This document shows, in pieces, positions 1-57,725 of a DNA stretch of 57,725 nt. Within the stretch, counting starts at the first letter, position 1; each line of letters begins with the position of its first letter. Under the pieces are notes generated by a model that was given only the letters and a program-made list of their open reading frames with translations, had not been told where the DNA came from and searched no databases. The position numbers and the translations under genes were made by a program. Source of the DNA: a virus. The DNA lies in the IMG/VR virus record IMGVR_UViG_3300034064_000874, positions 1 to 57,725 of that record; one strand, written 5' to 3'.

Positions 1-4
1 TGAA

Positions 5-286
5 ATGGCTGAGGAGCTGCCAGCTGAACAGTTCCTCAGTTACTTGGACCCGGAAGACGTAATGAAGCTGTTCACAACGGCGCTTGAGGACAGGTCGCCG
101 CAATGTTTGAAGCGGGAATTGATTGAGATGGCGCTTCACGTCAACGACAAGTGGGACGACGAGATCCGTCAGGAAAAAGACGACTACGCGGACTTCATGA
201 CAGACGCCCACGGAGTCGACCGCTTCGGTTCAGCCCAGGCCGGTCACTTGGCTTGGCATGCAGAGAAAGCAAGGAGGGCAGCATGA
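5..286 (+). CDS. Unknown small acidic protein, possibly 5'-truncated
   Basis: A 93-residue soluble, acidic protein that I do not recognise. The first ATG is only four bases into the window, so the true start and its ribosome-binding site may lie outside. The stop overlaps the ATG of the next gene (ATGA), the coupling style used throughout this left operon, which supports it being real. It has no membrane segment or obvious motif. It belongs to the early plus-strand operon that leads to the recombination genes. Confidence 0.6.
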   Translation: MAEELPAEQFLSYLDPEDVMKLFTTALEDRSPQCLKRELIEMALHVNDKWDDEIRQEKDDYADFMTDAHGVDRFGSAQAGHLAWHAEKARRAA

Positions 287-462
287 GCGCACAAGCAATA
301 ACCACCAACCTGGATAAAGCCGTTTTTGAGGCTCAGACATTTTTCTCAAAATACCTGGCTGATATTCAAACCATCATTGATCAGTACAAGCAAGAAACTG
401 ATCAAGCCACCATTGCCCGTATGGCGCATGAGATTAAGGCATTGAGAGAAAAGAATGGCTGA
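283..462 (+). CDS. Unknown 59-residue helical protein
   Basis: The start at 283 is well supported: AAGGAGG lies just upstream, and the ATG overlaps the previous stop. The product is a short, mostly helical, charged protein, with KQETDQATIARMAHEIKAL-type helix near the C-terminus. I do not recognise a family. The next gene begins inside its last codons, so it is the middle member of a translationally coupled string. Confidence 0.6.
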   Translation: MSAQAITTNLDKAVFEAQTFFSKYLADIQTIIDQYKQETDQATIARMAHEIKALREKNG

Positions 463-625
463 GATTTTTACGGCACTGGCAATCCTGGCTTTCGTGATTG
501 GTTTTTTTAACCTACTCGAAAGCTGGCACGACTTGGAGATACCCAATGAAGACGAAGAACAACCAAGCTCAGGACTTGATTCGCGAGATCGAGGAACTGA
601 TCTGGATCTGCAGGGAAAAGATTAA
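455..625 (+). CDS. Small single-span membrane protein
   Basis: A 56-residue frame starting with ATG at 455 and overlapping the preceding stop. Residues 4-21 form a hydrophobic helix (TALAILAFVIGFF), followed by a very acidic hydrophilic tail, so a single inner-membrane span is predicted. No function can be assigned. Its second half overlaps another plausible frame (546-671). One of the two could be spurious, although nested pairs of this kind occur in phages. Confidence 0.5.
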   Translation: MAEIFTALAILAFVIGFFNLLESWHDLEIPNEDEEQPSSGLDSRDRGTDLDLQGKD

Positions 626-671
626 CCGAGAAATTGCCGCGAGGAAGAAAGCAAAACAATTGACCGTTTAG
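546..671 (+). CDS. Small basic helical protein, overlapping frame
   Basis: A 41-residue frame starting with ATG at 546, with GGAG seven bases upstream. The product is amphipathic and basic (REIEELIWICREKINREIAA), so a helical or nucleic-acid-contacting peptide is possible. It overlaps the last 80 bases of the membrane-protein frame before it. I rate it lower because the evidence is only the Shine-Dalgarno sequence and the composition. Confidence 0.4.
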   Translation: MKTKNNQAQDLIREIEELIWICREKINREIAARKKAKQLTV

Positions 672-783
672 TCCATGGGCCCAGCAGTGGGTGGCGAGTA
701 ACCCCTGAGCCCGAACAGTCAGCCGTAAAAGTCTTGCACTCCGCGGAATTGGTGGGTCGGGCAAACCTAATTTAACTACAGAG

Positions 784-1569
784 ATGATGAATATGAGCAC
801 TGCATTAACAACATTGACCAATCAACTTGCCGGAAAACTCAACATGGGTGACGGCAGTCAGCTGATTGACACCCTCAAAGCTACCGCATTCAAGGGCCAA
901 GTTTCTGACGCGCAAATGACCGCTTTGATGGTCGTGGCTAATCAATATGGACTGAACCCATGGACCAAGGAAATTTACGCTTTTCCGGATCGGAATAACG
1001 GGATTGTGCCGGTTGTGGGTGTCGACGGATGGTCTCGGATCATCAACGAGCAACCGCAATTTGACGGCATGGAGTTCCAGCAGGACGACGAATCCTGCAC
1101 TTGCATCATCTACCGCAAGGATCGCGGCCACCCAGTCAAGGTAACCGAATACATGGCGGAATGTCGTCGAGATGGACAAGGTCCGTGGAAATCACACCCG
1201 CGGCGGATGCTGCGCCACAAGGCACTTATCCAGTGCGCCCGCTTGGCATTCGGCTACACCGGCATTTATGACCAGGACGAGGCAGAGCGCATTGTCGATG
1301 CCGAGAAAAATGTCACGCCGGGACGCGCCTCAGCGACAGAGATTGCCGAAACCGCCCGCCAGACGAACCTAGAGGACTCACCAGAGCGAAAGAATCTGAT
1401 CCTGGACCTGGAGTCGGTCGCTCAGAGTGAAGGCATTGACGCTTACGAGAAAGCCTTCAGCGAACTGACTAAAGCACAAAGAAAAATGCTGGGCGCCGAA
1501 GAACACAGCCGGCTGAAGGCCATCGCGCAAAACCACAACGTCATCGAAGCGGAGGTCGCGTATGGCTGA
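784..1569 (+). CDS. bet: Phage recombination protein Bet (RecT/Red-beta family)
   Basis: A single-strand annealing protein of the Red-beta/RecT superfamily. It coats 3' single-stranded tails made by the exonuclease and anneals them to complementary DNA. The core at about residues 40-165 carries the family hallmarks: QYGLNPWTKEIYAFPDRNNG, then GVDGWSRIIN and a conserved basic stretch near HPRRMLRHKALIQCARLAFG. The length (261 aa) is normal. Three in-frame ATGs cluster at the start (784, 787, 793). MSTAL at 793 is a reasonable alternative because none has a strong ribosome-binding site. It overlaps the exonuclease gene, and an SSB follows, giving a complete annealing module. Confidence 0.92.
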   Translation: MMNMSTALTTLTNQLAGKLNMGDGSQLIDTLKATAFKGQVSDAQMTALMVVANQYGLNPWTKEIYAFPDRNNGIVPVVGVDGWSRIINEQPQFDGMEFQQDDESCTCIIYRKDRGHPVKVTEYMAECRRDGQGPWKSHPRRMLRHKALIQCARLAFGYTGIYDQDEAERIVDAEKNVTPGRASATEIAETARQTNLEDSPERKNLILDLESVAQSEGIDAYEKAFSELTKAQRKMLGAEEHSRLKAIAQNHNVIEAEVAYG

Positions 1570-2203
1570 ACAAGGTTCACAGGAATGGCTGAAAGCGAGA
1601 GCCGGCAAATGGACTGGATCCAAGTTTGCCGACCTGTTTGCGGTCAGCAAGAAAGACGGCAAGCCGCTGAAGGCCTATGACGACCTGATCTGGAAAGTCG
1701 TGGTGGAGCGGATGACCGGAATGCCCGTGGAATCCGCCAGGGCCCCGGCGCTGCAATGGGGCAAGGACGTCGAGCCCTACGCCCGGGAAGCCTACGAGCT
1801 TGAGACCGGCAACCTGGTGGTCGAGACCGACTTCATCCTGCACCCGCAGCATCCCTTCGTCGGCGCATCACCGGATGGCTTGATTGGCGCCGACAAAGGC
1901 CTGGAGCTGAAGTGCCCGAAAGATCCTGCGATTCACCTTGCTAGGTTTATCACCGGCTTGCCCGCTGAGTACATCCCGCAGATCCAGGGCTGCATGTGGG
2001 TCACGGGCAGATCGTCATGGGACTTCGTGTCCTACGACCCACGCATGCCGGAATCGCATCGCTTGCTGCTGATCACCGTTGATCGCGATGACGACTACAT
2101 CCAGAAGCTGGAAGTTGCCGTTCTGGAAGCTGAGCAAAAAGCCCAGGCACTGTACGACCAACTCATCACTATTGATTACATCAACCATAAAGAGGCCGCT
2201 TAA
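1562..2203 (+). CDS. YqaJ-type recombination exonuclease
   Basis: A lambda-exonuclease-like 5'-3' nuclease of the YqaJ family, the usual partner of Bet. The PD-(D/E)xK core is visible: Asp105 in GASPDGLIG and Glu115-x-Lys117 in LELKCPK. An N-terminal QEWLKARAGKWTGSKF segment is typical of the family. The start overlaps the bet stop by eight bases, so the two proteins should be made together. The 213-residue length matches the family. Its function is resection of double-strand ends during replication, recombination or circularisation. Confidence 0.92.
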   Translation: MAEQGSQEWLKARAGKWTGSKFADLFAVSKKDGKPLKAYDDLIWKVVVERMTGMPVESARAPALQWGKDVEPYAREAYELETGNLVVETDFILHPQHPFVGASPDGLIGADKGLELKCPKDPAIHLARFITGLPAEYIPQIQGCMWVTGRSSWDFVSYDPRMPESHRLLLITVDRDDDYIQKLEVAVLEAEQKAQALYDQLITIDYINHKEAA

Positions 2204-2619
2204 TGAAGAGCTTAAATCGCTGGGCTGGTATTGGGAGACTGGGACAAGACCCAGAAACACGAACAACTCCAAACGGACAGATTGTTTGCAACATATCTAT
2301 TGCTTGTCAGGATGACTACAAAGATCAGTCCGGAAATAAGGTTGAGAGAACCGATTGGGTGAGCCTGGTTATTTGGGGGCAACAAGCCGAAACATTTTGT
2401 AAATATACCCGGAAAGGGTCGAATATTTATGCGGAAGGAAAACTGAGCACGAGAAAATTTCAGGACAAGAACGGCAATGATCAATACAGGACAGACATTG
2501 TAGTGAGTGGGTATCAGTTTCTCGACGGAAAATCCGATTCACGCCCAGCAAGCGCGGCACCATCACAGCCGACGCACAAAGCTGAAGAGCCTGCTTTCGA
2601 CGACGACATCCCCTTTTGA
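2203..2619 (+). CDS. ssb: Single-stranded DNA-binding protein
   Basis: A 138-residue SSB with an OB fold. It has the typical N-terminus (LNRWAGIGRLGQDPETR), WVSLVIWGQQAE and YAEGKLSTRKFQDKNG. A disordered Ser/Ala/Pro linker follows, and the canonical acidic tip DDDIPF ends the protein. The tip normally recruits replication and repair partners. The ATG overlaps the exonuclease stop (TAATG). This gene is noticeably more AT-rich than the exonuclease gene, suggesting a different origin. Confidence 0.96.
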   Translation: MKSLNRWAGIGRLGQDPETRTTPNGQIVCNISIACQDDYKDQSGNKVERTDWVSLVIWGQQAETFCKYTRKGSNIYAEGKLSTRKFQDKNGNDQYRTDIVVSGYQFLDGKSDSRPASAAPSQPTHKAEEPAFDDDIPF

Positions 2620-2686
2620 TATGGCCATTTTCAAAGGCTTTTTTCGCCGCGATGACGGCGCCCAGATACCACTATTCGAGGAACCT

Positions 2687-3061
2687 ATGAACCAGATTGA
2701 TATGCACCTGACGCCACGCAGCATGTTGACCCACAACCAGATGATCAAGCTAGTGATCTGGCTGAAGGAAAACATCGAAGCAGTCCACGGGCTGCCCTAT
2801 AGAAAGATCGCTGAAATAGCCTCGGCCGGCGTCGGCTTCCCAGTCACCATCAGCAATTTGTACGGCGCAGAAAAGGCTGGCGAGATGGAGTTACCGATTG
2901 CCAGCCGGGTAAATCCTCCGTCCACAAAGACGCCCACCCGCGATGAGCGAATTGCGGATCTGGACGCTCGGGTAAAAGTGCTTGAAGAGCTGCTACTGAA
3001 CCACGTAGCCGGGCATCCGACAGGAATTCATTCAAGATTCGACGGCATGATCGCCGCCTGA
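2687..3061 (+). CDS. Unknown protein with C-terminal coiled coil
   Basis: A 124-residue protein of unknown family. I chose ATG 2687 because CGAGGAACCT directly precedes it. A longer frame from ATG 2621, immediately after ssb, would add 22 residues. The N-terminal half (MIKLVIWLKENIEAVHGLPYR onward) looks like a small folded helical domain, and possibly a winged helix. The C-terminal part (DERIADLDARVKVLEELL) is a short coiled coil, suggesting an oligomer. It sits between ssb and the Lar-like gene. Confidence 0.65.
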   Translation: MNQIDMHLTPRSMLTHNQMIKLVIWLKENIEAVHGLPYRKIAEIASAGVGFPVTISNLYGAEKAGEMELPIASRVNPPSTKTPTRDERIADLDARVKVLEELLLNHVAGHPTGIHSRFDGMIAA

Positions 3062-3072
3062 TATTAAAGGCA

Positions 3073-3456
3073 ATGAGCTTTGGTATGAGCGAGAAAAGTG
3101 ATGGCCCTGAAGTCACTTCAAAGGCTGAAGATCTTCTGCCGTGCCCATTCTGTGGAACCACAGAATTACTATCGGTTGAAGAAATCAGTCGAACCGACAG
3201 GGCCACATTCAATAAAAACGGAGTTCGTCGCAAACGCGCAGACATATCACATCGGGTTGTCTGCTACGAGTGTGGGGCTACGGGGCGTAGCAGCATATAT
3301 TTCCTAGAGCAAATAGAGCTTAGAGAGATAGATATTACTGACTCATTTGATACGGCAAAGCTCTATTGGAACACTCGAGCGCCAATCAGCAACCGAGTGT
3401 TTTCGCTGATAAATAAAATGATCGCTGACGCATTCAAGATTGTCGATGAGAGGTGA
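3073..3456 (+). CDS. Lar-like restriction alleviation protein
   Basis: This resembles the Lar family, named after the Rac prophage protein that alleviates type I restriction. It has the hallmark LLPCPFCG near residue 23, a second Cys pair (CYECGATG) near residue 66, and the conserved C-terminal AxxYWNTRAP-type segment that gives these proteins away. It probably binds zinc. The ATG at 3073 follows AAAGG. The gene is AT-rich relative to its neighbours. Many Lar-like proteins are annotated only by the zinc domain, so the anti-restriction activity is inferred. Confidence 0.75.
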   Translation: MSFGMSEKSDGPEVTSKAEDLLPCPFCGTTELLSVEEISRTDRATFNKNGVRRKRADISHRVVCYECGATGRSSIYFLEQIELREIDITDSFDTAKLYWNTRAPISNRVFSLINKMIADAFKIVDER

Positions 3457-3504
3457 TGACACAAGGCCGCGTCAGGCTGTGCTAATAAGGAGAGCGACCA
3501 GGTA

Positions 3505-3993
3505 ATGAACGCGAAGAAGTTTGAAAGCACATACAACGGATTAACGTCAGTGGCCAAAAAAGTCTTTGACGCAACCCCGATTTCTGAGCCTTGGTCAATC
3601 AGCAACATTGTCACTGAGTTGGCGCGCAACGGATCTCATCAAGAACATCGCGTAGTGATGGGAGCCATGCGCGATTTGTGTGGGCGAAAGTTGGCTTATG
3701 AGGTGAGCGCTGGAATGTTCAGGCGCGTGAAAGTTGAGGGGAGGCCTACAAAACCATCGGAGATAAAAGTGGCAGAGCAAAGAACCAAAACAGCAGACGT
3801 AGTTTCAATCAAGCTGCCAGCAACCAAAAAAGGGCCAATGGAGCTTTTAGCCGAATTAGCCACAAAGGCACGACAGTTTGCAGAAGAACTCGATAACGCG
3901 GCGCTGGAGATTGATCAAGAGTTTCAGAACAGCGAAGCCAAGTCAGAAAAACTCAAGCAGCTACAGACACTGCTGAAAAACATCGCTGAATAA
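3505..3993 (+). CDS. Unknown protein, possible winged-helix regulator
   Basis: A 162-residue protein with a good AAGGAGAG site upstream. The first 75 residues (VAKKVFDATPISEPWSISNIVTEL, then AMRDLCGRKLAYEV) have the rhythm of a winged-helix DNA-binding domain. The C-terminal 60 residues form a predicted coiled coil (QFAEELDNAALEIDQEF). I recognise no family, so DNA binding is inference from pattern only. It is the last gene before the Cys-rich gene and nrdB. Confidence 0.6.
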   Translation: MNAKKFESTYNGLTSVAKKVFDATPISEPWSISNIVTELARNGSHQEHRVVMGAMRDLCGRKLAYEVSAGMFRRVKVEGRPTKPSEIKVAEQRTKTADVVSIKLPATKKGPMELLAELATKARQFAEELDNAALEIDQEFQNSEAKSEKLKQLQTLLKNIAE

Positions 3994-4031
3994 AATAGGT
4001 CAGTGTGATCAAGATTTTTGGACGGTGGTAT

Positions 4032-4274
4032 ATGGCAGAAAAACAAGAGCTGGTCACCTATGGCCAGAGATTCAATCGACTGACGGTCATTGGTGAAATT
4101 GATCGCTCTAATCCAAATGCGCCAAGGGTCGTCGTTAAGTGTGATTGCGGGGTAAAGAAGTCTGTCATCATCAATCAGATGAAAAACGGCAGAACAAAGA
4201 GCTGCGGATGCCTCAACAAGGAAAGGATCCGCGCAGTCAGCAATTTATCCTGGAATAGGAAACACAACCGATGA
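4032..4274 (+). CDS. Cys-rich DCG/SCGC-domain protein
   Basis: A small zinc-ribbon-like protein. It has a YGQRFNRLTVIGE start, then CDCG and, about 26 residues later, KSCGCLNKE, giving four or five metal-ligand cysteines. The same module opens the HNH gene at 34248 and recurs alone at 5251. In phages it is commonly found on homing-type endonucleases. The ATG at 4032 follows GGTGG. A GTG at 4005 would add nine residues. It ends over the nrdB start, so it lies directly upstream of a gene class often invaded by homing elements. No nuclease domain is present here. Confidence 0.7.
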   Translation: MAEKQELVTYGQRFNRLTVIGEIDRSNPNAPRVVVKCDCGVKKSVIINQMKNGRTKSCGCLNKERIRAVSNLSWNRKHNR

Positions 4275-5251
4275 TTGAAAAATTTATCCTGCATGGCGAC
4301 GCCACATACAACCTAGCGCCTTTTGCCTTCCCTTGGTCATTTGATATGGCTCAGAAGAGCATCGCAAACCACTGGACTCCACAGGAAATCGGCATGGGCC
4401 GCGACCGTGCCTGCTTTGAGCAGGAGTTAACCCAGGATGAACGCCATCTATTCACTTATGTGTTCGCCAGCTTAACCACAGCTGACTTTGCTGCAGCAGG
4501 AAATCTGGTTGAGCAGGTATTCAGCAAGCTGAAGGCCGCAGAACTCAGAATGTATGTCGGCCGACAGATTGCCGAAGAGACCATTCACTCGATGAGCTAT
4601 CAGCATATTCTCGAAGTGCTGAGCCTGGATCCTATTGACGTGTACACCTTGTATCGCAGGGTTCCAGAAATCAATGACTGGTTTGAATATTCGGCCAAGC
4701 AGAATTCATTTCAGCAGGGTGACGCCATCCTGCCGCTGATCTATTGGTATGGGCTGTATGAGGGCGTGTTCTTTATGTGCGCATTTGCAGCCATTTTGAG
4801 TCTCCAGCGCAGAAACTTGATGACCGGAACGGGTCAGCAAATTTCGTACATCATGCGTGATGAGGCCCTGCACACGGCATTCGGCATGAAACTGGTGAAT
4901 GAGATATTCAAGGAGACTGGAGGTCGTCCGACTCCAGAAACGGTCCACCAGTTATTTGCGCAGGCCATGGCCAAAATTGATGCCTGGACGGATCGCTGTA
5001 TACCCACCGTGCTTGGATATAACGCCGATCTTCATAAACAGCACTGCCGATACCTAGCAGACCGCAGGTTGCGCCAGCTTGGGTATGAGCCCATGTATCA
5101 CGTAGCAGAAGCGCTGCCGTGGCTGGACGAGCAAGTCAGCCTCAAGAAAGAAACCAATTTCTTTGAAGGCCGGGTCACCGAATATCAATCAGGAGTTGGG
5201 CTTGATTTTTCTGGCGCCGGCAGCCTGAACGAAATTACTAACTGGAAATAA
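4271..5251 (+). CDS. nrdB: Ribonucleotide reductase class Ia small subunit
   Basis: The beta subunit of aerobic ribonucleotide reductase. It holds the diiron-tyrosyl radical used by the alpha subunit to make deoxynucleotides. All six metal ligands can be placed: Asp72, Glu103, His106, Glu164, Glu198 and His201, with spacings equal to those of Escherichia coli NrdB. The radical residue Tyr110 is present in EETIHSMSYQHI. The length (326 aa) is slightly short but complete. No nrdA is in the window, so the partner comes from the missing part of the genome or from the host. Both neighbours are small Cys-rich genes of one family. Confidence 0.95.
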   Translation: MIEKFILHGDATYNLAPFAFPWSFDMAQKSIANHWTPQEIGMGRDRACFEQELTQDERHLFTYVFASLTTADFAAAGNLVEQVFSKLKAAELRMYVGRQIAEETIHSMSYQHILEVLSLDPIDVYTLYRRVPEINDWFEYSAKQNSFQQGDAILPLIYWYGLYEGVFFMCAFAAILSLQRRNLMTGTGQQISYIMRDEALHTAFGMKLVNEIFKETGGRPTPETVHQLFAQAMAKIDAWTDRCIPTVLGYNADLHKQHCRYLADRRLRQLGYEPMYHVAEALPWLDEQVSLKKETNFFEGRVTEYQSGVGLDFSGAGSLNEITNWK

Positions 5252-5511
5252 TGATGACCAACTTCGATGAACTGATCGGAAAAACCTACGGGAGATGGAC
5301 GGTGCTTGGCGGAGAGCGCAGGCAATCCACCCGCCCCAAGGCGGCCAGGCAGACCCTGTGCAAGTGCGAATGTGGCACCCGGCGCTGGGTCAGCGTCTCT
5401 GCCCTCAGGATCGGCAAGAGCACCAGCTGCGGCTGCAAGAGCAAAGAAGCTCACACCAAGATGCTGCAGCGCTATGCCCCGCTCCCCAGCTCATTCACGG
5501 AGGCCGCATGA
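5251..5511 (+). CDS. Second Cys-rich DCG/SCGC-domain protein
   Basis: An 86-residue relative of the gene at 4032. It has the order IGKTYGRWTVLGGE, CKCECG and TSCGCKSKE. The ATG overlaps the nrdB stop (TAATG), so it is translationally linked to nrdB. It probably binds zinc and nucleic acid. There is no catalytic domain. It is GC-richer than the 4032 copy and poorly conserved outside the cysteines, so the two are not a recent duplication. Confidence 0.7.
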   Translation: MMTNFDELIGKTYGRWTVLGGERRQSTRPKAARQTLCKCECGTRRWVSVSALRIGKSTSCGCKSKEAHTKMLQRYAPLPSSFTEAA

Positions 5512-5690
5512 AAGTGGGTGAAGCATTTCCGGACGAAAACCTACGCGACGAGTTTGCCGCACTGGCATTAAAGGAGATCCTGCGGGCAGGGCTGCAAAAG
5601 CCATTGCTTTTCCTCGGCGATAAAACCGAGGTTGCCGAAGAAGCATACGGGTTTGCGGACGCGATGATGAAAGCGAGGCTGAAAAGATGA
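5508..5690 (+). CDS. Unknown 60-residue protein
   Basis: The ATG at 5508 has GGAGG upstream and overlaps the previous stop (ATGA). The product (MKVGEAFPDENLRDEFAAL, ending FADAMMKARLKR) is an amphipathic helical protein without a recognisable family. A longer frame from 5295 exists, but it would run antiparallel in phase through the Cys-rich gene and is less credible. It ends over the start of the next gene. Confidence 0.6.
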   Translation: MKVGEAFPDENLRDEFAALALKEILRAGLQKPLLFLGDKTEVAEEAYGFADAMMKARLKR

Positions 5691-5896
5691 TTGACTGGTC
5701 AACCTTGGTCGCTAATTTCCAGAAAGCGCATATCGGAGTCGCTGATCTGGCCAATATAGCCGCCGTCACGCAGCGAGAGATCGCGGATCTGCTACACGGG
5801 AGAATCCTGGAGCCGTCATTTTCTTCTGGACTGAAGCTGCTCGACGCTCACCTTGACAGGTTTCCAGAGAAGCATCAGCAGCTGAAAGAGGAATAG
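5687..5896 (+). CDS. Small putative helix-turn-helix protein
   Basis: A 69-residue protein coupled to the previous gene by ATGA. The middle (IGVADLANIAAVTQREIADLLHG) has the spacing of an XRE/Cro-like helix-turn-helix, with AVTQREIADLL as the recognition region. It could be a small regulator of the early operon, but the pattern alone does not prove it. It precedes a small membrane protein and the long untranslated gap. Confidence 0.55.
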   Translation: MIDWSTLVANFQKAHIGVADLANIAAVTQREIADLLHGRILEPSFSSGLKLLDAHLDRFPEKHQQLKEE

Positions 5897-5898
5897 AC

Positions 5899-6054
5899 GT
5901 GGAATCAGTAATCGGAAAGTTATTGCCCTTTGTACAGTTTGCTTTCGGTGGTTACGTCGTAACAGTGGTGCTCGGCACCCTCTTCTTTGTGGCCGTCGCA
6001 GTATGGGTGGTCAAAGGGCTAAGGGATATCGACAAACCGTTTGACAAGTTTTGA
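5899..6054 (+). CDS. Small single-span membrane protein (GTG start)
   Basis: A 51-residue frame with a GTG start at 5899 and AAGAGGA upstream. A long hydrophobic stretch (residues about 17-38, VVTVVLGTLFFVAVAVWVV) makes it an integral inner-membrane protein with a short basic tail (KGLRDIDKPFDKF). The function is unknown. Similar tiny membrane proteins in early phage operons can act in superinfection control or host takeover, but nothing specific is seen here. Confidence 0.6.
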   Translation: MESVIGKLLPFVQFAFGGYVVTVVLGTLFFVAVAVWVVKGLRDIDKPFDKF

Positions 6055-6462
6055 GTTACGGGTGCGGGAACCATTCTGGTTATTTATCCAGGGGCTCATT
6101 AAAACGACCGCACCCACCCACTATGGCCGGAATTTATTAACTCAAGCCTGCGACACAGAGCCTGTTAGTGAAGTACATCCGGCCACCTTGCGCATCAGGC
6201 CGCTTGTGAAGTATCGCTGGAGCCTGACACCCGCCAGAGTGATATCTGGCACCCATTACGACGCGCATCAGGATCAGCCGGCTGTGGCCACAGTATAGGG
6301 TAACGGCTGTTAGCGGGATTACCGGCTCCCGCCCGCGTCACCCAATTAAGATAAAAACTTTTACCTTAACGAACTAATCGCACTGATTAGTGCAAGTACG
6401 AAATGCTTATGCCGAAGTTATCGTCATTAACAGAAGTCTATATAAATGAACAGGAGAGCGAA
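6055..6462 (+). other. Structured 400-bp gap in the early operon
   Basis: There is no convincing gene here. The stretch 6141-6272 contains diverged tandem-like repeats: GAGCCTG at 6158 and 6220, and GCGCATCAGG at 6190 and 6263. It also holds perfect short palindromes (CAGCCGGCTG, CTGTGGCCACAG). GACGCG at 6260-6265 can pair with CGCGTC at 6334-6339, enclosing a GCGGGA/TCCCGC hairpin. The gap ends with an AT-rich promoter-like stretch and the dyad at 6373. It probably holds a regulatory RNA or leader plus an operator for the downstream genes. Confidence 0.5.
6373..6391. promoter_or_regulatory. Operator-like 19-bp dyad
   Basis: ACTAATC and GATTAGT form a perfect 7-bp inverted repeat around the spacer GCACT. 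A second overlapping dyad (GCACT-GATT-AGTGC) shares the right half. The size suits a dimeric repressor site. It lies about 70 bases upstream of the first gene of the xis-int block, just before a TATAAA element at 6441. The binding protein is unknown, and no CI-like gene is in the window. Confidence 0.45.
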
Positions 6463-6672
6463 ATGAGATGCCCAATCTGCGGAAGCAAAGAATGCTGCGG
6501 CGGTGACGTTGCCCAGCAAGTCGAACGGCTGGAAAAGGAAAAGGCAGAACTGATCGAGAAGGCAGAAGCGGTGATTGAAGCGGCGGAAAGACACGGAAAT
6601 GTTGGATGCGCAGATCGCCAAATGGTGTGTCTGCAGGCAGCGGTTGAGCGAGCAAATGAGGTTGATCGATGA
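6463..6672 (+). CDS. Small Cys-rich coiled-coil protein
   Basis: A 69-residue protein starting at ATG 6463, with AGGAGAG seven bases upstream. It opens with CPICGSKECCGG, a possible zinc-binding knuckle. A charged coiled coil follows (VERLEKEKAELIEKAEAVIEAAERHG). I do not recognise a family, but similar Cys-coil proteins are common in phage early regions. It is the first gene after the structured gap, and its stop overlaps the next start. Confidence 0.65.
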   Translation: MRCPICGSKECCGGDVAQQVERLEKEKAELIEKAEAVIEAAERHGNVGCADRQMVCLQAAVERANEVDR

Positions 6673-6872
6673 CATTTGGAGAGTGGCTGGAGACAGAGCC
6701 AATGACAGGAAACACGAACGCCGAATACATCAGCGCGTGGTTAGGATGGATGGCTGGACAAAATGCGGAACGGGCGCGGATTAAGCAGATCATTGAGGAA
6801 GTCGGCAGGCAAGGCAATCACGATAAGTGGTTTGACTGTGCTGACGCTATCGCGGGGGGGATTGAGGAATGA
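6669..6872 (+). CDS. Unknown 67-residue protein
   Basis: The start overlaps the preceding stop (ATGA). The product is acidic and helical (FGEWLETEPMTGNTNAEYIS, then a WLGWMAGQNAERARIKQII helix). The family is unknown. Its own stop overlaps the next ATG. It is one of a run of tiny genes between the operator region and the integrase. Confidence 0.6.
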   Translation: MTFGEWLETEPMTGNTNAEYISAWLGWMAGQNAERARIKQIIEEVGRQGNHDKWFDCADAIAGGIEE

Positions 6873-7042
6873 TCTGCTACCGCGACCAATGCTACTGCGC
6901 GTCTGACTGCACCAACCGCGAATGCGTCCGGTATCTATCCGACGAAGTAAAGGTTCGCGCCAACGAAGTCGGATTGCCGATTTCGACGGCGGATTTTAGT
7001 GGCGAGTGCAATTATTATCAGACGGAGAAAACCAATGGATGA
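6869..7042 (+). CDS. Unknown Cys-rich 57-residue protein
   Basis: The ATG at 6869 overlaps the previous stop, and its own stop overlaps the next start. The first 20 residues are dense in cysteine (MICYRDQCYCASDCTNREC), with five Cys in a pattern suited to zinc or disulphide binding and one more Cys later. No family is recognised. Its tight coupling on both sides argues that the short frame is translated. Confidence 0.6.
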   Translation: MICYRDQCYCASDCTNRECVRYLSDEVKVRANEVGLPISTADFSGECNYYQTEKTNG

Positions 7043-7193
7043 ACTAGCGTTACTTCGCCTGAGAATCCAGGCGCTGGAAGAAGAAAACCGGCTGCTAAAA
7101 AAGACTCTGGTGGTCAAGGATGTCGAGCAGGAAGAATGCGAGTGCGGAACGCCTCACCGACTTTATGTGATGGGTCCGTTAAGTGAAGAATGA
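7035..7193 (+). CDS. Unknown 52-residue leucine-zipper-like protein
   Basis: It starts at ATG 7035, inside the end of the previous gene. Leucines recur in heptad fashion (LALLRLRIQALEEENRLLKKTL), giving a short coiled coil. This is followed by a CECG motif and a hydrophobic C-terminus. It is probably a dimeric adaptor or regulator. No function can be assigned. Confidence 0.55.
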   Translation: MDELALLRLRIQALEEENRLLKKTLVVKDVEQEECECGTPHRLYVMGPLSEE

Positions 7194-7422
7194 CATCCAC
7201 TTAAAAGTGTCTCAGCAGCTACTCAAAGTTTTTCTTGATGCCGACCTGCACTATCAGCTGAACGGCACGCCCCACCACATCTACTTGGATCGGCAATCGA
7301 AATGCTATCTCGGGCAGGCACGGAGAATAATCACTCAAGTCGCCGCACTTGGACCGAAAGCAAAGATTTGGATGGATCACTTCATTAAGGAAATGAGCGA
7401 TGACGCAGAAGTATGTCGCTGA
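7183..7422 (+). CDS. Unknown 79-residue protein (GTG start)
   Basis: It has a GTG start at 7183, overlapping the previous gene by eleven bases. The product is a mixed alpha/beta soluble protein (HLKVSQQLLKVFLDADLHYQL). I see no catalytic motif or membrane segment. It overlaps the following gene in another frame, consistent with compact early-gene packing. Confidence 0.55.
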   Translation: MKNDIHLKVSQQLLKVFLDADLHYQLNGTPHHIYLDRQSKCYLGQARRIITQVAALGPKAKIWMDHFIKEMSDDAEVCR

Positions 7423-7630
7423 GCTGGGGCCAATTCCGCGCTTGATCGTGGACGAGAAGCCGCCATTGGCCAGCAAGGTTTGGTTGATCACCCGGTTCGG
7501 AAATGGGTTCGCCGGATGCTACGACAAGAACGACATAACTGTAGTGGCGTGGTCGCCATTGCCGAAGCTGACGCCAGAACAGAAGCAACGATTGGCAGAG
7601 ATGGACCATGGAACCCCTGCTCACTCCTAA
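7400..7630 (+). CDS. Unknown 76-residue protein
   Basis: ATG 7400 follows GGAAATGAGCG. The protein contains a beta-rich segment (KVWLITRFGNGFAGCYDKND) and a C-terminal PKLTPEQKQRLAEM helix. No family is recognised. It lies immediately upstream of the excisionase-like gene and overlaps its start. Confidence 0.55.
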   Translation: MTQKYVAELGPIPRLIVDEKPPLASKVWLITRFGNGFAGCYDKNDITVVAWSPLPKLTPEQKQRLAEMDHGTPAHS

Positions 7631-7895
7631 GGAAGTCGCTGAGTTTCTGCGCGTGTCACCAGCGACTGTGCGTGACTTGGCGAAGCGCGGAGAAATCCCC
7701 AGCGTTCGCCTTGGGGCGCTGTTTCGCTTTTCACGACCGGCCCTAATGCGGTATTTTGACGAGGCCGGGCAAGGCCAGGAGACAAGCACATGTCAGACCA
7801 TGGCATCTATAAAAGGCCGGACTCCCGCTACTGGTGGGCGGCCTACGCCGACGCCAGCGGCAAAGCGACTCGCCGCTCTACTGGGGTCCGAATAG
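7608..7895 (+). CDS. xis: Excisionase-like HTH protein
   Basis: A MerR/SinR-type helix-turn-helix of the excisionase (HTH_17) class: LLTPKEVAEFLRVSPATVRD, then AKRGEIPSVRLGALFRFSR, with the wing and W/F-R-x-x-R-like signature. The fold ends near residue 55. The low-complexity Thr/Pro/Ala tail is read in a second frame through the first 106 bases of the integrase gene. The position directly before int suggests directionality control, bending attachment-site DNA to favour excision. An alternative is a small transcription regulator. Confidence 0.75.
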   Translation: MEPLLTPKEVAEFLRVSPATVRDLAKRGEIPSVRLGALFRFSRPALMRYFDEAGQGQETSTCQTMASIKGRTPATGGRPTPTPAAKRLAALLGSE

Positions 7896-8899
7896 ACCTA
7901 GACCCTCGGGGGACCGAGGCACGACGGGTGCGGCACGAATTCCTGATGGAAGTCGCGCCGCTTGAAGATAAACCCGCAGACCAATGGCTCTGGGAAGAGT
8001 TGGCAGAAGCCTATATCCCTGAGCTGAAGAAAGGAATCCGGCCCAGCACGTTCAATCGTTACAAGGCGGGCATGCGCGTCATGGCGGCGCGATTTTCAGG
8101 TACGCCAGCACTGACCACGGGGCCACAGGTAAAAGCCTGGATTCGTGACCAGGTGAATGCCGGGTATGCCGCCTCAACGATCAACATCAAGATCGCCATT
8201 ATGCAGGGCATGTATTCCTGGGCGATTAAAGAGTTGGACTGGGATATTCAGAATCCGTGGGCAAGCCGAAGTTTGTCGACGGACAATGAGCGCAATCGAT
8301 ACCTTTCGCAGGATGAAGTCGATCGGCTCATGGAATCCGCAAAGGAATGCGCCACGGCCTACTATCTGGTCGACTATCTGACGCTGGCATTGAATACCGG
8401 ATTCCGGCCGCAGGAGTTACTGAAAATGACCTGGGATAGGGTCAACCTGGAAGAGGGTACTTTTGTCTTTGAGAAACCCAAGGCAAAGAATGTGGCCGCC
8501 GATCAGAAGAATGGACGCTATTCCGTAATTCCGATCAACGCCAATGCCCGTCGCGCACTGATATCCCGAATGGAAACTCAGAAGCAGAACGCGGCTGCCA
8601 GTCGCTGGGTATTCAGTAATCGGGCAGGACACCGATTAAAGGATGTGGGATTTGCCTTCAGAGAGGCCGTAAAAAGAGCGGGACTGGAGGACGTTCAGCA
8701 GAGGGATCTGCGAAGGACGTTTGCTTCTCGGCTGGTGCAGGCAGAGGTGCCCCTGCAGGCAGTGTCAGAATTGCTCCGACACGCCGACATCAGGATCACC
8801 GATCGCGTGTATGCACACCTGTCGACGGAGCATTTGAAAGCCGCTGCGGCAGTGCTGGACACACCGCCGAAGCTGAAGGTGGTTTCACGTTCTAAGTGA
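7790..8899 (+). CDS. int: Tyrosine-family site-specific integrase
   Basis: A 369-residue tyrosine recombinase with an N-terminal arm-binding region, a SAM-like core-binding domain (about 65-160) and a catalytic domain. Catalytic residues: Arg206 in NTGFRPQEL, Arg308 in RDLRRTF, His331 in LLRHADI and nucleophile Tyr341 in RVYAHL. The first position of the usual HxxR box is Arg305 instead of His, a known variation. It would catalyse integration and excision at attP, whose arm repeats begin in its own last codons. A terminator follows at 8967. Confidence 0.95.
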   Translation: MSDHGIYKRPDSRYWWAAYADASGKATRRSTGVRIDLDPRGTEARRVRHEFLMEVAPLEDKPADQWLWEELAEAYIPELKKGIRPSTFNRYKAGMRVMAARFSGTPALTTGPQVKAWIRDQVNAGYAASTINIKIAIMQGMYSWAIKELDWDIQNPWASRSLSTDNERNRYLSQDEVDRLMESAKECATAYYLVDYLTLALNTGFRPQELLKMTWDRVNLEEGTFVFEKPKAKNVAADQKNGRYSVIPINANARRALISRMETQKQNAAASRWVFSNRAGHRLKDVGFAFREAVKRAGLEDVQQRDLRRTFASRLVQAEVPLQAVSELLRHADIRITDRVYAHLSTEHLKAAAAVLDTPPKLKVVSRSK

Positions 8900-8916
8900 C
8901 AACGTGAAAACGTGAA
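8884..8916. repeat. Left cluster of integrase arm-type repeats
   Basis: TTCACGTT lies at 8884-8891, inside the int 3' end. Two inverted copies, AACGTGAA, follow at 8901-8908 and 8909-8916. These are the same octamer as the right cluster, mostly in opposite orientation, as expected for arm sites bound by the N-terminal domain of a lambda-type integrase on either side of the crossover core. Confidence 0.7.
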
Positions 8917-8966
8917 GCCAATCGTGATAAAAATGCTGGCTGCAGACCGCTCCAGCTATGGGATCA

Positions 8967-9000
8967 CGTTCAAATGATGTATTTGAACGGGTTGTTTTTT
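8967..9000 (+). terminator. Rho-independent terminator after int
   Basis: CGTTCAAAT (8967-8975) pairs perfectly with ATTTGAACG (8981-8989) around the loop GATGT. A T-rich run ending in TTTTTT at 8995-9000 follows. It should end the plus-strand early operon inside the attP region. Part of an arm-like ATCACGTT forms its upstream arm. Confidence 0.85.
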
Positions 9001-9080
9001 AATTCAATACTTTAGGTGCCTTGCCCGGCATCTACTGGTGCTCTGGAAGCCGCGGAAATCAAGGGGTGGGTTTTTACCAC

Positions 9081-9120
9081 TTCACGTTCGACTTCACGTT
9101 TTTCACGTTTATTTCACGTT
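9081..9120. repeat. Right cluster of integrase arm-type repeats
   Basis: There are four direct copies of TTCACGTT at 9081, 9093, 9102 and 9113 (spacings 12, 9 and 11 bases), close to one helical turn apart. They face the inverted copies at 8901-8916. The regular phasing fits cooperative binding of integrase, or of accessory proteins, to one face of the helix. Confidence 0.75.
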
Positions 9121-9167
9121 TTTGGCGGCCTCTTTTTGCGTCCCGATATTCTAACCGGTATCAGGGC

Positions 9168-12100
9168 TTATCGGTTTACCTCCTTCACCCGATCATTCAG
9201 CACCTTCATCTGCGTCGCGATCTGACCATCCAGCGCCTTGATGGTCGCCTTGGGGGCATTCTGCGCGATGAGCTTGCGCTTCTTGGATCTCAGCTCAGAC
9301 ACGGCCCGCTCCATCTGATTACCGGCGGGCACCAGCGCGGCCAGCGGGTTTGAGCGCAGGAATCCAGCCACATCCTTGCCGTCCTTCGCCCGGCCTTTGA
9401 TCTCGCTCTCAAGCTCGTTGAGCCGGGTGAGATTGGCGTAGAAGCGATTCGATTCAGCCGACTGGCTTTTGACGTCACCGACGAACCGCCCTACCCCGAG
9501 CGGATACTTGTAGGGAGGGAGTTCCTCGCCGGTCATCCAGGCGGAAGCGGCCTGCTCGATCTTCATAACTTCCCTGCCCACGCCGCCCGTGGCCTGGCTG
9601 AACACGTAATCCAGCTGATCCGGCGTTGGGGAAAGCGCGCCCTGGGTATAGTCCGTGCCGCCCGTGATCCGGTTCAGTCCCCAGGCCAGTTGTTTCGACA
9701 GCCAGGACGCGGTGTCCTTGGTGCGAGTGAACCCTGGCGTGGGAGATGTTGAAGAGCGGTCCTTCTTGGCGATTTCCTTGCCGAATGAATCCCGGTTTTC
9801 TGACAATGCCACCAACGGATCCGCGAAAGTTGGAGCAATTGTCTGCACCGACCAGCCGGCCGATCCGATCGGGTTGAACGCATCGAAGAAGGATCCCAGC
9901 AAGCCGGCAATCTTCTTCCCGGCCCCATCCGGATTGATGGCGATCTCGGTCAGCACCCGCCCGGTATTGGGCAGCACATGAAAGCCCAGCGGCATGGGGA
10001 TGCTGACGTACTTGCCGTTCGGCATGGGGATGATGAAGTTGCGCTCGCGGAGGAATTCCGGTGGCTCGTCATCGTCATAGCCCGCCGCGGCCATGATGGC
10101 AGCCTGCACAACGCCCATGATCAGGCCGCCGGCGACAATCTTCTTCCCGGCCGGGCCTTTCACTGTTTCTGCGAGTCTGGCCGTGCCCTGAACCGCGGCA
10201 TTGAAGAACGCATACAGCGCTCCCGCCTGGCTGGCGATCTGGCCCTTGCGGTTGAAGTTGACGGTGAGCTCCTTGGCCATGACAGCCGCCTGCTCCTTGC
10301 TCATGCCGCTCTCGGTGCCGACCTTATAGGCCGACAGCCGCACGGCATTTTCCAGCGTCTCGTTGTAGTCGGATAGCCAGTCGAACAGGCCTCGGGTGAG
10401 TCGCTTGACCTTGCCGTCCTGGATGGCCTTGAGCTCCTTCTCCAGCGCCTTCATCCGATCATCCGCGGTGGCATACATATCCCGGTAACCGGTCTTGCCG
10501 CCGATGGACTGGAATTCTTCCCAGAGCTGCGACCATGCCGAGCCTTTCCTCGGCTTGCCCTTGCGGTCGGCCCGGAGATCGCCATAGATGCCCGCCATAG
10601 CCGGTGCGATCTTGGCTGCCACTTCCGTCTGCTTGCCGGCAATCGGTGTCGTGGAGAGGTTCAGCATCGCGCCTTGAGTATCGCGCAGCAGGTTGACGAC
10701 GCCGAAGATCGGGTTGTACTGGGTGTTGATGGAGCTGACGTAGCGCGTGATGTAACGGAACGCATTCAGCAGCCCGTGCATCTCTGGCGCATCCAGGTTC
10801 TTCAGCGACTGCGCCATCCGCACCGCCCGCTCGTTCTCGGTGGAGAAGAACAGGAATCGATCCTTGCCCTTGATCCGCACCGCCAACACGTTGTCGCGGT
10901 TTCTCAGTGCCGGATTGATCTTGTACTCGACCAGGCCGGTACGTGGATTGACGGAGGCCACAGTCGGCTCCTGGATGATTCCAGCCAGGTCTGACTCGAG
11001 CATGCCGTTATTGACCAGCTCCTGAGCGACCGAAGCCGGCTTCTTCACGGCATCCGGATTGACCGGATACCAGAACTCCGGATTCGGGTTCTGAATCGCC
11101 AGCCCATAGAGCGCCAGGCCGACCTTGTTTTTCTCGGCGCGTGTAATCGCTCGTTCACGCTGCATCATGACGTTGGCCAGGATATCGACCACGGCCTTGC
11201 CGGATCCAGTCCTGCGCTTGGAGGCGGGGCCCTTGGTGGAGAAGCCCTGCCCTGTGCCCATGCCGCGATTTAAGACATCTTCGCTCTCGCGCTGCAGCGG
11301 GACATAGTCAGCATAGGTCGCCTCCCAGGCGTCGATCGTGTCCTGGGTTTCCAGGCCGGAGTCCACCAGCAAGCGGCGAGTGCCGGCCGTGATGGCATCG
11401 ATCTGCGCAGCCATGGCCTCGAGGTCGGTGCGCTTCCCGGCGGGCAGATTGTTCAGGTAATCCTGAGCATCCTGGGTCAGTATCCCCGAGCCGCCGTCAG
11501 GGTAGGCTTCGTTGATGCGGGCGATCTGCTCATTGGCTTCCTTCGCATGGCGGTTGTGCAGGAATGTTTCCAGTTCGCCGATGGTGATGCCCCGGGTGGA
11601 CATGGCCCGCAGCAGCGGCTTGATCTCGTTCACCTTGAAATCATCCACGTCCTTCGCGGCCCGGCCGTGATAGAGGGTTTCCTTCAGGTAGGGATCCCAG
11701 GCATCAGACACCCGGCTGCCGAGCTTCTCGACGATCCGCTTGGTGTCGATGTGCTTGTCCTGCAGCAGGTAGACGTAGTTGTCCAGCTTGCTGTCGTCAG
11801 GCGTGGTCCAGGTGGCCAGCGCGGGCTGGTTGAGGACGTTGCGGCGGTTACTGAACAGCGGCATACCGTCCAGTGCTTTGTCCTGGAGAGCGGGCGTGAT
11901 ATCGAAGCCGGGTTGTGAGCTGTAGCGGCCTGATTCGGCTGCAGCGACTTGCTCGTCTGCCCAGGCTTGGGCTTGCTCGCGGGTGTCGAAGGTCTCGGCG
12001 CGTCTCGCCTCACCGGCGCCAACGCCGACCCGGAACCGGCCGCCGCTGGTCTCGTTGATCCGCACTACTAGGTCTTCCGGAGTGTCCGATAGGTCTTGCG

Positions 12101-15100
12101 CTGTGCTAATCGAGACCATCGACAGCCTCTGCCCGCCCAGCTTCTTCAGCACTTCATTGGCGGTCTGTGGAACGATCTGATCGTAGAATTTGCGCATGCC
12201 TTCGCCTCCGACTTTGAGGCCTTCGCCAGTAAAGCCGCCGGAATAAACGCCTCTGTCAATGCTTGACCGTATTTTGTCGCCAAGCTCCTTGCCTATGTAG
12301 TCGTCAACCTTGGTTGATGGCATGGTTTCATTGATGAGATAGTTGTTGTCAAACCCTTTGGCTTGCAGCAACACGTTATCCTTCTCTGTGTTTTCCCACG
12401 TTATGCCAGCAACCTGCTTGCTCAGGTCATACAAATCCGCATTCTGCTGCCCATTGGCAAAGGCGATCTTGTCGAAGCCGTTTTCACTTGCAAAGCGGAT
12501 GGCGCGCTTCAGTCCAAGCGACAGCCAGGACTTGGTGTCGGTGACGAAGGGGGCCTGTGGAATCGTGCCGTCAGTGCCGCCCAGGCCAGACTGATACAGC
12601 TCGATCAGTTGCTCATCTGACTGTCCGTAAGCCAAGTTGACTGAATAGCCACCTACCTGCTCGCCTGCCTCATTGCGTATGAAGACGGCGTCAGGGTCGG
12701 ATCGATCCACCGTAAATTGGCCGGATTTCTTGGTTGCGAATCCTCTTTTCTTCCCTTCCTGGCCCCAGTCCGATTGCAGCTCCTGGATAAACATCACCTT
12801 ATTGCCATCGGCATCGGTGCGCTCGTCGAAACGGAGGTGGGCTAGGACGTTCGGCTCGTTCCAGTGGGAGGATCGGTAGTTCTCTGCTTTCTTTTGCTCT
12901 CTTTCTGCCCGCGTGACTGCATTAGCGTCGTCGTCTTCCAGGTCAGAGAACCGACGGCCAAACATATCCTGCGCGATGTCGTTCAAATTACGAGGCTCTC
13001 GCTCTGGCAGCGTGATCAGCAGCTCCTGATAATTGGTGCCTCCAGGGATCGTGTAGCTGGCAAACTTTGGTGCAGCAGCGCCAACCTCTCCGCGCTCAGC
13101 CATCTCGTTTGCCAGTTCAGCAATACGGAAACGAGCTTGCGCTTGATCAGGCATACCATTCCGCTGGAAGCGCTGAGCGTCCTGCTCTGTTTCTCTTGCG
13201 ATCTCAAGCAGGCCATCAGTGGTGCTGGTGTCGCCGCCGTAATAGTCGACGTAGTCCTGCAGCTCTTTGGGTGGGGCCATCTTGCCGCCCTTCATCACCT
13301 CTTCCACGCGCACCCCGTTATCCGCCAGGTAGCTGGCAATATCGGCCTTGGTGAGCTTCTCTTTGGCATTGAGCGTCAGGTAATCCTCGATGCCGGTCCA
13401 AGCGATCTCGTCGTCCTTGATGCCCAGCTTGGCCTTATTACTGAACAGCCAGGCGCGCCACTGCGACCCGGGCATGGAGTTCATCTTGGATGACTCGAAG
13501 CCGCGAGCGAGCTGCGAGTAGAAGGTGGGATTTGGATTGCGCCGGTTGGAATAGAGGATTCCGTCCAGCGCGGGAGGGAGCTCGTTTAGTCCGACAGGAC
13601 CGCTGTCCCCTGCAGATTCAGCCAGTATTCCATCTCGGCCGCTTCCCCGCCTCTCGCCCGGCACTCGGCTGCCCGTCTCCCGTAGAAGGGATGCGAGGAG
13701 CGCCGCTCTTTTAAGCGTAGTGCGGCCCGGAGTCGACGGTCTTTCTCCTCCTGTGGGATTGGAGGTAGATTGTCCAAGTCTAGCCTTGGCCCCGGCCGAT
13801 AGATTTCTGAAGTCGTCATCTGTGAATACCTTCCCCGAGGAGATTTGTTCGAACTGCCTCGTCTTGAAATTGAATTGGATGTCATCTAGCCCTTCAACTC
13901 CAGCATACCCGGCCTCTCGATTTCCTTCAACGGCATTTCGATAGGATTTCTCGATCAATCGGTCCAGATTTCCGGCATCATCGCCCTCGATCCACTCGAT
14001 GTTTTGCAGTTCGTGCGGCTCCAGATGGCGCGTGGTTCCATACTTCAGTGCCGATGACAGCATCTGCTCGGTGCGACGAATCATGGCCTTCTTCGACAGC
14101 CCGTCAGGATCGCCTTTGAACACCAGCCCATTATTGTGAGCATAGGCGCCGATGATGCTATACAGCTCTGAGCCACGGCTCTTGCCAGACTCCAAGTTGG
14201 ATGCATCCACATAGAGCTTGTCGTCCGAGTCGGTTTTCACGAAAGCCGGGGATCCGTCTTCCATGATGATGGTCCAGTTGCGGCCATCGCGAGACGCCTT
14301 CACCTCGATATCCGGGTTAATGTCGTTGGCGATGTCCTGCATTGTCTTCGCATCTGACTTAGGCGACATGAACAACTGGTCAAACTTGGCCAGTTCGGTC
14401 AGCGTTTGCCTGGCACGGAGCTTGGTCGCCGTCGGGATGCGCCGGTTGCTGGCCGGGATGTCCACAGCAGCGCCTTTCTTCGCCCGGCTGGCCATCTCAT
14501 CCGGCCAGAACTTCTCGCTGGTGCCGGTGAATGAAGCCGCGTAGCGGTCGTAGAGGGATGGATTGATCGACTTGACGTACTCACCCCAGGCTTGCGGGGT
14601 TTTGCGCGACCAGTCCTTGCCCATGAGGCGAGCCAGGCGCTTGTTGGCGTTGGGCTCGGCGCGCTCACCGGGCTCAACCTGGGGACGGCCCTGGCCTTCA
14701 AATCGAACCGGGACTTTGTGATCGCCGATCAAAACCGCGGCACGTTGATTGCCGAAGTCAGCGACATAGCCATCGAAGCCGGCATCGATGACGGCGGATT
14801 CCATGTTGTTGTCGCGCTCTTCGGAATTGGCGCCCGTGATGTTCTCCGCAATGCTCAGCGGATCTGCATCAATATCGTAGAGATTCTTGAGCAGGACGGT
14901 GTGGGCATTGCCGCCGACACCCTGCTCAGGGGACACGCCTTGACCGGCGTTGATGTAGAAGTAGATTCGATTGGCGAGGCGCTGGTCAGCCGCGTTCTTG
15001 ACGCGCTCAGCCTCGGCACCGGTCGCCCCAGTGCCGTACTTGGATCCGTCTAGCTCTTTGCGTTCTGCGCTGGAGTAGTGGACGCCGACTGCGCGGACGC

Positions 15101-18100
15101 CGCCTCTTTTTGTTTGGCCATACCCCGGTCGGTCGCCCGCCGCAGAGCTGCTTCCAGCCCGTTCATTGCCGGGATCATTGGGTCGTCGGTTGCTGGCTGG
15201 GATGTCTGGTCCGACGGCTTCATCGAAGAGGCGGTCAGATTCGGCCTGTATGGCGTCAAAATCCCGCTTCCACCGAGGAATGTCTCGCCCGGCCTGGGAT
15301 CCCGCCGAGTCACTTTTGCCATATCGTGTGCCCTCTAAATAGCCTTCCAGCGTGTCAGGCTCGATCCAATCGGATCGGAACGTCGTGCTGGTGGTTTCAT
15401 ATTCAACATCAGATTCAATGCCACTGATAGCCGAATCTATGCCATCGTGAAAAGTCTGCTCGGCAACCTTCCCTTCAGAGAAGTTACCAAATACCAGAGA
15501 GCCGTCGCGGGTGGATACACCCTGCGCATCCGGATAACGCTGATTGATGACCCGGAAAAGATCAGCTTCTTCGGTGACCGAGAGCTTTTTACTCGGTATC
15601 ACCTTCACAAACTGGTTCTGGACGCCAGTCTGCTTGTCGTTCTCGTTGTAAGCGATCATAGCCTTCTGCTTCCACAGAAGACCCACGATTTTGGCAGCCT
15701 CTAGCTGCTGATCATAACTGACTGACTCGCCAAAGTGGATAGTGATGGACGGATTAACCAGTCCCTCAAATCCACCCATCGTGTACTCAAGGCGAAAGTC
15801 CGTGATGCCCAGCTTGTTGAGCACCTTTGGCAGCACGACATCACCGACCTTTCTGGTGACGCGCAGCTTGTCCTTGTAGGGGAGTCCGTCAAATTTAGCC
15901 GCCGCCCCCTGCGCACCCGCCTTTATGTAGTCCGGATTCGGCGCTAGTTCTGCGTTGACTCCGGAGTCTCGTCGGTTGCTGGCTGGGATGTCTGCTTGTC
16001 CAGCCCCGTTATCCTGTCGAACTCTTCCGCCGACACTATCATCTCCGGCGTCCAGCTTTCGTTGTCCGCCTCGAAATCCCGTTGCGGGTCCGATGGTTCC
16101 ACGGAAATCCCCTTTAGAAGCTCGGAGATTTCTTGCTGCGTTCGCGTAATCTGGGGCTTCATCTGGCTCATAATCTTCACCTTTATCTTCTTTGACCTTG
16201 GCGGCCTCGTACAGTCTCTTCTTTTCTGGATACCAGATCAATGCCTGGAAATCCGCCATAGTCAGCCGGTCGTGTACTTCCTGCAGGCGAGTCAGGGCAT
16301 CATTAAAGACGGCTCGGATGAACTTGCGCTGATTGACCCCTTTGGGCGCATCATTTAGGCCTTGCAGCTGGCGAACCAGGTTATTGCCTGCCTTGCGTAT
16401 TTCAGCACCCATATTGGTTCTGGCTTGCCCGCTGCGTGGCTCACCATAAATCTCAATGAACTGCTTAGGGTCGCGCTCACCAATTGGGTTCATGGCGTCG
16501 CGGTTTTCCGGTTTTTGACTGGCTCCGACAATCAGAGCGGCAGTACCGTCCAGGTCGCCTAACAGTAGCTTTCCGCCAATGATCTCTTGTAGGGAGCGAC
16601 GCTCTTGCGCGTCCAGCATACGAATGAGGGAATCCAGTGATTGGCGCTTTGCCTTAATAGCTGCTGGGTCGATGGTTACCAGGTCGCCAGTCCAGCGGTT
16701 CCATGTCCGCATGAACCAGCGATCCATGGTCAACTGCTCGTAGTGCCCGTAGAGGTTGGAGAAGAACCCGTTACCGATTTTTGGCCCCAAGATAATGGAA
16801 CCGTACACCATCTCGTCTTTTCCTTCGCCAGAAATGGTCTTGCCCGTTAACTGCTCGATCTCTCTGACTGGGCGCAGTGTGGTCATGAAGGACTGCAGCC
16901 TGTCATAACCCCACTTGTCCATGTACTCGTTGTAGGTCGCCAAGCCTTCATCGATCTTGGCTTTGGCCGGGCCTTCGCCGATATTCTCCGGCATGCGTCC
17001 GTGGACTCGCAGGTGCGCATACACCTTGTCGGCCAACTCAAAGTTACGGTCAACCTTCATGCCGTTGGAGGTGACAGCCAGCGCCCAGATAAACCCGAAT
17101 CTGGCCTGCGGATCATCGCGCAACTCAAGGTAGATCTCGCCCATGATATCCATGGCGACCGTGAGCTTTCCGTCGTACCAGCCGATGGCGCTGGAGTTCG
17201 TCTTGAGGGCTTCCTGAGCCTCTCGTATGGCAATGCCGACCAAGTAATCGTAGGTGGACTGATCCTTGGCCTTGAGGTCGACACCGGCGGCCTTCGCTAC
17301 CCTATTGATGCGGCGATCTAGCTCAACCCTCAAATCCCTGCCGGTTTTCCACTGGCGCGACTTGGCCAGATCCACTGCGGCATTGATGAAGTTGATTTCT
17401 TCCAGGGTGGCCGGGATGACCCGCTTATTGGTCGGCTCGCTGTCAAACCCCTTGGCGGCCAGGGTGTTTTTCTCAGCGCGGCGGTCTGCCTTTTCACGCT
17501 CCTTTTCGGCCTTTTGCCGCTCACGTTCTTGAGCTTTCTCTGCTTTCTCTTCTTCCGTCAGGCGTTTCTTGCTCTCCAGAATCTCCGGCCCGTCGAACTC
17601 AGGTTCAGTGCCGGTCTGCTGGGCGTTAGCGTACTGAGCGAGAGCCTCTGTGACGGCGTTACGGGCGCGCTGTAGATCCTTCTTGGCAATGGCGGCTTCG
17701 GCGTTGAATCCGGCGCCCTGGAGCTTCTGAATCAGCCCACTCATGAACCCATCCACGGCCCGCAGGAACTTGCCGCCGGAACCCGGGCGCTGCTTGTTCA
17801 TGGCCACGGCAACACGGAACAGGGCGGTGGGCTTGTGGATCACGTCCGACACAAAGTCGGAAACCCACTCTTCCTCATTGCGGCTGGGATCGGTGAGACC
17901 TGGATAGGCGCTGATCGTGTCGCCTTTCTTCGGAAGCTCCTGCTCGTAGTTGCGTTCACCCAGGTGCATGGACACGCCGATCGGGCTGTACACCTCGCGC
18001 AGCGCCGTCACCATGTCGGCATAGATCTTGGGTGCCCGACGACGCAGGCCATGGGTCAGCTCATGAGCGACGACCCGAGAGAAGGTATCTTGAGAATTCT

Positions 18101-21029
18101 TGTTGAGGAGGATTACATCGGGCCGGGATCCGATGATGGCGCCGTCTCGGTCGAGCTCGGTGGTTCCGTCTTCGTGCTCGATGTAGACGACACGGTGGCC
18201 GAATACCTGCGCAATAGACTCAGCAATTCGTCGTTGCACAAATCCGCGACGGGGCAGCGCGGTTGCGGTTTTGATCTTCTGGAGAAGTACGCCTCCACTA
18301 TCTCCAGCTCCTCCGGCGTTAAGGGTGTCAACTGCTGTGTTGTATTCGTCGATGACATCTTGGTCGTTCGCCTTCGTGTTGCTGGCCGCAATATCGGATT
18401 GTACGCCCTGGCTTGCAAGATACTGCTCCGGCGTAATCAGCGGCTGGCCCAGCTGCTTCTGCACGGCGTTCTGGCCGCGCAGCTCACTCTCCTGCTTGGC
18501 GGTCAGTTGAGTCGGCAAAGATTTGTTGCCAGCTGGCCTGGATACACCCTTGATCGTCCGTCTAACCGGAAGCGGCAGCTGATCCCAGTTCTGACTTTTG
18601 ATCTCCGGCATCTCGAGCTCTTCAGCCCAGACGGATTTACCGGCTTCGTCCAGGGTGTCCCAGTAGTCCTTGGTGTTCTGCTCGGGCTGACGCTCTAGTG
18701 CAGGCTCGCTGACAGGATTGTTGGCCGTTGATGCAGTGGTAGTTGCTCCGACATTTCCATCAGCTGATCCACCCTCAAGTCGATCTCGTCCATCAACAGT
18801 GCCAATTCCAGCTCCTCCTTCTGCTCCCTGAGCGAGAGCACTTCCTGCTGCAGTTCCTGGAGCAATTTCTCCAGTGCCTGCCGTGGGATCATTGGCATTG
18901 GGATTCTCCGTGGTGCCGGCGCTTACCTGCCCGCCGGCTGGCATAGGAATAGATCCGGGCGCTTGGCCCGGAAGGTTTAGCAGCCCTTCTTGCCCGGACG
19001 TCCCGGCATTGGCTTCTTGGTTTTGCCCTTCATTGGTGGTCTCCTGAGTGGCGGTGGTAGTTTCTCGATCAGCATTGAGCTGATCCAGGGCTTCAAACGC
19101 ATCCACGTCGGTCGGATGCTGGCTGATGACGGTCCCGGTGTTGGTATCAACAATCTGGAACTCGTTGTCAGAGACTTGCCGGATCTCCGGCGCGATATCG
19201 GTTACCTGCGGCCCTTGGGCGGCATCGACGGCTTGGGATTGCCCTTCTTGGATGGGGGCTTGGGTTGTTCCTGTTGGTTCTGCAGGCGCCGTACTTGCGC
19301 CAGCGGGATCTTGGGCATTGGTGTCTCCTGGAATGCCGGTGGATGAAATGGAGGTGTCTTCGGCTTGGTCTCGCTCAGCCGGCATCGTCGCGGCCGCAGC
19401 AAGACGCCGAGCCATGATGTCGCGGGCCTGCTTGGCGCGCTCAATTCCAGAGAGTCCTGGGTCGGTCTCGGTCTTCAGAATCTCCATGAACATGGGATTC
19501 TTGTTGTAGAGCGACTCGATCTTGTTTTCGGATGACCAGCGTTTGGCCGCCACATCAGCTGCCTTTCCAAGCAGCACCTGGCCGCCGGTTCCGACCAACG
19601 TGGCAACAGCCGTCTGTATCGCTGCAGACGGACGCTCGGCCATGAATTCCTTGGCGGTCTTGTCTGGGTTCAGCTCAACCCACTTATCGAGATCCTGCAG
19701 GAATGTGGCGGCTTGCTCGCCCAGCATTTCTGGAACCAGCTGCTTGGCAAAGGTTTTCCAGAGGGCGTCATTGGCCTTCAAGCTGCCCAGCAACTTGCCC
19801 ATCGGGATAGTCTCAGTGCCGACCTCGATAATGCCCTGGGTTGTCCCGTAGAGTGCAGCTCGCTCCGGGCTTTTGCCGGCATCACGCGCTTCTCCATAGG
19901 ACTGACCACCCGACATGACGCCCATCGGGGCCAGCGCCATCAGCGGATTGCCAGTGACAACAGCCGCCGGGATCGTCATCAGATTCTGGGTGATCGACTG
20001 CATACCGGAGTACACGCCAGATGCCAGATCGCTGTCGGCCTGTGGGGTGAGTCGCTCGGCAATCGTCTTTTGCCCCTGACGCGCCTTACTGTAGGTCTGC
20101 GCCAGTTGCTGGACCGGATCCTGCACACCAAAAGCGTTGAATACGGGTCCGGTCAGATATTTGTTTGTGGCTTCGGCGCCGGCTTGCAAAGTACCAAGGA
20201 CGCCTTCACTGCCCCGATAAACACCGGACAGCGCAGCGGATCCAAGGTTCTTGGCGGCCTGGCCCGGGTTGTTGACCACGCTTTTCGGGTCCATCACCTG
20301 GTTGTAGGCGAAGTCCTCCACCGCATTGCCGGCGTCGCTGATTAGGTTCTTGCCGCGCTGTAGCAGGGACGGCGGTTGTGCGGGAGGCTCGGCGGGCGCT
20401 GAGACAGCTTCCTGCTGGCTCGAAAATGGAACCTCTGCGGCATCTGCTTCGGTGAAGATCTTCATGCCGCCATCAGAAGGCGAGGCATCCGACGTAACAC
20501 CACCATTCCACGCCGCCAGAATCTGCCGAGCATTTCGCCGACGCGCTCCTAAAGCAGGGACTCCAGGACGCTCGAAACCAGACATGTCGCCTGGTTGCCC
20601 CATGAAATTGGTGGTCGCCTGATCAAGGCTGCCAGACCGCTTCAGCGTCTCGAAAGCCGGCCTCTCGCTGGTCAATAACTCCTGCTTGAGGAACTGAAAG
20701 TTGGCATCATCAGACGCTGGGTCGAGATTGTTCGCCTTAACAAACTCCTCAAACTGACGACGACGCGGACCTGTCCACTGGGCCCATCCAAATCCACCAC
20801 GACCACTGACAGGCTTGATCTCCTGCATCTGCTTGAATCCACCGGACTCATGCCACAGGTTGCCCATAACCCCGGCCGCTTGCTCTGGAGTCATCCGCAA
20901 ATCCGGATCATCGATCAGGCGCTGAACACCCGACAGGGCAATATCCATGCTCGAACGGCGCTCGGGCTTGGCATCAGCCAAAGAGGGACCGGCCGATACC
21001 TGATTACCGTCTTCGTCGAATGCCAACAT
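9168..21029 (-). CDS. Giant polyvalent virion protein with N-terminal tail lysozyme
   Basis: A 3953-residue protein, presumably packaged and ejected with the DNA. Residues about 27-190 form a phage tail lysozyme-like domain (Glu61 in NLWHESGGF). Amphipathic segments follow (about 230-480). After a disordered linker comes a zincin-like HELTH motif near residue 988, then a Lys/Glu coil near 1160. The middle holds large-polyvalent-protein-associated modules, including a VHYSS...DAGFDGYVADFGNQ domain near 1985-2120 that may be ADP-ribosyltransferase-like. Another module has LRFDERTDADGNK and FIQELQSDWGQ. SNRR motifs separate modules at about 1682, 1945, 2193, 2493 and 3060. A hydrophobic helix lies near 3640. 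It probably aids wall passage, DNA entry and early host takeover. Confidence 0.9.
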   Translation of the reverse strand: MLAFDEDGNQVSAGPSLADAKPERRSSMDIALSGVQRLIDDPDLRMTPEQAAGVMGNLWHESGGFKQMQEIKPVSGRGGFGWAQWTGPRRRQFEEFVKANNLDPASDDANFQFLKQELLTSERPAFETLKRSGSLDQATTNFMGQPGDMSGFERPGVPALGARRRNARQILAAWNGGVTSDASPSDGGMKIFTEADAAEVPFSSQQEAVSAPAEPPAQPPSLLQRGKNLISDAGNAVEDFAYNQVMDPKSVVNNPGQAAKNLGSAALSGVYRGSEGVLGTLQAGAEATNKYLTGPVFNAFGVQDPVQQLAQTYSKARQGQKTIAERLTPQADSDLASGVYSGMQSITQNLMTIPAAVVTGNPLMALAPMGVMSGGQSYGEARDAGKSPERAALYGTTQGIIEVGTETIPMGKLLGSLKANDALWKTFAKQLVPEMLGEQAATFLQDLDKWVELNPDKTAKEFMAERPSAAIQTAVATLVGTGGQVLLGKAADVAAKRWSSENKIESLYNKNPMFMEILKTETDPGLSGIERAKQARDIMARRLAAAATMPAERDQAEDTSISSTGIPGDTNAQDPAGASTAPAEPTGTTQAPIQEGQSQAVDAAQGPQVTDIAPEIRQVSDNEFQIVDTNTGTVISQHPTDVDAFEALDQLNADRETTTATQETTNEGQNQEANAGTSGQEGLLNLPGQAPGSIPMPAGGQVSAGTTENPNANDPTAGTGEIAPGTAAGSALAQGAEGGAGIGTVDGRDRLEGGSADGNVGATTTASTANNPVSEPALERQPEQNTKDYWDTLDEAGKSVWAEELEMPEIKSQNWDQLPLPVRRTIKGVSRPAGNKSLPTQLTAKQESELRGQNAVQKQLGQPLITPEQYLASQGVQSDIAASNTKANDQDVIDEYNTAVDTLNAGGAGDSGGVLLQKIKTATALPRRGFVQRRIAESIAQVFGHRVVYIEHEDGTTELDRDGAIIGSRPDVILLNKNSQDTFSRVVAHELTHGLRRRAPKIYADMVTALREVYSPIGVSMHLGERNYEQELPKKGDTISAYPGLTDPSRNEEEWVSDFVSDVIHKPTALFRVAVAMNKQRPGSGGKFLRAVDGFMSGLIQKLQGAGFNAEAAIAKKDLQRARNAVTEALAQYANAQQTGTEPEFDGPEILESKKRLTEEEKAEKAQERERQKAEKEREKADRRAEKNTLAAKGFDSEPTNKRVIPATLEEINFINAAVDLAKSRQWKTGRDLRVELDRRINRVAKAAGVDLKAKDQSTYDYLVGIAIREAQEALKTNSSAIGWYDGKLTVAMDIMGEIYLELRDDPQARFGFIWALAVTSNGMKVDRNFELADKVYAHLRVHGRMPENIGEGPAKAKIDEGLATYNEYMDKWGYDRLQSFMTTLRPVREIEQLTGKTISGEGKDEMVYGSIILGPKIGNGFFSNLYGHYEQLTMDRWFMRTWNRWTGDLVTIDPAAIKAKRQSLDSLIRMLDAQERRSLQEIIGGKLLLGDLDGTAALIVGASQKPENRDAMNPIGERDPKQFIEIYGEPRSGQARTNMGAEIRKAGNNLVRQLQGLNDAPKGVNQRKFIRAVFNDALTRLQEVHDRLTMADFQALIWYPEKKRLYEAAKVKEDKGEDYEPDEAPDYANAARNLRASKGDFRGTIGPATGFRGGQRKLDAGDDSVGGRVRQDNGAGQADIPASNRRDSGVNAELAPNPDYIKAGAQGAAAKFDGLPYKDKLRVTRKVGDVVLPKVLNKLGITDFRLEYTMGGFEGLVNPSITIHFGESVSYDQQLEAAKIVGLLWKQKAMIAYNENDKQTGVQNQFVKVIPSKKLSVTEEADLFRVINQRYPDAQGVSTRDGSLVFGNFSEGKVAEQTFHDGIDSAISGIESDVEYETTSTTFRSDWIEPDTLEGYLEGTRYGKSDSAGSQAGRDIPRWKRDFDAIQAESDRLFDEAVGPDIPASNRRPNDPGNERAGSSSAAGDRPGYGQTKRGGVRAVGVHYSSAERKELDGSKYGTGATGAEAERVKNAADQRLANRIYFYINAGQGVSPEQGVGGNAHTVLLKNLYDIDADPLSIAENITGANSEERDNNMESAVIDAGFDGYVADFGNQRAAVLIGDHKVPVRFEGQGRPQVEPGERAEPNANKRLARLMGKDWSRKTPQAWGEYVKSINPSLYDRYAASFTGTSEKFWPDEMASRAKKGAAVDIPASNRRIPTATKLRARQTLTELAKFDQLFMSPKSDAKTMQDIANDINPDIEVKASRDGRNWTIIMEDGSPAFVKTDSDDKLYVDASNLESGKSRGSELYSIIGAYAHNNGLVFKGDPDGLSKKAMIRRTEQMLSSALKYGTTRHLEPHELQNIEWIEGDDAGNLDRLIEKSYRNAVEGNREAGYAGVEGLDDIQFNFKTRQFEQISSGKVFTDDDFRNLSAGAKARLGQSTSNPTGGERPSTPGRTTLKRAALLASLLRETGSRVPGERRGSGRDGILAESAGDSGPVGLNELPPALDGILYSNRRNPNPTFYSQLARGFESSKMNSMPGSQWRAWLFSNKAKLGIKDDEIAWTGIEDYLTLNAKEKLTKADIASYLADNGVRVEEVMKGGKMAPPKELQDYVDYYGGDTSTTDGLLEIARETEQDAQRFQRNGMPDQAQARFRIAELANEMAERGEVGAAAPKFASYTIPGGTNYQELLITLPEREPRNLNDIAQDMFGRRFSDLEDDDANAVTRAEREQKKAENYRSSHWNEPNVLAHLRFDERTDADGNKVMFIQELQSDWGQEGKKRGFATKKSGQFTVDRSDPDAVFIRNEAGEQVGGYSVNLAYGQSDEQLIELYQSGLGGTDGTIPQAPFVTDTKSWLSLGLKRAIRFASENGFDKIAFANGQQNADLYDLSKQVAGITWENTEKDNVLLQAKGFDNNYLINETMPSTKVDDYIGKELGDKIRSSIDRGVYSGGFTGEGLKVGGEGMRKFYDQIVPQTANEVLKKLGGQRLSMVSISTAQDLSDTPEDLVVRINETSGGRFRVGVGAGEARRAETFDTREQAQAWADEQVAAAESGRYSSQPGFDITPALQDKALDGMPLFSNRRNVLNQPALATWTTPDDSKLDNYVYLLQDKHIDTKRIVEKLGSRVSDAWDPYLKETLYHGRAAKDVDDFKVNEIKPLLRAMSTRGITIGELETFLHNRHAKEANEQIARINEAYPDGGSGILTQDAQDYLNNLPAGKRTDLEAMAAQIDAITAGTRRLLVDSGLETQDTIDAWEATYADYVPLQRESEDVLNRGMGTGQGFSTKGPASKRRTGSGKAVVDILANVMMQRERAITRAEKNKVGLALYGLAIQNPNPEFWYPVNPDAVKKPASVAQELVNNGMLESDLAGIIQEPTVASVNPRTGLVEYKINPALRNRDNVLAVRIKGKDRFLFFSTENERAVRMAQSLKNLDAPEMHGLLNAFRYITRYVSSINTQYNPIFGVVNLLRDTQGAMLNLSTTPIAGKQTEVAAKIAPAMAGIYGDLRADRKGKPRKGSAWSQLWEEFQSIGGKTGYRDMYATADDRMKALEKELKAIQDGKVKRLTRGLFDWLSDYNETLENAVRLSAYKVGTESGMSKEQAAVMAKELTVNFNRKGQIASQAGALYAFFNAAVQGTARLAETVKGPAGKKIVAGGLIMGVVQAAIMAAAGYDDDEPPEFLRERNFIIPMPNGKYVSIPMPLGFHVLPNTGRVLTEIAINPDGAGKKIAGLLGSFFDAFNPIGSAGWSVQTIAPTFADPLVALSENRDSFGKEIAKKDRSSTSPTPGFTRTKDTASWLSKQLAWGLNRITGGTDYTQGALSPTPDQLDYVFSQATGGVGREVMKIEQAASAWMTGEELPPYKYPLGVGRFVGDVKSQSAESNRFYANLTRLNELESEIKGRAKDGKDVAGFLRSNPLAALVPAGNQMERAVSELRSKKRKLIAQNAPKATIKALDGQIATQMKVLNDRVKEVNR

Positions 21030-22448
21030 TTATTTCACCTGCGAAAAAGCGACTTTGATGGGATTACCTTTCTCATCGAACGTATTGACGACCCAATAGG
21101 TGTGGCCGTCTTTGGCGGCGAACAGCTCCTGCTCGCCAGTGCTGGCCGCAAGCTCTGCCTTTTCCTGGGGTATGCCACCGACCGTCACCAGGCCTTGAAC
21201 AGTGCGGATATACTTCTGCCGCTGAGCAAGAAGCTCTTCCTTGCCTGCGCGGTACTTTTCTCCCAGAGGATCATTCGCCGGCGGCGTTTTGGGCTCATCC
21301 GGAATCGGGAAATACTGATTGGCGACGGACTCGGCGCGCTTGATATCGAACCCACCGCCGGATCCGCTGTTTTTGCTGACTGATCCAAGCCCCTTGCTGT
21401 CAGCCTCGGCCCAGTTCTTGTCCTGCTTGGATAGCTCCGTGTCGCTCTGGGCCATTTTGAGATTGAGCTCAGCCTGCTTGATCTGCCTTTCCAGTTCGCT
21501 CTTGCTGCCGTAATCGCCAATCTCGAGACGCTTCTGCAGAGCCTCCAACTGATTCTTGGCGGTCAAGGCGTTCTGATTGTTGATGTAGGCCTCATCACGG
21601 GCCGAAATAGGCTTCGGCGCCCCGTAGGCCAGCGACCTGGAGAATTCCTGCGCCTGCTGACGGATGGTGGGATTCCTGGACAGCATGCGGTTGAACTTGG
21701 CCAGGCCAGTCAGCTTCCGGGCGGCTTCTGATTCTGTCAGCGCCAGTAGCGGGTCGTCGGGGAGAGAGCTGGCAAACTGGGTCGCGGGGGCGTCGTACTC
21801 GGCAAACTCGCCTTTGGCATTGGCGCCCTTGACTCTGAGCATGGGGACGACCTTGCCGTTGACGCGATGGAACCCGACCGGCTCCTTCACAGCGACCCGG
21901 ATCTCTGCCCCGGTTTTCGGGTCACGACCCACATCGCCCAGGTTTCGATTGAAGACAGGCGTCAGCGCCGGCAACAATCGCTTGGCGACTTCTGGATCAT
22001 CAATGGGGATCTGGCCTGAGCGAACGCCTTTGGCCAGATTGTTGATGGTGTCGGCGTCATCTTCCATGTTGAGCATGGGCGCCATGCCGAAGTCCACCAG
22101 CTGCCGATAGTCGTCTTCGTTGATGGAGTCCTTCTTGAGGATGGCTTCGATGACGGGGAACTGAGCCTGCTTGTTGGCCTGCTCCATCGCCAGTCTTTCC
22201 TTGGCAATTTCTAGGCCGCCCTTTTCTTCGTTCATCCGCAACTGCCGTTCCTGGCGGTTGTTGTCCAGCTCCATGTTCTTGGCTTGCGCCTCGTACCAGC
22301 GGTCCTGGGTTTCCTGCCCTTTCCTCAGGCGCTCGGATTCGGCTCGCTGCAGGTCGCGGTTGACGGAGGAGTTGTAGAGGTCGTTTGCGTTCTGCAGGCC
22401 CTGGGTCAAGCCCTGGGTGAAGCCGCGCATTGCAAAGCCGTTGGCCAT
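21030..22448 (-). CDS. Putative internal virion (ejection) protein
   Basis: A 472-residue protein rich in Gln, Ala and charged helices. Residues 15-100 form a long coiled coil (LQRAESERLRKGQETQDRWYE). More helical repeats lie in the middle, and a short beta-rich C-terminus ends the protein (DGHTYWVVNTFDEKGNP). There are no enzymatic motifs. It lies immediately upstream of the giant gene, with abutting coordinates, and downstream of other low-complexity Ala/Gln proteins, the usual place for podovirus ejection proteins. GGAGATTCAAC precedes the ATG. The role is inferred from position and composition. Confidence 0.7.
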   Translation of the reverse strand: MANGFAMRGFTQGLTQGLQNANDLYNSSVNRDLQRAESERLRKGQETQDRWYEAQAKNMELDNNRQERQLRMNEEKGGLEIAKERLAMEQANKQAQFPVIEAILKKDSINEDDYRQLVDFGMAPMLNMEDDADTINNLAKGVRSGQIPIDDPEVAKRLLPALTPVFNRNLGDVGRDPKTGAEIRVAVKEPVGFHRVNGKVVPMLRVKGANAKGEFAEYDAPATQFASSLPDDPLLALTESEAARKLTGLAKFNRMLSRNPTIRQQAQEFSRSLAYGAPKPISARDEAYINNQNALTAKNQLEALQKRLEIGDYGSKSELERQIKQAELNLKMAQSDTELSKQDKNWAEADSKGLGSVSKNSGSGGGFDIKRAESVANQYFPIPDEPKTPPANDPLGEKYRAGKEELLAQRQKYIRTVQGLVTVGGIPQEKAELAASTGEQELFAAKDGHTYWVVNTFDEKGNPIKVAFSQVK

Positions 22449-22528
22449 GTTGAATCTCCAATAATGCGGCGTTTGTACCGCAAGGGAATCGTGTTCGGTG
22501 AACTACGTTTTGCCTGATCGACAGGCGC

Positions 22529-22551
22529 AAAAAAGCCCGCGAGAAGCGGGC
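22529..22551 (-). terminator. Intrinsic terminator in the ejection-gene block
   Basis: On the minus strand, GCCCGC and GCGGGC pair around a five-base loop, followed by six T. It lies between the 61-residue gene and the 472-residue gene. It would reduce expression of the last two late genes unless transcription is antiterminated. Confidence 0.75.
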
Positions 22552-22575
22552 CTGGTTCTGGTGGATCTGGGCCGG

Positions 22576-22761
22576 CTACTGGCCTAGCACATAGCCAAGA
22601 AATGTCCCCCACAAGAACGATGTAGAGGCGTCATCCTCCTCTGGTTCTGGGGTCGTAATGATCTTGAAATATTTATCTGGATTGGCTGCGCTTATCGCTG
22701 AGGTTGCTGTTGTACTTGTTGCTGCCATTGCTGCTGCCATTGCTATTTCAATGCCGAACAT
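22576..22761 (-). CDS. Small hydrophobic virion-cluster protein
   Basis: A 61-residue protein with an Ala/Met/Thr-rich hydrophobic N-terminus (IEIAMAAAMAATSTTATSAI) and a hydrophobic end (FLWGTFLGYVLGQ), so it may associate with membrane. A clear GGAGGATCAATTT precedes the ATG. It may be a small ejection component or a pinholin-like peptide. Its place among internal virion genes favours the former. Confidence 0.6.
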   Translation of the reverse strand: MFGIEIAMAAAMAATSTTATSAISAANPDKYFKIITTPEPEEDDASTSFLWGTFLGYVLGQ

Positions 22762-22777
22762 AAATTGATCCTCCGAG

Positions 22778-23482
22778 CTACATTAAAAGATCCATCATCG
22801 GGCGCTGCTCCCGTCCTGGGATACCCTTTGAGACCTTCGCCACGTCATCCGGATACTGCTGCTGAAGCTGGTAGACCTGGGCCAGTTGCTGGATCATCTG
22901 CTGCACTTCCGGCTGGGTCAGCTCACGCGGTTTTCCGCCTTGCGCTTCCGGCACCCGGGCCTCGGTCAGCATCGCCTCGTAGGGTTCTCTGGTCGGCTGA
23001 CCATCCTCGTCGGTCGGCTGCACCAGCAACTTGACCTGCATGGTGTTGCGCTCGGTGGGGATCAGATCGGCAATCGCCACATCACCTACCATCTCGCCAT
23101 CACCCAGCGGAGAGCCGATGGACTGGCCGATGATCGGCCTCAGCGCCAGGGTCAGCGCCTCCAGCGTCTGCGGATTGCGGAAGGCGGCCTGGCCTTTCGT
23201 CTGGAATTCCTGGCCAGCCTGCTGCAATACCTGCAGTGCAGGGCCAATGTTGGGGTTGGAGACCAGCCCCATCGCCGCTTCGGCGGCCATGTCTGCGCTG
23301 TCATCCATGTCGTCATCGCCGGCATAGCGATCCATCATGGCCTGCTCTGCCATTTGCCCAGCCATCGCCGGAGCTTGCCCGGCTATTGCTGGATCTTGTC
23401 CAGCTACCATGGTTTCCCGTGGACCCGGCTGGGGCGGCTGCTGGGGTTGTTGAGGTTGTACCGAGGCAAGTCCTGGCATCAT
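22778..23482 (-). CDS. Unknown Gln-rich virion-cluster protein
   Basis: A 234-residue protein read from MMPGLASVQ. The ATG at 23482 follows the previous stop by one base. The N-terminus is disordered and proline/glutamine-rich (PQQPQQPPQPGPR). The centre is helical, then comes a small beta segment (MQVKLLVQPTDEDGQ), and the C-terminus carries QQMIQQLAQVYQLQQQYP. A longer frame from 23515 would overlap the upstream gene. No family is recognised. A structural or ejection role is inferred from location. Confidence 0.65.
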   Translation of the reverse strand: MMPGLASVQPQQPQQPPQPGPRETMVAGQDPAIAGQAPAMAGQMAEQAMMDRYAGDDDMDDSADMAAEAAMGLVSNPNIGPALQVLQQAGQEFQTKGQAAFRNPQTLEALTLALRPIIGQSIGSPLGDGEMVGDVAIADLIPTERNTMQVKLLVQPTDEDGQPTREPYEAMLTEARVPEAQGGKPRELTQPEVQQMIQQLAQVYQLQQQYPDDVAKVSKGIPGREQRPMMDLLM

Positions 23483-23483
23483 G

Positions 23484-24032
23484 TCAGTTACCGATAAAAT
23501 TGGACGGGAAGCCACTCAGGAGGCTGTTGAAAGCGCTTTTGAATCCGTCGCTGGTGTCATTCCAGGTGGATATCAGGCGGGAGCGTGTGGGTGATTTCGC
23601 GAAAACGATCGGGCGGTCCTTGAGAATATCCGGCATGGCATTTTCATCAATGGCACCGCGAATCGTGGCAGAGCCCAGGCCGTTCCCGGCATAGTCATCC
23701 ACGCGCTGACCCATTGTGCGATTGTCTTTCTCGGCAATCACCGAGCTTTCGCCCAGCACCTTATTCGGCGACACGGCCTCTTTCGACACCTTCCCAATGG
23801 CCTGTTCGCCGCCGGGGGGATTGTCCATCGGCTTGCTCTTCTTGTATTCGGAATAGCCCGCCATGCCCAGCCCGGCGACATTGCCGACCAGAGAGCCGAT
23901 CGCCTCGTTCTTGGCCTCGGACTCCTTCATCCGGTTTTCGTACTCGGCCCAAATCTTTTTGTTCTCCAGCTCGCCCAGGCGATCCATGTTCTGGAGCCCC
24001 ATCATTCCGTAATTGAAGCCGACGTTATTCAT
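23484..24032 (-). CDS. Unknown virion-cluster protein
   Basis: A 182-residue protein beginning NNVGFNYGMMGLQNMDRL. It has a short helical coil (residues 20-45), a Gly/Ala hydrophobic stretch (GSLVGNVAGLGMAGY) and a hydrophilic C-terminal half. The ATG overlaps the preceding stop. It resembles small internal proteins of podovirus ejection clusters in composition only. There are no catalytic motifs. Confidence 0.6.
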   Translation of the reverse strand: MNNVGFNYGMMGLQNMDRLGELENKKIWAEYENRMKESEAKNEAIGSLVGNVAGLGMAGYSEYKKSKPMDNPPGGEQAIGKVSKEAVSPNKVLGESSVIAEKDNRTMGQRVDDYAGNGLGSATIRGAIDENAMPDILKDRPIVFAKSPTRSRLISTWNDTSDGFKSAFNSLLSGFPSNFIGN

Positions 24033-24478
24033 ATTCCGGCAAACCTCATCTCGCGTTGCGCATTGGCCAGCCCGAGCCGGGCCTGGTTCTTGACGCCGAC
24101 CTTGGTGGACGCATCCGTCAGCGCCTGCTGTTGATCAAACGCCGTTTGCGAAGCAGGGTCCATATTGACGCCCATGCGACCCAGAGAGCGAGCCTGCATC
24201 CCCGGCGCCAGGTTAGGGCCATCCAGTGCCTGATCAACCTGCTTCAGGCCGGCCAGCATCAGCCCGCCCCGGGCAAATTCAGCCTGCCGGTTGGCGAAGC
24301 CTCGCTGCTTCTGCAGTGCCTGGTCGAACAGCTTCTCCGAAGCCATATAGCGGGAGAACGCCGCATTCGCCATCGGCGTGCTCTCGGCAATCATCTGCTG
24401 GCCAATTTCAAAATTGCCTTGCTGCAAAGGACTGAGTCCTTTAGGAGGTGCAGCGCCACCGCCTCCGCCCATGCCCAC
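24029..24478 (-). CDS. Unknown virion-cluster protein (GTG start)
   Basis: A 149-residue Ala/Gln-rich helical protein. The start is a GTG preceded by a near-perfect AGGAGG five bases away. Its first residues are a Gly run (MGMGGGGGAAPP). No domain is recognised. The stop overlaps the next ATG. It is one of four consecutive genes of similar composition and is likely to encode a minor virion or ejection component. Confidence 0.6.
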   Translation of the reverse strand: MGMGGGGGAAPPKGLSPLQQGNFEIGQQMIAESTPMANAAFSRYMASEKLFDQALQKQRGFANRQAEFARGGLMLAGLKQVDQALDGPNLAPGMQARSLGRMGVNMDPASQTAFDQQQALTDASTKVGVKNQARLGLANAQREMRFAGI

Positions 24479-24487
24479 GATGACCTC

Positions 24488-25252
24488 CTATTTATTCATC
24501 TGGCCGTACATGCCCATACCAAGACCCATCATGGACCCGCCGATCTGCCCTGCAGCCGCATTAGCGGCGACGTTGTTCTGCACCTGAGCATTGATTCGGG
24601 CCGCCTGATTGGACGCCGCATTCTGCCCACCACCGGTCACCAAATTAAGACCCGTCCCCAGCCGTTCCTGGTAGTCACCAAACCGGGACAGGGTCTGGTC
24701 GCGGTAATTGCCAACCCGCTGAACCTGCTTGCCCAGCACCTGACCCATCTGCCCGCGTCGCCGGCCGTATTCACTGAGATAGCCCAGCCGGCCTTGCGCA
24801 TTGGCGCCCCGGGTCGTGGCGCGCATACCAAGAGTGAGTCCACCCATGCGACTCACGAAGGCGCCGGATCCAGGTCCGCCCGATTGGGCAGCTGTCTGCA
24901 TAACGCCCTGCGCCTCCTCCGGATAACCTTGCCAGGCCTGATTGACGTCGCGATCACCGGCGCCTTGGTAGTTGGCGTCCGCATTCAAGCCGCTCAGCTC
25001 CTGCTCCAATTCGTCAGTGCGCTGATTGGTCTGCTTCAGGTCAGTCAGATCGTCCTTCAGCCGCCGGTTGACCACGGGATCCAGCTGCTGCTGCCAGAAT
25101 CGGCCCTGCTCATAAGCCTGGCGATTGACCTCAGAGGCTTTGATTTCCTCCGGAGTTGGACCCCAGTTGTCTACCTCGCCACTAAATGCGCCTGCGGCCC
25201 CGGCGGCGGATATACCGACACCGATAGCTGATACTACGGCTCCGAATGGCAT
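24488..25252 (-). CDS. Putative DNA-ejection or internal virion protein
   Basis: A 254-residue protein with a hydrophobic Gly/Ala-rich N-terminus (VVSAIGVGISAAGAAGAF), a helical Gln-rich centre, and a Gly/Met-rich C-terminus (GGSMMGLGMGMYGQ). Such glycine-zipper-like ends occur in phage proteins that enter membranes during ejection. GGAGATTGTT precedes the ATG. Its start overlaps the end of the oxygenase-like gene by nineteen bases, tying the modification trio to the virion gene set. Confidence 0.65.
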   Translation of the reverse strand: MPFGAVVSAIGVGISAAGAAGAFSGEVDNWGPTPEEIKASEVNRQAYEQGRFWQQQLDPVVNRRLKDDLTDLKQTNQRTDELEQELSGLNADANYQGAGDRDVNQAWQGYPEEAQGVMQTAAQSGGPGSGAFVSRMGGLTLGMRATTRGANAQGRLGYLSEYGRRRGQMGQVLGKQVQRVGNYRDQTLSRFGDYQERLGTGLNLVTGGGQNAASNQAARINAQVQNNVAANAAAGQIGGSMMGLGMGMYGQMNK

Positions 25253-25812
25253 AACAATCTCCTTTCCGTCTTCATGCAGACCACCAATGAAATTCGGTCC
25301 ACCGGGGAGTTATTTGTCACCCAATGGCGCTTGCGGTTGTTGAACCAGACACACTCGCCCGGCTTGGCGGAATAGCTGCCTTCCTCAAAATGAATCGCCT
25401 GATCAGGATGGCCCTCCAGAGTCACCATCACCTTGCAGTTGTAATGGCAGGCATTGAAGCCGCCGTCGATATGCGGATCCACTCGGCCGCCCGGTGGTAC
25501 CCGGGTAATCAGGACACCGCCCAGGCGCTCACCTCGGACCCAGTGCATCAGCTCGAAACAGATATCCTTCACCGCCGACAGGCAATCCGCTTCGGGATAC
25601 CAGACCGCTTCGTGTGGCTCAAGGCAGAAATCTTCCCAGCTGCCATTGAATTCGCCCCGGTCCCGGTAGCGCACCCAGATATCTGACACACCCTGGTGCG
25701 GACCATAGGCATTGGCTCGCTCGGTGTAACGGTCCCAAAGATCCGGATGCTGCTTCAGCTGCAACAGAGCCGGCAGCACATTGATCGACCCGAGAGGGAG
25801 AAAACTATTCAT
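25234..25812 (-). CDS. 2-oxoglutarate/Fe(II) oxygenase-like protein
   Basis: A 192-residue protein with the double-stranded beta-helix signature of the aspartyl/prolyl hydroxylase class. His114-x-Asp116 lies in VDPHIDGG, the distal His163 in RKRHWVTNNS, and the 2-oxoglutarate-binding Arg is probably Arg173 in VDRISLVV. These enzymes hydroxylate protein side chains or small molecules using Fe(II), oxygen and 2-oxoglutarate. The ATG overlaps the end of the sulfotransferase-like gene (ATGAATAG). The substrate is unknown. The location between tail and ejection genes suggests a virion protein or host surface component. Confidence 0.75.
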   Translation of the reverse strand: MNSFLPLGSINVLPALLQLKQHPDLWDRYTERANAYGPHQGVSDIWVRYRDRGEFNGSWEDFCLEPHEAVWYPEADCLSAVKDICFELMHWVRGERLGGVLITRVPPGGRVDPHIDGGFNACHYNCKVMVTLEGHPDQAIHFEEGSYSAKPGECVWFNNRKRHWVTNNSPVDRISLVVCMKTERRLLCHSEP

Positions 25813-26311
25813 CCTGCATCTCCAGGTAATCTATGTAAGCCTCCTGGGCCTCCTTGATCGCCAGCGCATTCTGGATGTTCAGACCTCTGAGCAGCGAATA
25901 GCGAGCGGCATCAAACGGCATCGGCAACAACCACTCGGCAGCCGGCCGGAAACGCTCGACATGAAATAAATCATGGAAGGTGATGTGGTAACCGCCGATC
26001 TCGTCCAGCTTCCACTTGTGCTCGTCCTGCATGGCAGGCAGACCCAGCTTCGCCAGTGAGAAATTCACGTCACCCAACTCTCGGTGGACGATCATCTTCT
26101 TCGCCGGGTGCCGATTGAGCTCGTCAGCATTCATCAGAGTGAGCTGCGTATCGGCAATCCCGAACAGGCCCGCGCCTTTCATGGCGTCCAGCTCAGCCAG
26201 AGATCTCTGCCACAGCGGCTCATGCCAGCAAATACTGCGCTCGGTAGTAAACCAGTTGGCCAGCCAGGCCGTGCCGGAGCGAGGTAACCCGACAATCATG
26301 AAGTCGATCAC
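25805..26311 (-). CDS. Sulfotransferase-like P-loop protein
   Basis: A 168-residue protein whose N-terminus (MIVGLPRSGTAWLANWF) matches the 5'-phosphosulfate-binding loop of PAPS-dependent sulfotransferases, with the Gly8-Arg11-Ser12-Gly13-Thr14 arrangement. It is shorter than typical family members (about 250-300 aa), so it is a minimal or divergent form. The start is GTG overlapping the GNAT-like stop (GTGA). It may sulfate a tail, capsid or host glycan target, or may have lost sulfation activity. The call rests on the loop motif and overall pattern. Confidence 0.68.
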   Translation of the reverse strand: MIDFMIVGLPRSGTAWLANWFTTERSICWHEPLWQRSLAELDAMKGAGLFGIADTQLTLMNADELNRHPAKKMIVHRELGDVNFSLAKLGLPAMQDEHKWKLDEIGGYHITFHDLFHVERFRPAAEWLLPMPFDAARYSLLRGLNIQNALAIKEAQEAYIDYLEMQDE

Positions 26312-26694
26312 AGGCGCCTCTCGAAAACAGAGGCCACAATGTCCCAGCCTGGGACTTTCTCAAATCCGGCCCGGTTGCTCCACATCACGATCCGATCAAA
26401 TCCATGCTCGATCGCGATCTCGTCGACCTGATCCTGGAACGTGGCGATGTTGTCCTGACCGCGGGCATAGGCAACCCACAGGAACATCTCCGGCTTCCCG
26501 GTGATGAGGTTGCTCTGCTGCTGCACGACGATGAAACCGGGCTCGCCGGTATAGATGAACGCCCTGCCTGCCACGCAGGCGGCGTAGACGTCCTCAGGGC
26601 GCCACTGGGCGTTGATCTTGCGCCGGGTATGCTCGAGTCCAGAGCGGACCTCGTCCCAGCATTCACGGATATCTTGGAGGATTAGTTGGCTCAT
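26308..26694 (-). CDS. GNAT-like acetyltransferase fold protein
   Basis: A 128-residue protein similar in pattern to the small GNAT-like proteins found beside podovirus tail and ejection genes. It has WRPEDVYAACVAGRAFIY, FIVVQQQSN, FLWVAYARG and a C-terminal EHGFDRIVMWSNRAGF. The acetyl-CoA P-loop (Q/RxxGxG/A) is not clear, so catalysis is uncertain. ATG 26694 has a GGAAG site. ATG 26709 would add five residues. It is coupled to the sulfotransferase-like gene. Confidence 0.65.
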   Translation of the reverse strand: MSQLILQDIRECWDEVRSGLEHTRRKINAQWRPEDVYAACVAGRAFIYTGEPGFIVVQQQSNLITGKPEMFLWVAYARGQDNIATFQDQVDEIAIEHGFDRIVMWSNRAGFEKVPGWDIVASVFERRL

Positions 26695-26731
26695 GCGCCC
26701 ATCTTCCATGATGGGGAGAGACCGTCCAGAA

Positions 26732-26917
26732 CTACGTTTGACCGGGCCGTGGATACTTATCCTTCACCGCCTGACAGGCGTCAATCCATTCGCCCAAGCC
26801 TTCGGGGATCTCCGGCATCGCGGCAAAGTATTTCATCAGCGCGTCCAGCTGGTCGCCCAGGGGCGGGTACTCCTCCCGGCGGGCTTCTCTATAGTCGCGT
26901 GTGTGGACAATTCTCAT
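26732..26917 (-). CDS. Unknown 61-residue tail-region protein
   Basis: The ATG overlaps the preceding stop. The product (YPPLGDQLDALMKYFAAMPEIP) resembles the small proteins with a YPPxGDQLDAL motif that accompany tail fibre or tail assembly genes in many phages. It is soluble and acidic. It is probably a small tail or fibre assembly factor. Confidence 0.6.
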   Translation of the reverse strand: MRIVHTRDYREARREEYPPLGDQLDALMKYFAAMPEIPEGLGEWIDACQAVKDKYPRPGQT

Positions 26918-27294
26918 GGGATGACCACCTCATCGTTCCAGTCCAGAAAAGGGAAGCACTCCACGCGTAGCGAGTAGGTGCCGGGCAATGGAAATTCCAG
27001 CTCCACCGTGCCTTCGGCATCGTAACTAACCCCGTTAATGGTGAGCTTGCTGCCGGCAGGCACATCTAACAGGGTAAGGCTTGTGCGGCTAACGGGGGAA
27101 GTGGGGCGTTCGGTCACTTCGCCAGCCAGAACATAATGCTCGTACTGACTGAATAGAAAATCAGTATTCGGCACAATGACCGTGGACAATCCATACCCTT
27201 CCAGCGTCTCGCGTTGTGCGCCTTCGATCAGACCGAGAACCTGGCTTTTGATCTCGCCAGAATTTTGATCGTAGCCAACCAGAACACTGATCAT
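26914..27294 (-). CDS. Small tail-associated beta-rich protein
   Basis: A 126-residue protein coupled to the large tail gene by ATGA. The C-terminal half (SKLTINGVSYDAEGTVELEF, then PGTYSLRVECFPF) looks like a beta-sandwich of carboxypeptidase-regulatory or Ig-like type. The N-terminus has a mixed fold. Its position directly after the host-specificity protein suggests a tail-tip accessory. No enzymatic residues are visible. Confidence 0.6.
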   Translation of the reverse strand: MISVLVGYDQNSGEIKSQVLGLIEGAQRETLEGYGLSTVIVPNTDFLFSQYEHYVLAGEVTERPTSPVSRTSLTLLDVPAGSKLTINGVSYDAEGTVELEFPLPGTYSLRVECFPFLDWNDEVVIP

Positions 27295-30200
27295 CCGAGC
27301 ACCTCCGAGATAGTCAGCCGTACATCAGACATGGACCCAGACTCATTCGCCAAGAAAGCATAACTCGCCGTGATGGTAATGCTGCTGATGGATGTCGCTG
27401 TCGGCGTCGACGGAATGGCGATCGTTCCAGAGTAGGCTCGGGCGCTCATATCCGCTCCGTTTTTGTACCAGAAGTCGCCCCCGTAGGTGGCGCCATTCGA
27501 AAACGTGAGGTCCATTTTTATCCTGGTTGCCCGCGTTGACGTCTCCATATCCAGATTGAACAACAGCATCCTGCTCTGCCCTGACTGGCCCAAAAAAGTA
27601 AACGGCAAACCAAAGTTGCTCCAGGTGACCGAACCGCTGCCCGACAGATTGCCGGATGTAGGTTTCCGGGCAGTATCCTGAAAGGTCAGTACCTTGATGA
27701 TTGAGTTATTGCCGATGTTCTTCCCACTCCGCACAATGACGGTGTTGAACTCGGCATTGCCCACAGTATCGATGCACCACCCCTGGGTGCCTGTGCCCGC
27801 CGTGGGCTGGCCTGTTGTGCCGTTGATCGTGCCATTCCAGTTGGTGCTGCGAGCCGATCCGGCGACGGCGGACCCATAGAAGAAAGCATTGCCATCGCCT
27901 GAGATTCGGAAACCTTGGGGCGGGATTCCAGCGCCCGGATTCCCTAAGGTAAAAGTGGACGACCGGATAACGCCGCCTGACCCCGCCAGAGTAATCACGG
28001 CCGAAGTGATCGACCCTGCCCCCAACTTGTCCGCCACAATGCCGCCGTCAACAAATAACCCGCCACTCAGCGAGTTCTGAGCGGTCTGCCATGCAGAGCC
28101 ATTCCAGCGCCGACTTTCTACTGGCCCCGCTCCGCTATTGAATGTCAGGGTCAGCAAATCAAAGATGACCGGGACACCGTTGGGTACAAAAACATTGGCG
28201 GTCGCGTCACTGGGCCAAGAGCTGTTCGCCACCGTGCCGGAATAGATACCCGAACCCCGAGAGCCCGAGGCACCTTTCTTGTTTTTCGACAGCGAGAACC
28301 GCTTGGTCAGCGACGAAAACCCGGTGCGCGTAGCGACAAAGTCAACGTAGCCGACATCCTGGCTCATAGCCGTCACCGTCGCCGTGCGGCTGGTCGTCCC
28401 CTCGGATACCGTCACATTGCTCCGCGTCTGGCTCACCGACCAGGAGGCAGACTCGTCTGTGATGCCCCGGTAAATAGTCAGCGTGGAACTCGCCCCCGCG
28501 TAAACCCCGTTGTTGCCGTCCTGATCCGTCGGAACCGAGTGCGACTCATTGCTCAATACCGCCGTAATTGCGTCAGACCCCTCGGCCAGTTCCACCAAGG
28601 TCAGCGTGTCCGTCACCCCATCACACTCCACCGAAATCACAGCGGTCGGATTGCTGGTGTACCAATACCCTACGCCGCTGCTGGCAGTGCCTGAGTTCTG
28701 GTTGATGAAGACGCGAATCGTGGTGTTCTGCGGCGTGTTCCAGGCGCCAACGGCCGTAGGCGTCAGCGAGCCGGTGCCTTGTGCATACTTCCAGGTGTGC
28801 GTGGCAGTCATGCCACTCTTGACCAGCGTCACGTCGATGTAGCTACCTTCGTAGGTGCCATCCTTGAATTTCTTGCGCACCAGCGACGTGGCGTAGAGGG
28901 AAAGCCCGGACCCGCTCTGGCCCTGTTTTGCCTTCGCCACCGTAAAGATCCGGTCCAGGGGATCCGCGCCCGACTTTGACGCCCGCACCGTGATGGTCGC
29001 CATATCGGCGGTCATGGACGGACTGCCATCCGCGAAACCTACCGTGTTACCGGATACATCCGGCGCTCCGCTCAGGCCGGTAAAACTGGCGGCAGAAATG
29101 GCCCAGCTCTCCGAGGTCGTCACGTCCGTCGCGCCTCGATAAACCTTGGCGATCGTCGACGCACCGGCATAAGAACTGACCACCCCAGCGGCATCGGCCG
29201 GCACCAAATGCGCCTCGTTCGACAAATACAGCCATAGCGAGTCCGACCCGTCCTGCACCTTGGCTAGCGTCACGTAATCCTCGTAAACCACACTGTCGAC
29301 CGTCGTCGAGGCTTTGAACGTCACCGTCGCCGTCGTCATCTGCGCCGGGTCAATCGTCTTCTGAACGCCCGTACCGAGCGCTGCGCCGTAAGTGCCGGAA
29401 GTCACCGACCACGTCACCGTGCCACTGATGTTCTGCAACACCGCATTCAGTGTGATCGTGCTCGGCGTGATCGCCGTACTCGGCGGCTTGGCAATCGTAA
29501 ACAGCTCCGCGCTGGCCGACACAATCAGCCGCCTGAACGAACTGAACGCAATCTTGCCCGCCTGAATGATCGGATTGCCATACTCGTCGTACAGCGCAAA
29601 CGACCCGCCGTAGAGCGCCAGATTGGATGCCTTGTCCAGCTTCCAGCCATTGAACGGGAACGTGTTGGGTCCACCGGATGCCGCCCAGCTATAGGACTTC
29701 AGGTCGCCGTAGATCTCAGCATCGCCGACAAACGCCTTCTGGATATTCGCCGTCTTCATGTAGACGCCGGGTTCGATCGTCAGGGTCTTGCCACTACCGT
29801 CCGGCGCGTTGATCGTTTGTTGCGTGCTGTAGACGATGAACGGAATGTTGGTGGTGTTAGCGTCGGTCCAGGTCCAGGTGCCCCCGGCGGCTTTACAGGC
29901 GGCTGCCGTCGTATGCCCTGCAATCGAGCAAGTGCCGGTGCGCAGCAGGGCCGGGTTACCCACGGCGAAACGATCCGCCCGGACAAAGAAGTCCGACACC
30001 TCGCCGTTATTGTAGAGTCCGAAACCTGAAACCAGCCCATTCACGTCGGTCTTGACCATGTACTGGGCCTTGATGCCGTCGATGACGGTGGCCTGGGTCT
30101 GGATGGTCGCCGTGTTGCCCGCGACCGAGCTTTGTAACGTCGTGATCTGTGTCGCCATCGCGGAATCGGCGGTGGCCCTGGCCGTGGCTTCGTTCTGGAT

Positions 30201-31757
30201 CGCCGCCGTGTTGGCCGCGATGCGGGTGTCGTCCGTCAGTTCCCAGGTTGTGCCGTTATAGCGGTAAGCCTTGTTGTTGTCGTCAGAGTCGAACCAGATG
30301 TCACCCGCTGTCATGCCCGAGGTGGGAGCAGTCGTCTGACGGTAAGTCCGGTTCTTGGCGCCCGCCGTCGCGGAGACCGTATTGATCTGCGTCGCGAGGG
30401 ACGAGTCGGCGCTGGCTCGGGCATTGGCCTCCGTGGTGACCGCCGCGTCGCTGTAGGTCTTGGCGCTGTTCAGGTTGGCCGTGTCCGCTGCCTGATAGGA
30501 CGCCACGATGCCGGTGAGCTGGGATGCCATTGCACCATCCACTTCCGCCTTGGTGTAGCGGTTGTTGATGTACCCGGCTTGGGTCGTGATATTGCCCTCG
30601 GCCGTCGTAACGCGAGCCGCCAGGGTTTCCCGTGCCGAAACTTCTGCCGAGAGCCCAGTATTCAGAATGGAGATCTGGTTACTGTGCGCGGCGACCGCGT
30701 CACCGATCGAGGTATAGTTGCCGATCAACTGCCAATAGGTTGTGTTGGTTGGCAGATTGCCCGTCGTCGTTTGCAAGGCCCGGTAGATCGACCCGTTGTA
30801 CTTGACGATATCGTCTGTCTGATAAGTCGTGCCCGCGTTGTAGTCAGGCGCCCCCAGCACTTCGTCGATCTGCCCCTGCAACAGGCTGACCTGCGTCTGG
30901 ACCTCAATGTCCAGGTCGTCCAGTCGAGTGCCCAGGTCGTTCCACAGCGGGGTGGCCGCAATCTCATCTTCCAGGGACAGCGCCGTTCCCATCACCCCGG
31001 CCGTGGTGTTCGGGAAATAATCGCTGAACAGGTTCTCAGCATCCCGCACTCGTACCCAGAAATACCAAGTCGGCTGATTGACCGGCGGGGTGTAGACGAA
31101 CATCGAGCCATTACTCTCGCCCAGCTTGGTCGCCGTCGCCCGGTCGTTGCTCTGACTGCCCCAGATTTCGATGGTGTCAAGGTCGCCCACGTAGGGAATC
31201 GTCCACTTGAGGACGATGTAACCAATCCCGCTCAGAGCCACCAGCGTCGTCACAGACGGGGGCGGGCCGTCCCACATCGAACCGATCTCGACGGTGAGCG
31301 CGTTACTCGTCGCCGACAGATTCCTTGGGTCGCCGGAGTATTCCGCGACAAAGGTGTACGTGCCCTTGGACAGCTGGTCCGTCACGGTGGCCATCGACCC
31401 GGATAGCGTCACCGGATCCAGCGTCATCAGGCTACCGTCCTGGCGAAACTGCACCGTCCCAGTCGGCTGGTCCCCGGTGACCGTCGCCGTCAGCGTAAAG
31501 TCCTCCTCGGACAGCGGCTTGATCGGTGAGATCGTCAGAACGACCGTTGACTGGTTGGGGGGCGTACCCGGATCAGGGCCACCGCCGCCACCGCCACCGC
31601 CACCGCCACCGCCACCGCCACCGCCTCCAGAAGACGACTTGGTCTGCGCCAGTCGGGTCACTTGTTCGGACACACCGCCCACAGCGGCTCGCAGCTCGCG
31701 CAAGAAGTTGGCGAGGTTGCTATCCTTAATGCCGGGAGGGACTTGCCGTATCGCCAT
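27291..31757 (-). CDS. Large tail host-specificity protein with DUF1983-like region
   Basis: A 1488-residue tail protein. In order: a short N-terminal helix; 17 consecutive glycines (about 44-60); an Ig-like domain (about 68-155, LSEEDFTLTATVTG); a fibronectin III-like domain (about 165-265). A chitin-binding-like module (YQTDDIVKYNGSIYRALQTT) lies near residue 310. A coiled region and a central-tail-fibre-like DUF1983-type segment follow (TDVNGLVSGFGLYN). Beta-rich repeats complete the C-terminus. This domain style is familiar from the distal part of lambda J-type proteins and is unusual with a podovirus-like head. It probably binds the receptor. TGATG couples it to the previous gene. Confidence 0.78.
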   Translation of the reverse strand: MAIRQVPPGIKDSNLANFLRELRAAVGGVSEQVTRLAQTKSSSGGGGGGGGGGGGGGGGGPDPGTPPNQSTVVLTISPIKPLSEEDFTLTATVTGDQPTGTVQFRQDGSLMTLDPVTLSGSMATVTDQLSKGTYTFVAEYSGDPRNLSATSNALTVEIGSMWDGPPPSVTTLVALSGIGYIVLKWTIPYVGDLDTIEIWGSQSNDRATATKLGESNGSMFVYTPPVNQPTWYFWVRVRDAENLFSDYFPNTTAGVMGTALSLEDEIAATPLWNDLGTRLDDLDIEVQTQVSLLQGQIDEVLGAPDYNAGTTYQTDDIVKYNGSIYRALQTTTGNLPTNTTYWQLIGNYTSIGDAVAAHSNQISILNTGLSAEVSARETLAARVTTAEGNITTQAGYINNRYTKAEVDGAMASQLTGIVASYQAADTANLNSAKTYSDAAVTTEANARASADSSLATQINTVSATAGAKNRTYRQTTAPTSGMTAGDIWFDSDDNNKAYRYNGTTWELTDDTRIAANTAAIQNEATARATADSAMATQITTLQSSVAGNTATIQTQATVIDGIKAQYMVKTDVNGLVSGFGLYNNGEVSDFFVRADRFAVGNPALLRTGTCSIAGHTTAAACKAAGGTWTWTDANTTNIPFIVYSTQQTINAPDGSGKTLTIEPGVYMKTANIQKAFVGDAEIYGDLKSYSWAASGGPNTFPFNGWKLDKASNLALYGGSFALYDEYGNPIIQAGKIAFSSFRRLIVSASAELFTIAKPPSTAITPSTITLNAVLQNISGTVTWSVTSGTYGAALGTGVQKTIDPAQMTTATVTFKASTTVDSVVYEDYVTLAKVQDGSDSLWLYLSNEAHLVPADAAGVVSSYAGASTIAKVYRGATDVTTSESWAISAASFTGLSGAPDVSGNTVGFADGSPSMTADMATITVRASKSGADPLDRIFTVAKAKQGQSGSGLSLYATSLVRKKFKDGTYEGSYIDVTLVKSGMTATHTWKYAQGTGSLTPTAVGAWNTPQNTTIRVFINQNSGTASSGVGYWYTSNPTAVISVECDGVTDTLTLVELAEGSDAITAVLSNESHSVPTDQDGNNGVYAGASSTLTIYRGITDESASWSVSQTRSNVTVSEGTTSRTATVTAMSQDVGYVDFVATRTGFSSLTKRFSLSKNKKGASGSRGSGIYSGTVANSSWPSDATANVFVPNGVPVIFDLLTLTFNSGAGPVESRRWNGSAWQTAQNSLSGGLFVDGGIVADKLGAGSITSAVITLAGSGGVIRSSTFTLGNPGAGIPPQGFRISGDGNAFFYGSAVAGSARSTNWNGTINGTTGQPTAGTGTQGWCIDTVGNAEFNTVIVRSGKNIGNNSIIKVLTFQDTARKPTSGNLSGSGSVTWSNFGLPFTFLGQSGQSRMLLFNLDMETSTRATRIKMDLTFSNGATYGGDFWYKNGADMSARAYSGTIAIPSTPTATSISSITITASYAFLANESGSMSDVRLTISEVLG
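31577..31629. repeat. Hexanucleotide microsatellite encoding polyglycine
   Basis: A run of ACCGCC units, broken only near its ends, encodes 17 consecutive glycines on the minus strand near the N-terminus of the large tail protein. The tract is a likely site of slippage. Gains or losses of whole units would stay in frame and change only the linker length. Confidence 0.85.
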
Positions 31758-34141
31758 CAGGGAGCCTCTTTCAATTCATCCATTACACGGCCCAGCATCA
31801 CTGTTCCTACAGGAATACTTCCCTCCAACGTCACCTTGAACGCCGTGAACCGCCCCGGTGCCACATAGGGCAAGCGGAACGGTCGATTACCAAGGATCGC
31901 ATTGGGCGAAGACGCCGTCGAAATCTCGTAGATCAGCACCGACTGGTTGTTGTCGAAGCCATGCAGCCGGAACGTCAGGCTGCGCCCGGTCAGGTCAACC
32001 GTCGTCGTGAAGATCTGCGCCACCCCCATGATCTCGGGAATGGGGAGCTGAAACCATTTTGAGTGCCAGGTATACGGCTTGAACGTCGCCGTGTTCTGGT
32101 TCCATTCCCGGATCTGCCCGTCCGTGCCCCACATCAGCAGCTTGTCTTCCAGCAGGTCATTGGCAAACGCCACCGCGTCGAGCGTCAGATCGGTAAAGCT
32201 CTGCGTTTGCGGGTCATAGATAAAGCCCTTGCGGGTGCCACCGGACTCATAGCTGGCGATATACCGCCCCTCGACCTGGGCCGCGATCAGGCTGCTCGGG
32301 TTATAAGCCTGCCACTGCTCCCGCGTCATGATCGTCTTGGTCAGGATCTCGACATTAGCCCCGGCGATCGCCACCAGACCGTCAGGTGAGGCATACATGG
32401 CGAACTCACCCATATCGACAATGGAGCGGCGAGCGACACAGCCCTGCGGGTACTCCAGCTTCTGCATCGACCAGGTTTCTGGATTGTCGCCAATCAAAAT
32501 GGAGGGCATCCCCTTGGTCACGACCACCAAACCGGCCGAAGTCGGCACCAGACCCACCACGTCATAATCCGTCGCCACCTGATTGGCCACTGGCCAGGCG
32601 TAGGGGGCATAAGGCACCGAGCCAAAGATCGTCCGTCCCCGATAACCGGCCACGACGCCGTTGGGGCAGTTCACAATCCCGCGTAGTCCATTGATCGGGG
32701 CTGACCAGCCGGTGGTGGAAAGAGGCTCCGCCAGCTCAGTGTCAGGCTTGGTGTCGACGTATTCATTCGCCCGGTTCGCCCAGGGGATATCGACGACGAA
32801 GCGCCAGTTACCGAGCTCATCTGTTCGATAAAGGCGGATTTTGGTGGGCGTGTCATACTGCGCAACCGGAGTAGCCGCATTGGCCGACTCAACCGGCAGT
32901 GACCCCGCTGCAAACGTCACTTTGCTCTTGGGGGCTACCTCAAAAGTTTCGGTCGGGTTACTCGGCTCGCTCTCATCGCCAAAGCTGTTGACGAAGGTCA
33001 CCAGATACGCCCTGGTCCGTACCGTCTCAGCGGTATCGGCGTTGCTCCAGGCGGCGGTTACCTTGGTTTGGTCATAAGTAACCGTCGCGGTCATTTCATA
33101 TAGGTTGCTGGGTGTACTGGCCGTCACCGAGGGCAACATGTCATTCGGGAATGTGTTGTCTGCCGCGGCCAGCAAAGCGACTTTTTTCTTGGTCTCAAAC
33201 ACTTCGTTAGTGTCGGAGTCGTTGGTGCGTTCCAGCGTGACCCAGGTGCTGCCGTCGAAATACTGCAACTTGAATGTGTTAAAGGTGGCTTCCGCGACCT
33301 TAAACACTCGGGCTAGATTGGTATTGGTCTGCGTACCGCTCGGATTCAGGTTGGTGAGCGGCAGCTGCTGGGTGGTCGTGGTCTTGTGGGAAAAGAACAC
33401 CAGGTCATCATCATTGAACCCGTGGCTCGTCAATCTAAGCTCAAACACCTTTGAGTTTTTGACGCGCAGCAGCGTAACGTCTTTCCAGCTGCGCACGTCG
33501 TTTGACAGATAAAGCCGCGTCTCCGTTGCTGACCCACTCCCCTCCGGCACAGCGCTACTGAGCTTGTAGGCCTTCCCTGCCACATACCCAGGGGCGTCGA
33601 TCAGAAGCTTGTCCCCGGACTCAAGCGCTGCCAGGTCAGCATCCGTCTTTGGTATCACAAACCAGACCGGGGAAGCCGTCGAGATGACGCTGCGGGTCAT
33701 TAGGCCAGACTGCACATCAAAGGTCGGCTTCTTCAGCGTCCCCGGCTTCGGCACCCCCAGGCGCTTGGCGGCCAAACTAGACAACACCGACACCCCAGCA
33801 GTCACTGTGCTCACCGCCATAGCGGGGGCATCGACATCGTTGTCCGTGTAGAACAGGCGGCTGTCGTTGCTATTGTCAGAGAAGAACACCGGGCTGCGGG
33901 CAAAGCTCTTGTCACCGCCCGCCGTTACCAGCTTGCTCTGGTCGTACAGGAACAGGGAATTAGCCACCGGCGCCGGGGTGTACGTCCCGTCAAATGCCCC
34001 TGACTGCTTGTCCCCGTAATAAGGCCTCAGATCGCCCGATCTAAAATCAGCATCAATCGAGATCTGGGCCTGATGATCCTCAAGCCGCTGCGGCGCGACG
34101 ATGCGGACGACGCCTGAAAATCCAGGTATTGTGAGGCGCAT
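31757..34141 (-). CDS. Large tail or tail-tubular structural protein
   Basis: A 794-residue beta-rich protein. I start it at ATG 34141 (MRLTIPGFSGVVRIV). A TTG at 34192 would extend it into the region next to the HNH insertion. The early residues (QISIDADFRSGDLRPYYG) and the C-terminal WFQLPIPEIMGVAQIFT, where tail-nozzle proteins have a propeller fold, suggest a tail tubular B-like role by order and length. No enzyme motif is seen. It follows connector and fibre genes and precedes the host-specificity gene. Its ribosome-binding site (GAGGG) is distant, perhaps altered by the insertion. Confidence 0.68.
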   Translation of the reverse strand: MRLTIPGFSGVVRIVAPQRLEDHQAQISIDADFRSGDLRPYYGDKQSGAFDGTYTPAPVANSLFLYDQSKLVTAGGDKSFARSPVFFSDNSNDSRLFYTDNDVDAPAMAVSTVTAGVSVLSSLAAKRLGVPKPGTLKKPTFDVQSGLMTRSVISTASPVWFVIPKTDADLAALESGDKLLIDAPGYVAGKAYKLSSAVPEGSGSATETRLYLSNDVRSWKDVTLLRVKNSKVFELRLTSHGFNDDDLVFFSHKTTTTQQLPLTNLNPSGTQTNTNLARVFKVAEATFNTFKLQYFDGSTWVTLERTNDSDTNEVFETKKKVALLAAADNTFPNDMLPSVTASTPSNLYEMTATVTYDQTKVTAAWSNADTAETVRTRAYLVTFVNSFGDESEPSNPTETFEVAPKSKVTFAAGSLPVESANAATPVAQYDTPTKIRLYRTDELGNWRFVVDIPWANRANEYVDTKPDTELAEPLSTTGWSAPINGLRGIVNCPNGVVAGYRGRTIFGSVPYAPYAWPVANQVATDYDVVGLVPTSAGLVVVTKGMPSILIGDNPETWSMQKLEYPQGCVARRSIVDMGEFAMYASPDGLVAIAGANVEILTKTIMTREQWQAYNPSSLIAAQVEGRYIASYESGGTRKGFIYDPQTQSFTDLTLDAVAFANDLLEDKLLMWGTDGQIREWNQNTATFKPYTWHSKWFQLPIPEIMGVAQIFTTTVDLTGRSLTFRLHGFDNNQSVLIYEISTASSPNAILGNRPFRLPYVAPGRFTAFKVTLEGSIPVGTVMLGRVMDELKEAP

Positions 34142-34247
34142 GCTAAAATACCCTCGCGTAGATAGGCTTAGCGGCTGAACGCGGGAACTCAATCACCCCG
34201 TTTCTACGCGCTCTCCAGTGATTGTTCACCAAGATTGAGGTGATGAG

Positions 34248-34889
34248 ATGCCCCGCGTTCTCCCCGACCTTGCCGGTCAGCGATTTGGAAAACTTACAGT
34301 TTTGTCTTTTTCCCATAGCGGGAAATACGGTCGGTATTGGAACTGTCTGTGTGACTGCGGAGAACAGTCGCAGGTAGCCACGCATTCTCTTAGAAACGGA
34401 AACTCTAAGTCCTGTGGGTGCGGGAAAATACCAACCAAGCACGGCGTCACTAAGAGAGGACAAAAACCGCCGCTCACCTACAGGATCTGGATGGGTATGC
34501 GGGATAGATGCCTCTGCAAATCCAAGGCCGAATACCACCGGTACGGTGGTCGCGGCATCAAAATATGTGATCGGTGGAACGATTACTCGGCATTCCTTGA
34601 AGACATGGGCGAGTGCCCGACCGGTAAGTCTCTGGATAGGATCGACAACGATGGCGACTACTCCCCGGAAAACTGCCGCTGGGCTGATAGAGAGACTCAG
34701 CATAACAATACGCGCCGAAACGTCTTTTTTACTCATGACGGCATCACCCTAAGTCGCGCACAGTGGGAAAGACGCCTAGACTTTCCGGTCGACGTGATTC
34801 GGATGCGCATGCGCCTTGGGTGGTCTTTTGATAAATCAATAACCACGCCATACTCGCCACGCGCCGACAAGAAAATCCGGGGACAGTGA
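34248..34889 (+). CDS. HNH homing-type endonuclease, antisense to late operon
   Basis: A 213-residue protein on the opposite strand to all surrounding late genes, with its own strong GAGGTGATGAG site. The N-terminal domain (FGKLTVLSFS, CDCG, KSCGC) is the same Cys-rich module as at 4032 and 5251. The middle is a typical phage HNH-type nuclease (HRYGGRGIKICDRW, SLDRIDNDGDYSPENCRW, then QHNNTRRN). A small C-terminal DNA-binding segment follows. It fills the 757-bp gap between two tail genes almost exactly, as expected of a freestanding selfish endonuclease inserted between genes. Confidence 0.85.
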   Translation: MPRVLPDLAGQRFGKLTVLSFSHSGKYGRYWNCLCDCGEQSQVATHSLRNGNSKSCGCGKIPTKHGVTKRGQKPPLTYRIWMGMRDRCLCKSKAEYHRYGGRGIKICDRWNDYSAFLEDMGECPTGKSLDRIDNDGDYSPENCRWADRETQHNNTRRNVFFTHDGITLSRAQWERRLDFPVDVIRMRMRLGWSFDKSITTPYSPRADKKIRGQ

Positions 34890-34898
34890 TTCTTGCCA

Positions 34899-35234
34899 TC
34901 AGATAACCGGCGTCTCAGCGGCGGAGGCGTTGTCGCGAGCTTCCGCCCGGTTGATGTAATCACTGAACAAAGCCAGATGGACTAGAGCAATCGGCACGGT
35001 CTCCCCAGTAAGCTCAAGCGTATCTGGGTCGCGCAGAGCGATAGTGCCTAATAGATCGATTGGTCCTGTCAGATCGCCAACATATTGTTTGATGGCAGGA
35101 GAACCATTGACGGCTACCACCTTTTCTTCCGAATAGTTGATTGTCGGCGGCAAACCGTGCGGGTTGTCGATGACAATCCTGAAGGTGCGTTGCCACGATG
35201 AGCCAGAGACGGTGGACTCGTTGTAATCAGCCAT
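34899..35234 (-). CDS. Small structural protein near tail fibre
   Basis: A 111-residue soluble beta-rich protein (SSWQRTFRIVIDNPHGLPPT). It lies between a fibre-like gene and the HNH insertion. No family is recognised. Its neighbours suggest a minor tail or fibre component. Confidence 0.55.
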   Translation of the reverse strand: MADYNESTVSGSSWQRTFRIVIDNPHGLPPTINYSEEKVVAVNGSPAIKQYVGDLTGPIDLLGTIALRDPDTLELTGETVPIALVHLALFSDYINRAEARDNASAAETPVI

Positions 35235-35238
35235 TGGT

Positions 35239-36606
35239 TTAACCTATTACCCAAGAGGTGCCGTTACTGACGACAGGGACCGCATTGGCCCCACCACCAA
35301 CGGCGGTTGCAAGAAAAGTCGTGGAGTTTGCATCCGTCACAAAAGCCCTGGCTCCTGCCCCTGCGGTTGAAGCAGATGGGAGAGTAGCGACGGTGTAGCT
35401 GCCGCTTTTGACGATGGTTGTCGCCTTGATGCCACCCGTGACTTGCAGTCGATTGCCGCTGCCGTCATCTGCGGTAGCCCCAATGACAGTGACGTCAGTG
35501 GTTCTCCCAAGAACTACTGTGTTGGCAGAGGATACCTTGGCAAGATAGCCAATCGCAGTAGCTGCATTGTAATTAGTGGATGTGGCAAAACCTGATTGAT
35601 GCCCAATAAATGTACAGTTGTTTGCGCTTACGCATGCGTTGGCGGTAACATCAGTAACACCTGCCTGATAGCCTATGCCTGTGTTATTAGCGCCAGTTGA
35701 ATTTCTACTTAATGCCTCTCGACCTATCCCGACGTTTAAGCTAGACAACGTGTAATACAATGCTGTCGGGCCGACTGCCGTATTCGATGACCCATTTACA
35801 ACATTAGCAAGAGCATCGCCCCCAATCGCAAGGTTTTGGCTACCGGAGTAGCAATTTTTTAATGCGCTAGCCCCGATTGCTACGTTTGAAAACCCAGAAT
35901 AGGAACTCTGACCAGCAAATTTTCCCTCAAAATAATTCGAAGTAGCAGCTGTCGTTCTTCTAGCTTCGCTGGTTACCGCATTGCTATTGTCGTAATCTAT
36001 TTCGCAAGCGGTTATTGGTGTTACTTTTTTTACAGTAACCGCGTCAATCGTGATAGTGCCAGTGCTTGTGGCGTCGAAGGGAGTAAACTTTAGAGCCAGC
36101 GAACCACTTGCAGAAGCAGTAATGGTTGCAACAACCGTGTTTGTTGTCGTGTTGCTGTAACGAATTGAAGAGCCAAAACCTGCAGCTCCAATAAAAACAA
36201 ACAGCCCTACGTTATCAGCAACAGAGTGTCTTTGCGTCCATGAAACTTGATAAGTTGCCCCGGTCTCTATTCCAGAAAGGGTCTGCGTTAAATCTCCTTC
36301 AGTTGCCCCATCAAGCGTAAGAACGACATTGTTTGTACCGTAGGCCCAGTTAGTGCCAAGCGTCCATCCTGTCGCTGATCCGGTAAATGTACCGTTAGTG
36401 ACTAATTCAGCGCCAAGAGAGGCCGCATTAGACGTGGCCTTTACCGCATATCCTTCCAGGGTTTTATTGGTCAGAGTTTGGGTGTCGGTCAGGGTGACGG
36501 CGGTCGAAGCCTCCTGCTTATCGTTATTCAGGTTGGTGAAGTTGGCATCGACCTCCGCGTTGGTCAGCGGACTGCCCTTATCGGAGCGAGTGACAATAGT
36601 CGCCAT
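35239..36606 (-). CDS. Tail fibre with trimeric head-type repeats
   Basis: A 455-residue fibre. The N-terminus (MATIVTRSDKGSPLTNAEVD) is the common phage fibre anchor. Next comes a CenC-like carbohydrate-binding segment (about 65-195, WTLGTNWAYGTNN). Residues about 225-360 form YadA-like head repeats of N-x-A/V-x-IGxxAL type (NVAIGASAL, NLAIGGDAL, NTAVGPTAL, NVGIGREAL). These fold as a left-handed beta roll in a trimer. There is no obvious chaperone domain. The centre is AT-richer than the flanks, consistent with exchange of receptor-binding modules. Confidence 0.8.
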   Translation of the reverse strand: MATIVTRSDKGSPLTNAEVDANFTNLNNDKQEASTAVTLTDTQTLTNKTLEGYAVKATSNAASLGAELVTNGTFTGSATGWTLGTNWAYGTNNVVLTLDGATEGDLTQTLSGIETGATYQVSWTQRHSVADNVGLFVFIGAAGFGSSIRYSNTTTNTVVATITASASGSLALKFTPFDATSTGTITIDAVTVKKVTPITACEIDYDNSNAVTSEARRTTAATSNYFEGKFAGQSSYSGFSNVAIGASALKNCYSGSQNLAIGGDALANVVNGSSNTAVGPTALYYTLSSLNVGIGREALSRNSTGANNTGIGYQAGVTDVTANACVSANNCTFIGHQSGFATSTNYNAATAIGYLAKVSSANTVVLGRTTDVTVIGATADDGSGNRLQVTGGIKATTIVKSGSYTVATLPSASTAGAGARAFVTDANSTTFLATAVGGGANAVPVVSNGTSWVIG

Positions 36607-36628
36607 AGCCGATGCCTCTTTCTAGTCC

Positions 36629-37087
36629 TTAAACGGCGGACAGGGTCAGGGTCCAGGTAATGGCCAAGGTGTCGTCAGACTGTTTGTTGACGACCGGGAA
36701 CACCGTGCGGCAGAGCATGTCGCCGCCTGTCAGCGCGTTAAAGATCCCGGCCTCGGTCACCGCACCCGTCGCATCGCCGGCTTCAAACGAAGACACATAG
36801 ACGATCTTCTCGTTATTAGTGCCGCTGATTGTGGTGCTGTCCAGAGCTTCGCGCACCCCAAGAATGCTCACCAGATCCGTCTGTCCCGCTGCGGCGGCCG
36901 TGGTGCTGGAACCCAAAGCCATGTGGGACATGACGCCTTTGGTGACACCCGCCATGCGGCTGATGACGAAAGCCAGGCCGCTGTTGACGACAAGATTCTT
37001 GATCTCGCGGGTGTCTTTTACGTTACCGTCCTTGTCCCGCAAGACCATCTCGACCTGCCCGACCATCTGCAATTTATCGTTGATCAT
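36629..37087 (-). CDS. Virion or tail protein
   Basis: A 152-residue beta-rich protein that I know only as a general phage structural type. It has VEMVLRDKDGNVKDTREIKN, then NLVVNSGLAFVISRM, and a segment with GDMLCRTVFPVVNK. It probably forms a small jelly-roll domain. It is placed with fibre and connector genes and may be a fibre or decoration component. Confidence 0.65.
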   Translation of the reverse strand: MINDKLQMVGQVEMVLRDKDGNVKDTREIKNLVVNSGLAFVISRMAGVTKGVMSHMALGSSTTAAAAGQTDLVSILGVREALDSTTISGTNNEKIVYVSSFEAGDATGAVTEAGIFNALTGGDMLCRTVFPVVNKQSDDTLAITWTLTLSAV

Positions 37088-37099
37088 GGAAATATCCTC

Positions 37100-38206
37100 T
37101 TAAAAAGTTCTGGAAGCGCCGACGTAGTCTTCCGCGAAATAACTGAAGTCGCAGTAACCTTGACTCCGCAAAGACCCCGTGTCGGTGAGCGTGGCCTGTT
37201 CCGTGCGCGTTTTGCCAAACGTCCGTGCGGCAGTGTCGGAGACCTGCGCCGTATCGGCTGCTGGTCGCTCAAGACCCCACTGATGCGCGTCCCCAAAAGA
37301 AGAGAGGTCCGACAGTGGTTTCTCGGCGCCCCGCGCCATGCTTTCAGTAAAGGCAAATGCGTCCGTCAGGGCTTTGCCCATCGCCCGACGAGTAAAGTCG
37401 TTTAGAAGTGCAGGGTCTGCAAAGCTACGAACAAACTGCGCCATCCGGTAGAAGTCATCAGAGAAGGCGGACTGATCTGTTCGCGTCTTGACGAAGGTCA
37501 CCTCCTGGTCATCTTGCAGCGAGGCAGCGCCATCGAGGTCGTCCGTAGCGGTTATCACATCGAACAGGCTTTTCTCCATCAGGCGGTGCGTCTGCTCCAG
37601 AAAGCCGACAGCATCCGTCAGGTTCTTACCTAACTGAGCGGTGGCTACGCTTACCATCCGTAGCGCGTCTGCGGCAGGGCGGTGTAAGTTCAGGGCGGGC
37701 GTGTCTGTCACCTCCCAGGCGTCGCCCAACGGACGAGCCATTTGATAGCGATGGGCATCCAGCAGCGAGGCGGTGTCCGTCAGCACTTTGGCAAACGTCC
37801 GTTGCTCGGTATCCAGCCATGCAGCCGCCTCTGTCAGGGACTTTGCGGCGTCCATGTAAAGCCGATCGGTGACTTGGGCATTATCGCTACGCCCTTTGCT
37901 CAAGTGCCGGGACACTTGGCTTAACAGTGCCAGAGCTTCGCGCAGGGGTTTTTGTAGCTGAACGCGAGCCGTGTCGGTCACGCCGAAAACGTCGAACAAG
38001 TCCAGAATCTTCAGGAATCGCCCGACCACCGCTTGTACGGCGAGGACGCTGGCTCGAACAGACATGGTCAGCTTCGGCGCGGAAACCATAGCGGCGATGA
38101 CGCTGGCTCGAACAGACATGGTCATCGCCGGCGCGGAAACCATAGCGGCAAACTGACGGGCCGAAGCCGTCAGTTGGATAACCCGCGTGGTCAGCGTCGA
38201 CTTCAT
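37100..38206 (-). CDS. Repetitive structural protein
   Basis: A 368-residue protein built from about nine imperfect repeats of 30-36 residues, with a core like F-x-K-x-L-x-D-A and D-T (FAKVLTDTASLLD, LGKNLTDAVGFLE, MGKALTDAFAFTE). Residues 20-55 hold two near-identical copies of AAMVSAP followed by TMSVRASV, encoded by the 54-bp tandem repeat at 38045. A fibrous or solenoid appendage is likely. The family is not recognised. The start overlaps the upstream stop (TGATG). Confidence 0.65.
   Translation of the reverse strand: MKSTLTTRVIQLTASARQFAAMVSAPAMTMSVRASVIAAMVSAPKLTMSVRASVLAVQAVVGRFLKILDLFDVFGVTDTARVQLQKPLREALALLSQVSRHLSKGRSDNAQVTDRLYMDAAKSLTEAAAWLDTEQRTFAKVLTDTASLLDAHRYQMARPLGDAWEVTDTPALNLHRPAADALRMVSVATAQLGKNLTDAVGFLEQTHRLMEKSLFDVITATDDLDGAASLQDDQEVTFVKTRTDQSAFSDDFYRMAQFVRSFADPALLNDFTRRAMGKALTDAFAFTESMARGAEKPLSDLSSFGDAHQWGLERPAADTAQVSDTAARTFGKTRTEQATLTDTGSLRSQGYCDFSYFAEDYVGASRTF
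38045..38152. repeat. Two tandem 54-bp repeats
   Basis: GACGCTGGCTCGAACAGACA recurs exactly at 38045 and 38099, with the rest of each 54-bp unit nearly identical. It keeps the reading frame of the repetitive structural protein and adds an 18-residue unit. The high identity suggests a recent duplication or gene conversion. Confidence 0.9.
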
Positions 38207-38541
38207 CAGCCGAAGTCCTCCCGGACGCTGAACTTCAATACCTCATATACGGTTTGCCGAACCCCGTCGGCGAATACGACCTCGACCTCACCCTCATAAG
38301 ACCCCGCCGGTAGATCCAGATTTCCGGTGGCCCAGGTAAATATGACTTCGCCCAAAGGGGCGGTATCCGCGCTCAGGAGCCCAGTACGAGTGACGAGAAT
38401 CGTAGCCTCGCCCGTAGCACGGAGCCGCAAGGTCAGCGTGGCGCCCAGCAGGTCAACGGGCGCCCCAGTGTCCTGGTCCGTCAGCGTCAGCTTGAGCTGC
38501 GGTCCGGTGTCGCCTTGTACCAGTTTGATTTTCTCGGCCAC
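38206..38541 (-). CDS. BppU-like small baseplate or fibre-anchor protein
   Basis: A 111-residue beta-sandwich protein (KIKLVQGDTGPQLKLTLTD, LLGATLTLRLR, LPAGSYEGEVEVVFADG). This resembles the N-terminal domain of BppU/DUF2479-type fibre-anchoring proteins. The GTG start is at 38541. It is probably a small anchor for the repetitive protein encoded immediately downstream. Confidence 0.6.
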   Translation of the reverse strand: MAEKIKLVQGDTGPQLKLTLTDQDTGAPVDLLGATLTLRLRATGEATILVTRTGLLSADTAPLGEVIFTWATGNLDLPAGSYEGEVEVVFADGVRQTVYEVLKFSVREDFG

Positions 38542-38544
38542 GGG

Positions 38545-39240
38545 TTAGCCCTGAGCCCGAGTCGGGACGCCGCCGATGCCGCCACCGCGGGGATTGTTCG
38601 CCGCCCCGCCGATGTTGTTGGCGTTGGCGCTGTTAGCGATGTCCTGCTGGCGACCGATGCCGAGGGCATTGGCAAACTGCGTGTAATGCGCCAGAGCGCG
38701 ATTGGCGTTGCCCGCATATTCGGAGTCCTTACTGAAGGCCCGGTAGCAGACGTAGTCCACCATCGCCCCGCCGTAGAGCTCTTCGTAGGCGGTCAGGGTA
38801 GAGGACGTGGTGTAGTCGGTCGGGGCCTTCTGATAGATCAGTTCGACACTCGCGGCTGACGTGGCCGGCGGATATACCCAGAAAGTGCTGGGGTTACGCT
38901 CATCGACCATGAAGTGTTTGATCGTCGCGCTGCCGGTCATCTGATGCCAGCCGGGATTTTGTTGATCCAAAAACCCGCGCTGGGTCACCGTGATCGCCGC
39001 GCCGCTGGTATTGCGGGGAATATCCATCAAGCGCAGCCCGTCCGCTGGCAGGGACTGCTTGGCCCCCGTCGTTAGCGCCTTGGTCGCCATATCGGAGTAG
39101 ATATCCGGCCGCACCACCGCCAGTTCGCGCCGCGCATCGTTCAGCCAGTTAAGGATCTCGGTCTCCGGCCAGCGGACGTTGGTCAAGTCCTGGATGATCA
39201 TGCTTGCACGATCAAGGATGTTTTTTGCGGTCAGTGCCAT
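38545..39240 (-). CDS. Head-tail adaptor or connector protein
   Basis: A 231-residue protein with an N-terminus typical of podovirus adaptor proteins (MIIQDLTNVRWPETEILNWL, then ARRELAVVRPD). A Gly/Asn-rich disordered C-terminus follows (NNIGGAANNPRGGGIGG). In T7- and N4-like phages, proteins of this shape sit between portal and tail. CCCGTAGCAGGAA precedes its ATG, as it does for the capsid gene. Confidence 0.7.
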   Translation of the reverse strand: MALTAKNILDRASMIIQDLTNVRWPETEILNWLNDARRELAVVRPDIYSDMATKALTTGAKQSLPADGLRLMDIPRNTSGAAITVTQRGFLDQQNPGWHQMTGSATIKHFMVDERNPSTFWVYPPATSAASVELIYQKAPTDYTTSSTLTAYEELYGGAMVDYVCYRAFSKDSEYAGNANRALAHYTQFANALGIGRQQDIANSANANNIGGAANNPRGGGIGGVPTRAQG

Positions 39241-39265
39241 GTTAGGTTCCTGCTACGGGAAAATG

Positions 39266-39280
39266 CCGTCATCACGACGG
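39266..39280. repeat. Intergenic hairpin repeat 1
   Basis: CCGTCATCACGACGG forms a 5-bp stem with a small loop. It lies between two adaptor genes. The same core occurs upstream of the capsid gene (42102) and after the lysozyme gene (43205). It is not a normal terminator, because no T tract follows. Confidence 0.7.
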
Positions 39281-39281
39281 G

Positions 39282-39896
39282 TTAAAAATCGTTGGCAACT
39301 CTCAGTGGTTTTTGAGTGCCGTCCTTGTCAGCGATGATCGAATGAGTGCCGACCAGCCGCTCAAACTCCTGCTTGTAGAACACCGCCTGATTGGGATCCG
39401 ACCAGGGTCGATTCGGCACCTTCATCAAGCGCCAGAGGGCATTCGCTTCGATGGCGTCCCAGTACAGGTCGTAGAGCATCCTCGGGATCGATGTAGCGTT
39501 CCTGAGTGGCGCCAGGATGAGGGTCAGCGTCAGTACGCCCTGGGCGCTGGCTGCAGGCGCCAGAGATAGCGTTTCCGGATTGGCACGATAGAAACCAAAG
39601 GGCCGGTCGTAATCAAGATCCTGCGACTCCTGACGGGTCACCGGATTCAGCAAATCACCATCCCAGCGGACGTTGTCGATATAGATGATCGAGCCATCGT
39701 CTTCAGGCGTCAGCGCGATATGCTGGGTGCCGGCACTGACGGTGCGTCGCTGCTGATTCGACCAGGCCCGCGTCCGCTCGCAGAACTCGATCGCCGCCCA
39801 GAGAATCCCCTGAGAAGCGATCGGGATCGGGCAGTCCAGCATCATCGGCCCGACAAGGGACTCCAGGGTGATGCTGTCTTCTGCGGAGTAGGCCAT
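39282..39896 (-). CDS. Head completion or connector protein
   Basis: A 204-residue protein (EDSITLESLVGPMMLDCPIP, ILWAAIEFCERTRAW, then a beta-rich centre and FYKQEFERLVG). The order portal-capsid-this gene-adaptor fits a neck or gateway protein of podoviruses. The ATG overlaps the preceding stop (TAATG). Confidence 0.65.
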   Translation of the reverse strand: MAYSAEDSITLESLVGPMMLDCPIPIASQGILWAAIEFCERTRAWSNQQRRTVSAGTQHIALTPEDDGSIIYIDNVRWDGDLLNPVTRQESQDLDYDRPFGFYRANPETLSLAPAASAQGVLTLTLILAPLRNATSIPRMLYDLYWDAIEANALWRLMKVPNRPWSDPNQAVFYKQEFERLVGTHSIIADKDGTQKPLRVANDF

Positions 39897-40261
39897 TAGC
39901 GACGTCTACCGATCTGTGAGGTGATGTACTGACGGATCTTGGATTCCGACCAGCGCTTGTCGACCTGCTCGCCAAACTCACGCTGGCAATAGGTCTGCAG
40001 CTGCGCCTTGTCCATCACGTTGAGATCCACCAAAGGCGGGTCCAGCGGCGGCTCTTCCACCGTTTCTTCTGGCATTTCAACAGGTTCAGCCGTGTTTGAG
40101 CGACCTACGATTTGCCAGACATGACCATTGCTTTCGACGGCCGATCTGCCTGCCTCAGGCACCTCCTGCACATCACCCGGTTCAGTCCAGATGACAAGGG
40201 TTTTGCCGCACAAAAGGCGCTTTCCGGTCGGGCTCTCGCCGATGTATTTGACTTTCAGCAT
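39896..40261 (-). CDS. Small head-region protein with C-terminal Rho-N-like helix pair
   Basis: A 121-residue protein. The N-terminal half is a beta-barrel-like segment (LLCGKTLVIWTEPGDVQEVP). A Pro/Glu linker follows. The C-terminal end (DKAQLQTYCQREFGEQVDKR, then SESKIRQYI) resembles the small helical domain seen in head decoration or assembly proteins. A role in capsid completion is inferred from position. Confidence 0.6.
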   Translation of the reverse strand: MLKVKYIGESPTGKRLLCGKTLVIWTEPGDVQEVPEAGRSAVESNGHVWQIVGRSNTAEPVEMPEETVEEPPLDPPLVDLNVMDKAQLQTYCQREFGEQVDKRWSESKIRQYITSQIGRRR

Positions 40262-40274
40262 GGAAGTCTCACGA

Positions 40275-40303
40275 AAATTAAGAGGCCCGAGCGAACCCGG
40301 GCC
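40275..40303 (-). terminator. Possible weak terminator
   Basis: GGCCCG pairs with CGGGCC around eight bases on the minus strand, followed by TCTTAATTTT. It lies after the 138-residue head gene. The T run is interrupted, so it may only attenuate transcription. Confidence 0.5.
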
Positions 40304-40312
40304 AGGCAGCCC

Positions 40313-40729
40313 TTATTTCGGGCCGAGCAATTTGCCATTGATCTGCACGGTCACCGCGCCAGACGCGCCGGTATTGATCGTGCCGAAAACAGCCTGCAGG
40401 AAGCTGTCCTTCTCAACCTTCACCGGCGTGGCCAGCAGATAGGTGATGCCGGTTGCAGCCGCCGTGCCAGCGGCATAGTCGTCCAGGAAAGCCGCTGCCG
40501 TACCGGAAGATCCGTCAACCGGAGCAAAGCCCAGGTCCAAAGGAGCCGCGGTGCCCAGATCAGCGTTCTGGATGGTGATGCTGCGGATCTCGGTGCCGGC
40601 CGGAATGACCAGGAAGTTCCACAGGTCTCCGGTCGCAGGCGTCGCCGTGATGCTGGCCTGGTCGGAGTAGGCATAGCTGCGCTCGGACACAGGGGCCCGG
40701 GTCAGCGTGGATGCAGTTACAGTTGCCAT
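40313..40729 (-). CDS. Putative head decoration protein
   Basis: A 138-residue beta-rich, Ala/Thr-rich protein encoded next to the capsid. It has DLWNFLVIPAGTEIRSITIQ and YLLATPVKVEKDSFLQ. Such proteins often cement N4 gp56-type capsids. No enzymatic residue is seen. It sits between two intrinsic terminators, so it could be expressed at a level different from the capsid. Confidence 0.6.
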   Translation of the reverse strand: MATVTASTLTRAPVSERSYAYSDQASITATPATGDLWNFLVIPAGTEIRSITIQNADLGTAAPLDLGFAPVDGSSGTAAAFLDDYAAGTAAATGITYLLATPVKVEKDSFLQAVFGTINTGASGAVTVQINGKLLGPK

Positions 40730-40754
40730 AAAGGTTTCCTCAAATCAGATAAGG

Positions 40755-40775
40755 AAAAGCCCCATTGCTGGGGCT
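40755..40775 (-). terminator. Terminator after capsid gene
   Basis: On the minus strand, AGCCCC and GGGGCT pair around six bases, followed by TTTTCC. It lies directly after the major capsid gene and may set the ratio of capsid to downstream products. Confidence 0.7.
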
Positions 40776-40782
40776 TCTCGGA

Positions 40783-42075
40783 TTACAGTGCGACGATGGA
40801 ATCGACAACAGCGACACCGTAGTCGGTCGGCTCAGAAGAGCCATCCGCGTTGGTGAAGTTGAAGCGCAGCTTGGACATGCCGAACATGGCGTCGCCCGCA
40901 ACCTCAAGGCCGCGATCGAAGTCATATTTCCGTTCCATCCAGTTAAAGACGCCGCCATTGCCGTTGTTGCGGCCATAGCACATCGCCAGGGCCTGGCCAC
41001 CGGTCAGGATGGCGCGCTCAACCGCGTGGCTGGACCCAATAGCGGCCACAGCCTGATCACTTTCGGTCGCGGTCAGCCTGTTGGCTGCAGTCACGATCTT
41101 GGTGGTCTCGCCGGCCAGGAAGCGCACGGTAAAGCGCGGGGTCTTCTTGACCAAAATGCCGTTCCACAAACCCGGCTCACCGCTGAACAGCGGGTGCTTG
41201 GAGCCGTAGCTCTTGCGGACCCATGCGTTCTGCAGGAAGGTTCTCCACAGGTTGCTGGCGCCACCTTCGGTCTGCATGTGGTGCCACTGACGCGGCGTGA
41301 CCCACAGGATCGCCTTGATCGGCTCGTCCGATGCGGCAGGGTCATCCGCCACCTTGACGTTCGGCATCGGGAATTCCTGATCCTCCAGCAGCAGCGACAG
41401 GGTGTCGATGTGAGCCAGGGTCAGGAAGTCGGTGTTGGCGATGCTGTTGAGGCCGATACCACCTTGGGCAATGCCGCCAGAGGCATCCGAGGTGACGAAG
41501 TGACGGTTGTAGGTGGGAGCCTTCACCGTATTCATCAGGATGTCGCTGAAGTCAGCGTCAGAAGCGGTCGGAACGATCCAGTCACGGCCGGTCAGAGAGC
41601 CGCGAGCGCCGGCCAGGTGGACAATGCTCAGCTGGTCATAAAGACGCGGGAAGTAACCTTCCAGCTGCGCCATCGCCACCCCACGCAGGTTATGCACGGT
41701 GCGCTGATTGGCCATCTTCTTGCCGGCATCCACCGCCTTGGTCAGGAGATCGATGCGGATGTCCATGGAGGAACTGGTGAGCTTCTCGCCGGTTCCTTCC
41801 GCAGAGCGGTCACCCACCAGGGGCTTGCCGTTGATGGTGTCGAACAAGTCAACAGAGACGGTGTCGCCGTTGGTCTTGGAGAGGTCGGTCACGCGCACAA
41901 TCGGCATGGTCGGGCTGGTTTGGCCCTTCAGCTTGCCTTCGGCGGATCCCTGGTTGGGGGCGTCGCCGGTCAGTGTCTTGGTGAACGACGGAGCCTGAAT
42001 AATCCGCGCAAAGAGCGCGGCGCCATAAATCTTGCGGGCTAAAGCTGAGCCCACAGGTACGGTCGTCTGTGCCAT
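40783..42075 (-). CDS. Major capsid protein, N4 gp56 family
   Basis: A 430-residue HK97-fold capsid protein of the N4 gp56/DUF4043 family. Typical blocks are FARIIQAPSFTKTLTG, DLSKTNGDTVSVDLFD, MANQRTVHNLRGVAMAQLEG, and a C-terminal MERKYDFDRGLEVAGDAMFG followed by KLRFNF. It has no cleavable N-terminal delta domain, and assembly presumably uses the upstream scaffold. It is flanked by terminators on both sides. It is normally the most abundant virion protein. Confidence 0.92.
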   Translation of the reverse strand: MAQTTVPVGSALARKIYGAALFARIIQAPSFTKTLTGDAPNQGSAEGKLKGQTSPTMPIVRVTDLSKTNGDTVSVDLFDTINGKPLVGDRSAEGTGEKLTSSSMDIRIDLLTKAVDAGKKMANQRTVHNLRGVAMAQLEGYFPRLYDQLSIVHLAGARGSLTGRDWIVPTASDADFSDILMNTVKAPTYNRHFVTSDASGGIAQGGIGLNSIANTDFLTLAHIDTLSLLLEDQEFPMPNVKVADDPAASDEPIKAILWVTPRQWHHMQTEGGASNLWRTFLQNAWVRKSYGSKHPLFSGEPGLWNGILVKKTPRFTVRFLAGETTKIVTAANRLTATESDQAVAAIGSSHAVERAILTGGQALAMCYGRNNGNGGVFNWMERKYDFDRGLEVAGDAMFGMSKLRFNFTNADGSSEPTDYGVAVVDSIVAL

Positions 42076-42101
42076 ATAAGTTTCCTGCTACGGGAGCGTG
42101 G

Positions 42102-42116
42102 GCGTCATCACGACGC
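42102..42116. repeat. Intergenic hairpin repeat 2
   Basis: GCGTCATCACGACGC is the second copy of the intergenic hairpin, with a compensatory change of its outer base pair relative to copies 1 and 3. It lies 27 bases upstream of the capsid start. CCCGTAGCAGGAA lies between it and the ATG, as in the leader of the 38545 gene. Confidence 0.7.
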
Positions 42117-42120
42117 GCAC

Positions 42121-42142
42121 AAAAAAACCGCCTCTCGGCGGT
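42121..42142 (-). terminator. Terminator between scaffold and capsid genes
   Basis: ACCGCC and GGCGGT pair around four bases on the minus strand, followed by seven T. It is a good intrinsic terminator placed upstream of the capsid gene. The capsid therefore needs antitermination or a promoter in this gap. Confidence 0.85.
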
Positions 42143-42177
42143 TCGGTTAAAGGTCGGCGTGTCTCACGACATGGCCA

Positions 42178-43149
42178 TTACGCAAATCGGGCGAACCAGT
42201 CTTCCTGCTGCTGCGGAGTCATCCGCTGCAACATCGCCTGAATGTCGACCGTGCTGGCCGAGTTCAGGTTGATTCCGTCCGACTCAGGGCTACTGCCCCC
42301 GCGAATATCGGAGAGCGTGTTGATCGGGAGCTCCTCCTTCTCAACCGGCTTCGTCTTCTTCACGGGAGCGGGCTTCTCAACGACATACTGGCTCGGTACT
42401 GAGACCGGCCCGAAGTCCTCTTCCAGTCGCTCGACCACTTTCTGGAACCGCTCGGCGATCGGCTTGTTGGCCCAGGCCGGTCGGTTCTGCAGTTCCTGGT
42501 CGATGGCGACAGCGGCTTCCCACATCTGCGGATTACCATCCTCTGAACGGAGGTAGCGCAGGGTCGGGTTAGCATCGATAGCGGCGTGGATCTCTTCCAT
42601 CACCACCTGTTGCTTCGCTTGCTGCTCGCGCTCCCACTGAGATGCCATCGCCTCAATCCGGGCATCTCTGGCCTGCATTTCCTGGCGGAGCCGATCGATC
42701 TCCGCTCGGGCTGCCCGATTAGCGCGGGCAATCTCAGGAAACTCAGATTCCAGTGCCTGGATATCCGGGTCGTTGGGGTCATACGTGGGAATGTCAGTCG
42801 GGGTCGCGATCCCCGTCTGCTGTGCTTGCTTCAGCGCTTCAATCTCTCGCTGCAGCTCAGCCGCTTGTTCAGCCGCTGCTCGCCTTGCTTCCCGCTCCTG
42901 CTTCAGGACTTGGTACGGGATCTGGTGCTTGCCATCGGCCGACAGGATCGGCGCTTCTTCCTCTGCCTGTGTCTCGGTGGACGATGCCGAGATCTCTTCT
43001 TTTTCGTCCGCTTCCGGCGCCTCCTCAGTCACTTCGTCGTTGATGTCGCTGGTGTCACCACCAAGCTGCGCAATCAACGCTTCCATGTCTTCAGGAAGTT
43101 TGTCCGGGTCCAGGGTCGCGAGGTTGACGCCTAGGTCTTCGTCTTGCAT
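42178..43149 (-). CDS. Capsid scaffolding protein
   Basis: A 323-residue, very acidic, mostly helical protein. A disordered acidic N-terminus (about 1-75) is followed by long coiled coils (QEREARRAAAEQAAELQREI, RANRAARAEIDRLRQEMQAR) and a C-terminal helix-turn-helix-like tail (MLQRMTPQQQEDWFARFA). This profile and the position between portal and capsid are typical of podovirus scaffolds, which direct procapsid assembly and leave before DNA fills the head. Confidence 0.85.
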   Translation of the reverse strand: MQDEDLGVNLATLDPDKLPEDMEALIAQLGGDTSDINDEVTEEAPEADEKEEISASSTETQAEEEAPILSADGKHQIPYQVLKQEREARRAAAEQAAELQREIEALKQAQQTGIATPTDIPTYDPNDPDIQALESEFPEIARANRAARAEIDRLRQEMQARDARIEAMASQWEREQQAKQQVVMEEIHAAIDANPTLRYLRSEDGNPQMWEAAVAIDQELQNRPAWANKPIAERFQKVVERLEEDFGPVSVPSQYVVEKPAPVKKTKPVEKEELPINTLSDIRGGSSPESDGINLNSASTVDIQAMLQRMTPQQQEDWFARFA

Positions 43150-43204
43150 GTCGTCGTCTACCGTTTATCGCAGCGGTCGCGTGTTAAGGAGCTAGTGCTC
43201 CGCG

Positions 43205-43219
43205 CCGTCATCACGACGG
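43205..43219. repeat. Intergenic hairpin repeat 3
   Basis: CCGTCATCACGACGG is identical to copy 1. It lies in the gap between the lysozyme gene and the scaffold gene, just downstream of a terminator in transcription order. Repetition at three module junctions suggests a functional RNA or protein-binding element. Confidence 0.7.
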
Positions 43220-43250
43220 TGCGTGTCGCCTCACGGCGAGAATCGGGCAC

Positions 43251-43272
43251 AAAAAAACCCGCGCTTGGCGGG
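43251..43272 (-). terminator. Terminator after virion lysozyme gene
   Basis: CCCGC and GCGGG pair around five bases on the minus strand, followed by seven T. It separates the terminase-portal-lysozyme group from the scaffold-capsid group. Confidence 0.8.
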
Positions 43273-43294
43273 CCTGATTGGCGTGGGTGTTGGG

Positions 43295-44134
43295 TTACGG
43301 GTTGCTGGCCATCATCGATGGTAGCTGCGCCATGTACTGATTGGCGGCCTTGCGCTTGGTCGGCCAGGATTTACGCGCACCACCCACGACGGGCAGCACG
43401 TCTCTCAGGCCAAAATCACGGCGATTGCCCAGCTTCCCGGGCTGGTTATAGAAGGCAATGGCTGAGCGAGCCGCCCACACTGGATCCTGGGAAACCAGAT
43501 CGGGGTTATTGGCAATCGTGCCGCCGGTCCTGTAATAGTCGTCGACGTTCTCGTAGGCCTGGCGTCCAGTCAGATGCACCATGCCGCGGCCTCGGTACTT
43601 GTAGCCGTCTCCAGGCTGCGTGTTGCCCAGGTCAGGACGATCGCCATACAGGGCGTTGTACTGGCCCTCCTCATCCATGCCGGCAATTGACTTCGCCTGC
43701 TTGATGACGGATGGCTTCTTGCCGCCGAATAGCTTGGCAATCCGTTTGGGGTTGGTATATCGACCATGTTCGGCCATGCCGGAGAGCGGGAAACCGCCGG
43801 TTTCGCCATGTGCCACACCCATCATCGCGGCAATCGCCCGGTCGGAATAACCCGCCTGGCGCAGTTCCTTGATGTAGGTCTGCTTGTAGTCGTCGGAGGT
43901 GTAGTTGCGAGCCTGAGCCATCGGCGCTGCCTGAGTTGGCTGCGCGGCAGCCTGAGCGGGCTGAGTCGGACGTCCGAAATACTCGCGCATGTCCTTGGTG
44001 GCCAGGCGCATCGGCATCATGTCGCCGGTTTCCGTGTTCCGGAGCAGGTAATCACGGTTATTCGCCTCGACAATCTGCCGGGCTTCTTCCGGCGTGGGCA
44101 ATCCTTGTCGACGGGTATTCTGTAAGCCAGCCAT
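43295..44134 (-). CDS. GH19/chitinase-like virion lysozyme
   Basis: A 279-residue protein. After an N-terminal helical and Gln/Ala-rich region (1-90) lies a muramidase of the GH19 or lysozyme superfamily. Its candidate catalytic Glu is in AHGETGGFPLSG, and it has KYRGRGMVHLTGRQAYENV as the substrate-cleft motif. It differs from the lysis-cassette endolysin. Its place between portal and scaffold suggests a virion-associated enzyme used on entry. The start overlaps the portal stop. Confidence 0.78.
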   Translation of the reverse strand: MAGLQNTRRQGLPTPEEARQIVEANNRDYLLRNTETGDMMPMRLATKDMREYFGRPTQPAQAAAQPTQAAPMAQARNYTSDDYKQTYIKELRQAGYSDRAIAAMMGVAHGETGGFPLSGMAEHGRYTNPKRIAKLFGGKKPSVIKQAKSIAGMDEEGQYNALYGDRPDLGNTQPGDGYKYRGRGMVHLTGRQAYENVDDYYRTGGTIANNPDLVSQDPVWAARSAIAFYNQPGKLGNRRDFGLRDVLPVVGGARKSWPTKRKAANQYMAQLPSMMASNP

Positions 44135-46248
44135 TACATCGCCTCCAGTTCGCTCTCGAGCATCGCCTTGCGGTTGTTGATGTTCGCGCCCTCCATGTCG
44201 ATCATCCTGCGCTCGGCATCCAGCCCGCTCATCTCGATATCCACCGCCGTTCTCGCGGTCTCAGTCTGGATCTTCTCGATCTCGGCCATGGTTTTCTGAT
44301 TCTGGATCTCGGCCTGCTGCGCCTTGATCTCGTGATCCTGGGCCTTCAATTCGAGCTCAGCCTGCTTCGCCTGGGCAGCCATCATCTGTGGCGCCTGCTG
44401 AAGCTGCTGGATCGCCTGCTCAGCCTGCTGCAGCTGCTGCATCATCTGCTGCTTCTCGGGATCCATCTCTTCTTCACCGGTCTGCAGCCCCAGCATCTGA
44501 CGCATCTGGTCGGCCAGCTCCTGCCGGTTGGGCAGTTCGGAGAGTTCCACGAATGCTGGCGCCATGATCGCCTGAGCTTCGGGCGGCATTGCCTGGATCA
44601 CCTGGGTGAGCATGGTCATCTGCTGGGCGCGATAGGACGGAGTAGAAGGAACATCCTCGAGCGCCACCTTCACCTGGCTGCGGCTGACGTCGTTCATGAC
44701 CTCAAGCGCCCCGGTTTCTGGGTTCTGTACTGGCACATTCAATTGAATGACGCGCTTGCGCTTGCCTTCGCCCACCACAATCTGAGTCTGCTCGCGCATG
44801 TCCTCGCGAATCATGTCGACCAGCATCTCGCCCACCATGCGGCGTGAATAACGGTAGTTGTCGGAGAGTTCGGCCAGGGTCGTGGTGCCCTGCTCGACCA
44901 AGGAATTGATCGCCAGGCCTGAAGTCGCCTTGGAATCACTGCCCATCAGGGCGTTATGAATGCCGGAGACATTCTGGATGCCGGCCTCGGCGTCCTTCAT
45001 GATCTCGTACTGCTGATTCGACAGCGCCAGGTCCGACTCCAGCATGAAGCTGTTGGCGTTGCGGCGCTGTGGGTTCAGCACGATGATCGAATCCGGCCTC
45101 GCCACCTCATCAGCCACATCCCGGAACGAGTTCACCCGGGTATCCAGGGCATCCGAGTCGGCGATAATCCGCTTGGATGACAGGAGATTCATCAACTTGC
45201 GGCGGCGGGCGTTGATCTCATCCTGGGGCGAGATCATATTGCGGATCAGCCCGTAGGGAACGCCCGTCAAGTCCTCCTTGAAGCCCCAGAAGGGCACATA
45301 GGGCGGTCTCTTGGTTTTGGCTCTGCCATCATAAAGGCGATGCGGGCCCGCCCAGATGGCAAGCCTCTGCTGCGAGAACACGGCTTTTTGCGGCTGAACC
45401 AAGCCCATCGACACGGCGGCCAGGTGAGTTTCGTTCTTTGGGTCGAACTCAACCACCCGATCCTGGATCTTCAGCACATCCGCCCGAATCGGCGCCTTGT
45501 ACCAGACCTCAAACAGACAAACCCGCTGGCGATCCGCGTTCTGCCACTCAAAATCCGCCATACCGGATCCGCGCTGCTGGTCGAAAGCATTGGCCAGCTC
45601 AGGATCTTCCGAAACAATCTCCAGCCAATTCCCGTCCCAGCGTCCGCGGGAAGCGTCCAGCACTTTCTTGTGCCGGGGAAAGTACAGGGCGACCACGTCG
45701 TAATCGAACCAGCGCTTGCGGATGGTGTAACGCCCATCTGAGAGGTCAGGCTCCTTCGCCAGCCAGTCCCAGTACATCTCGCGCCGATGGACGTTCTGAA
45801 CGCGGTAACGATATTTGAATGGGTCACTTTCTCTGCTCACCTCCACCCAGCCCACACCGGCCTTCACCTGGCCGGCATACGCATCCGAGCAAGCCCGGTC
45901 AGCCCGGGTCTCGCGCTCCACCTCATGCAGGCGCTGGCTCAGAGCCTCGGCAACGTCTTGGAACTCCTGGCTATCAGCAATCACACGCCAATCCGAGCGG
46001 GTCTTCGCCTCCAGGCCCAGCACCAGATCGATATTCGGCTTGATCAGGTTCGTGATCAGCGGTGCCATGCCCTTTTCTTCCAGGGCCGCGAGGGTTTCGG
46101 CATCCAGCTGATTGCCGTCGTAATAGTCGGCGGCCCTGTCGGCCTCCTTGCGCCAATCCGGCTGATCGCGAATATCTTCGACGATCCGCTGATACTGGTC
46201 GTAGCTCAAACCCTTGTTTGACGTGATTGAATCGAAGCGCTGCTCCAT
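44134..46248 (-). CDS. Portal protein, P22-like family
   Basis: A 704-residue portal of the P22 type. The N-terminus has YDQYQRIVEDIRDQPDWRKE and EKGMAPLITNLIKPNIDLVLG; the middle has VKAGVGWVEVSRESDPF. The C-terminal 150 residues form a Gln-rich coiled barrel-like tail. The dodecamer forms the DNA channel at one capsid vertex. ATG 46248 overlaps the terminase stop (TGATG) and has GGAG upstream. A TTG at 46260 is less likely. Confidence 0.93.
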   Translation of the reverse strand: MEQRFDSITSNKGLSYDQYQRIVEDIRDQPDWRKEADRAADYYDGNQLDAETLAALEEKGMAPLITNLIKPNIDLVLGLEAKTRSDWRVIADSQEFQDVAEALSQRLHEVERETRADRACSDAYAGQVKAGVGWVEVSRESDPFKYRYRVQNVHRREMYWDWLAKEPDLSDGRYTIRKRWFDYDVVALYFPRHKKVLDASRGRWDGNWLEIVSEDPELANAFDQQRGSGMADFEWQNADRQRVCLFEVWYKAPIRADVLKIQDRVVEFDPKNETHLAAVSMGLVQPQKAVFSQQRLAIWAGPHRLYDGRAKTKRPPYVPFWGFKEDLTGVPYGLIRNMISPQDEINARRRKLMNLLSSKRIIADSDALDTRVNSFRDVADEVARPDSIIVLNPQRRNANSFMLESDLALSNQQYEIMKDAEAGIQNVSGIHNALMGSDSKATSGLAINSLVEQGTTTLAELSDNYRYSRRMVGEMLVDMIREDMREQTQIVVGEGKRKRVIQLNVPVQNPETGALEVMNDVSRSQVKVALEDVPSTPSYRAQQMTMLTQVIQAMPPEAQAIMAPAFVELSELPNRQELADQMRQMLGLQTGEEEMDPEKQQMMQQLQQAEQAIQQLQQAPQMMAAQAKQAELELKAQDHEIKAQQAEIQNQKTMAEIEKIQTETARTAVDIEMSGLDAERRMIDMEGANINNRKAMLESELEAM

Positions 46249-47762
46249 CAGATTCTCCAATTGCCTCGTCGGCTGCGGTCAACCGGGTTTTGTTGCATGT
46301 CTCTGGATGGCAGGGCGAAGGTCAAGGCGAGCGCGTCGGCTCTATCAGGGCTCTTGAGTCCGCGCTTCTTCATCTGTTCTTTCGGCTCGAGTTTCATCCG
46401 CCTGGATGAGTCATAGGTGTATTGCGGGCCGGTGAGATCCGCCATCAATCGATTGTCATCAGGTAGTGCGGCCGGCTTGTCTTCCAGCCACTCCTTCATC
46501 TCGCCCCACATCTCGTCGCGGCGAATGCTGTAAAGCTCGGTCTGAACGGCTCGCTCACCGAAGTGAATGCGGTTAACGGGATAGCCGAGCTCGATCAATC
46601 GATCAGCCACGCCACTTCCCACGCCAGTACAGTCGACATTGATCATGTCAGGGCCGACCCGATCAGCGGATCGAGCCACCAGACCCACAGTTTCCATGGT
46701 GCCCTTGCCATGCCAGGATTGAATCTCATGGACAACACGGCCTTGTCGAACGCAGAGCGCGGTGGAATCAGCGCCGTATTCAGCGGGATCCACTCCGAAA
46801 ATGATTGCGCCACTGGCCTCAGTCTTCTCTTTGCCGTCGGCGATCGCCCGGGTAACCAGGTCCATCGAGATCAGCGGATCACCTTCCACTCGCTTAAACG
46901 CCAGGCTGGCAGTCGCCGGGTATTCCTGGTCAAAAAGCGTCCGGTCGCCGCGGAAGTCAGTGATCAGCTTCTGCTGTCGCCAATAAGCCTGAGCGGTGGT
47001 TAACCCAAAAGCCTGGGCATATTCCGCATCCTCACCTTCAGGCGCCCACCCATCCGGCGGCTCCTTCGTGTATTCGCTCTGCCACATCCAAGGCACGAAC
47101 ACCGGGATATAGTCAGAAGATCCATCCTCGGCGTCCTGCCACATCCCGTGAAACAGATTGCCGACACCATTGGCGGTCGATTCGAGAATGATCTCGGTGC
47201 CTGGCGCATCAGGGACAATCTGACCAATCCCTGCCATGTGATCCTCAGCATTCGGCCAGAAGGCCACCTCGGATCCATGGAAGAACTGCGCCGTCGCGGA
47301 TCGTCCTGTCCCGGATGATCCTGCTGTCGCGACCGAGAATTCGCTCTGCATGTGATCAAATACCAGCTGGCTGCCCGAGTTCGCCCGGGTGCTCGGCTTG
47401 ATCCAATCCGGGCAAAGGTCGTGATATCGGCGCGTCATGCCGAATAAGTTGCTGGTCGCCTCGGCTAAGTGCGTCAGGATGTAAGCTCGCTTGCCTTGAT
47501 TCAGGCTGGTGAGCCAATAAAAGCGTCCCTCGGTGTAAGTCGACATGCCCTGCTGACGACCCTTCAGGACCACGGCACGGACTTTCCCGGTATCAATCTT
47601 CTGCTGCTGGATCTGCTGATGCAGGTACTGCTGCGCCTGGTTCAGCTGAAACGGGATGATCTCGCCATCTTTGGCCCGGATATTCAGGGCAACCGGCGCG
47701 TATCGTGAAAAATCAGTGGTGAGGACTTTGAGCTTTTTCTTGGATTCGTCACTGAGCAGCAT
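46248..47762 (-). CDS. terL: Terminase large subunit
   Basis: A 504-residue packaging motor and nuclease. The ATPase has a Walker A-type GRQQGMST at residues 68-75 and a Walker B-proximal HGSEVAF near 165. The RNase-H-like nuclease has acidic residues in GVDPAEYGADST (about 324), NVDCTG (about 376) and SPDRADAL (about 475). It drives DNA into the prohead and cuts genome ends. It is coupled to terS by TGATG and overlaps the portal start. Confidence 0.95.
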   Translation of the reverse strand: MLLSDESKKKLKVLTTDFSRYAPVALNIRAKDGEIIPFQLNQAQQYLHQQIQQQKIDTGKVRAVVLKGRQQGMSTYTEGRFYWLTSLNQGKRAYILTHLAEATSNLFGMTRRYHDLCPDWIKPSTRANSGSQLVFDHMQSEFSVATAGSSGTGRSATAQFFHGSEVAFWPNAEDHMAGIGQIVPDAPGTEIILESTANGVGNLFHGMWQDAEDGSSDYIPVFVPWMWQSEYTKEPPDGWAPEGEDAEYAQAFGLTTAQAYWRQQKLITDFRGDRTLFDQEYPATASLAFKRVEGDPLISMDLVTRAIADGKEKTEASGAIIFGVDPAEYGADSTALCVRQGRVVHEIQSWHGKGTMETVGLVARSADRVGPDMINVDCTGVGSGVADRLIELGYPVNRIHFGERAVQTELYSIRRDEMWGEMKEWLEDKPAALPDDNRLMADLTGPQYTYDSSRRMKLEPKEQMKKRGLKSPDRADALALTFALPSRDMQQNPVDRSRRGNWRI

Positions 47763-48037
47763 CAGAGATCAATCTGTTTCAGCGCGTCTTCAATTGAGAC
47801 GCTCATTTTGGTGGTATTCTCGGTGCGCTGCAGCTTGGGAATGTGATACTCAACGACCGACTGGAACAGCTTGAATGCCTCGGCGGGGTTTTCCTCCGCC
47901 ACACGATCCAACCATCCTTCCAGTCGATGCGCATTGTTATCGACGAACAGCGCAATCGCTTCTCTTGCCTGGCTCGTTGTCTTGTTGGTGACGCCAGGTT
48001 GGCGTCCGCCTGTCTTTGGCTTTCCTTTTCCTGCCAT
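47762..48037 (-). CDS. terS: Terminase small subunit
   Basis: A 91-residue DNA-recognition subunit candidate. The N-terminus (GKPKTGGRQPGVTNKTTSQA) is a known small-terminase-like or DUF5681-like start. A short helical core follows (LFVDNNAHRLEGWLDRV and FKLFQSVVEYHIPKL). The position directly before terL supports the call. Its leader contains the 15-bp dyad at 48049. It would recognise the packaging site and regulate TerL. Confidence 0.75.
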   Translation of the reverse strand: MAGKGKPKTGGRQPGVTNKTTSQAREAIALFVDNNAHRLEGWLDRVAEENPAEAFKLFQSVVEYHIPKLQRTENTTKMSVSIEDALKQIDL

Positions 48038-48048
48038 TTTTCTATCTC

Positions 48049-48063
48049 GCTCTGTTACAGAGC
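48049..48063. promoter_or_regulatory. 15-bp dyad upstream of terS
   Basis: GCTCTGT and ACAGAGC form a perfect 7-bp inverted repeat around one base, in the 29-bp gap between the lysis cassette and terS. It could be an operator, an RNA hairpin controlling terS translation or part of a packaging signal. The sequence alone does not decide. Confidence 0.5.
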
Positions 48064-48066
48064 CTG

Positions 48067-48279
48067 TTAATTCCCCTTCGTCGCATTCATCCTGGTCAAC
48101 ATCAGATCGATGTCGCGCAGGGATTTCTGAATATCCTTGTACTGCTCATCGTGCTTATCCAGATGACCTTTGAATCCATCCTCTAGCTGATTGAGTCGAT
48201 ACTCATGTTGCTGGACCATGCTCCAGACGAGGAAGGCAGCTCCCGCGAGCGTCAATCCGATCTTGATCCAGTCACTCAT
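48067..48279 (-). CDS. Small membrane protein with coiled coil (lysis cassette)
   Basis: A 70-residue protein starting at ATG 48279, inside the end of the previous gene. Residues 5-24 (IKIGLTLAGAAFLVWSMVQQ) form one membrane span. The rest is a periplasmic-type coiled coil (HEYRLNQLEDGFKGHLDKHD). It resembles XhlA-type lysis accessory proteins, or a short i-spanin. It closes the lysis cassette. Confidence 0.6.
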   Translation of the reverse strand: MSDWIKIGLTLAGAAFLVWSMVQQHEYRLNQLEDGFKGHLDKHDEQYKDIQKSLRDIDLMLTRMNATKGN

Positions 48280-48457
48280 AGTCTTTGCTCTCCACCAGTC
48301 GACAATCAATCCCAGCCATGACGCCGAGCTGGGTGAGGGAAGTAATGCGGCCATCAGCGTCCTCGAATAACGGGGTTGGTTTCATTTCGCAGGCACATCC
48401 TGTTAACGCAGCAAGGTACGCGCCCGCACATAGCCCCTGAGCAAAGTGTCCCCACAA
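48272..48457 (-). CDS. Small lipoprotein candidate (Rz1-like)
   Basis: A short overlapping frame. A hydrophobic run ending AYLAALTGC has a good lipobox (Leu-Thr-Gly-Cys), then a short hydrophilic tail ending RLVESKDYE. The start is uncertain: a TTG at 48457 gives the signal peptide, while the first ATG at 48385 lies after the lipobox. It overlaps the preceding gene by about 55 bases in another frame, the usual geometry of Rz/Rz1 spanin pairs. Outer-membrane o-spanin is the best guess. Confidence 0.45.
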   Translation of the reverse strand: MWGHFAQGLCAGAYLAALTGCACEMKPTPLFEDADGRITSLTQLGVMAGIDCRLVESKDYE

Positions 48458-48687
48458 TCGTTGGCGGTCACTTTGTCCCCCTGAATATCCAACAAGCAGT
48501 CGGTGCCAACCGGCGGCATGACTAGCTTTGGGCAAGATTGAGCGGGCTTTTGGCTGAGAGAAATGTCCACGACCTTGTCCACATTCGTCTGCGCGCAGCC
48601 TTGAGCCAAAAAAATCACAAAGAGGGAGACCATGCCGAAAGCCAGCACCATCACCTCTTCCAGCATTTCCTGGTAGGGATCCTTCAC
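48403..48687 (-). CDS. Membrane-anchored lysis protein candidate (Rz-like)
   Basis: A 94-residue frame from GTG 48687, overlapping the previous stop (GTGA). ATG 48651, with AAGAGG upstream, is an alternative that gives a signal-like start (MVLAFGMVSLFVIFLAQGC). The N-terminus spans the membrane or is a lipoprotein signal with an imperfect lipobox. The remaining part has three more Cys and could be periplasmic. It is placed before the Rz1-like frame, so i-spanin is possible. Confidence 0.5.
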   Translation of the reverse strand: MKDPYQEMLEEVMVLAFGMVSLFVIFLAQGCAQTNVDKVVDISLSQKPAQSCPKLVMPPVGTDCLLDIQGDKVTANDCGDTLLRGYVRARTLLR

Positions 48688-48782
48688 GACACCGCCCAGA
48701 ACAGCAGGCCAGCCAGGCTCATGGCGATGACGGTCACGATGAACACGCCGATCATTACCTGGCTCAGGAATTCGTCTCTCAT
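48684..48782 (-). CDS. Tiny 32-residue transmembrane protein
   Basis: The ATG overlaps the endolysin stop. The product (MRDEFLSQVMIGVFIVTVIA, then MSLAGLLFWAVS) is almost entirely one membrane helix. The stop overlaps the next start. Such peptides beside an endolysin are candidate pinholins, antiholins or lysis regulators. The close coupling on both ends argues that it is expressed. Confidence 0.55.
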   Translation of the reverse strand: MRDEFLSQVMIGVFIVTVIAMSLAGLLFWAVS

Positions 48783-49333
48783 CAGATTGCCTTCAGGAAC
48801 TGCGACCAGAGCTTTTTCCGGTCAGCCATACCGTTGGTGCCGCCGTTAATCAGCTTGGTAATGCGGGTGAATTCCTGACGGTCTGCCAACTCATTGGCGC
48901 CGATCATGTCCCAGTAATCTGCCGCACTGAGCGCCGCCCATCTGGGGAGCGTCAGCTTGTCAGGCTCAGCCTCAAAATCGGGCACGCCCAGCTTGGGGAA
49001 GCGGGCACGGAGGCGCTGCGTCACCCGACGGTGGTTATAACGGCCAGTCGTCTGAATCAATCCATGGCCCCGGAAGCGGGATCCGTCGCCCTTGTAGATA
49101 TTCCCCAGGTCTTTGCGGCCTTCATAGCGCCTCTGAGCGAATGTCGGGCCCCAGATTTCTGAGGTGTACTTGAGTCGGCCAGATTCATGGCCCACCTGAG
49201 CCAGAAAGATGCTCATGCGGTTGCGGTTGTTGATGCCGTACAGCTGCATGGCCTCGTTTACGTGAGGCAACCACCAGTCGGCGCGCTCTCGGGTAATCCC
49301 CATTCCGCGCTGCAGCTGGTCGGCCTTGATCAC
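48782..49333 (-). CDS. Endolysin, GH19 family
   Basis: A 183-residue glycoside hydrolase family 19 endolysin with a GTG start coupled to the holin-like gene (GTGA). It has the GH19 catalytic Glu in AQVGHESGRLKYTSE, a FRGHGLIQTTGRYNH motif and a C-terminal NGGTNGMADRKKLW. No signal peptide or SAR domain is seen, so it would depend on a holin for release. It degrades peptidoglycan at the end of infection. Confidence 0.88.
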   Translation of the reverse strand: MIKADQLQRGMGITRERADWWLPHVNEAMQLYGINNRNRMSIFLAQVGHESGRLKYTSEIWGPTFAQRRYEGRKDLGNIYKGDGSRFRGHGLIQTTGRYNHRRVTQRLRARFPKLGVPDFEAEPDKLTLPRWAALSAADYWDMIGANELADRQEFTRITKLINGGTNGMADRKKLWSQFLKAI

Positions 49334-49584
49334 TCTCGCCCCTCTTTCAGAACGTCTTGGATGTCGTCCTTGCCCAGCGTGTTGAGCTCCTGAGCGATGT
49401 CGGGCTGGGTATTGCCGCGGATCAGGAAGAAGACGACGATCAACAGGGTCCACAGGGTCGGCAGCAGCCACTTGCGGGTGTCTTCGTCAAAGTCCTTGCT
49501 GAACTCCATCGCAGCCAGCAGCAAAGCAACGATATTAGTGCCGGAGTAGGTGCTGAGCCCGTACTTTTTGATCAGGTTGCCCAT
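49330..49584 (-). CDS. Holin-like membrane protein
   Basis: An 84-residue protein with an N-terminal amphipathic part, a hydrophobic helix (LLPTLWTLLIVVFFLIRG, about 41-58) and a charged C-terminus (KDDIQDVLKEGRE). A second weaker hydrophobic stretch lies at about 16-26. One clear span directly before the endolysin suggests a class II/III-like holin or its regulator. It is coupled to both neighbours. Confidence 0.65.
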   Translation of the reverse strand: MGNLIKKYGLSTYSGTNIVALLLAAMEFSKDFDEDTRKWLLPTLWTLLIVVFFLIRGNTQPDIAQELNTLGKDDIQDVLKEGRE

Positions 49585-49820
49585 TACCTTTTCCTCACCA
49601 CGATCGCCAGCGCCAACTCAATCGCCAGATTGAAGGCGCGAGTACCGAACAGCGCTCCGGACGATTTCAACTCAGCCCACACCGCCTCCTTCTTGCCGTC
49701 CCCATTCAGGTCCACGCGACCATCGAAGCGCGACACCAAGGCCAGCACTTGCCGGAAGAACGCCTTTCCCACCAGCCAGTCGGCCAGCTTGTTCACCAGA
49801 GCAATGATCAGAGCGTCCAT
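49584..49820 (-). CDS. Lysis-cassette protein with EF-hand-like loop
   Basis: A 78-residue protein. Both ends are hydrophobic or amphipathic (MDALIIALVNKLADWLVG and LAIELALAIVVRKR). The centre has VDLNGDGKKEAVW, close to a calcium-binding DxNxDG loop as found in excalibur or EF-hand motifs. It may act with the adjacent holin. Calcium binding is inferred from the motif, and the last ligand position is not ideal. Confidence 0.55.
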   Translation of the reverse strand: MDALIIALVNKLADWLVGKAFFRQVLALVSRFDGRVDLNGDGKKEAVWAELKSSGALFGTRAFNLAIELALAIVVRKR

Positions 49821-49834
49821 AAGGCACCAGGCAT

Positions 49835-49858
49835 AAAAAAGCCCGGACTAAGCCGGGC
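49835..49858 (-). terminator. Terminator upstream of lysis cassette
   Basis: GCCCGG and CCGGGC pair around six bases on the minus strand, followed by six T. It lies between the secreted-protein gene and the lysis genes. Lysis and packaging genes therefore need readthrough or their own promoter. Confidence 0.82.
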
Positions 49859-49946
49859 AGTGGGGTATAAGCGAGGAGAACGAGCGGAACTATCGAAAGT
49901 TAGCCCCTTTGTACAGCATCCTCCTCACTTAGTGGTCTCCTACGAT

Positions 49947-50276
49947 TTACTCGTTTTCATCCTCGAATGGCCGTGGCGCATTGATGTCCACCGGTTCATA
50001 TCCATCCTCATCCTGGATCTTGTAGCTGGGCAGATCAAAATTCTGCGGCCCCATGATCCCCTTATGCGGCACGTACTCGTCCCCTTCCCTTTTGTACGTC
50101 GTTCCGATCGGGTTGATGATGCCCATTGGTCCAGGAATCGTCTGGTAGATCGTGTCTCCCTCAATCTTGATGCCGGGCTGGGTGATGTCGATCGTGTTGG
50201 TGCCTGGGTGCGTCGGCAGGATCAGCGTTTTGGCCTGGGCCGAGCTGACGACCAGCAATAAAATCAGAGCTCTCAT
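49947..50276 (-). CDS. Secreted or periplasmic small protein
   Basis: A 109-residue protein with a clear Sec signal peptide (MRALILLLVVSSAQA, cleavage after Ala15). The mature part is Pro/Ile-rich and beta-like (YQTIPGPMGIINPIGTTYKR), with an acidic tail. This resembles a family of small periplasmic phage proteins of unknown role. It could alter the envelope or contribute to superinfection exclusion. The start overlaps the preceding stop. Confidence 0.6.
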   Translation of the reverse strand: MRALILLLVVSSAQAKTLILPTHPGTNTIDITQPGIKIEGDTIYQTIPGPMGIINPIGTTYKREGDEYVPHKGIMGPQNFDLPSYKIQDEDGYEPVDINAPRPFEDENE

Positions 50277-50632
50277 GATGGTTCTCCTGTAATGGCGGCC
50301 GCGATGATGTCACTGATGAGCTTCGCTGACTCAGGCGGCAACGACGTCTGCCATACCACCCGATGCTGGTCCGGCTTCGAGGATCCGCTGAAGGTCCGGG
50401 TGAACTGGATGTCGATCTGATCGTGTCGCCCAGGACGGACTCTCAGGTAAAGCCGTGTCGACCGATCATGGATATCGATCACCTCATGGACCAAAACCGC
50501 CTCTTCGGTTTCTTGCTGGATCCTTTTCTGTCGATTGGCATTCGCTCGGCACAGGTCAGAGCAGTATCGAGCGTCGTATCTCACGGCTGAGAAAGTCTGG
50601 CCGCAGGTTTCGCATTGAATTTCATGTGGCAT
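50273..50632 (-). CDS. Zinc-finger protein of unknown role
   Basis: A 119-residue protein. The N-terminal C-x2-C...C-x3-C zinc finger (QCETCGQTFSAVRYDARYCS) is of a type common on phage and plasmid regulators. A beta-rich C-terminal half follows (STRLYLRVRPGRHDQIDIQF). It may bind nucleic acid. It lies in a block of unknown genes before the lysis cassette. Confidence 0.6.
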   Translation of the reverse strand: MPHEIQCETCGQTFSAVRYDARYCSDLCRANANRQKRIQQETEEAVLVHEVIDIHDRSTRLYLRVRPGRHDQIDIQFTRTFSGSSKPDQHRVVWQTSLPPESAKLISDIIAAAITGEPS

Positions 50633-50634
50633 GG

Positions 50635-50817
50635 TTAACCCCCTATGCTGAAGTTTCTGGTTTTGTCGTATTCGACCAGGGATTTCACCTGATCCTGGTA
50701 GATCTCAGCCCCCAGTGAATCCCACCGGTCAGAGGCCAGATATTTTTCTTCGGCCGTCAGATAGCTCTCTTGGCGATACTGGCCGGCCCGGTCGATGATG
50801 TAGATCGTGTGGTTCAT
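50635..50817 (-). CDS. Unknown 60-residue protein
   Basis: A small acidic protein (MNHTIYIIDRAGQYRQESYL). It has no recognisable motif or membrane segment. The ATG overlaps the stop of the preceding gene in the transcription order, so it is cotranslated in the same string. Confidence 0.5.
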   Translation of the reverse strand: MNHTIYIIDRAGQYRQESYLTAEEKYLASDRWDSLGAEIYQDQVKSLVEYDKTRNFSIGG

Positions 50818-51044
50818 TCTTCTTCTCCAATGGTTTTTGCGAAGGCCTCGCCTTTCGTCATGGCCTCGACAATGCTGTTGCCGTGAATGACGGTGTGCCC
50901 TTTGATCACGCAGGCATACCAGCTTGGCGGCGTCTGCTTAAACACAAACAAATCAAGGCCATTCACGCGCTTGGTGTGGACCGGGGCGCCGGTATTGAAT
51001 CCAGCATTCCCCTCCACCCGTCTCCAGCCAGGTATCCAAGTCAT
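50814..51044 (-). CDS. Unknown 76-residue protein
   Basis: A small alpha/beta protein (WRRVEGNAGFNTGAPVHTKR, then FKQTPPSWYACVIKG). It starts over the stop of the Cys-rich gene. No family is recognised. The pattern is compatible with a small host-takeover protein but says nothing specific. Confidence 0.5.
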   Translation of the reverse strand: MTWIPGWRRVEGNAGFNTGAPVHTKRVNGLDLFVFKQTPPSWYACVIKGHTVIHGNSIVEAMTKGEAFAKTIGEEE

Positions 51045-51214
51045 GCTGCCCTCTCGTAATTCGGTGGTTTTGGTTCAGGCTGCCGGCCGCGCCAGTCGCA
51101 GAGCGAGCAGCACCAGTTCTGACTGACCGCCTCCCAGATGTCGGCTCTCTGCCCGCATGTCGGGCACCAGCCTGGCTGGGTGTTGGGTGTATCGATGTCG
51201 TCATAGGAGCCCAT
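51041..51214 (-). CDS. Small zinc-ribbon-like protein
   Basis: A 57-residue protein with CPTCG and CCSLC about 18 residues apart, a likely zinc ribbon, and a Pro-rich tail. The ATG overlaps the stop of the previous gene, and its stop overlaps the next ATG. It could be an RNA polymerase- or RNA-binding factor. No family is recognised. Confidence 0.55.
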   Translation of the reverse strand: MGSYDDIDTPNTQPGWCPTCGQRADIWEAVSQNWCCSLCDWRGRQPEPKPPNYERAA

Positions 51215-51399
51215 CAGTCACCTCCAGCCGGTCGGCAAAGCCCATGCTCAATGAGAGCGGTCGCCGTGCGGCCGAACCAGCCCTGCAGCTGCCAGCACAA
51301 GCCGGTGTCGATCAGCTGCTGCCAGGCCTCATAAATCTGGTCCTCGGACTCTGGTGCGATCCAGCCTTCCGCGATACCAACTGCGTCGAATGTTTGCAT
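51214..51399 (-). CDS. Unknown 61-residue protein with repeated leader
   Basis: A helical acidic protein (VGIAEGWIAPESEDQIYEAW, then QQLIDTGLCWQLQGWFG) resembling small plasmid- and phage-encoded proteins that travel with DUF932. The ATG is preceded by AAAACAGGAGA within the first of three related leaders. It probably belongs to the same functional set as the next two genes in this block. Confidence 0.55.
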   Translation of the reverse strand: MQTFDAVGIAEGWIAPESEDQIYEAWQQLIDTGLCWQLQGWFGRTATALIEHGLCRPAGGD

Positions 51400-51461
51400 T
51401 GTTGTCTCCTGTTTTTGGGCGTAAGGAAGCGCCGTGGGTGGATGGCCGTCCTTGGCCAGGT
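51400..51461 (-). promoter_or_regulatory. Repeated 5' leader 1
   Basis: On the minus strand this leader reads GGCC-x6-GGCC, then GCGCTTCCTTACGCCC, then AAAACAGGAGA and the ATG. The GCTTCCTTACG and AAAACAGGAGA blocks recur before the genes ending at 51465 and 52343. The GGCCAAGGACGGCC block recurs in leader 2. It may be a shared translational or attenuation element. Confidence 0.65.
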
Positions 51462-51464
51462 TTG

Positions 51465-52271
51465 TCAGTGAACCAGGTCGACCAGGGCCTCAGTAAGAGT
51501 CCACAGCGACTTGTTCAACCGAACATTTTCCGAAACCGAATTGACGGCCCGGGTGGTGGTGCGACCGCCATTGCTGTTGCGACCGCGCAGACCGCCCTTG
51601 ATCAGGTTCTCCTGAACCCGGTTGTAGATCGTCCAGGCGTCATTCGAGCGATCAGCAAACCGGCGCAGGCTCAGCAGTTGATCCGCCTTGATCGGCGCCT
51701 CTTCATCCCAGCGCAGTTGCAGAGCCGCGTTGGCATAGGACTGCTGCTGGTACTCGGTCAGCTGCACCGAGCGGAAATCATCCACCCGGCCCTGAATCAG
51801 CTCGCTGTTCTCGATCACCCGGTAAGCACCCTCGATCACGTCGTCCACCACGTTGCCGCTGTGGCGGGTGCGGATCGTTTCGAAGGTGGAATCAGCCACG
51901 ATCAGCCCGTTGGAGCAGACCAGGCGGAACACGCCGGCGGAGAGCTGGTAGCTGCTGGTCCCATCATGGGAGTTCAGCAACACGATCTCAGGCGCCAGCT
52001 CCTTGCCGAAGCCGTCATCGCGACGGAACCGGACAACGTGGCGGGTGTAACCGAAGTTCTCCGCCTTCCGGCTGCGAGCCTCACCGGCATAGACCGGCAG
52101 GAAGCCCTCGTTGCGTAACGCCTCAACAGCGTCGATGGTGGGGATGAAGGTGTAGCGGTGGCTACGGCCTGGGGCGGCGGTCTCAGCGAATACGCTAGGC
52201 GCCAGACGTTGGATCTCGTAGTTTTCGAGCGGACGGCCCTGACCACGGATGGAATTGATGACTGCGTTCAT
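51465..52271 (-). CDS. DUF932 family protein
   Basis: A 268-residue DUF932 protein, a family found on plasmids, integrative elements and phages. Typical segments are RYTFIPTIDAVEALRNEGF, PEIVLLNSHDGTSSYQLSAG, FRLVCSNGLIV and IRTRHSGNVVDDVIEG. The biochemical role is not settled. In mobile elements it often sits with anti-defence and replication accessory genes. It has a repeated leader upstream and is followed by a small unknown gene with a similar leader. Confidence 0.88.
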   Translation of the reverse strand: MNAVINSIRGQGRPLENYEIQRLAPSVFAETAAPGRSHRYTFIPTIDAVEALRNEGFLPVYAGEARSRKAENFGYTRHVVRFRRDDGFGKELAPEIVLLNSHDGTSSYQLSAGVFRLVCSNGLIVADSTFETIRTRHSGNVVDDVIEGAYRVIENSELIQGRVDDFRSVQLTEYQQQSYANAALQLRWDEEAPIKADQLLSLRRFADRSNDAWTIYNRVQENLIKGGLRGRNSNGGRTTTRAVNSVSENVRLNKSLWTLTEALVDLVH

Positions 52272-52333
52272 TGATGTCTCCTGTTTTAAGCCGTAAGGAA
52301 GCGGCGGGTTGGTAAAAGCGGCCGTCCGTGGCC
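52272..52333 (-). promoter_or_regulatory. Repeated 5' leader 2
   Basis: The leader of the DUF932 gene. GGCCACGGACGGCC and CCGCTTCCTTACGG are followed by AAAACAGGAGA and the ATG. It is the longest match to leader 1. The shared order of blocks indicates descent from one module. Confidence 0.65.
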
Positions 52334-52342
52334 TTGGTTTAC

Positions 52343-52615
52343 TTATGCAGTAATACCGAACTCGGCGAAGAACTCGGCGCCGGGGTATCCATCTGCAATG
52401 ACTGACTCCAGAGTTCCGAGGGTGTGACGTATGAATTCGTCAGAAGGTGTTCCGAACGCATCACATGATGCGAGAACACCCAGTTCTATGCATGTTTCGC
52501 CTGCGTTATTTAACGCACTTGCCCAAGTGTTCCAGATATCCCGGTCGATTTCGTAGCCGACAATGCCTGAAATGCGGCTGAAGGTTTCCCTGGCGGAGTT
52601 GTTTGTGTAGCTCAT
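52343..52615 (-). CDS. Unknown 90-residue protein with repeated leader
   Basis: A soluble acidic protein (RETFSRISGIVGYEIDRDIW, then LNNAGETCIELGVLASCDAF). It is AT-richer than the neighbouring DUF932 gene. The family is unknown. It is the first gene after a strong promoter-like sequence, and its leader carries the GCTTCCTTACG...AAAACAGGAGA blocks shared with two downstream genes. Confidence 0.58.
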   Translation of the reverse strand: MSYTNNSARETFSRISGIVGYEIDRDIWNTWASALNNAGETCIELGVLASCDAFGTPSDEFIRHTLGTLESVIADGYPGAEFFAEFGITA

Positions 52616-52681
52616 TTTTTTATCTCCTGTTTTTGCCCGTAAGGAAGCGGGTGGCTGTCTCGAGCCCTGTGCTCTCGACTG
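52616..52681 (-). promoter_or_regulatory. Repeated 5' leader 3
   Basis: A third copy of the CCGCTTCCTTACGG...AAAACAGGAGA leader. It lies between the promoter at 52688 and the 90-residue gene. It lacks the GGCC hairpin of leaders 1 and 2 and has GAGAGCACAGGGCTCGAGAC instead. Confidence 0.6.
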
Positions 52682-52687
52682 GTGATC

Positions 52688-52715
52688 AGTCTAAAGCATT
52701 ATCCGAAGCTGTCAA
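52688..52715 (-). promoter_or_regulatory. Strong sigma70-like promoter candidate
   Basis: On the minus strand, TTGACA (a perfect -35) is followed after 16 bases by TAGACT (a moderate -10). The expected start is about ten bases further, in leader 3. It lies in the 126-bp gap after the Q-like gene and could serve as the main middle or late promoter for the DUF932, lysis and virion genes. Confidence 0.65.
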
Positions 52716-52741
52716 TACTTTTCCGTAAATTATTTGAAGCA

Positions 52742-53095
52742 TCAGCGCATGCTCAACCAGGCCTCGACCAACCACCGTTCCGCCCGATCAATGGCTGGCC
52801 CTCTGATTTCCTCCTGGCCCACGTAGCGCTTGTAGAGCAGTCGGTGATAGCGATGCCCTGCCCGGCAGTTTTCGCGCATCAGCGCCAGCAGGCGGCCGAT
52901 CTCCTGGACATCCGCCGGGATCCAGATCCCCGGTGGCAGAGGCCGTCCGCCATCCGTCCGCCGGGACTCCCCGATACGCCCCAACAGGCTGCGCTGGCTC
53001 TTCGCCGAATACAGCCCGTTCGCCTCCCACTCAGCCCAGTGCATGAGCATGTCGCGGATGATCTCCAGCGGCGTGACTTTCTTTTTCAGAGCCAT
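52742..53095 (-). CDS. Candidate Q-like antiterminator
   Basis: A 117-residue basic protein from ATG 53095 (MALKKKVTPLEIIRDMLMHW). Its middle and end (LLALMRENCRAGHRYHRLLYKRYVGQE, shown here only in part as RYHRLLYKRYVGQE) resemble the helical domain of sigma-like or antitermination Q-type proteins of lambdoid phages. It is the last gene before the promoter at 52688, exactly where a late regulator would sit, and several terminators lie downstream. The call is inferred mainly from context. Confidence 0.55.
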   Translation of the reverse strand: MALKKKVTPLEIIRDMLMHWAEWEANGLYSAKSQRSLLGRIGESRRTDGGRPLPPGIWIPADVQEIGRLLALMRENCRAGHRYHRLLYKRYVGQEEIRGPAIDRAERWLVEAWLSMR

Positions 53096-53145
53096 AGGAA
53101 CAGCAAGATGCAGGCCAAGGGAATCAGCATCAGCAGGTCGCTCAT
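53086..53145 (-). CDS. Putative 19-residue membrane peptide
   Basis: A very short frame, MSDLLMLIPLACILLFLWL. It has a GGGAGA site, an ATG overlapping the previous stop and a stop overlapping the Q-like start. It is wholly hydrophobic. It may be a real micropeptide or only a coupling device for the next gene. Confidence 0.4.
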   Translation of the reverse strand: MSDLLMLIPLACILLFLWL

Positions 53146-53411
53146 GGGTTCTCCCCTTCCAACTGCTTGACGACCAATTGTGCGTAACCCGCCGCATCAG
53201 ACCATGAGTCCACGTAGGCAGGATCCCCGTTCAGGATTCTGGCCAGCTTGTGTCCAATCATCTCCATCGCCTCGCGCTGGCTGTCGGTCATGTACTGCCA
53301 GCTCGGAGACGCCACCATGATCCGCTTGAATCGCTGGGAAATATCCGCATGACCATTGAACGTCCCATACCGCTCGCCGCGCTCTTTCAGGATTTCGTTG
53401 ATGTCAGTCAT
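53142..53411 (-). CDS. DUF6378-like phage protein
   Basis: An 89-residue protein with the family's typical sequence: NEILKERGERYGTFNGHADI, then REAMEMIGHKLARILNGDP and a SWSDAAGYAQLV end. It is common in phages, but the role is unknown; nucleotide-pool or MazG-like functions have been suggested by the helical fold. It is coupled to the MazG-like gene upstream. Confidence 0.82.
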   Translation of the reverse strand: MTDINEILKERGERYGTFNGHADISQRFKRIMVASPSWQYMTDSQREAMEMIGHKLARILNGDPAYVDSWSDAAGYAQLVVKQLEGENP

Positions 53412-53872
53412 ACGCCCAACGTCTCCTCGACAATCTCTTGGATTGGCGGCACAAAGAAATTCGGGCCTTTCATGACCTTCCCTGCCTCGTTCTTGATCGC
53501 TTTTCCATGCTCATCAAGTTTGGAGAAATTGCTCATGGCTACGGCCAAATGAATCTTTGCCATATTTACACCGCGCTTCCTCCCAACGCCTTCCAAAGTC
53601 CAGCTGACGTCACCAAGGCCATCCAATTGCTCGACTAATGCTTTCTTTTCTTTCTCTTTGTTTCCGGCCAAACGAGCGCTCACCCCATCATCCCAAGCCA
53701 GCATGAATTCCTCGATTTCCTCAAAGAAATATTTGCGGTACTTGTCTGCCAGCTCAAAATCATCCCTACCTTCTTCGGCGTGGTGACCTACAGCCTCAAA
53801 CCACTTATCTCTGACCTTCTGGCAAATCAACAACGCACAGTAGAACTCTGCCCAATCTTCTTCACTCATCAT
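53408..53872 (-). CDS. MazG-like nucleotide pyrophosphohydrolase
   Basis: A 154-residue all-alpha NTP pyrophosphohydrolase candidate. The ExxE...ExxD magnesium signature is seen in FEEIEEFMLAW and EQLDGLGDVSW. Such enzymes clean up noncanonical or signalling nucleotides. ATG 53872 has GAGG upstream. The gene is AT-rich relative to its neighbours. Together with NrdB it suggests control of nucleotide pools. Confidence 0.75.
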   Translation of the reverse strand: MMSEEDWAEFYCALLICQKVRDKWFEAVGHHAEEGRDDFELADKYRKYFFEEIEEFMLAWDDGVSARLAGNKEKEKKALVEQLDGLGDVSWTLEGVGRKRGVNMAKIHLAVAMSNFSKLDEHGKAIKNEAGKVMKGPNFFVPPIQEIVEETLGV

Positions 53873-54167
53873 CAACCCACCTCATTCTCGGTTTCGAAAG
53901 GCCTAGTCGGTGCGCCCTGGCATGGACCGCACCCTCTGTCCTGCCCTGCAAATAACGCAGGCAGGTTTTCGCGCTGCGCTGATACAGCCAGCGGATAATC
54001 AAATCTTCCCGATGGCCCCATTCCAGCCGGCCACCCAGGCCCAGCTTGTAGGCCCGGCGATAAACCTCCTCCGGCTCCACGTCGATCAGCCTGGCGATTC
54101 GCTTGGCTGTCAGATCGTTGTAGTGATCGCGCAGGAACTGGTCCTTCTCATCGGTCCACTCGGTCAC
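53862..54167 (-). CDS. Myb/SANT- or GcrA-like DNA-binding protein
   Basis: A 101-residue protein from GTG 54167, overlapping the nuclease stop (GTGA). The N-terminal WTDEKDQFLRDHYNDLTAKR, then EEVYRRAYKLGL, is a typical GcrA/SANT-like helix-turn-helix start. A second similar unit follows (EDLIIRWLYQRSAKTCLRYL, then VHARAHRLGLS). This suggests two DNA-binding repeats and a transcriptional role. Confidence 0.7.
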   Translation of the reverse strand: MTEWTDEKDQFLRDHYNDLTAKRIARLIDVEPEEVYRRAYKLGLGGRLEWGHREDLIIRWLYQRSAKTCLRYLQGRTEGAVHARAHRLGLSKPRMRWVDDE

Positions 54168-54475
54168 AGCACCGACTCCAGCAGACGCAGTGCGTAGCCT
54201 GTCTTGATCATGCTCGAGGTGACCCTGAATACCCGCCACCCAAGCACCGCCGCCTCGTTCAATTTTTCGCAATCAGCCTGATATCCAGTGCCCTTGGTGT
54301 GCCGACCACCGGTCCAGATCCCGCCATCCACTTCCAGTGCGATCATTTGATCAGGCCAAGCAAAATCGAACCTCCACATCCTTGGCTTAGCGAAATACAT
54401 TTCTCGGATAGGCTCTGGCAGGCTCGCTAGGCGAATCTGCTTTTCCATTTCGGCCTCGAGTGGGCTCGTTCTCAT
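54164..54475 (-). CDS. DUF559/Vsr-like nuclease
   Basis: A 103-residue protein of the restriction-endonuclease-like fold, starting at ATG 54475 (ATGA overlap). Motifs: RFDFAWPDQMIALEVDGG (Asp and Glu of the core), GRHTKGTGYQADCEKLN, and GWRVFRVT. It resembles DUF559 and very-short-patch-repair-like nucleases. In lambda-like nin regions, similar small nucleases act in recombination. A junction-resolving or repair role is possible. Confidence 0.75.
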   Translation of the reverse strand: MRTSPLEAEMEKQIRLASLPEPIREMYFAKPRMWRFDFAWPDQMIALEVDGGIWTGGRHTKGTGYQADCEKLNEAAVLGWRVFRVTSSMIKTGYALRLLESVL

Positions 54476-54741
54476 GCCTTCACCAACCCATTGCGAAACC
54501 AGTAATCCACCGTCTTCACGTAAGCCCGATTCCACATCGCTCTCCGCTCTTCCCGGGTCATGCTCTTGCCGTTATCCAGCTCGTAATGGCACTCACAACA
54601 GAGGTAAGCGACCTGCCAATCCGGATTCTTCATGCCCATCCCCTTGGATTCATTCCGGTGGGCCGCGACGACAGTGCCGTCCTGCCTCCCGCACTCCATG
54701 CAGGGCAAGTCCCTGGCGGCCTTGAGCAGTTTCTTGCTCAT
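54472..54741 (-). CDS. YbcO-like (DUF1364) nuclease
   Basis: An 89-residue protein of the DUF1364/YbcO family, a small His-Me-type nuclease group. It has the Cys pairs CMECG and CCECH, the central AHRNESKGMGMKNPDWQVA, and the C-terminal W-x10-G-x-V-K-A end. It is normally encoded in the nin-like region beside recombination genes, as here. It probably has structure-specific DNA cleavage activity. Confidence 0.82.
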   Translation of the reverse strand: MSKKLLKAARDLPCMECGRQDGTVVAAHRNESKGMGMKNPDWQVAYLCCECHYELDNGKSMTREERRAMWNRAYVKTVDYWFRNGLVKA

Positions 54742-55202
54742 GTAAAACTCATCAGCTGATTCACCACGTTCTCCACTTCATCCTTGTCCTTGTAATTCGC
54801 CTGGCGCAGGATTCGGTCCCAGAGCACGTTCAGCACGGACTGGTAAACGCGGTTAAAGTCATCCTCGTCGCAGCTCGCAAAACTGATGCTTTTCGGCCTC
54901 AGCTTGACGTTGCCATTGATGTCGAACACCGCGTCGCAATGCCCGGCCAGGATCAGCGCGTCGCCGCGGAATCGCTCAAAGTTCTTCTGTAGCGGCTGCC
55001 CCTTGTACTGTTTCTCTTCCGGCTCCCAGTGATCAAAACCAAGGGTCAGCAGGGCAAAGAATTTCTTGTGAAACGGCAGATTCCTTGGCCTCTTCACGTC
55101 GACCCAGACGCCATGTCCGGGCTTGATCTTCCCCACGATCTCGCGAGCCGCGTCGTCACCCGGGACCAGCGTATTGCCGCCCTTCACCATCAAGCACTTC
55201 AC
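54738..55202 (-). CDS. DUF1367 family protein
   Basis: A 154-residue DUF1367 protein. Family features include the RNLPFHKKFFALLTLGFDHW segment, SISFASCDEDDFNRVYQSVL and a C-terminal helix. It lies next to ybcO-like genes in many lambdoid and pseudomonad phages. The function is unproven; a recombination link is inferred from neighbours. It has a GTG start coupled by GTGA. Confidence 0.82.
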   Translation of the reverse strand: MKCLMVKGGNTLVPGDDAAREIVGKIKPGHGVWVDVKRPRNLPFHKKFFALLTLGFDHWEPEEKQYKGQPLQKNFERFRGDALILAGHCDAVFDINGNVKLRPKSISFASCDEDDFNRVYQSVLNVLWDRILRQANYKDKDEVENVVNQLMSFT

Positions 55203-55381
55203 TGATTCCGCTCCTTCCGCTGATCCCGGATCATTACCATCGCCTGGTAGCGGGCCGTGGTTTCGGCCATCCCCTCGGATACCAAGATGGCCACCCGCTC
55301 ACAAAAGGCGTCCTGCTCGTTCTCATCGGCATACCCGAAGTGGTCGCGCAGCCAGTCCAGATCTCTTTCCCAGGCTTCCAT
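55199..55381 (-). CDS. Unknown 60-residue acidic protein
   Basis: It starts at ATG 55381, overlapping the previous stop (TGATG). The product is a helical acidic protein (AWERDLDWLRDHFGYADENE). The family is unknown. The next gene begins over its stop. Confidence 0.5.
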   Translation of the reverse strand: MEAWERDLDWLRDHFGYADENEQDAFCERVAILVSEGMAETTARYQAMVMIRDQRKERNQ

Positions 55382-55623
55382 CAGCACCCAATCGCGTCGA
55401 TCAGGTCGCTCAGCTCATCCGCCTCGGCCTTTGCGTTCTCCGCTTTTTCCTTTTTCAGGGCCGTGACCAGCTTCTTCAGTACCGGCTTCGAGATACCGGT
55501 TTCCTCAGCAACCGCATCCACGGCAGCGTTGTATGTCAGCGTCGCGTCGTCTTTCTCCTGCCAGCGAGCCTCGAGCAGCGGCAGGTTGTTTCTGAGTCGA
55601 GTGATGTCGATTGCGTTATCCAT
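55381..55623 (-). CDS. Unknown helical protein
   Basis: An 80-residue protein (MDNAIDITRLRNNLPLLEAR) with a central KPVLKKLVTALKKEKAENAK coil and an acidic end. It may be an RNA polymerase- or DNA-associated small protein. No family is recognised. The start is inside the end of the preceding frame. Confidence 0.52.
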   Translation of the reverse strand: MDNAIDITRLRNNLPLLEARWQEKDDATLTYNAAVDAVAEETGISKPVLKKLVTALKKEKAENAKAEADELSDLIDAIGC

Positions 55624-55831
55624 GCGTGTCCTCGTTAAGTGATTCGGCGATGTCATTCGCCAGCTTGGTTTTGCCCGCCTTGCGCAGCTTGGCGAGCCAG
55701 AAATCGCGGGTGGTCAGGCCGTCTTCCTTGTCGGGGATATTCGGCAGGCCCCTGAAGAACCGCAGCCAGCAGCAGAGCGACTGGCTGAAGTGATAGATGT
55801 CGCGGGTTTGGCAGGATGGGCATTCGGTCAC
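55616..55831 (-). CDS. Small Cys-containing phage protein
   Basis: A 71-residue protein opening with MTECPSCQTRDIYHFSQSLC, with CPSC and CC pairs that could bind zinc. A C-terminal helix follows (RKAGKTKLANDIAESLNED). The function is unknown. It is close to the helicase-primase and may serve replication. Confidence 0.52.
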   Translation of the reverse strand: MTECPSCQTRDIYHFSQSLCCWLRFFRGLPNIPDKEDGLTTRDFWLAKLRKAGKTKLANDIAESLNEDTHG

Positions 55832-55989
55832 CGGTAGCGCTGGGTATCCAGGATCACCTCGTCATCCTTGATCACCTTCACCTCGGCAGGCCGACCGAAC
55901 AGGCGAGAGATCTCGGTGATCATCTCTGCATGCTCGGGCAGCTCCTCCTGCACTCGCTTCCAGTCCTCAGCCTTCTGGCTCACTCCCAT
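55828..55989 (-). CDS. Unknown 53-residue protein
   Basis: A short protein from ATG 55989 within the end of the helicase-primase gene. It has an amphipathic helix (EDWKRVQEELPEHAEMITEI) and a basic beta end (AEVKVIKDDEVILDTQRYR). The role is unknown. Its coupling to the primase suggests a replication accessory. Confidence 0.5.
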   Translation of the reverse strand: MGVSQKAEDWKRVQEELPEHAEMITEISRLFGRPAEVKVIKDDEVILDTQRYR

Positions 55990-57725
55990 CTCAGGTACTC
56001 CCGCGGGCGGCCGTTGTGAGCGCTGACAAACTGATGCGAGGGTGAATGCCACCAGAGGCTGATGCGAGGCTCGTCATCGCCGTTACGCTGCTTCTCGCAC
56101 CGGCAGATAGCGTCGGGCTGCTTTTCGACCTCAGCCAGGTCCAGATCGGAGAGATTGCCCTTCCGGATCTTGTCTTCCTTGACCCGGTTCCTCCACCAGA
56201 TCAGGACGTTGTCAGCCAGGTCGGTGATGGCGCCGGATCCCTTCACGTCGAACTTGCCGCCAGGCTTGGCGTCGTCCTCGCCCTTCTTCATGTGGGCCAC
56301 GAGAATGACGTGGACGTCATGCTGCTTGGCGAAATCAGTCAGCTCGTCGGTGAACTCGCGTTGACGGTTGTAATCGTCGAGATCGATGTTCAGCTTCGAG
56401 AGGTTGTCGATGACGAACAGCGTGATGCCGTACCGACGGCGGGCGTAGGCAAAAACCTCCAGCAGCAGGTCTGTCTTGGCTGTGGTGGCCACGTCGAACA
56501 CCCACAGGGATCCTGATAGCCACTTCATGGCGGTCCCGATAAACTGATCGGTGGGCGTGATGACGGCGCAGGCTTGACGCACCAGGCGGGCAATCCACTT
56601 GTGCGGCTTGAACTCCATCGAGGCCACGCAGGCTTTCTCACCCTGACTGATGGCGTCGATCGTGAACTGACCGGCCGCCTCGGACTTTCCGTGGCCATTC
56701 ACGCCGGCAATGATCGTCACCTCACCCGGGCGGAACCGGAAGGTTTTCGCCTTATCCCAGGGCATCGCGAAACCCATCTGGTCTTCGCTGGGGTTGAAGG
56801 CCGCCAGAACGTCATCCAGGTAGTCGCCGGCATTGCGCAACTCGGAGGGGTCCATCGACTTGGACCGGGTCAGGCAGACAGTCATGTCCTGGGTAGAGAC
56901 CCCGGACAGCAGGCAGTCATTGGCATCCTTGTGCGGCAGCTCCACCACCCGGCAGCGATGGCGCCCGAGTCGATCGACGATCTCGCCGACCGCCTTCTTG
57001 CCGGCGTCGTCCATGTCCATCGAGATCAGGATGTCGTCGAATCGCTCGAGGTTTTCAAGCTCATGCTCGATCCAGTCCTGCTTGGCCCCATTACCTCCGC
57101 CGAACGGGACCGACAGCGCCGATACCCCGTACTCGCGCCAGGCCATGGCGTCGAACTCGCCTTCGCAAATCACGACCGCCCTTGCCGCATCAGGCACAGC
57201 CTGCCAGCCGAACAGGCAGGGCCGGAGGTTGGATTCGGAGAGGCGGAATTTCTTGTCCTGCAGCGAGCGGAACTTGACCATCGTCAGGTCGCCCGCAGGG
57301 CTGTAGGACGGGAACACGATCGCATTCCGATGCTGGCCCACTCGAAACGCCGTGATCGTGGCAGGCGACAGCAGACGCTCCTGGGTCATGTAGATCCAGG
57401 CCTCGGACGTCTCCGCCTGATCAGGCTCGACGGGCTTGGGCTTGGCATACTCCCGGGGCGGGGTCGCGAATCTCGGCTCCTTGTCGACGACGCCGAGGTA
57501 GTCTTTCGCTGCCTGGATGGCGCCCGGCACGGTCATGCCGTTCACCTCGCGCCAGAGGTCGATCAGGTCGCCCGACTGACCAGTGGCGAAGTCACACCAG
57601 CGGCCGGCCTTGTCGCCGGTCATGTGGACCCCAAGGCTGTCGCCAGACTCACCGCCGACGGACCCGCACTTCCACTCTCGGCCTACACGTTTGCCATTCG
57701 GCAGCAGGAGCTTGACGACCGACTC
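55980..57725 (-). CDS. Replicative helicase-primase, truncated at window edge
   Basis: A DnaG/T7 gp4-like fusion open to the right edge. In-frame codons continue past the first internal Met at 57623, and the visible GREWKCGSV...GDKAGRWCDFATG belongs to the primase zinc/N-terminal region. The TOPRIM domain (about 120-220 of the visible part) has ICEGEFDAMAW and DDILISMDMDDAGKKA. The RecA-like helicase has Walker A GVNGHGKSEA, Walker B LFVIDNLSKL and a later HVILVAHMKKG. It would prime and unwind DNA at the fork. The true N-terminus is outside the window. Confidence 0.92.
   Translation of the reverse strand, partial: ESVVKLLLPNGKRVGREWKCGSVGGESGDSLGVHMTGDKAGRWCDFATGQSGDLIDLWREVNGMTVPGAIQAAKDYLGVVDKEPRFATPPREYAKPKPVEPDQAETSEAWIYMTQERLLSPATITAFRVGQHRNAIVFPSYSPAGDLTMVKFRSLQDKKFRLSESNLRPCLFGWQAVPDAARAVVICEGEFDAMAWREYGVSALSVPFGGGNGAKQDWIEHELENLERFDDILISMDMDDAGKKAVGEIVDRLGRHRCRVVELPHKDANDCLLSGVSTQDMTVCLTRSKSMDPSELRNAGDYLDDVLAAFNPSEDQMGFAMPWDKAKTFRFRPGEVTIIAGVNGHGKSEAAGQFTIDAISQGEKACVASMEFKPHKWIARLVRQACAVITPTDQFIGTAMKWLSGSLWVFDVATTAKTDLLLEVFAYARRRYGITLFVIDNLSKLNIDLDDYNRQREFTDELTDFAKQHDVHVILVAHMKKGEDDAKPGGKFDVKGSGAITDLADNVLIWWRNRVKEDKIRKGNLSDLDLAEVEKQPDAICRCEKQRNGDDEPRISLWWHSPSHQFVSAHNGRPREYLRWE

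Follow-up and report, generated by a model that had tools for sequence, protein, structure and literature searches.

Between the tail genes and the ejection genes of a phage recorded in IMG/VR stand three small genes that run into one another, and the question raised by this locus is whether their products are active enzymes and, if so, on what they act. The window, that is, the whole stretch of DNA analyzed here, is this 57.7-kb record. A reading of the letters alone (the sequence-only reading) had described the three genes as a coupled trio in a late, virion-linked location. All three were indeed found adjacent and overlapping where it had placed them, all on the minus strand, with the GTGA and ATGAATAG overlaps as described, and the location was borne out by a tail-fiber-like protein on the 5′ side and ejection-type genes with a giant protein on the 3′ side (Table 1). 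The coupling is real at both junctions, but the chain does not end with the third gene: the oxygenase gene shares 19 nucleotides with a fourth, missed by the sequence-only reading, whose Shine-Dalgarno sequence sits inside this overlap. The virion module of the window (portal phrog_156, internal virion protein phrog_511, and capsid PF13252) is of the podovirus type, shared with the Stx phages, with BcepIL02, and with douglas 12A4. When the structural region of the window (positions 22000 to 46000) was compared with 50,697 named phage records, no close relative emerged at the nucleotide level. The giant product is a polyvalent ejection-module protein that is DarB-like in relatives. Since the plus strand encodes RecT (784-1569), a ribonucleotide reductase small subunit (4271-5251), and a phage integrase (7790-8899), the phage is probably of the temperate type.

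Table 1. Features of the gene cluster in the window, with the evidence for each assignment
Feature	Position	Strand	Evidence or remark
GNAT-fold protein, 128 aa	26694-26308	minus	phrog_610, predicted fold
GTGA start-stop overlap, GNAT/sulfotransferase, 4 nt	26308-26311	minus	
Minimal PAPS-type sulfotransferase, 168 aa, GTG start	26311-25805	minus	phrog_10855, motifs, predicted fold
ATGAATAG start-stop overlap, sulfotransferase/oxygenase, 8 nt	25805-25812	minus	
Fe(II)/2-oxoglutarate oxygenase, Asp_Arg_Hydrox family, 192 aa	25812-25234	minus	PF05118, invariant ligands
Putative first ejection protein, 254 aa, N-terminus MPFGAVVSAIGVG	24488-25252	minus	position only; proposed substrate
Tail-fiber/host-specificity-like protein, 1488 aa, 5′ side	27291-31757	minus	phrog_38396, 3890, 496 (tail)
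Giant ejection-module protein, 3953 aa, 3′ end of cluster	9168-21029	minus	phage lysozyme + LPD37 + LPD38

The sequence-only reading had assigned a chemistry to each of the three proteins by motif (an HxD...H...R oxygenase core, a PAPS-type GLPRSGT loop, and a GNAT-like fold); profile searches upheld the first, structure prediction and motif conservation agreed with the second, and for the third the fold was recovered without its catalytic loop. The profile match, 35.6 bits against Asp_Arg_Hydrox (gathering cutoff, 22.6; E = 1.1e-8), makes the 192-aa protein a true 2-oxoglutarate (2OG) oxygenase of PF05118, the Asp/Asn-hydroxylase family. An alignment-based scan of IMG/VR returned 538 relatives, PF05118 was matched by 52/52 of those sampled, and the core residues H114, D116, and H163 (HxD...H), together with the 2OG-binding R173, were invariant in 69/69 non-redundant phage relatives. 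From these residues the phage protein would be expected to be an active 2OG enzyme. The nearest solved relatives by sequence were L-proline cis-4-hydroxylase (4p7w; 1e-6) and AspH (1e-3), which have in common with it the fold family, the HxD...H...R core, and the expected 2OG chemistry; the phage protein is short. An oxygenase of the PF05118 type has been listed once, in Limnohabitans phage DC33, as an auxiliary gene without context (PMC12195039).

The 168-aa protein is best described as a minimal PAPS-type sulfotransferase, an assignment made from predicted fold and motifs and not from Pfam membership: it matched phrog_10855 (E = 3.2e-33) and stayed under the Pfam cutoff (17.7 versus 27 bits), and 28/58 of its relatives matched Sulfotransfer_3 at E ≤ 0.01. 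The GLPRSGT stretch occupies residues 8 to 14, and in the 5′-phosphosulfate loop PRSGT, PR and T were kept in 92/92 family members and S in 90/92. Both residues of the 3′-phosphate motif R-x7-S are present in the window protein, R77 being kept in 84/92 members and S85 in 78/92, and C28, H30, and [DE]31 were kept in 92/92. Its AlphaFold model (pLDDT, 94.8) was matched by Foldseek in the PDB to human TPST-1 (5wrj) at the top (E = 3.8e-4; probability, 1.00; TM, 0.60 by query length), with SULTs ranking after it. TPST-1/2 and the SULTs are thus the closest solved folds and share the P-loop and 3′-phosphate motifs, but they have about 270 aa or more; no PDB sulfotransferase was matched by the family profile, even at an E of 10, so that a sequence-level relation to TPST found no support. 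In a protein of just 168 aa the acceptor site may be reduced. Members come almost exclusively from phages, with 117 loci in IMG/VR against 7 in 84,980 species genomes. Members with about 30 to 42% identity, carried under the phrog_10855 label "hydrolase," occur in Pamexvirus/PaMx25-type Pseudomonas phages, where, in the two regions read, they stood either with replication genes or close to endolysin and terminase, without an oxygenase; because some members have replication genes or further non-virion genes around them, a virion link does not hold throughout the family. The role of phage sulfotransferases is regarded as unclear in the literature (PMC10580990).

The oxygenase, in phages that have it, mostly occupies a single slot, which follows the tail genes and precedes the first ejection protein. 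Most oxygenase loci run from a tail gene, sometimes through a fiber gene, to oxygenase, cupin, and sulfotransferase in any combination, and then to a gp7-like ejection protein and two long ejection proteins. The upstream tail gene encodes PF11134 (P22 gp10 type) or a comparable structural protein, and the gp7-like neighbor matched phrog_598 ("DNA ejection"; P22 gp7 family) wherever this was tested (4.6e-44 in L044, 2e-33 in L301, and 2e-38 in PfAn1). PfAn1, a Pseudomonas fluorescens phage, carries an oxygenase together with a GNAT-type gene. The gp7-like downstream gene was nearly constant, whereas the upstream fiber varied or was absent, the tail gene being followed directly by the oxygenase in many loci; the strongest neighbor of the pair is the first ejection protein, not the tail fiber. 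In P22 the slot is occupied by gene 14 (PF11039, "head morphogenesis") and in T7 by gene 13 (PF11090, "probable scaffold protein"), in each case the last small gene before gp7 or gp14 and not an early gene, but neither phage carries an oxygenase or a sulfotransferase there. P22 gp7 and T7 gp14 have been equated as the outer-membrane ejection protein (PMC8954989), and in a study of marine phages a GNAT encoded beside internal virion proteins was suggested to be the T7 gp13 counterpart (PMC6775973).

Other occupants of the slot were also found. A PHA00672-type cupin ("short tail fibre/adhesin," phrog_12032), of a family different from both window enzymes, precedes gp7-like genes and often adjoins the oxygenase; the four histidines of its all-histidine metal site were kept in 44/44 slot cupins. 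In BcepIL02 the slot, before a DarB-like giant protein, holds a GNAT-type gp65 (acyltransferase) of another family (phrog_4470) and gp67 (PF01507; 6.5e-11), which is of the PAPS reductase type and not a sulfotransferase; this PAPS-reductase-family gene (L014, 7505-8224) represents a second PAPS-linked enzyme family in the slot. The slot protein of Rhodoferax phage P26218 (L207, 1470-2345) looks like a cupin-like domain with a weak SET-domain match (E = 0.015) after it, possibly another modification chemistry. The sulfotransferase, cupins, and (weakly) the oxygenase match PHROG families named "hydrolase" (phrog_10855), "short tail fibre" (phrog_12032), "tail fibre adhesin" (phrog_24280), and "DNA endonuclease V" (phrog_274), names that probably mislead annotation of the slot.

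The GNAT-like assignment stood as to fold. The 128-aa protein had no Pfam match and matched phrog_610 (E = 4.6e-7; relatives, up to 1.2e-11); the Foldseek PDB matches of its AlphaFold model (pLDDT, 89.7, from a seven-sequence alignment) were GNATs (best, 2e-4), and many uncharacterized phage proteins in the viral library share the fold. The acetyl-CoA loop [RQ]xxGx[GA] was absent in 6/6 family members examined, so a role as acetyltransferase was rejected and acetylation (+42) is not expected. Stx phage phi296 and phiARM81mr have homologues in the same slot but neither oxygenase nor sulfotransferase, and a kin of the window (L011/L012) has GNAT and then a cupin in place of the pair, which makes the GNAT a lineage gene and not a defining member. 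It is probably a non-catalytic accessory in the position of T7 gp13 and P22 gp14; its place matches that slot, but two enzyme genes intervene before an ejection gene that is itself assigned by position only. No sequence link was found to T7 gp13, P22 gp14, or the slot proteins of PfAn1 and PAE2, and membership by sequence in the gp13 or gp14 family was not supported, neither PF11090 nor PF11039 nor the profile comparison giving a match. In the closest relative of the window (L009), a small membrane-protein-like open reading frame (4587-4703) lies between the GNAT and sulfotransferase genes.

The sequence-only reading had proposed a survey of relatives for conservation of the trio, and here its unit did not hold: all three genes occurred together only in the window and in one 87 to 90% identical relative. 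The trio was thus rejected as a conserved unit in favor of the oxygenase-sulfotransferase pair, which recurs. An oxygenase was adjacent at about 23/61 sulfotransferase loci (non-redundant at 90%), and a sulfotransferase at 22/70 oxygenase loci. Among 80 gp7-like loci collected regardless of enzymes, 4 had an oxygenase, 2 a sulfotransferase, and about half a cupin. The pair is enriched over this background (oxygenase presence, 23/61 versus 4/80; Fisher P = 1.6e-6, indicative only because the 80 loci, ranked by similarity to one ejection protein, are no random sample and because kinship between contigs breaks their independence). Many contigs are fragments, and "no partner" may sometimes mean a partner off the contig. 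The junctions of the pair mostly overlap, and both gene orders occur. Mapped onto the tree of the sulfotransferases, the state "has oxygenase partner" changed at least 12 times, 5 of which were forced by strong branches; the pair has been repeatedly lost or re-formed, and phages with only one of the two enzymes are common. One of the seven species-genome members, in Lysobacter gilvus HX-5-24 (NZ_WOXT01000001; L301, 3237-5105), has oxygenase, sulfotransferase, and gp7-like genes in a row and is likely a prophage.

The fourth gene of the overlap chain probably encodes the first ejection protein. Its glycine/alanine-rich N terminus resembles the gp7-like N termini of relatives, but its product matched no PHROG, and profile comparison with gp7-like and phrog_611 proteins stayed below significance, so it is assigned by position only; homology to gp7-like or Stx phage proteins was not significant. 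A candidate covariation, in which ejection proteins of oxygenase-positive loci start with MP[WF] and others with MS, MT, or MG, was rejected as well: in the broader sample of 80 gp7-like loci, some oxygenase-positive loci start with MV and some oxygenase-negative, cupin-positive loci with MPWM, and the Pro2 pattern was put down to lineage signal.

Many podovirus-type phages thus carry linked sulfotransferase and hydroxylase genes directly before the genes of injected proteins, with catalytic residues kept, which suggests that a component of the phage injection apparatus is chemically modified by the phage itself. From the pair, its slot, the active-site residues, and the sulfotransferase and GNAT folds we infer a chemistry and a target; we favor, tentatively and at somewhat less than an even chance, a reading in which both enzymes are active and act on a virion protein while the particle is assembled, the first ejection protein being the likeliest. 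Expression of the sulfotransferase-oxygenase cassette would coincide with that of the late structural genes; the oxygenase would provide a hydroxyl group, and sulfate would be transferred by the sulfotransferase to that hydroxyl or to Tyr, Ser, or Thr. The two activities make chemical sense side by side, the hydroxyl being made and then sulfated, but each enzyme could act alone, and since each also occurs alone a strict two-step pathway is not required. The most likely substrate would be the first ejection protein, the outer-membrane piece of the DNA ejection channel and counterpart of P22 gp7 and T7 gp14, because the slot beside its gene is more constant than any fiber neighbor. The GNAT-fold protein would serve as a non-catalytic assembly accessory, like T7 gp13 or P22 gp14, and modification would adjust how the ejection protein is packaged, stays soluble, or inserts into the membrane. 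Against this reading stand the failed Pro2 covariation, the want of detectable homology between the downstream protein of the window and known ejection proteins, and the sulfotransferases of the family that lie with non-virion genes. The more specific proposal, that podoviruses carry a dedicated cassette of 2OG hydroxylase and protein sulfotransferase, sometimes with a metal cupin, by which ejection proteins are both hydroxylated and sulfated before packaging, we hold to be unlikely.

A tail needle, fiber, or other receptor-contact protein, the target envisaged by the sequence-only reading, would suit modifications that are of a surface type, as sulfation and hydroxylation are, and tail-fiber or needle-like genes do lie 5′ of the slot in many loci, the fiber gene of the window being a few genes upstream; the inconstancy of that fiber beside the near constancy of the gp7-like gene makes this target improbable in our estimate. 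We give the same low standing to late action on host molecules, for instance hydroxylation of lipid A in the manner of LpxO or sulfation of a surface glycan, which would limit re-adsorption of progeny. Lipid A hydroxylases such as LpxO belong to PF05118, glycans are frequent substrates of sulfotransferases, some members of the phage family are encoded away from the virion module, and small-molecule substrates are possible because the profile matches include free-proline hydroxylases. However, no membrane segment was noted, the genes stand in the virion module beside ejection genes in many different phages, and a receptor-editing gene would not be expected to prefer this slot.

A shade less probable still is that the slot takes up whatever small folded domain has been recruited as a non-catalytic scaffold or chaperone, as T7 gp13 is thought to be. 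The loop-less GNAT and the interchange of GNATs, cupins, oxygenases, and sulfotransferases in the slot speak for this, but the invariance of the Fe/2OG ligands (69/69) and cupin ligands (44/44), with the P-loop kept in nearly all sulfotransferases and the 3′-phosphate residues in over 80%, does not: metal and cofactor ligands are kept across highly diverged phages, which argues that the enzymes are not pure scaffolds. Interchangeable occupants in variable order, with some related sulfotransferases elsewhere, could also mark unrelated cargo at a recombination hot spot between the tail and ejection modules; this we rate as very improbable, given the enrichment of the pair, its overlapping coupling, and a small recurring set of chemistries rather than random cargo.

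In the literature, most subscription papers aside, no description was found of the paired cassette, of the slot, or of a link to ejection proteins; what has been described are single pieces, the GNAT near internal virion proteins and oxygenases and sulfotransferases listed as auxiliary genes of unclear function. To our knowledge, modification of a phage virion protein by hydroxylation and sulfation, including protein sulfation, has not been reported, and the chemistry, if shown, would add a new kind of modification for virion proteins. Ejection proteins have to fold compactly in the head, travel through a narrow tail, and assemble again into a channel within the host envelope. As to how they are prepared for this, a recurrent pair with conserved active sites, next to the gene of the outer-membrane channel piece, gives a testable answer, modification before packaging, which, if true, would explain a slot labeled hydrolase, tail fiber, or hypothetical and would give phage sulfotransferases a function. 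A separate feature was seen in Aeromonas phage phiARM81mr (L015, 972-2883), where a retron-type reverse transcriptase, possibly a diversity-generating element or a retron, lies between tail genes.
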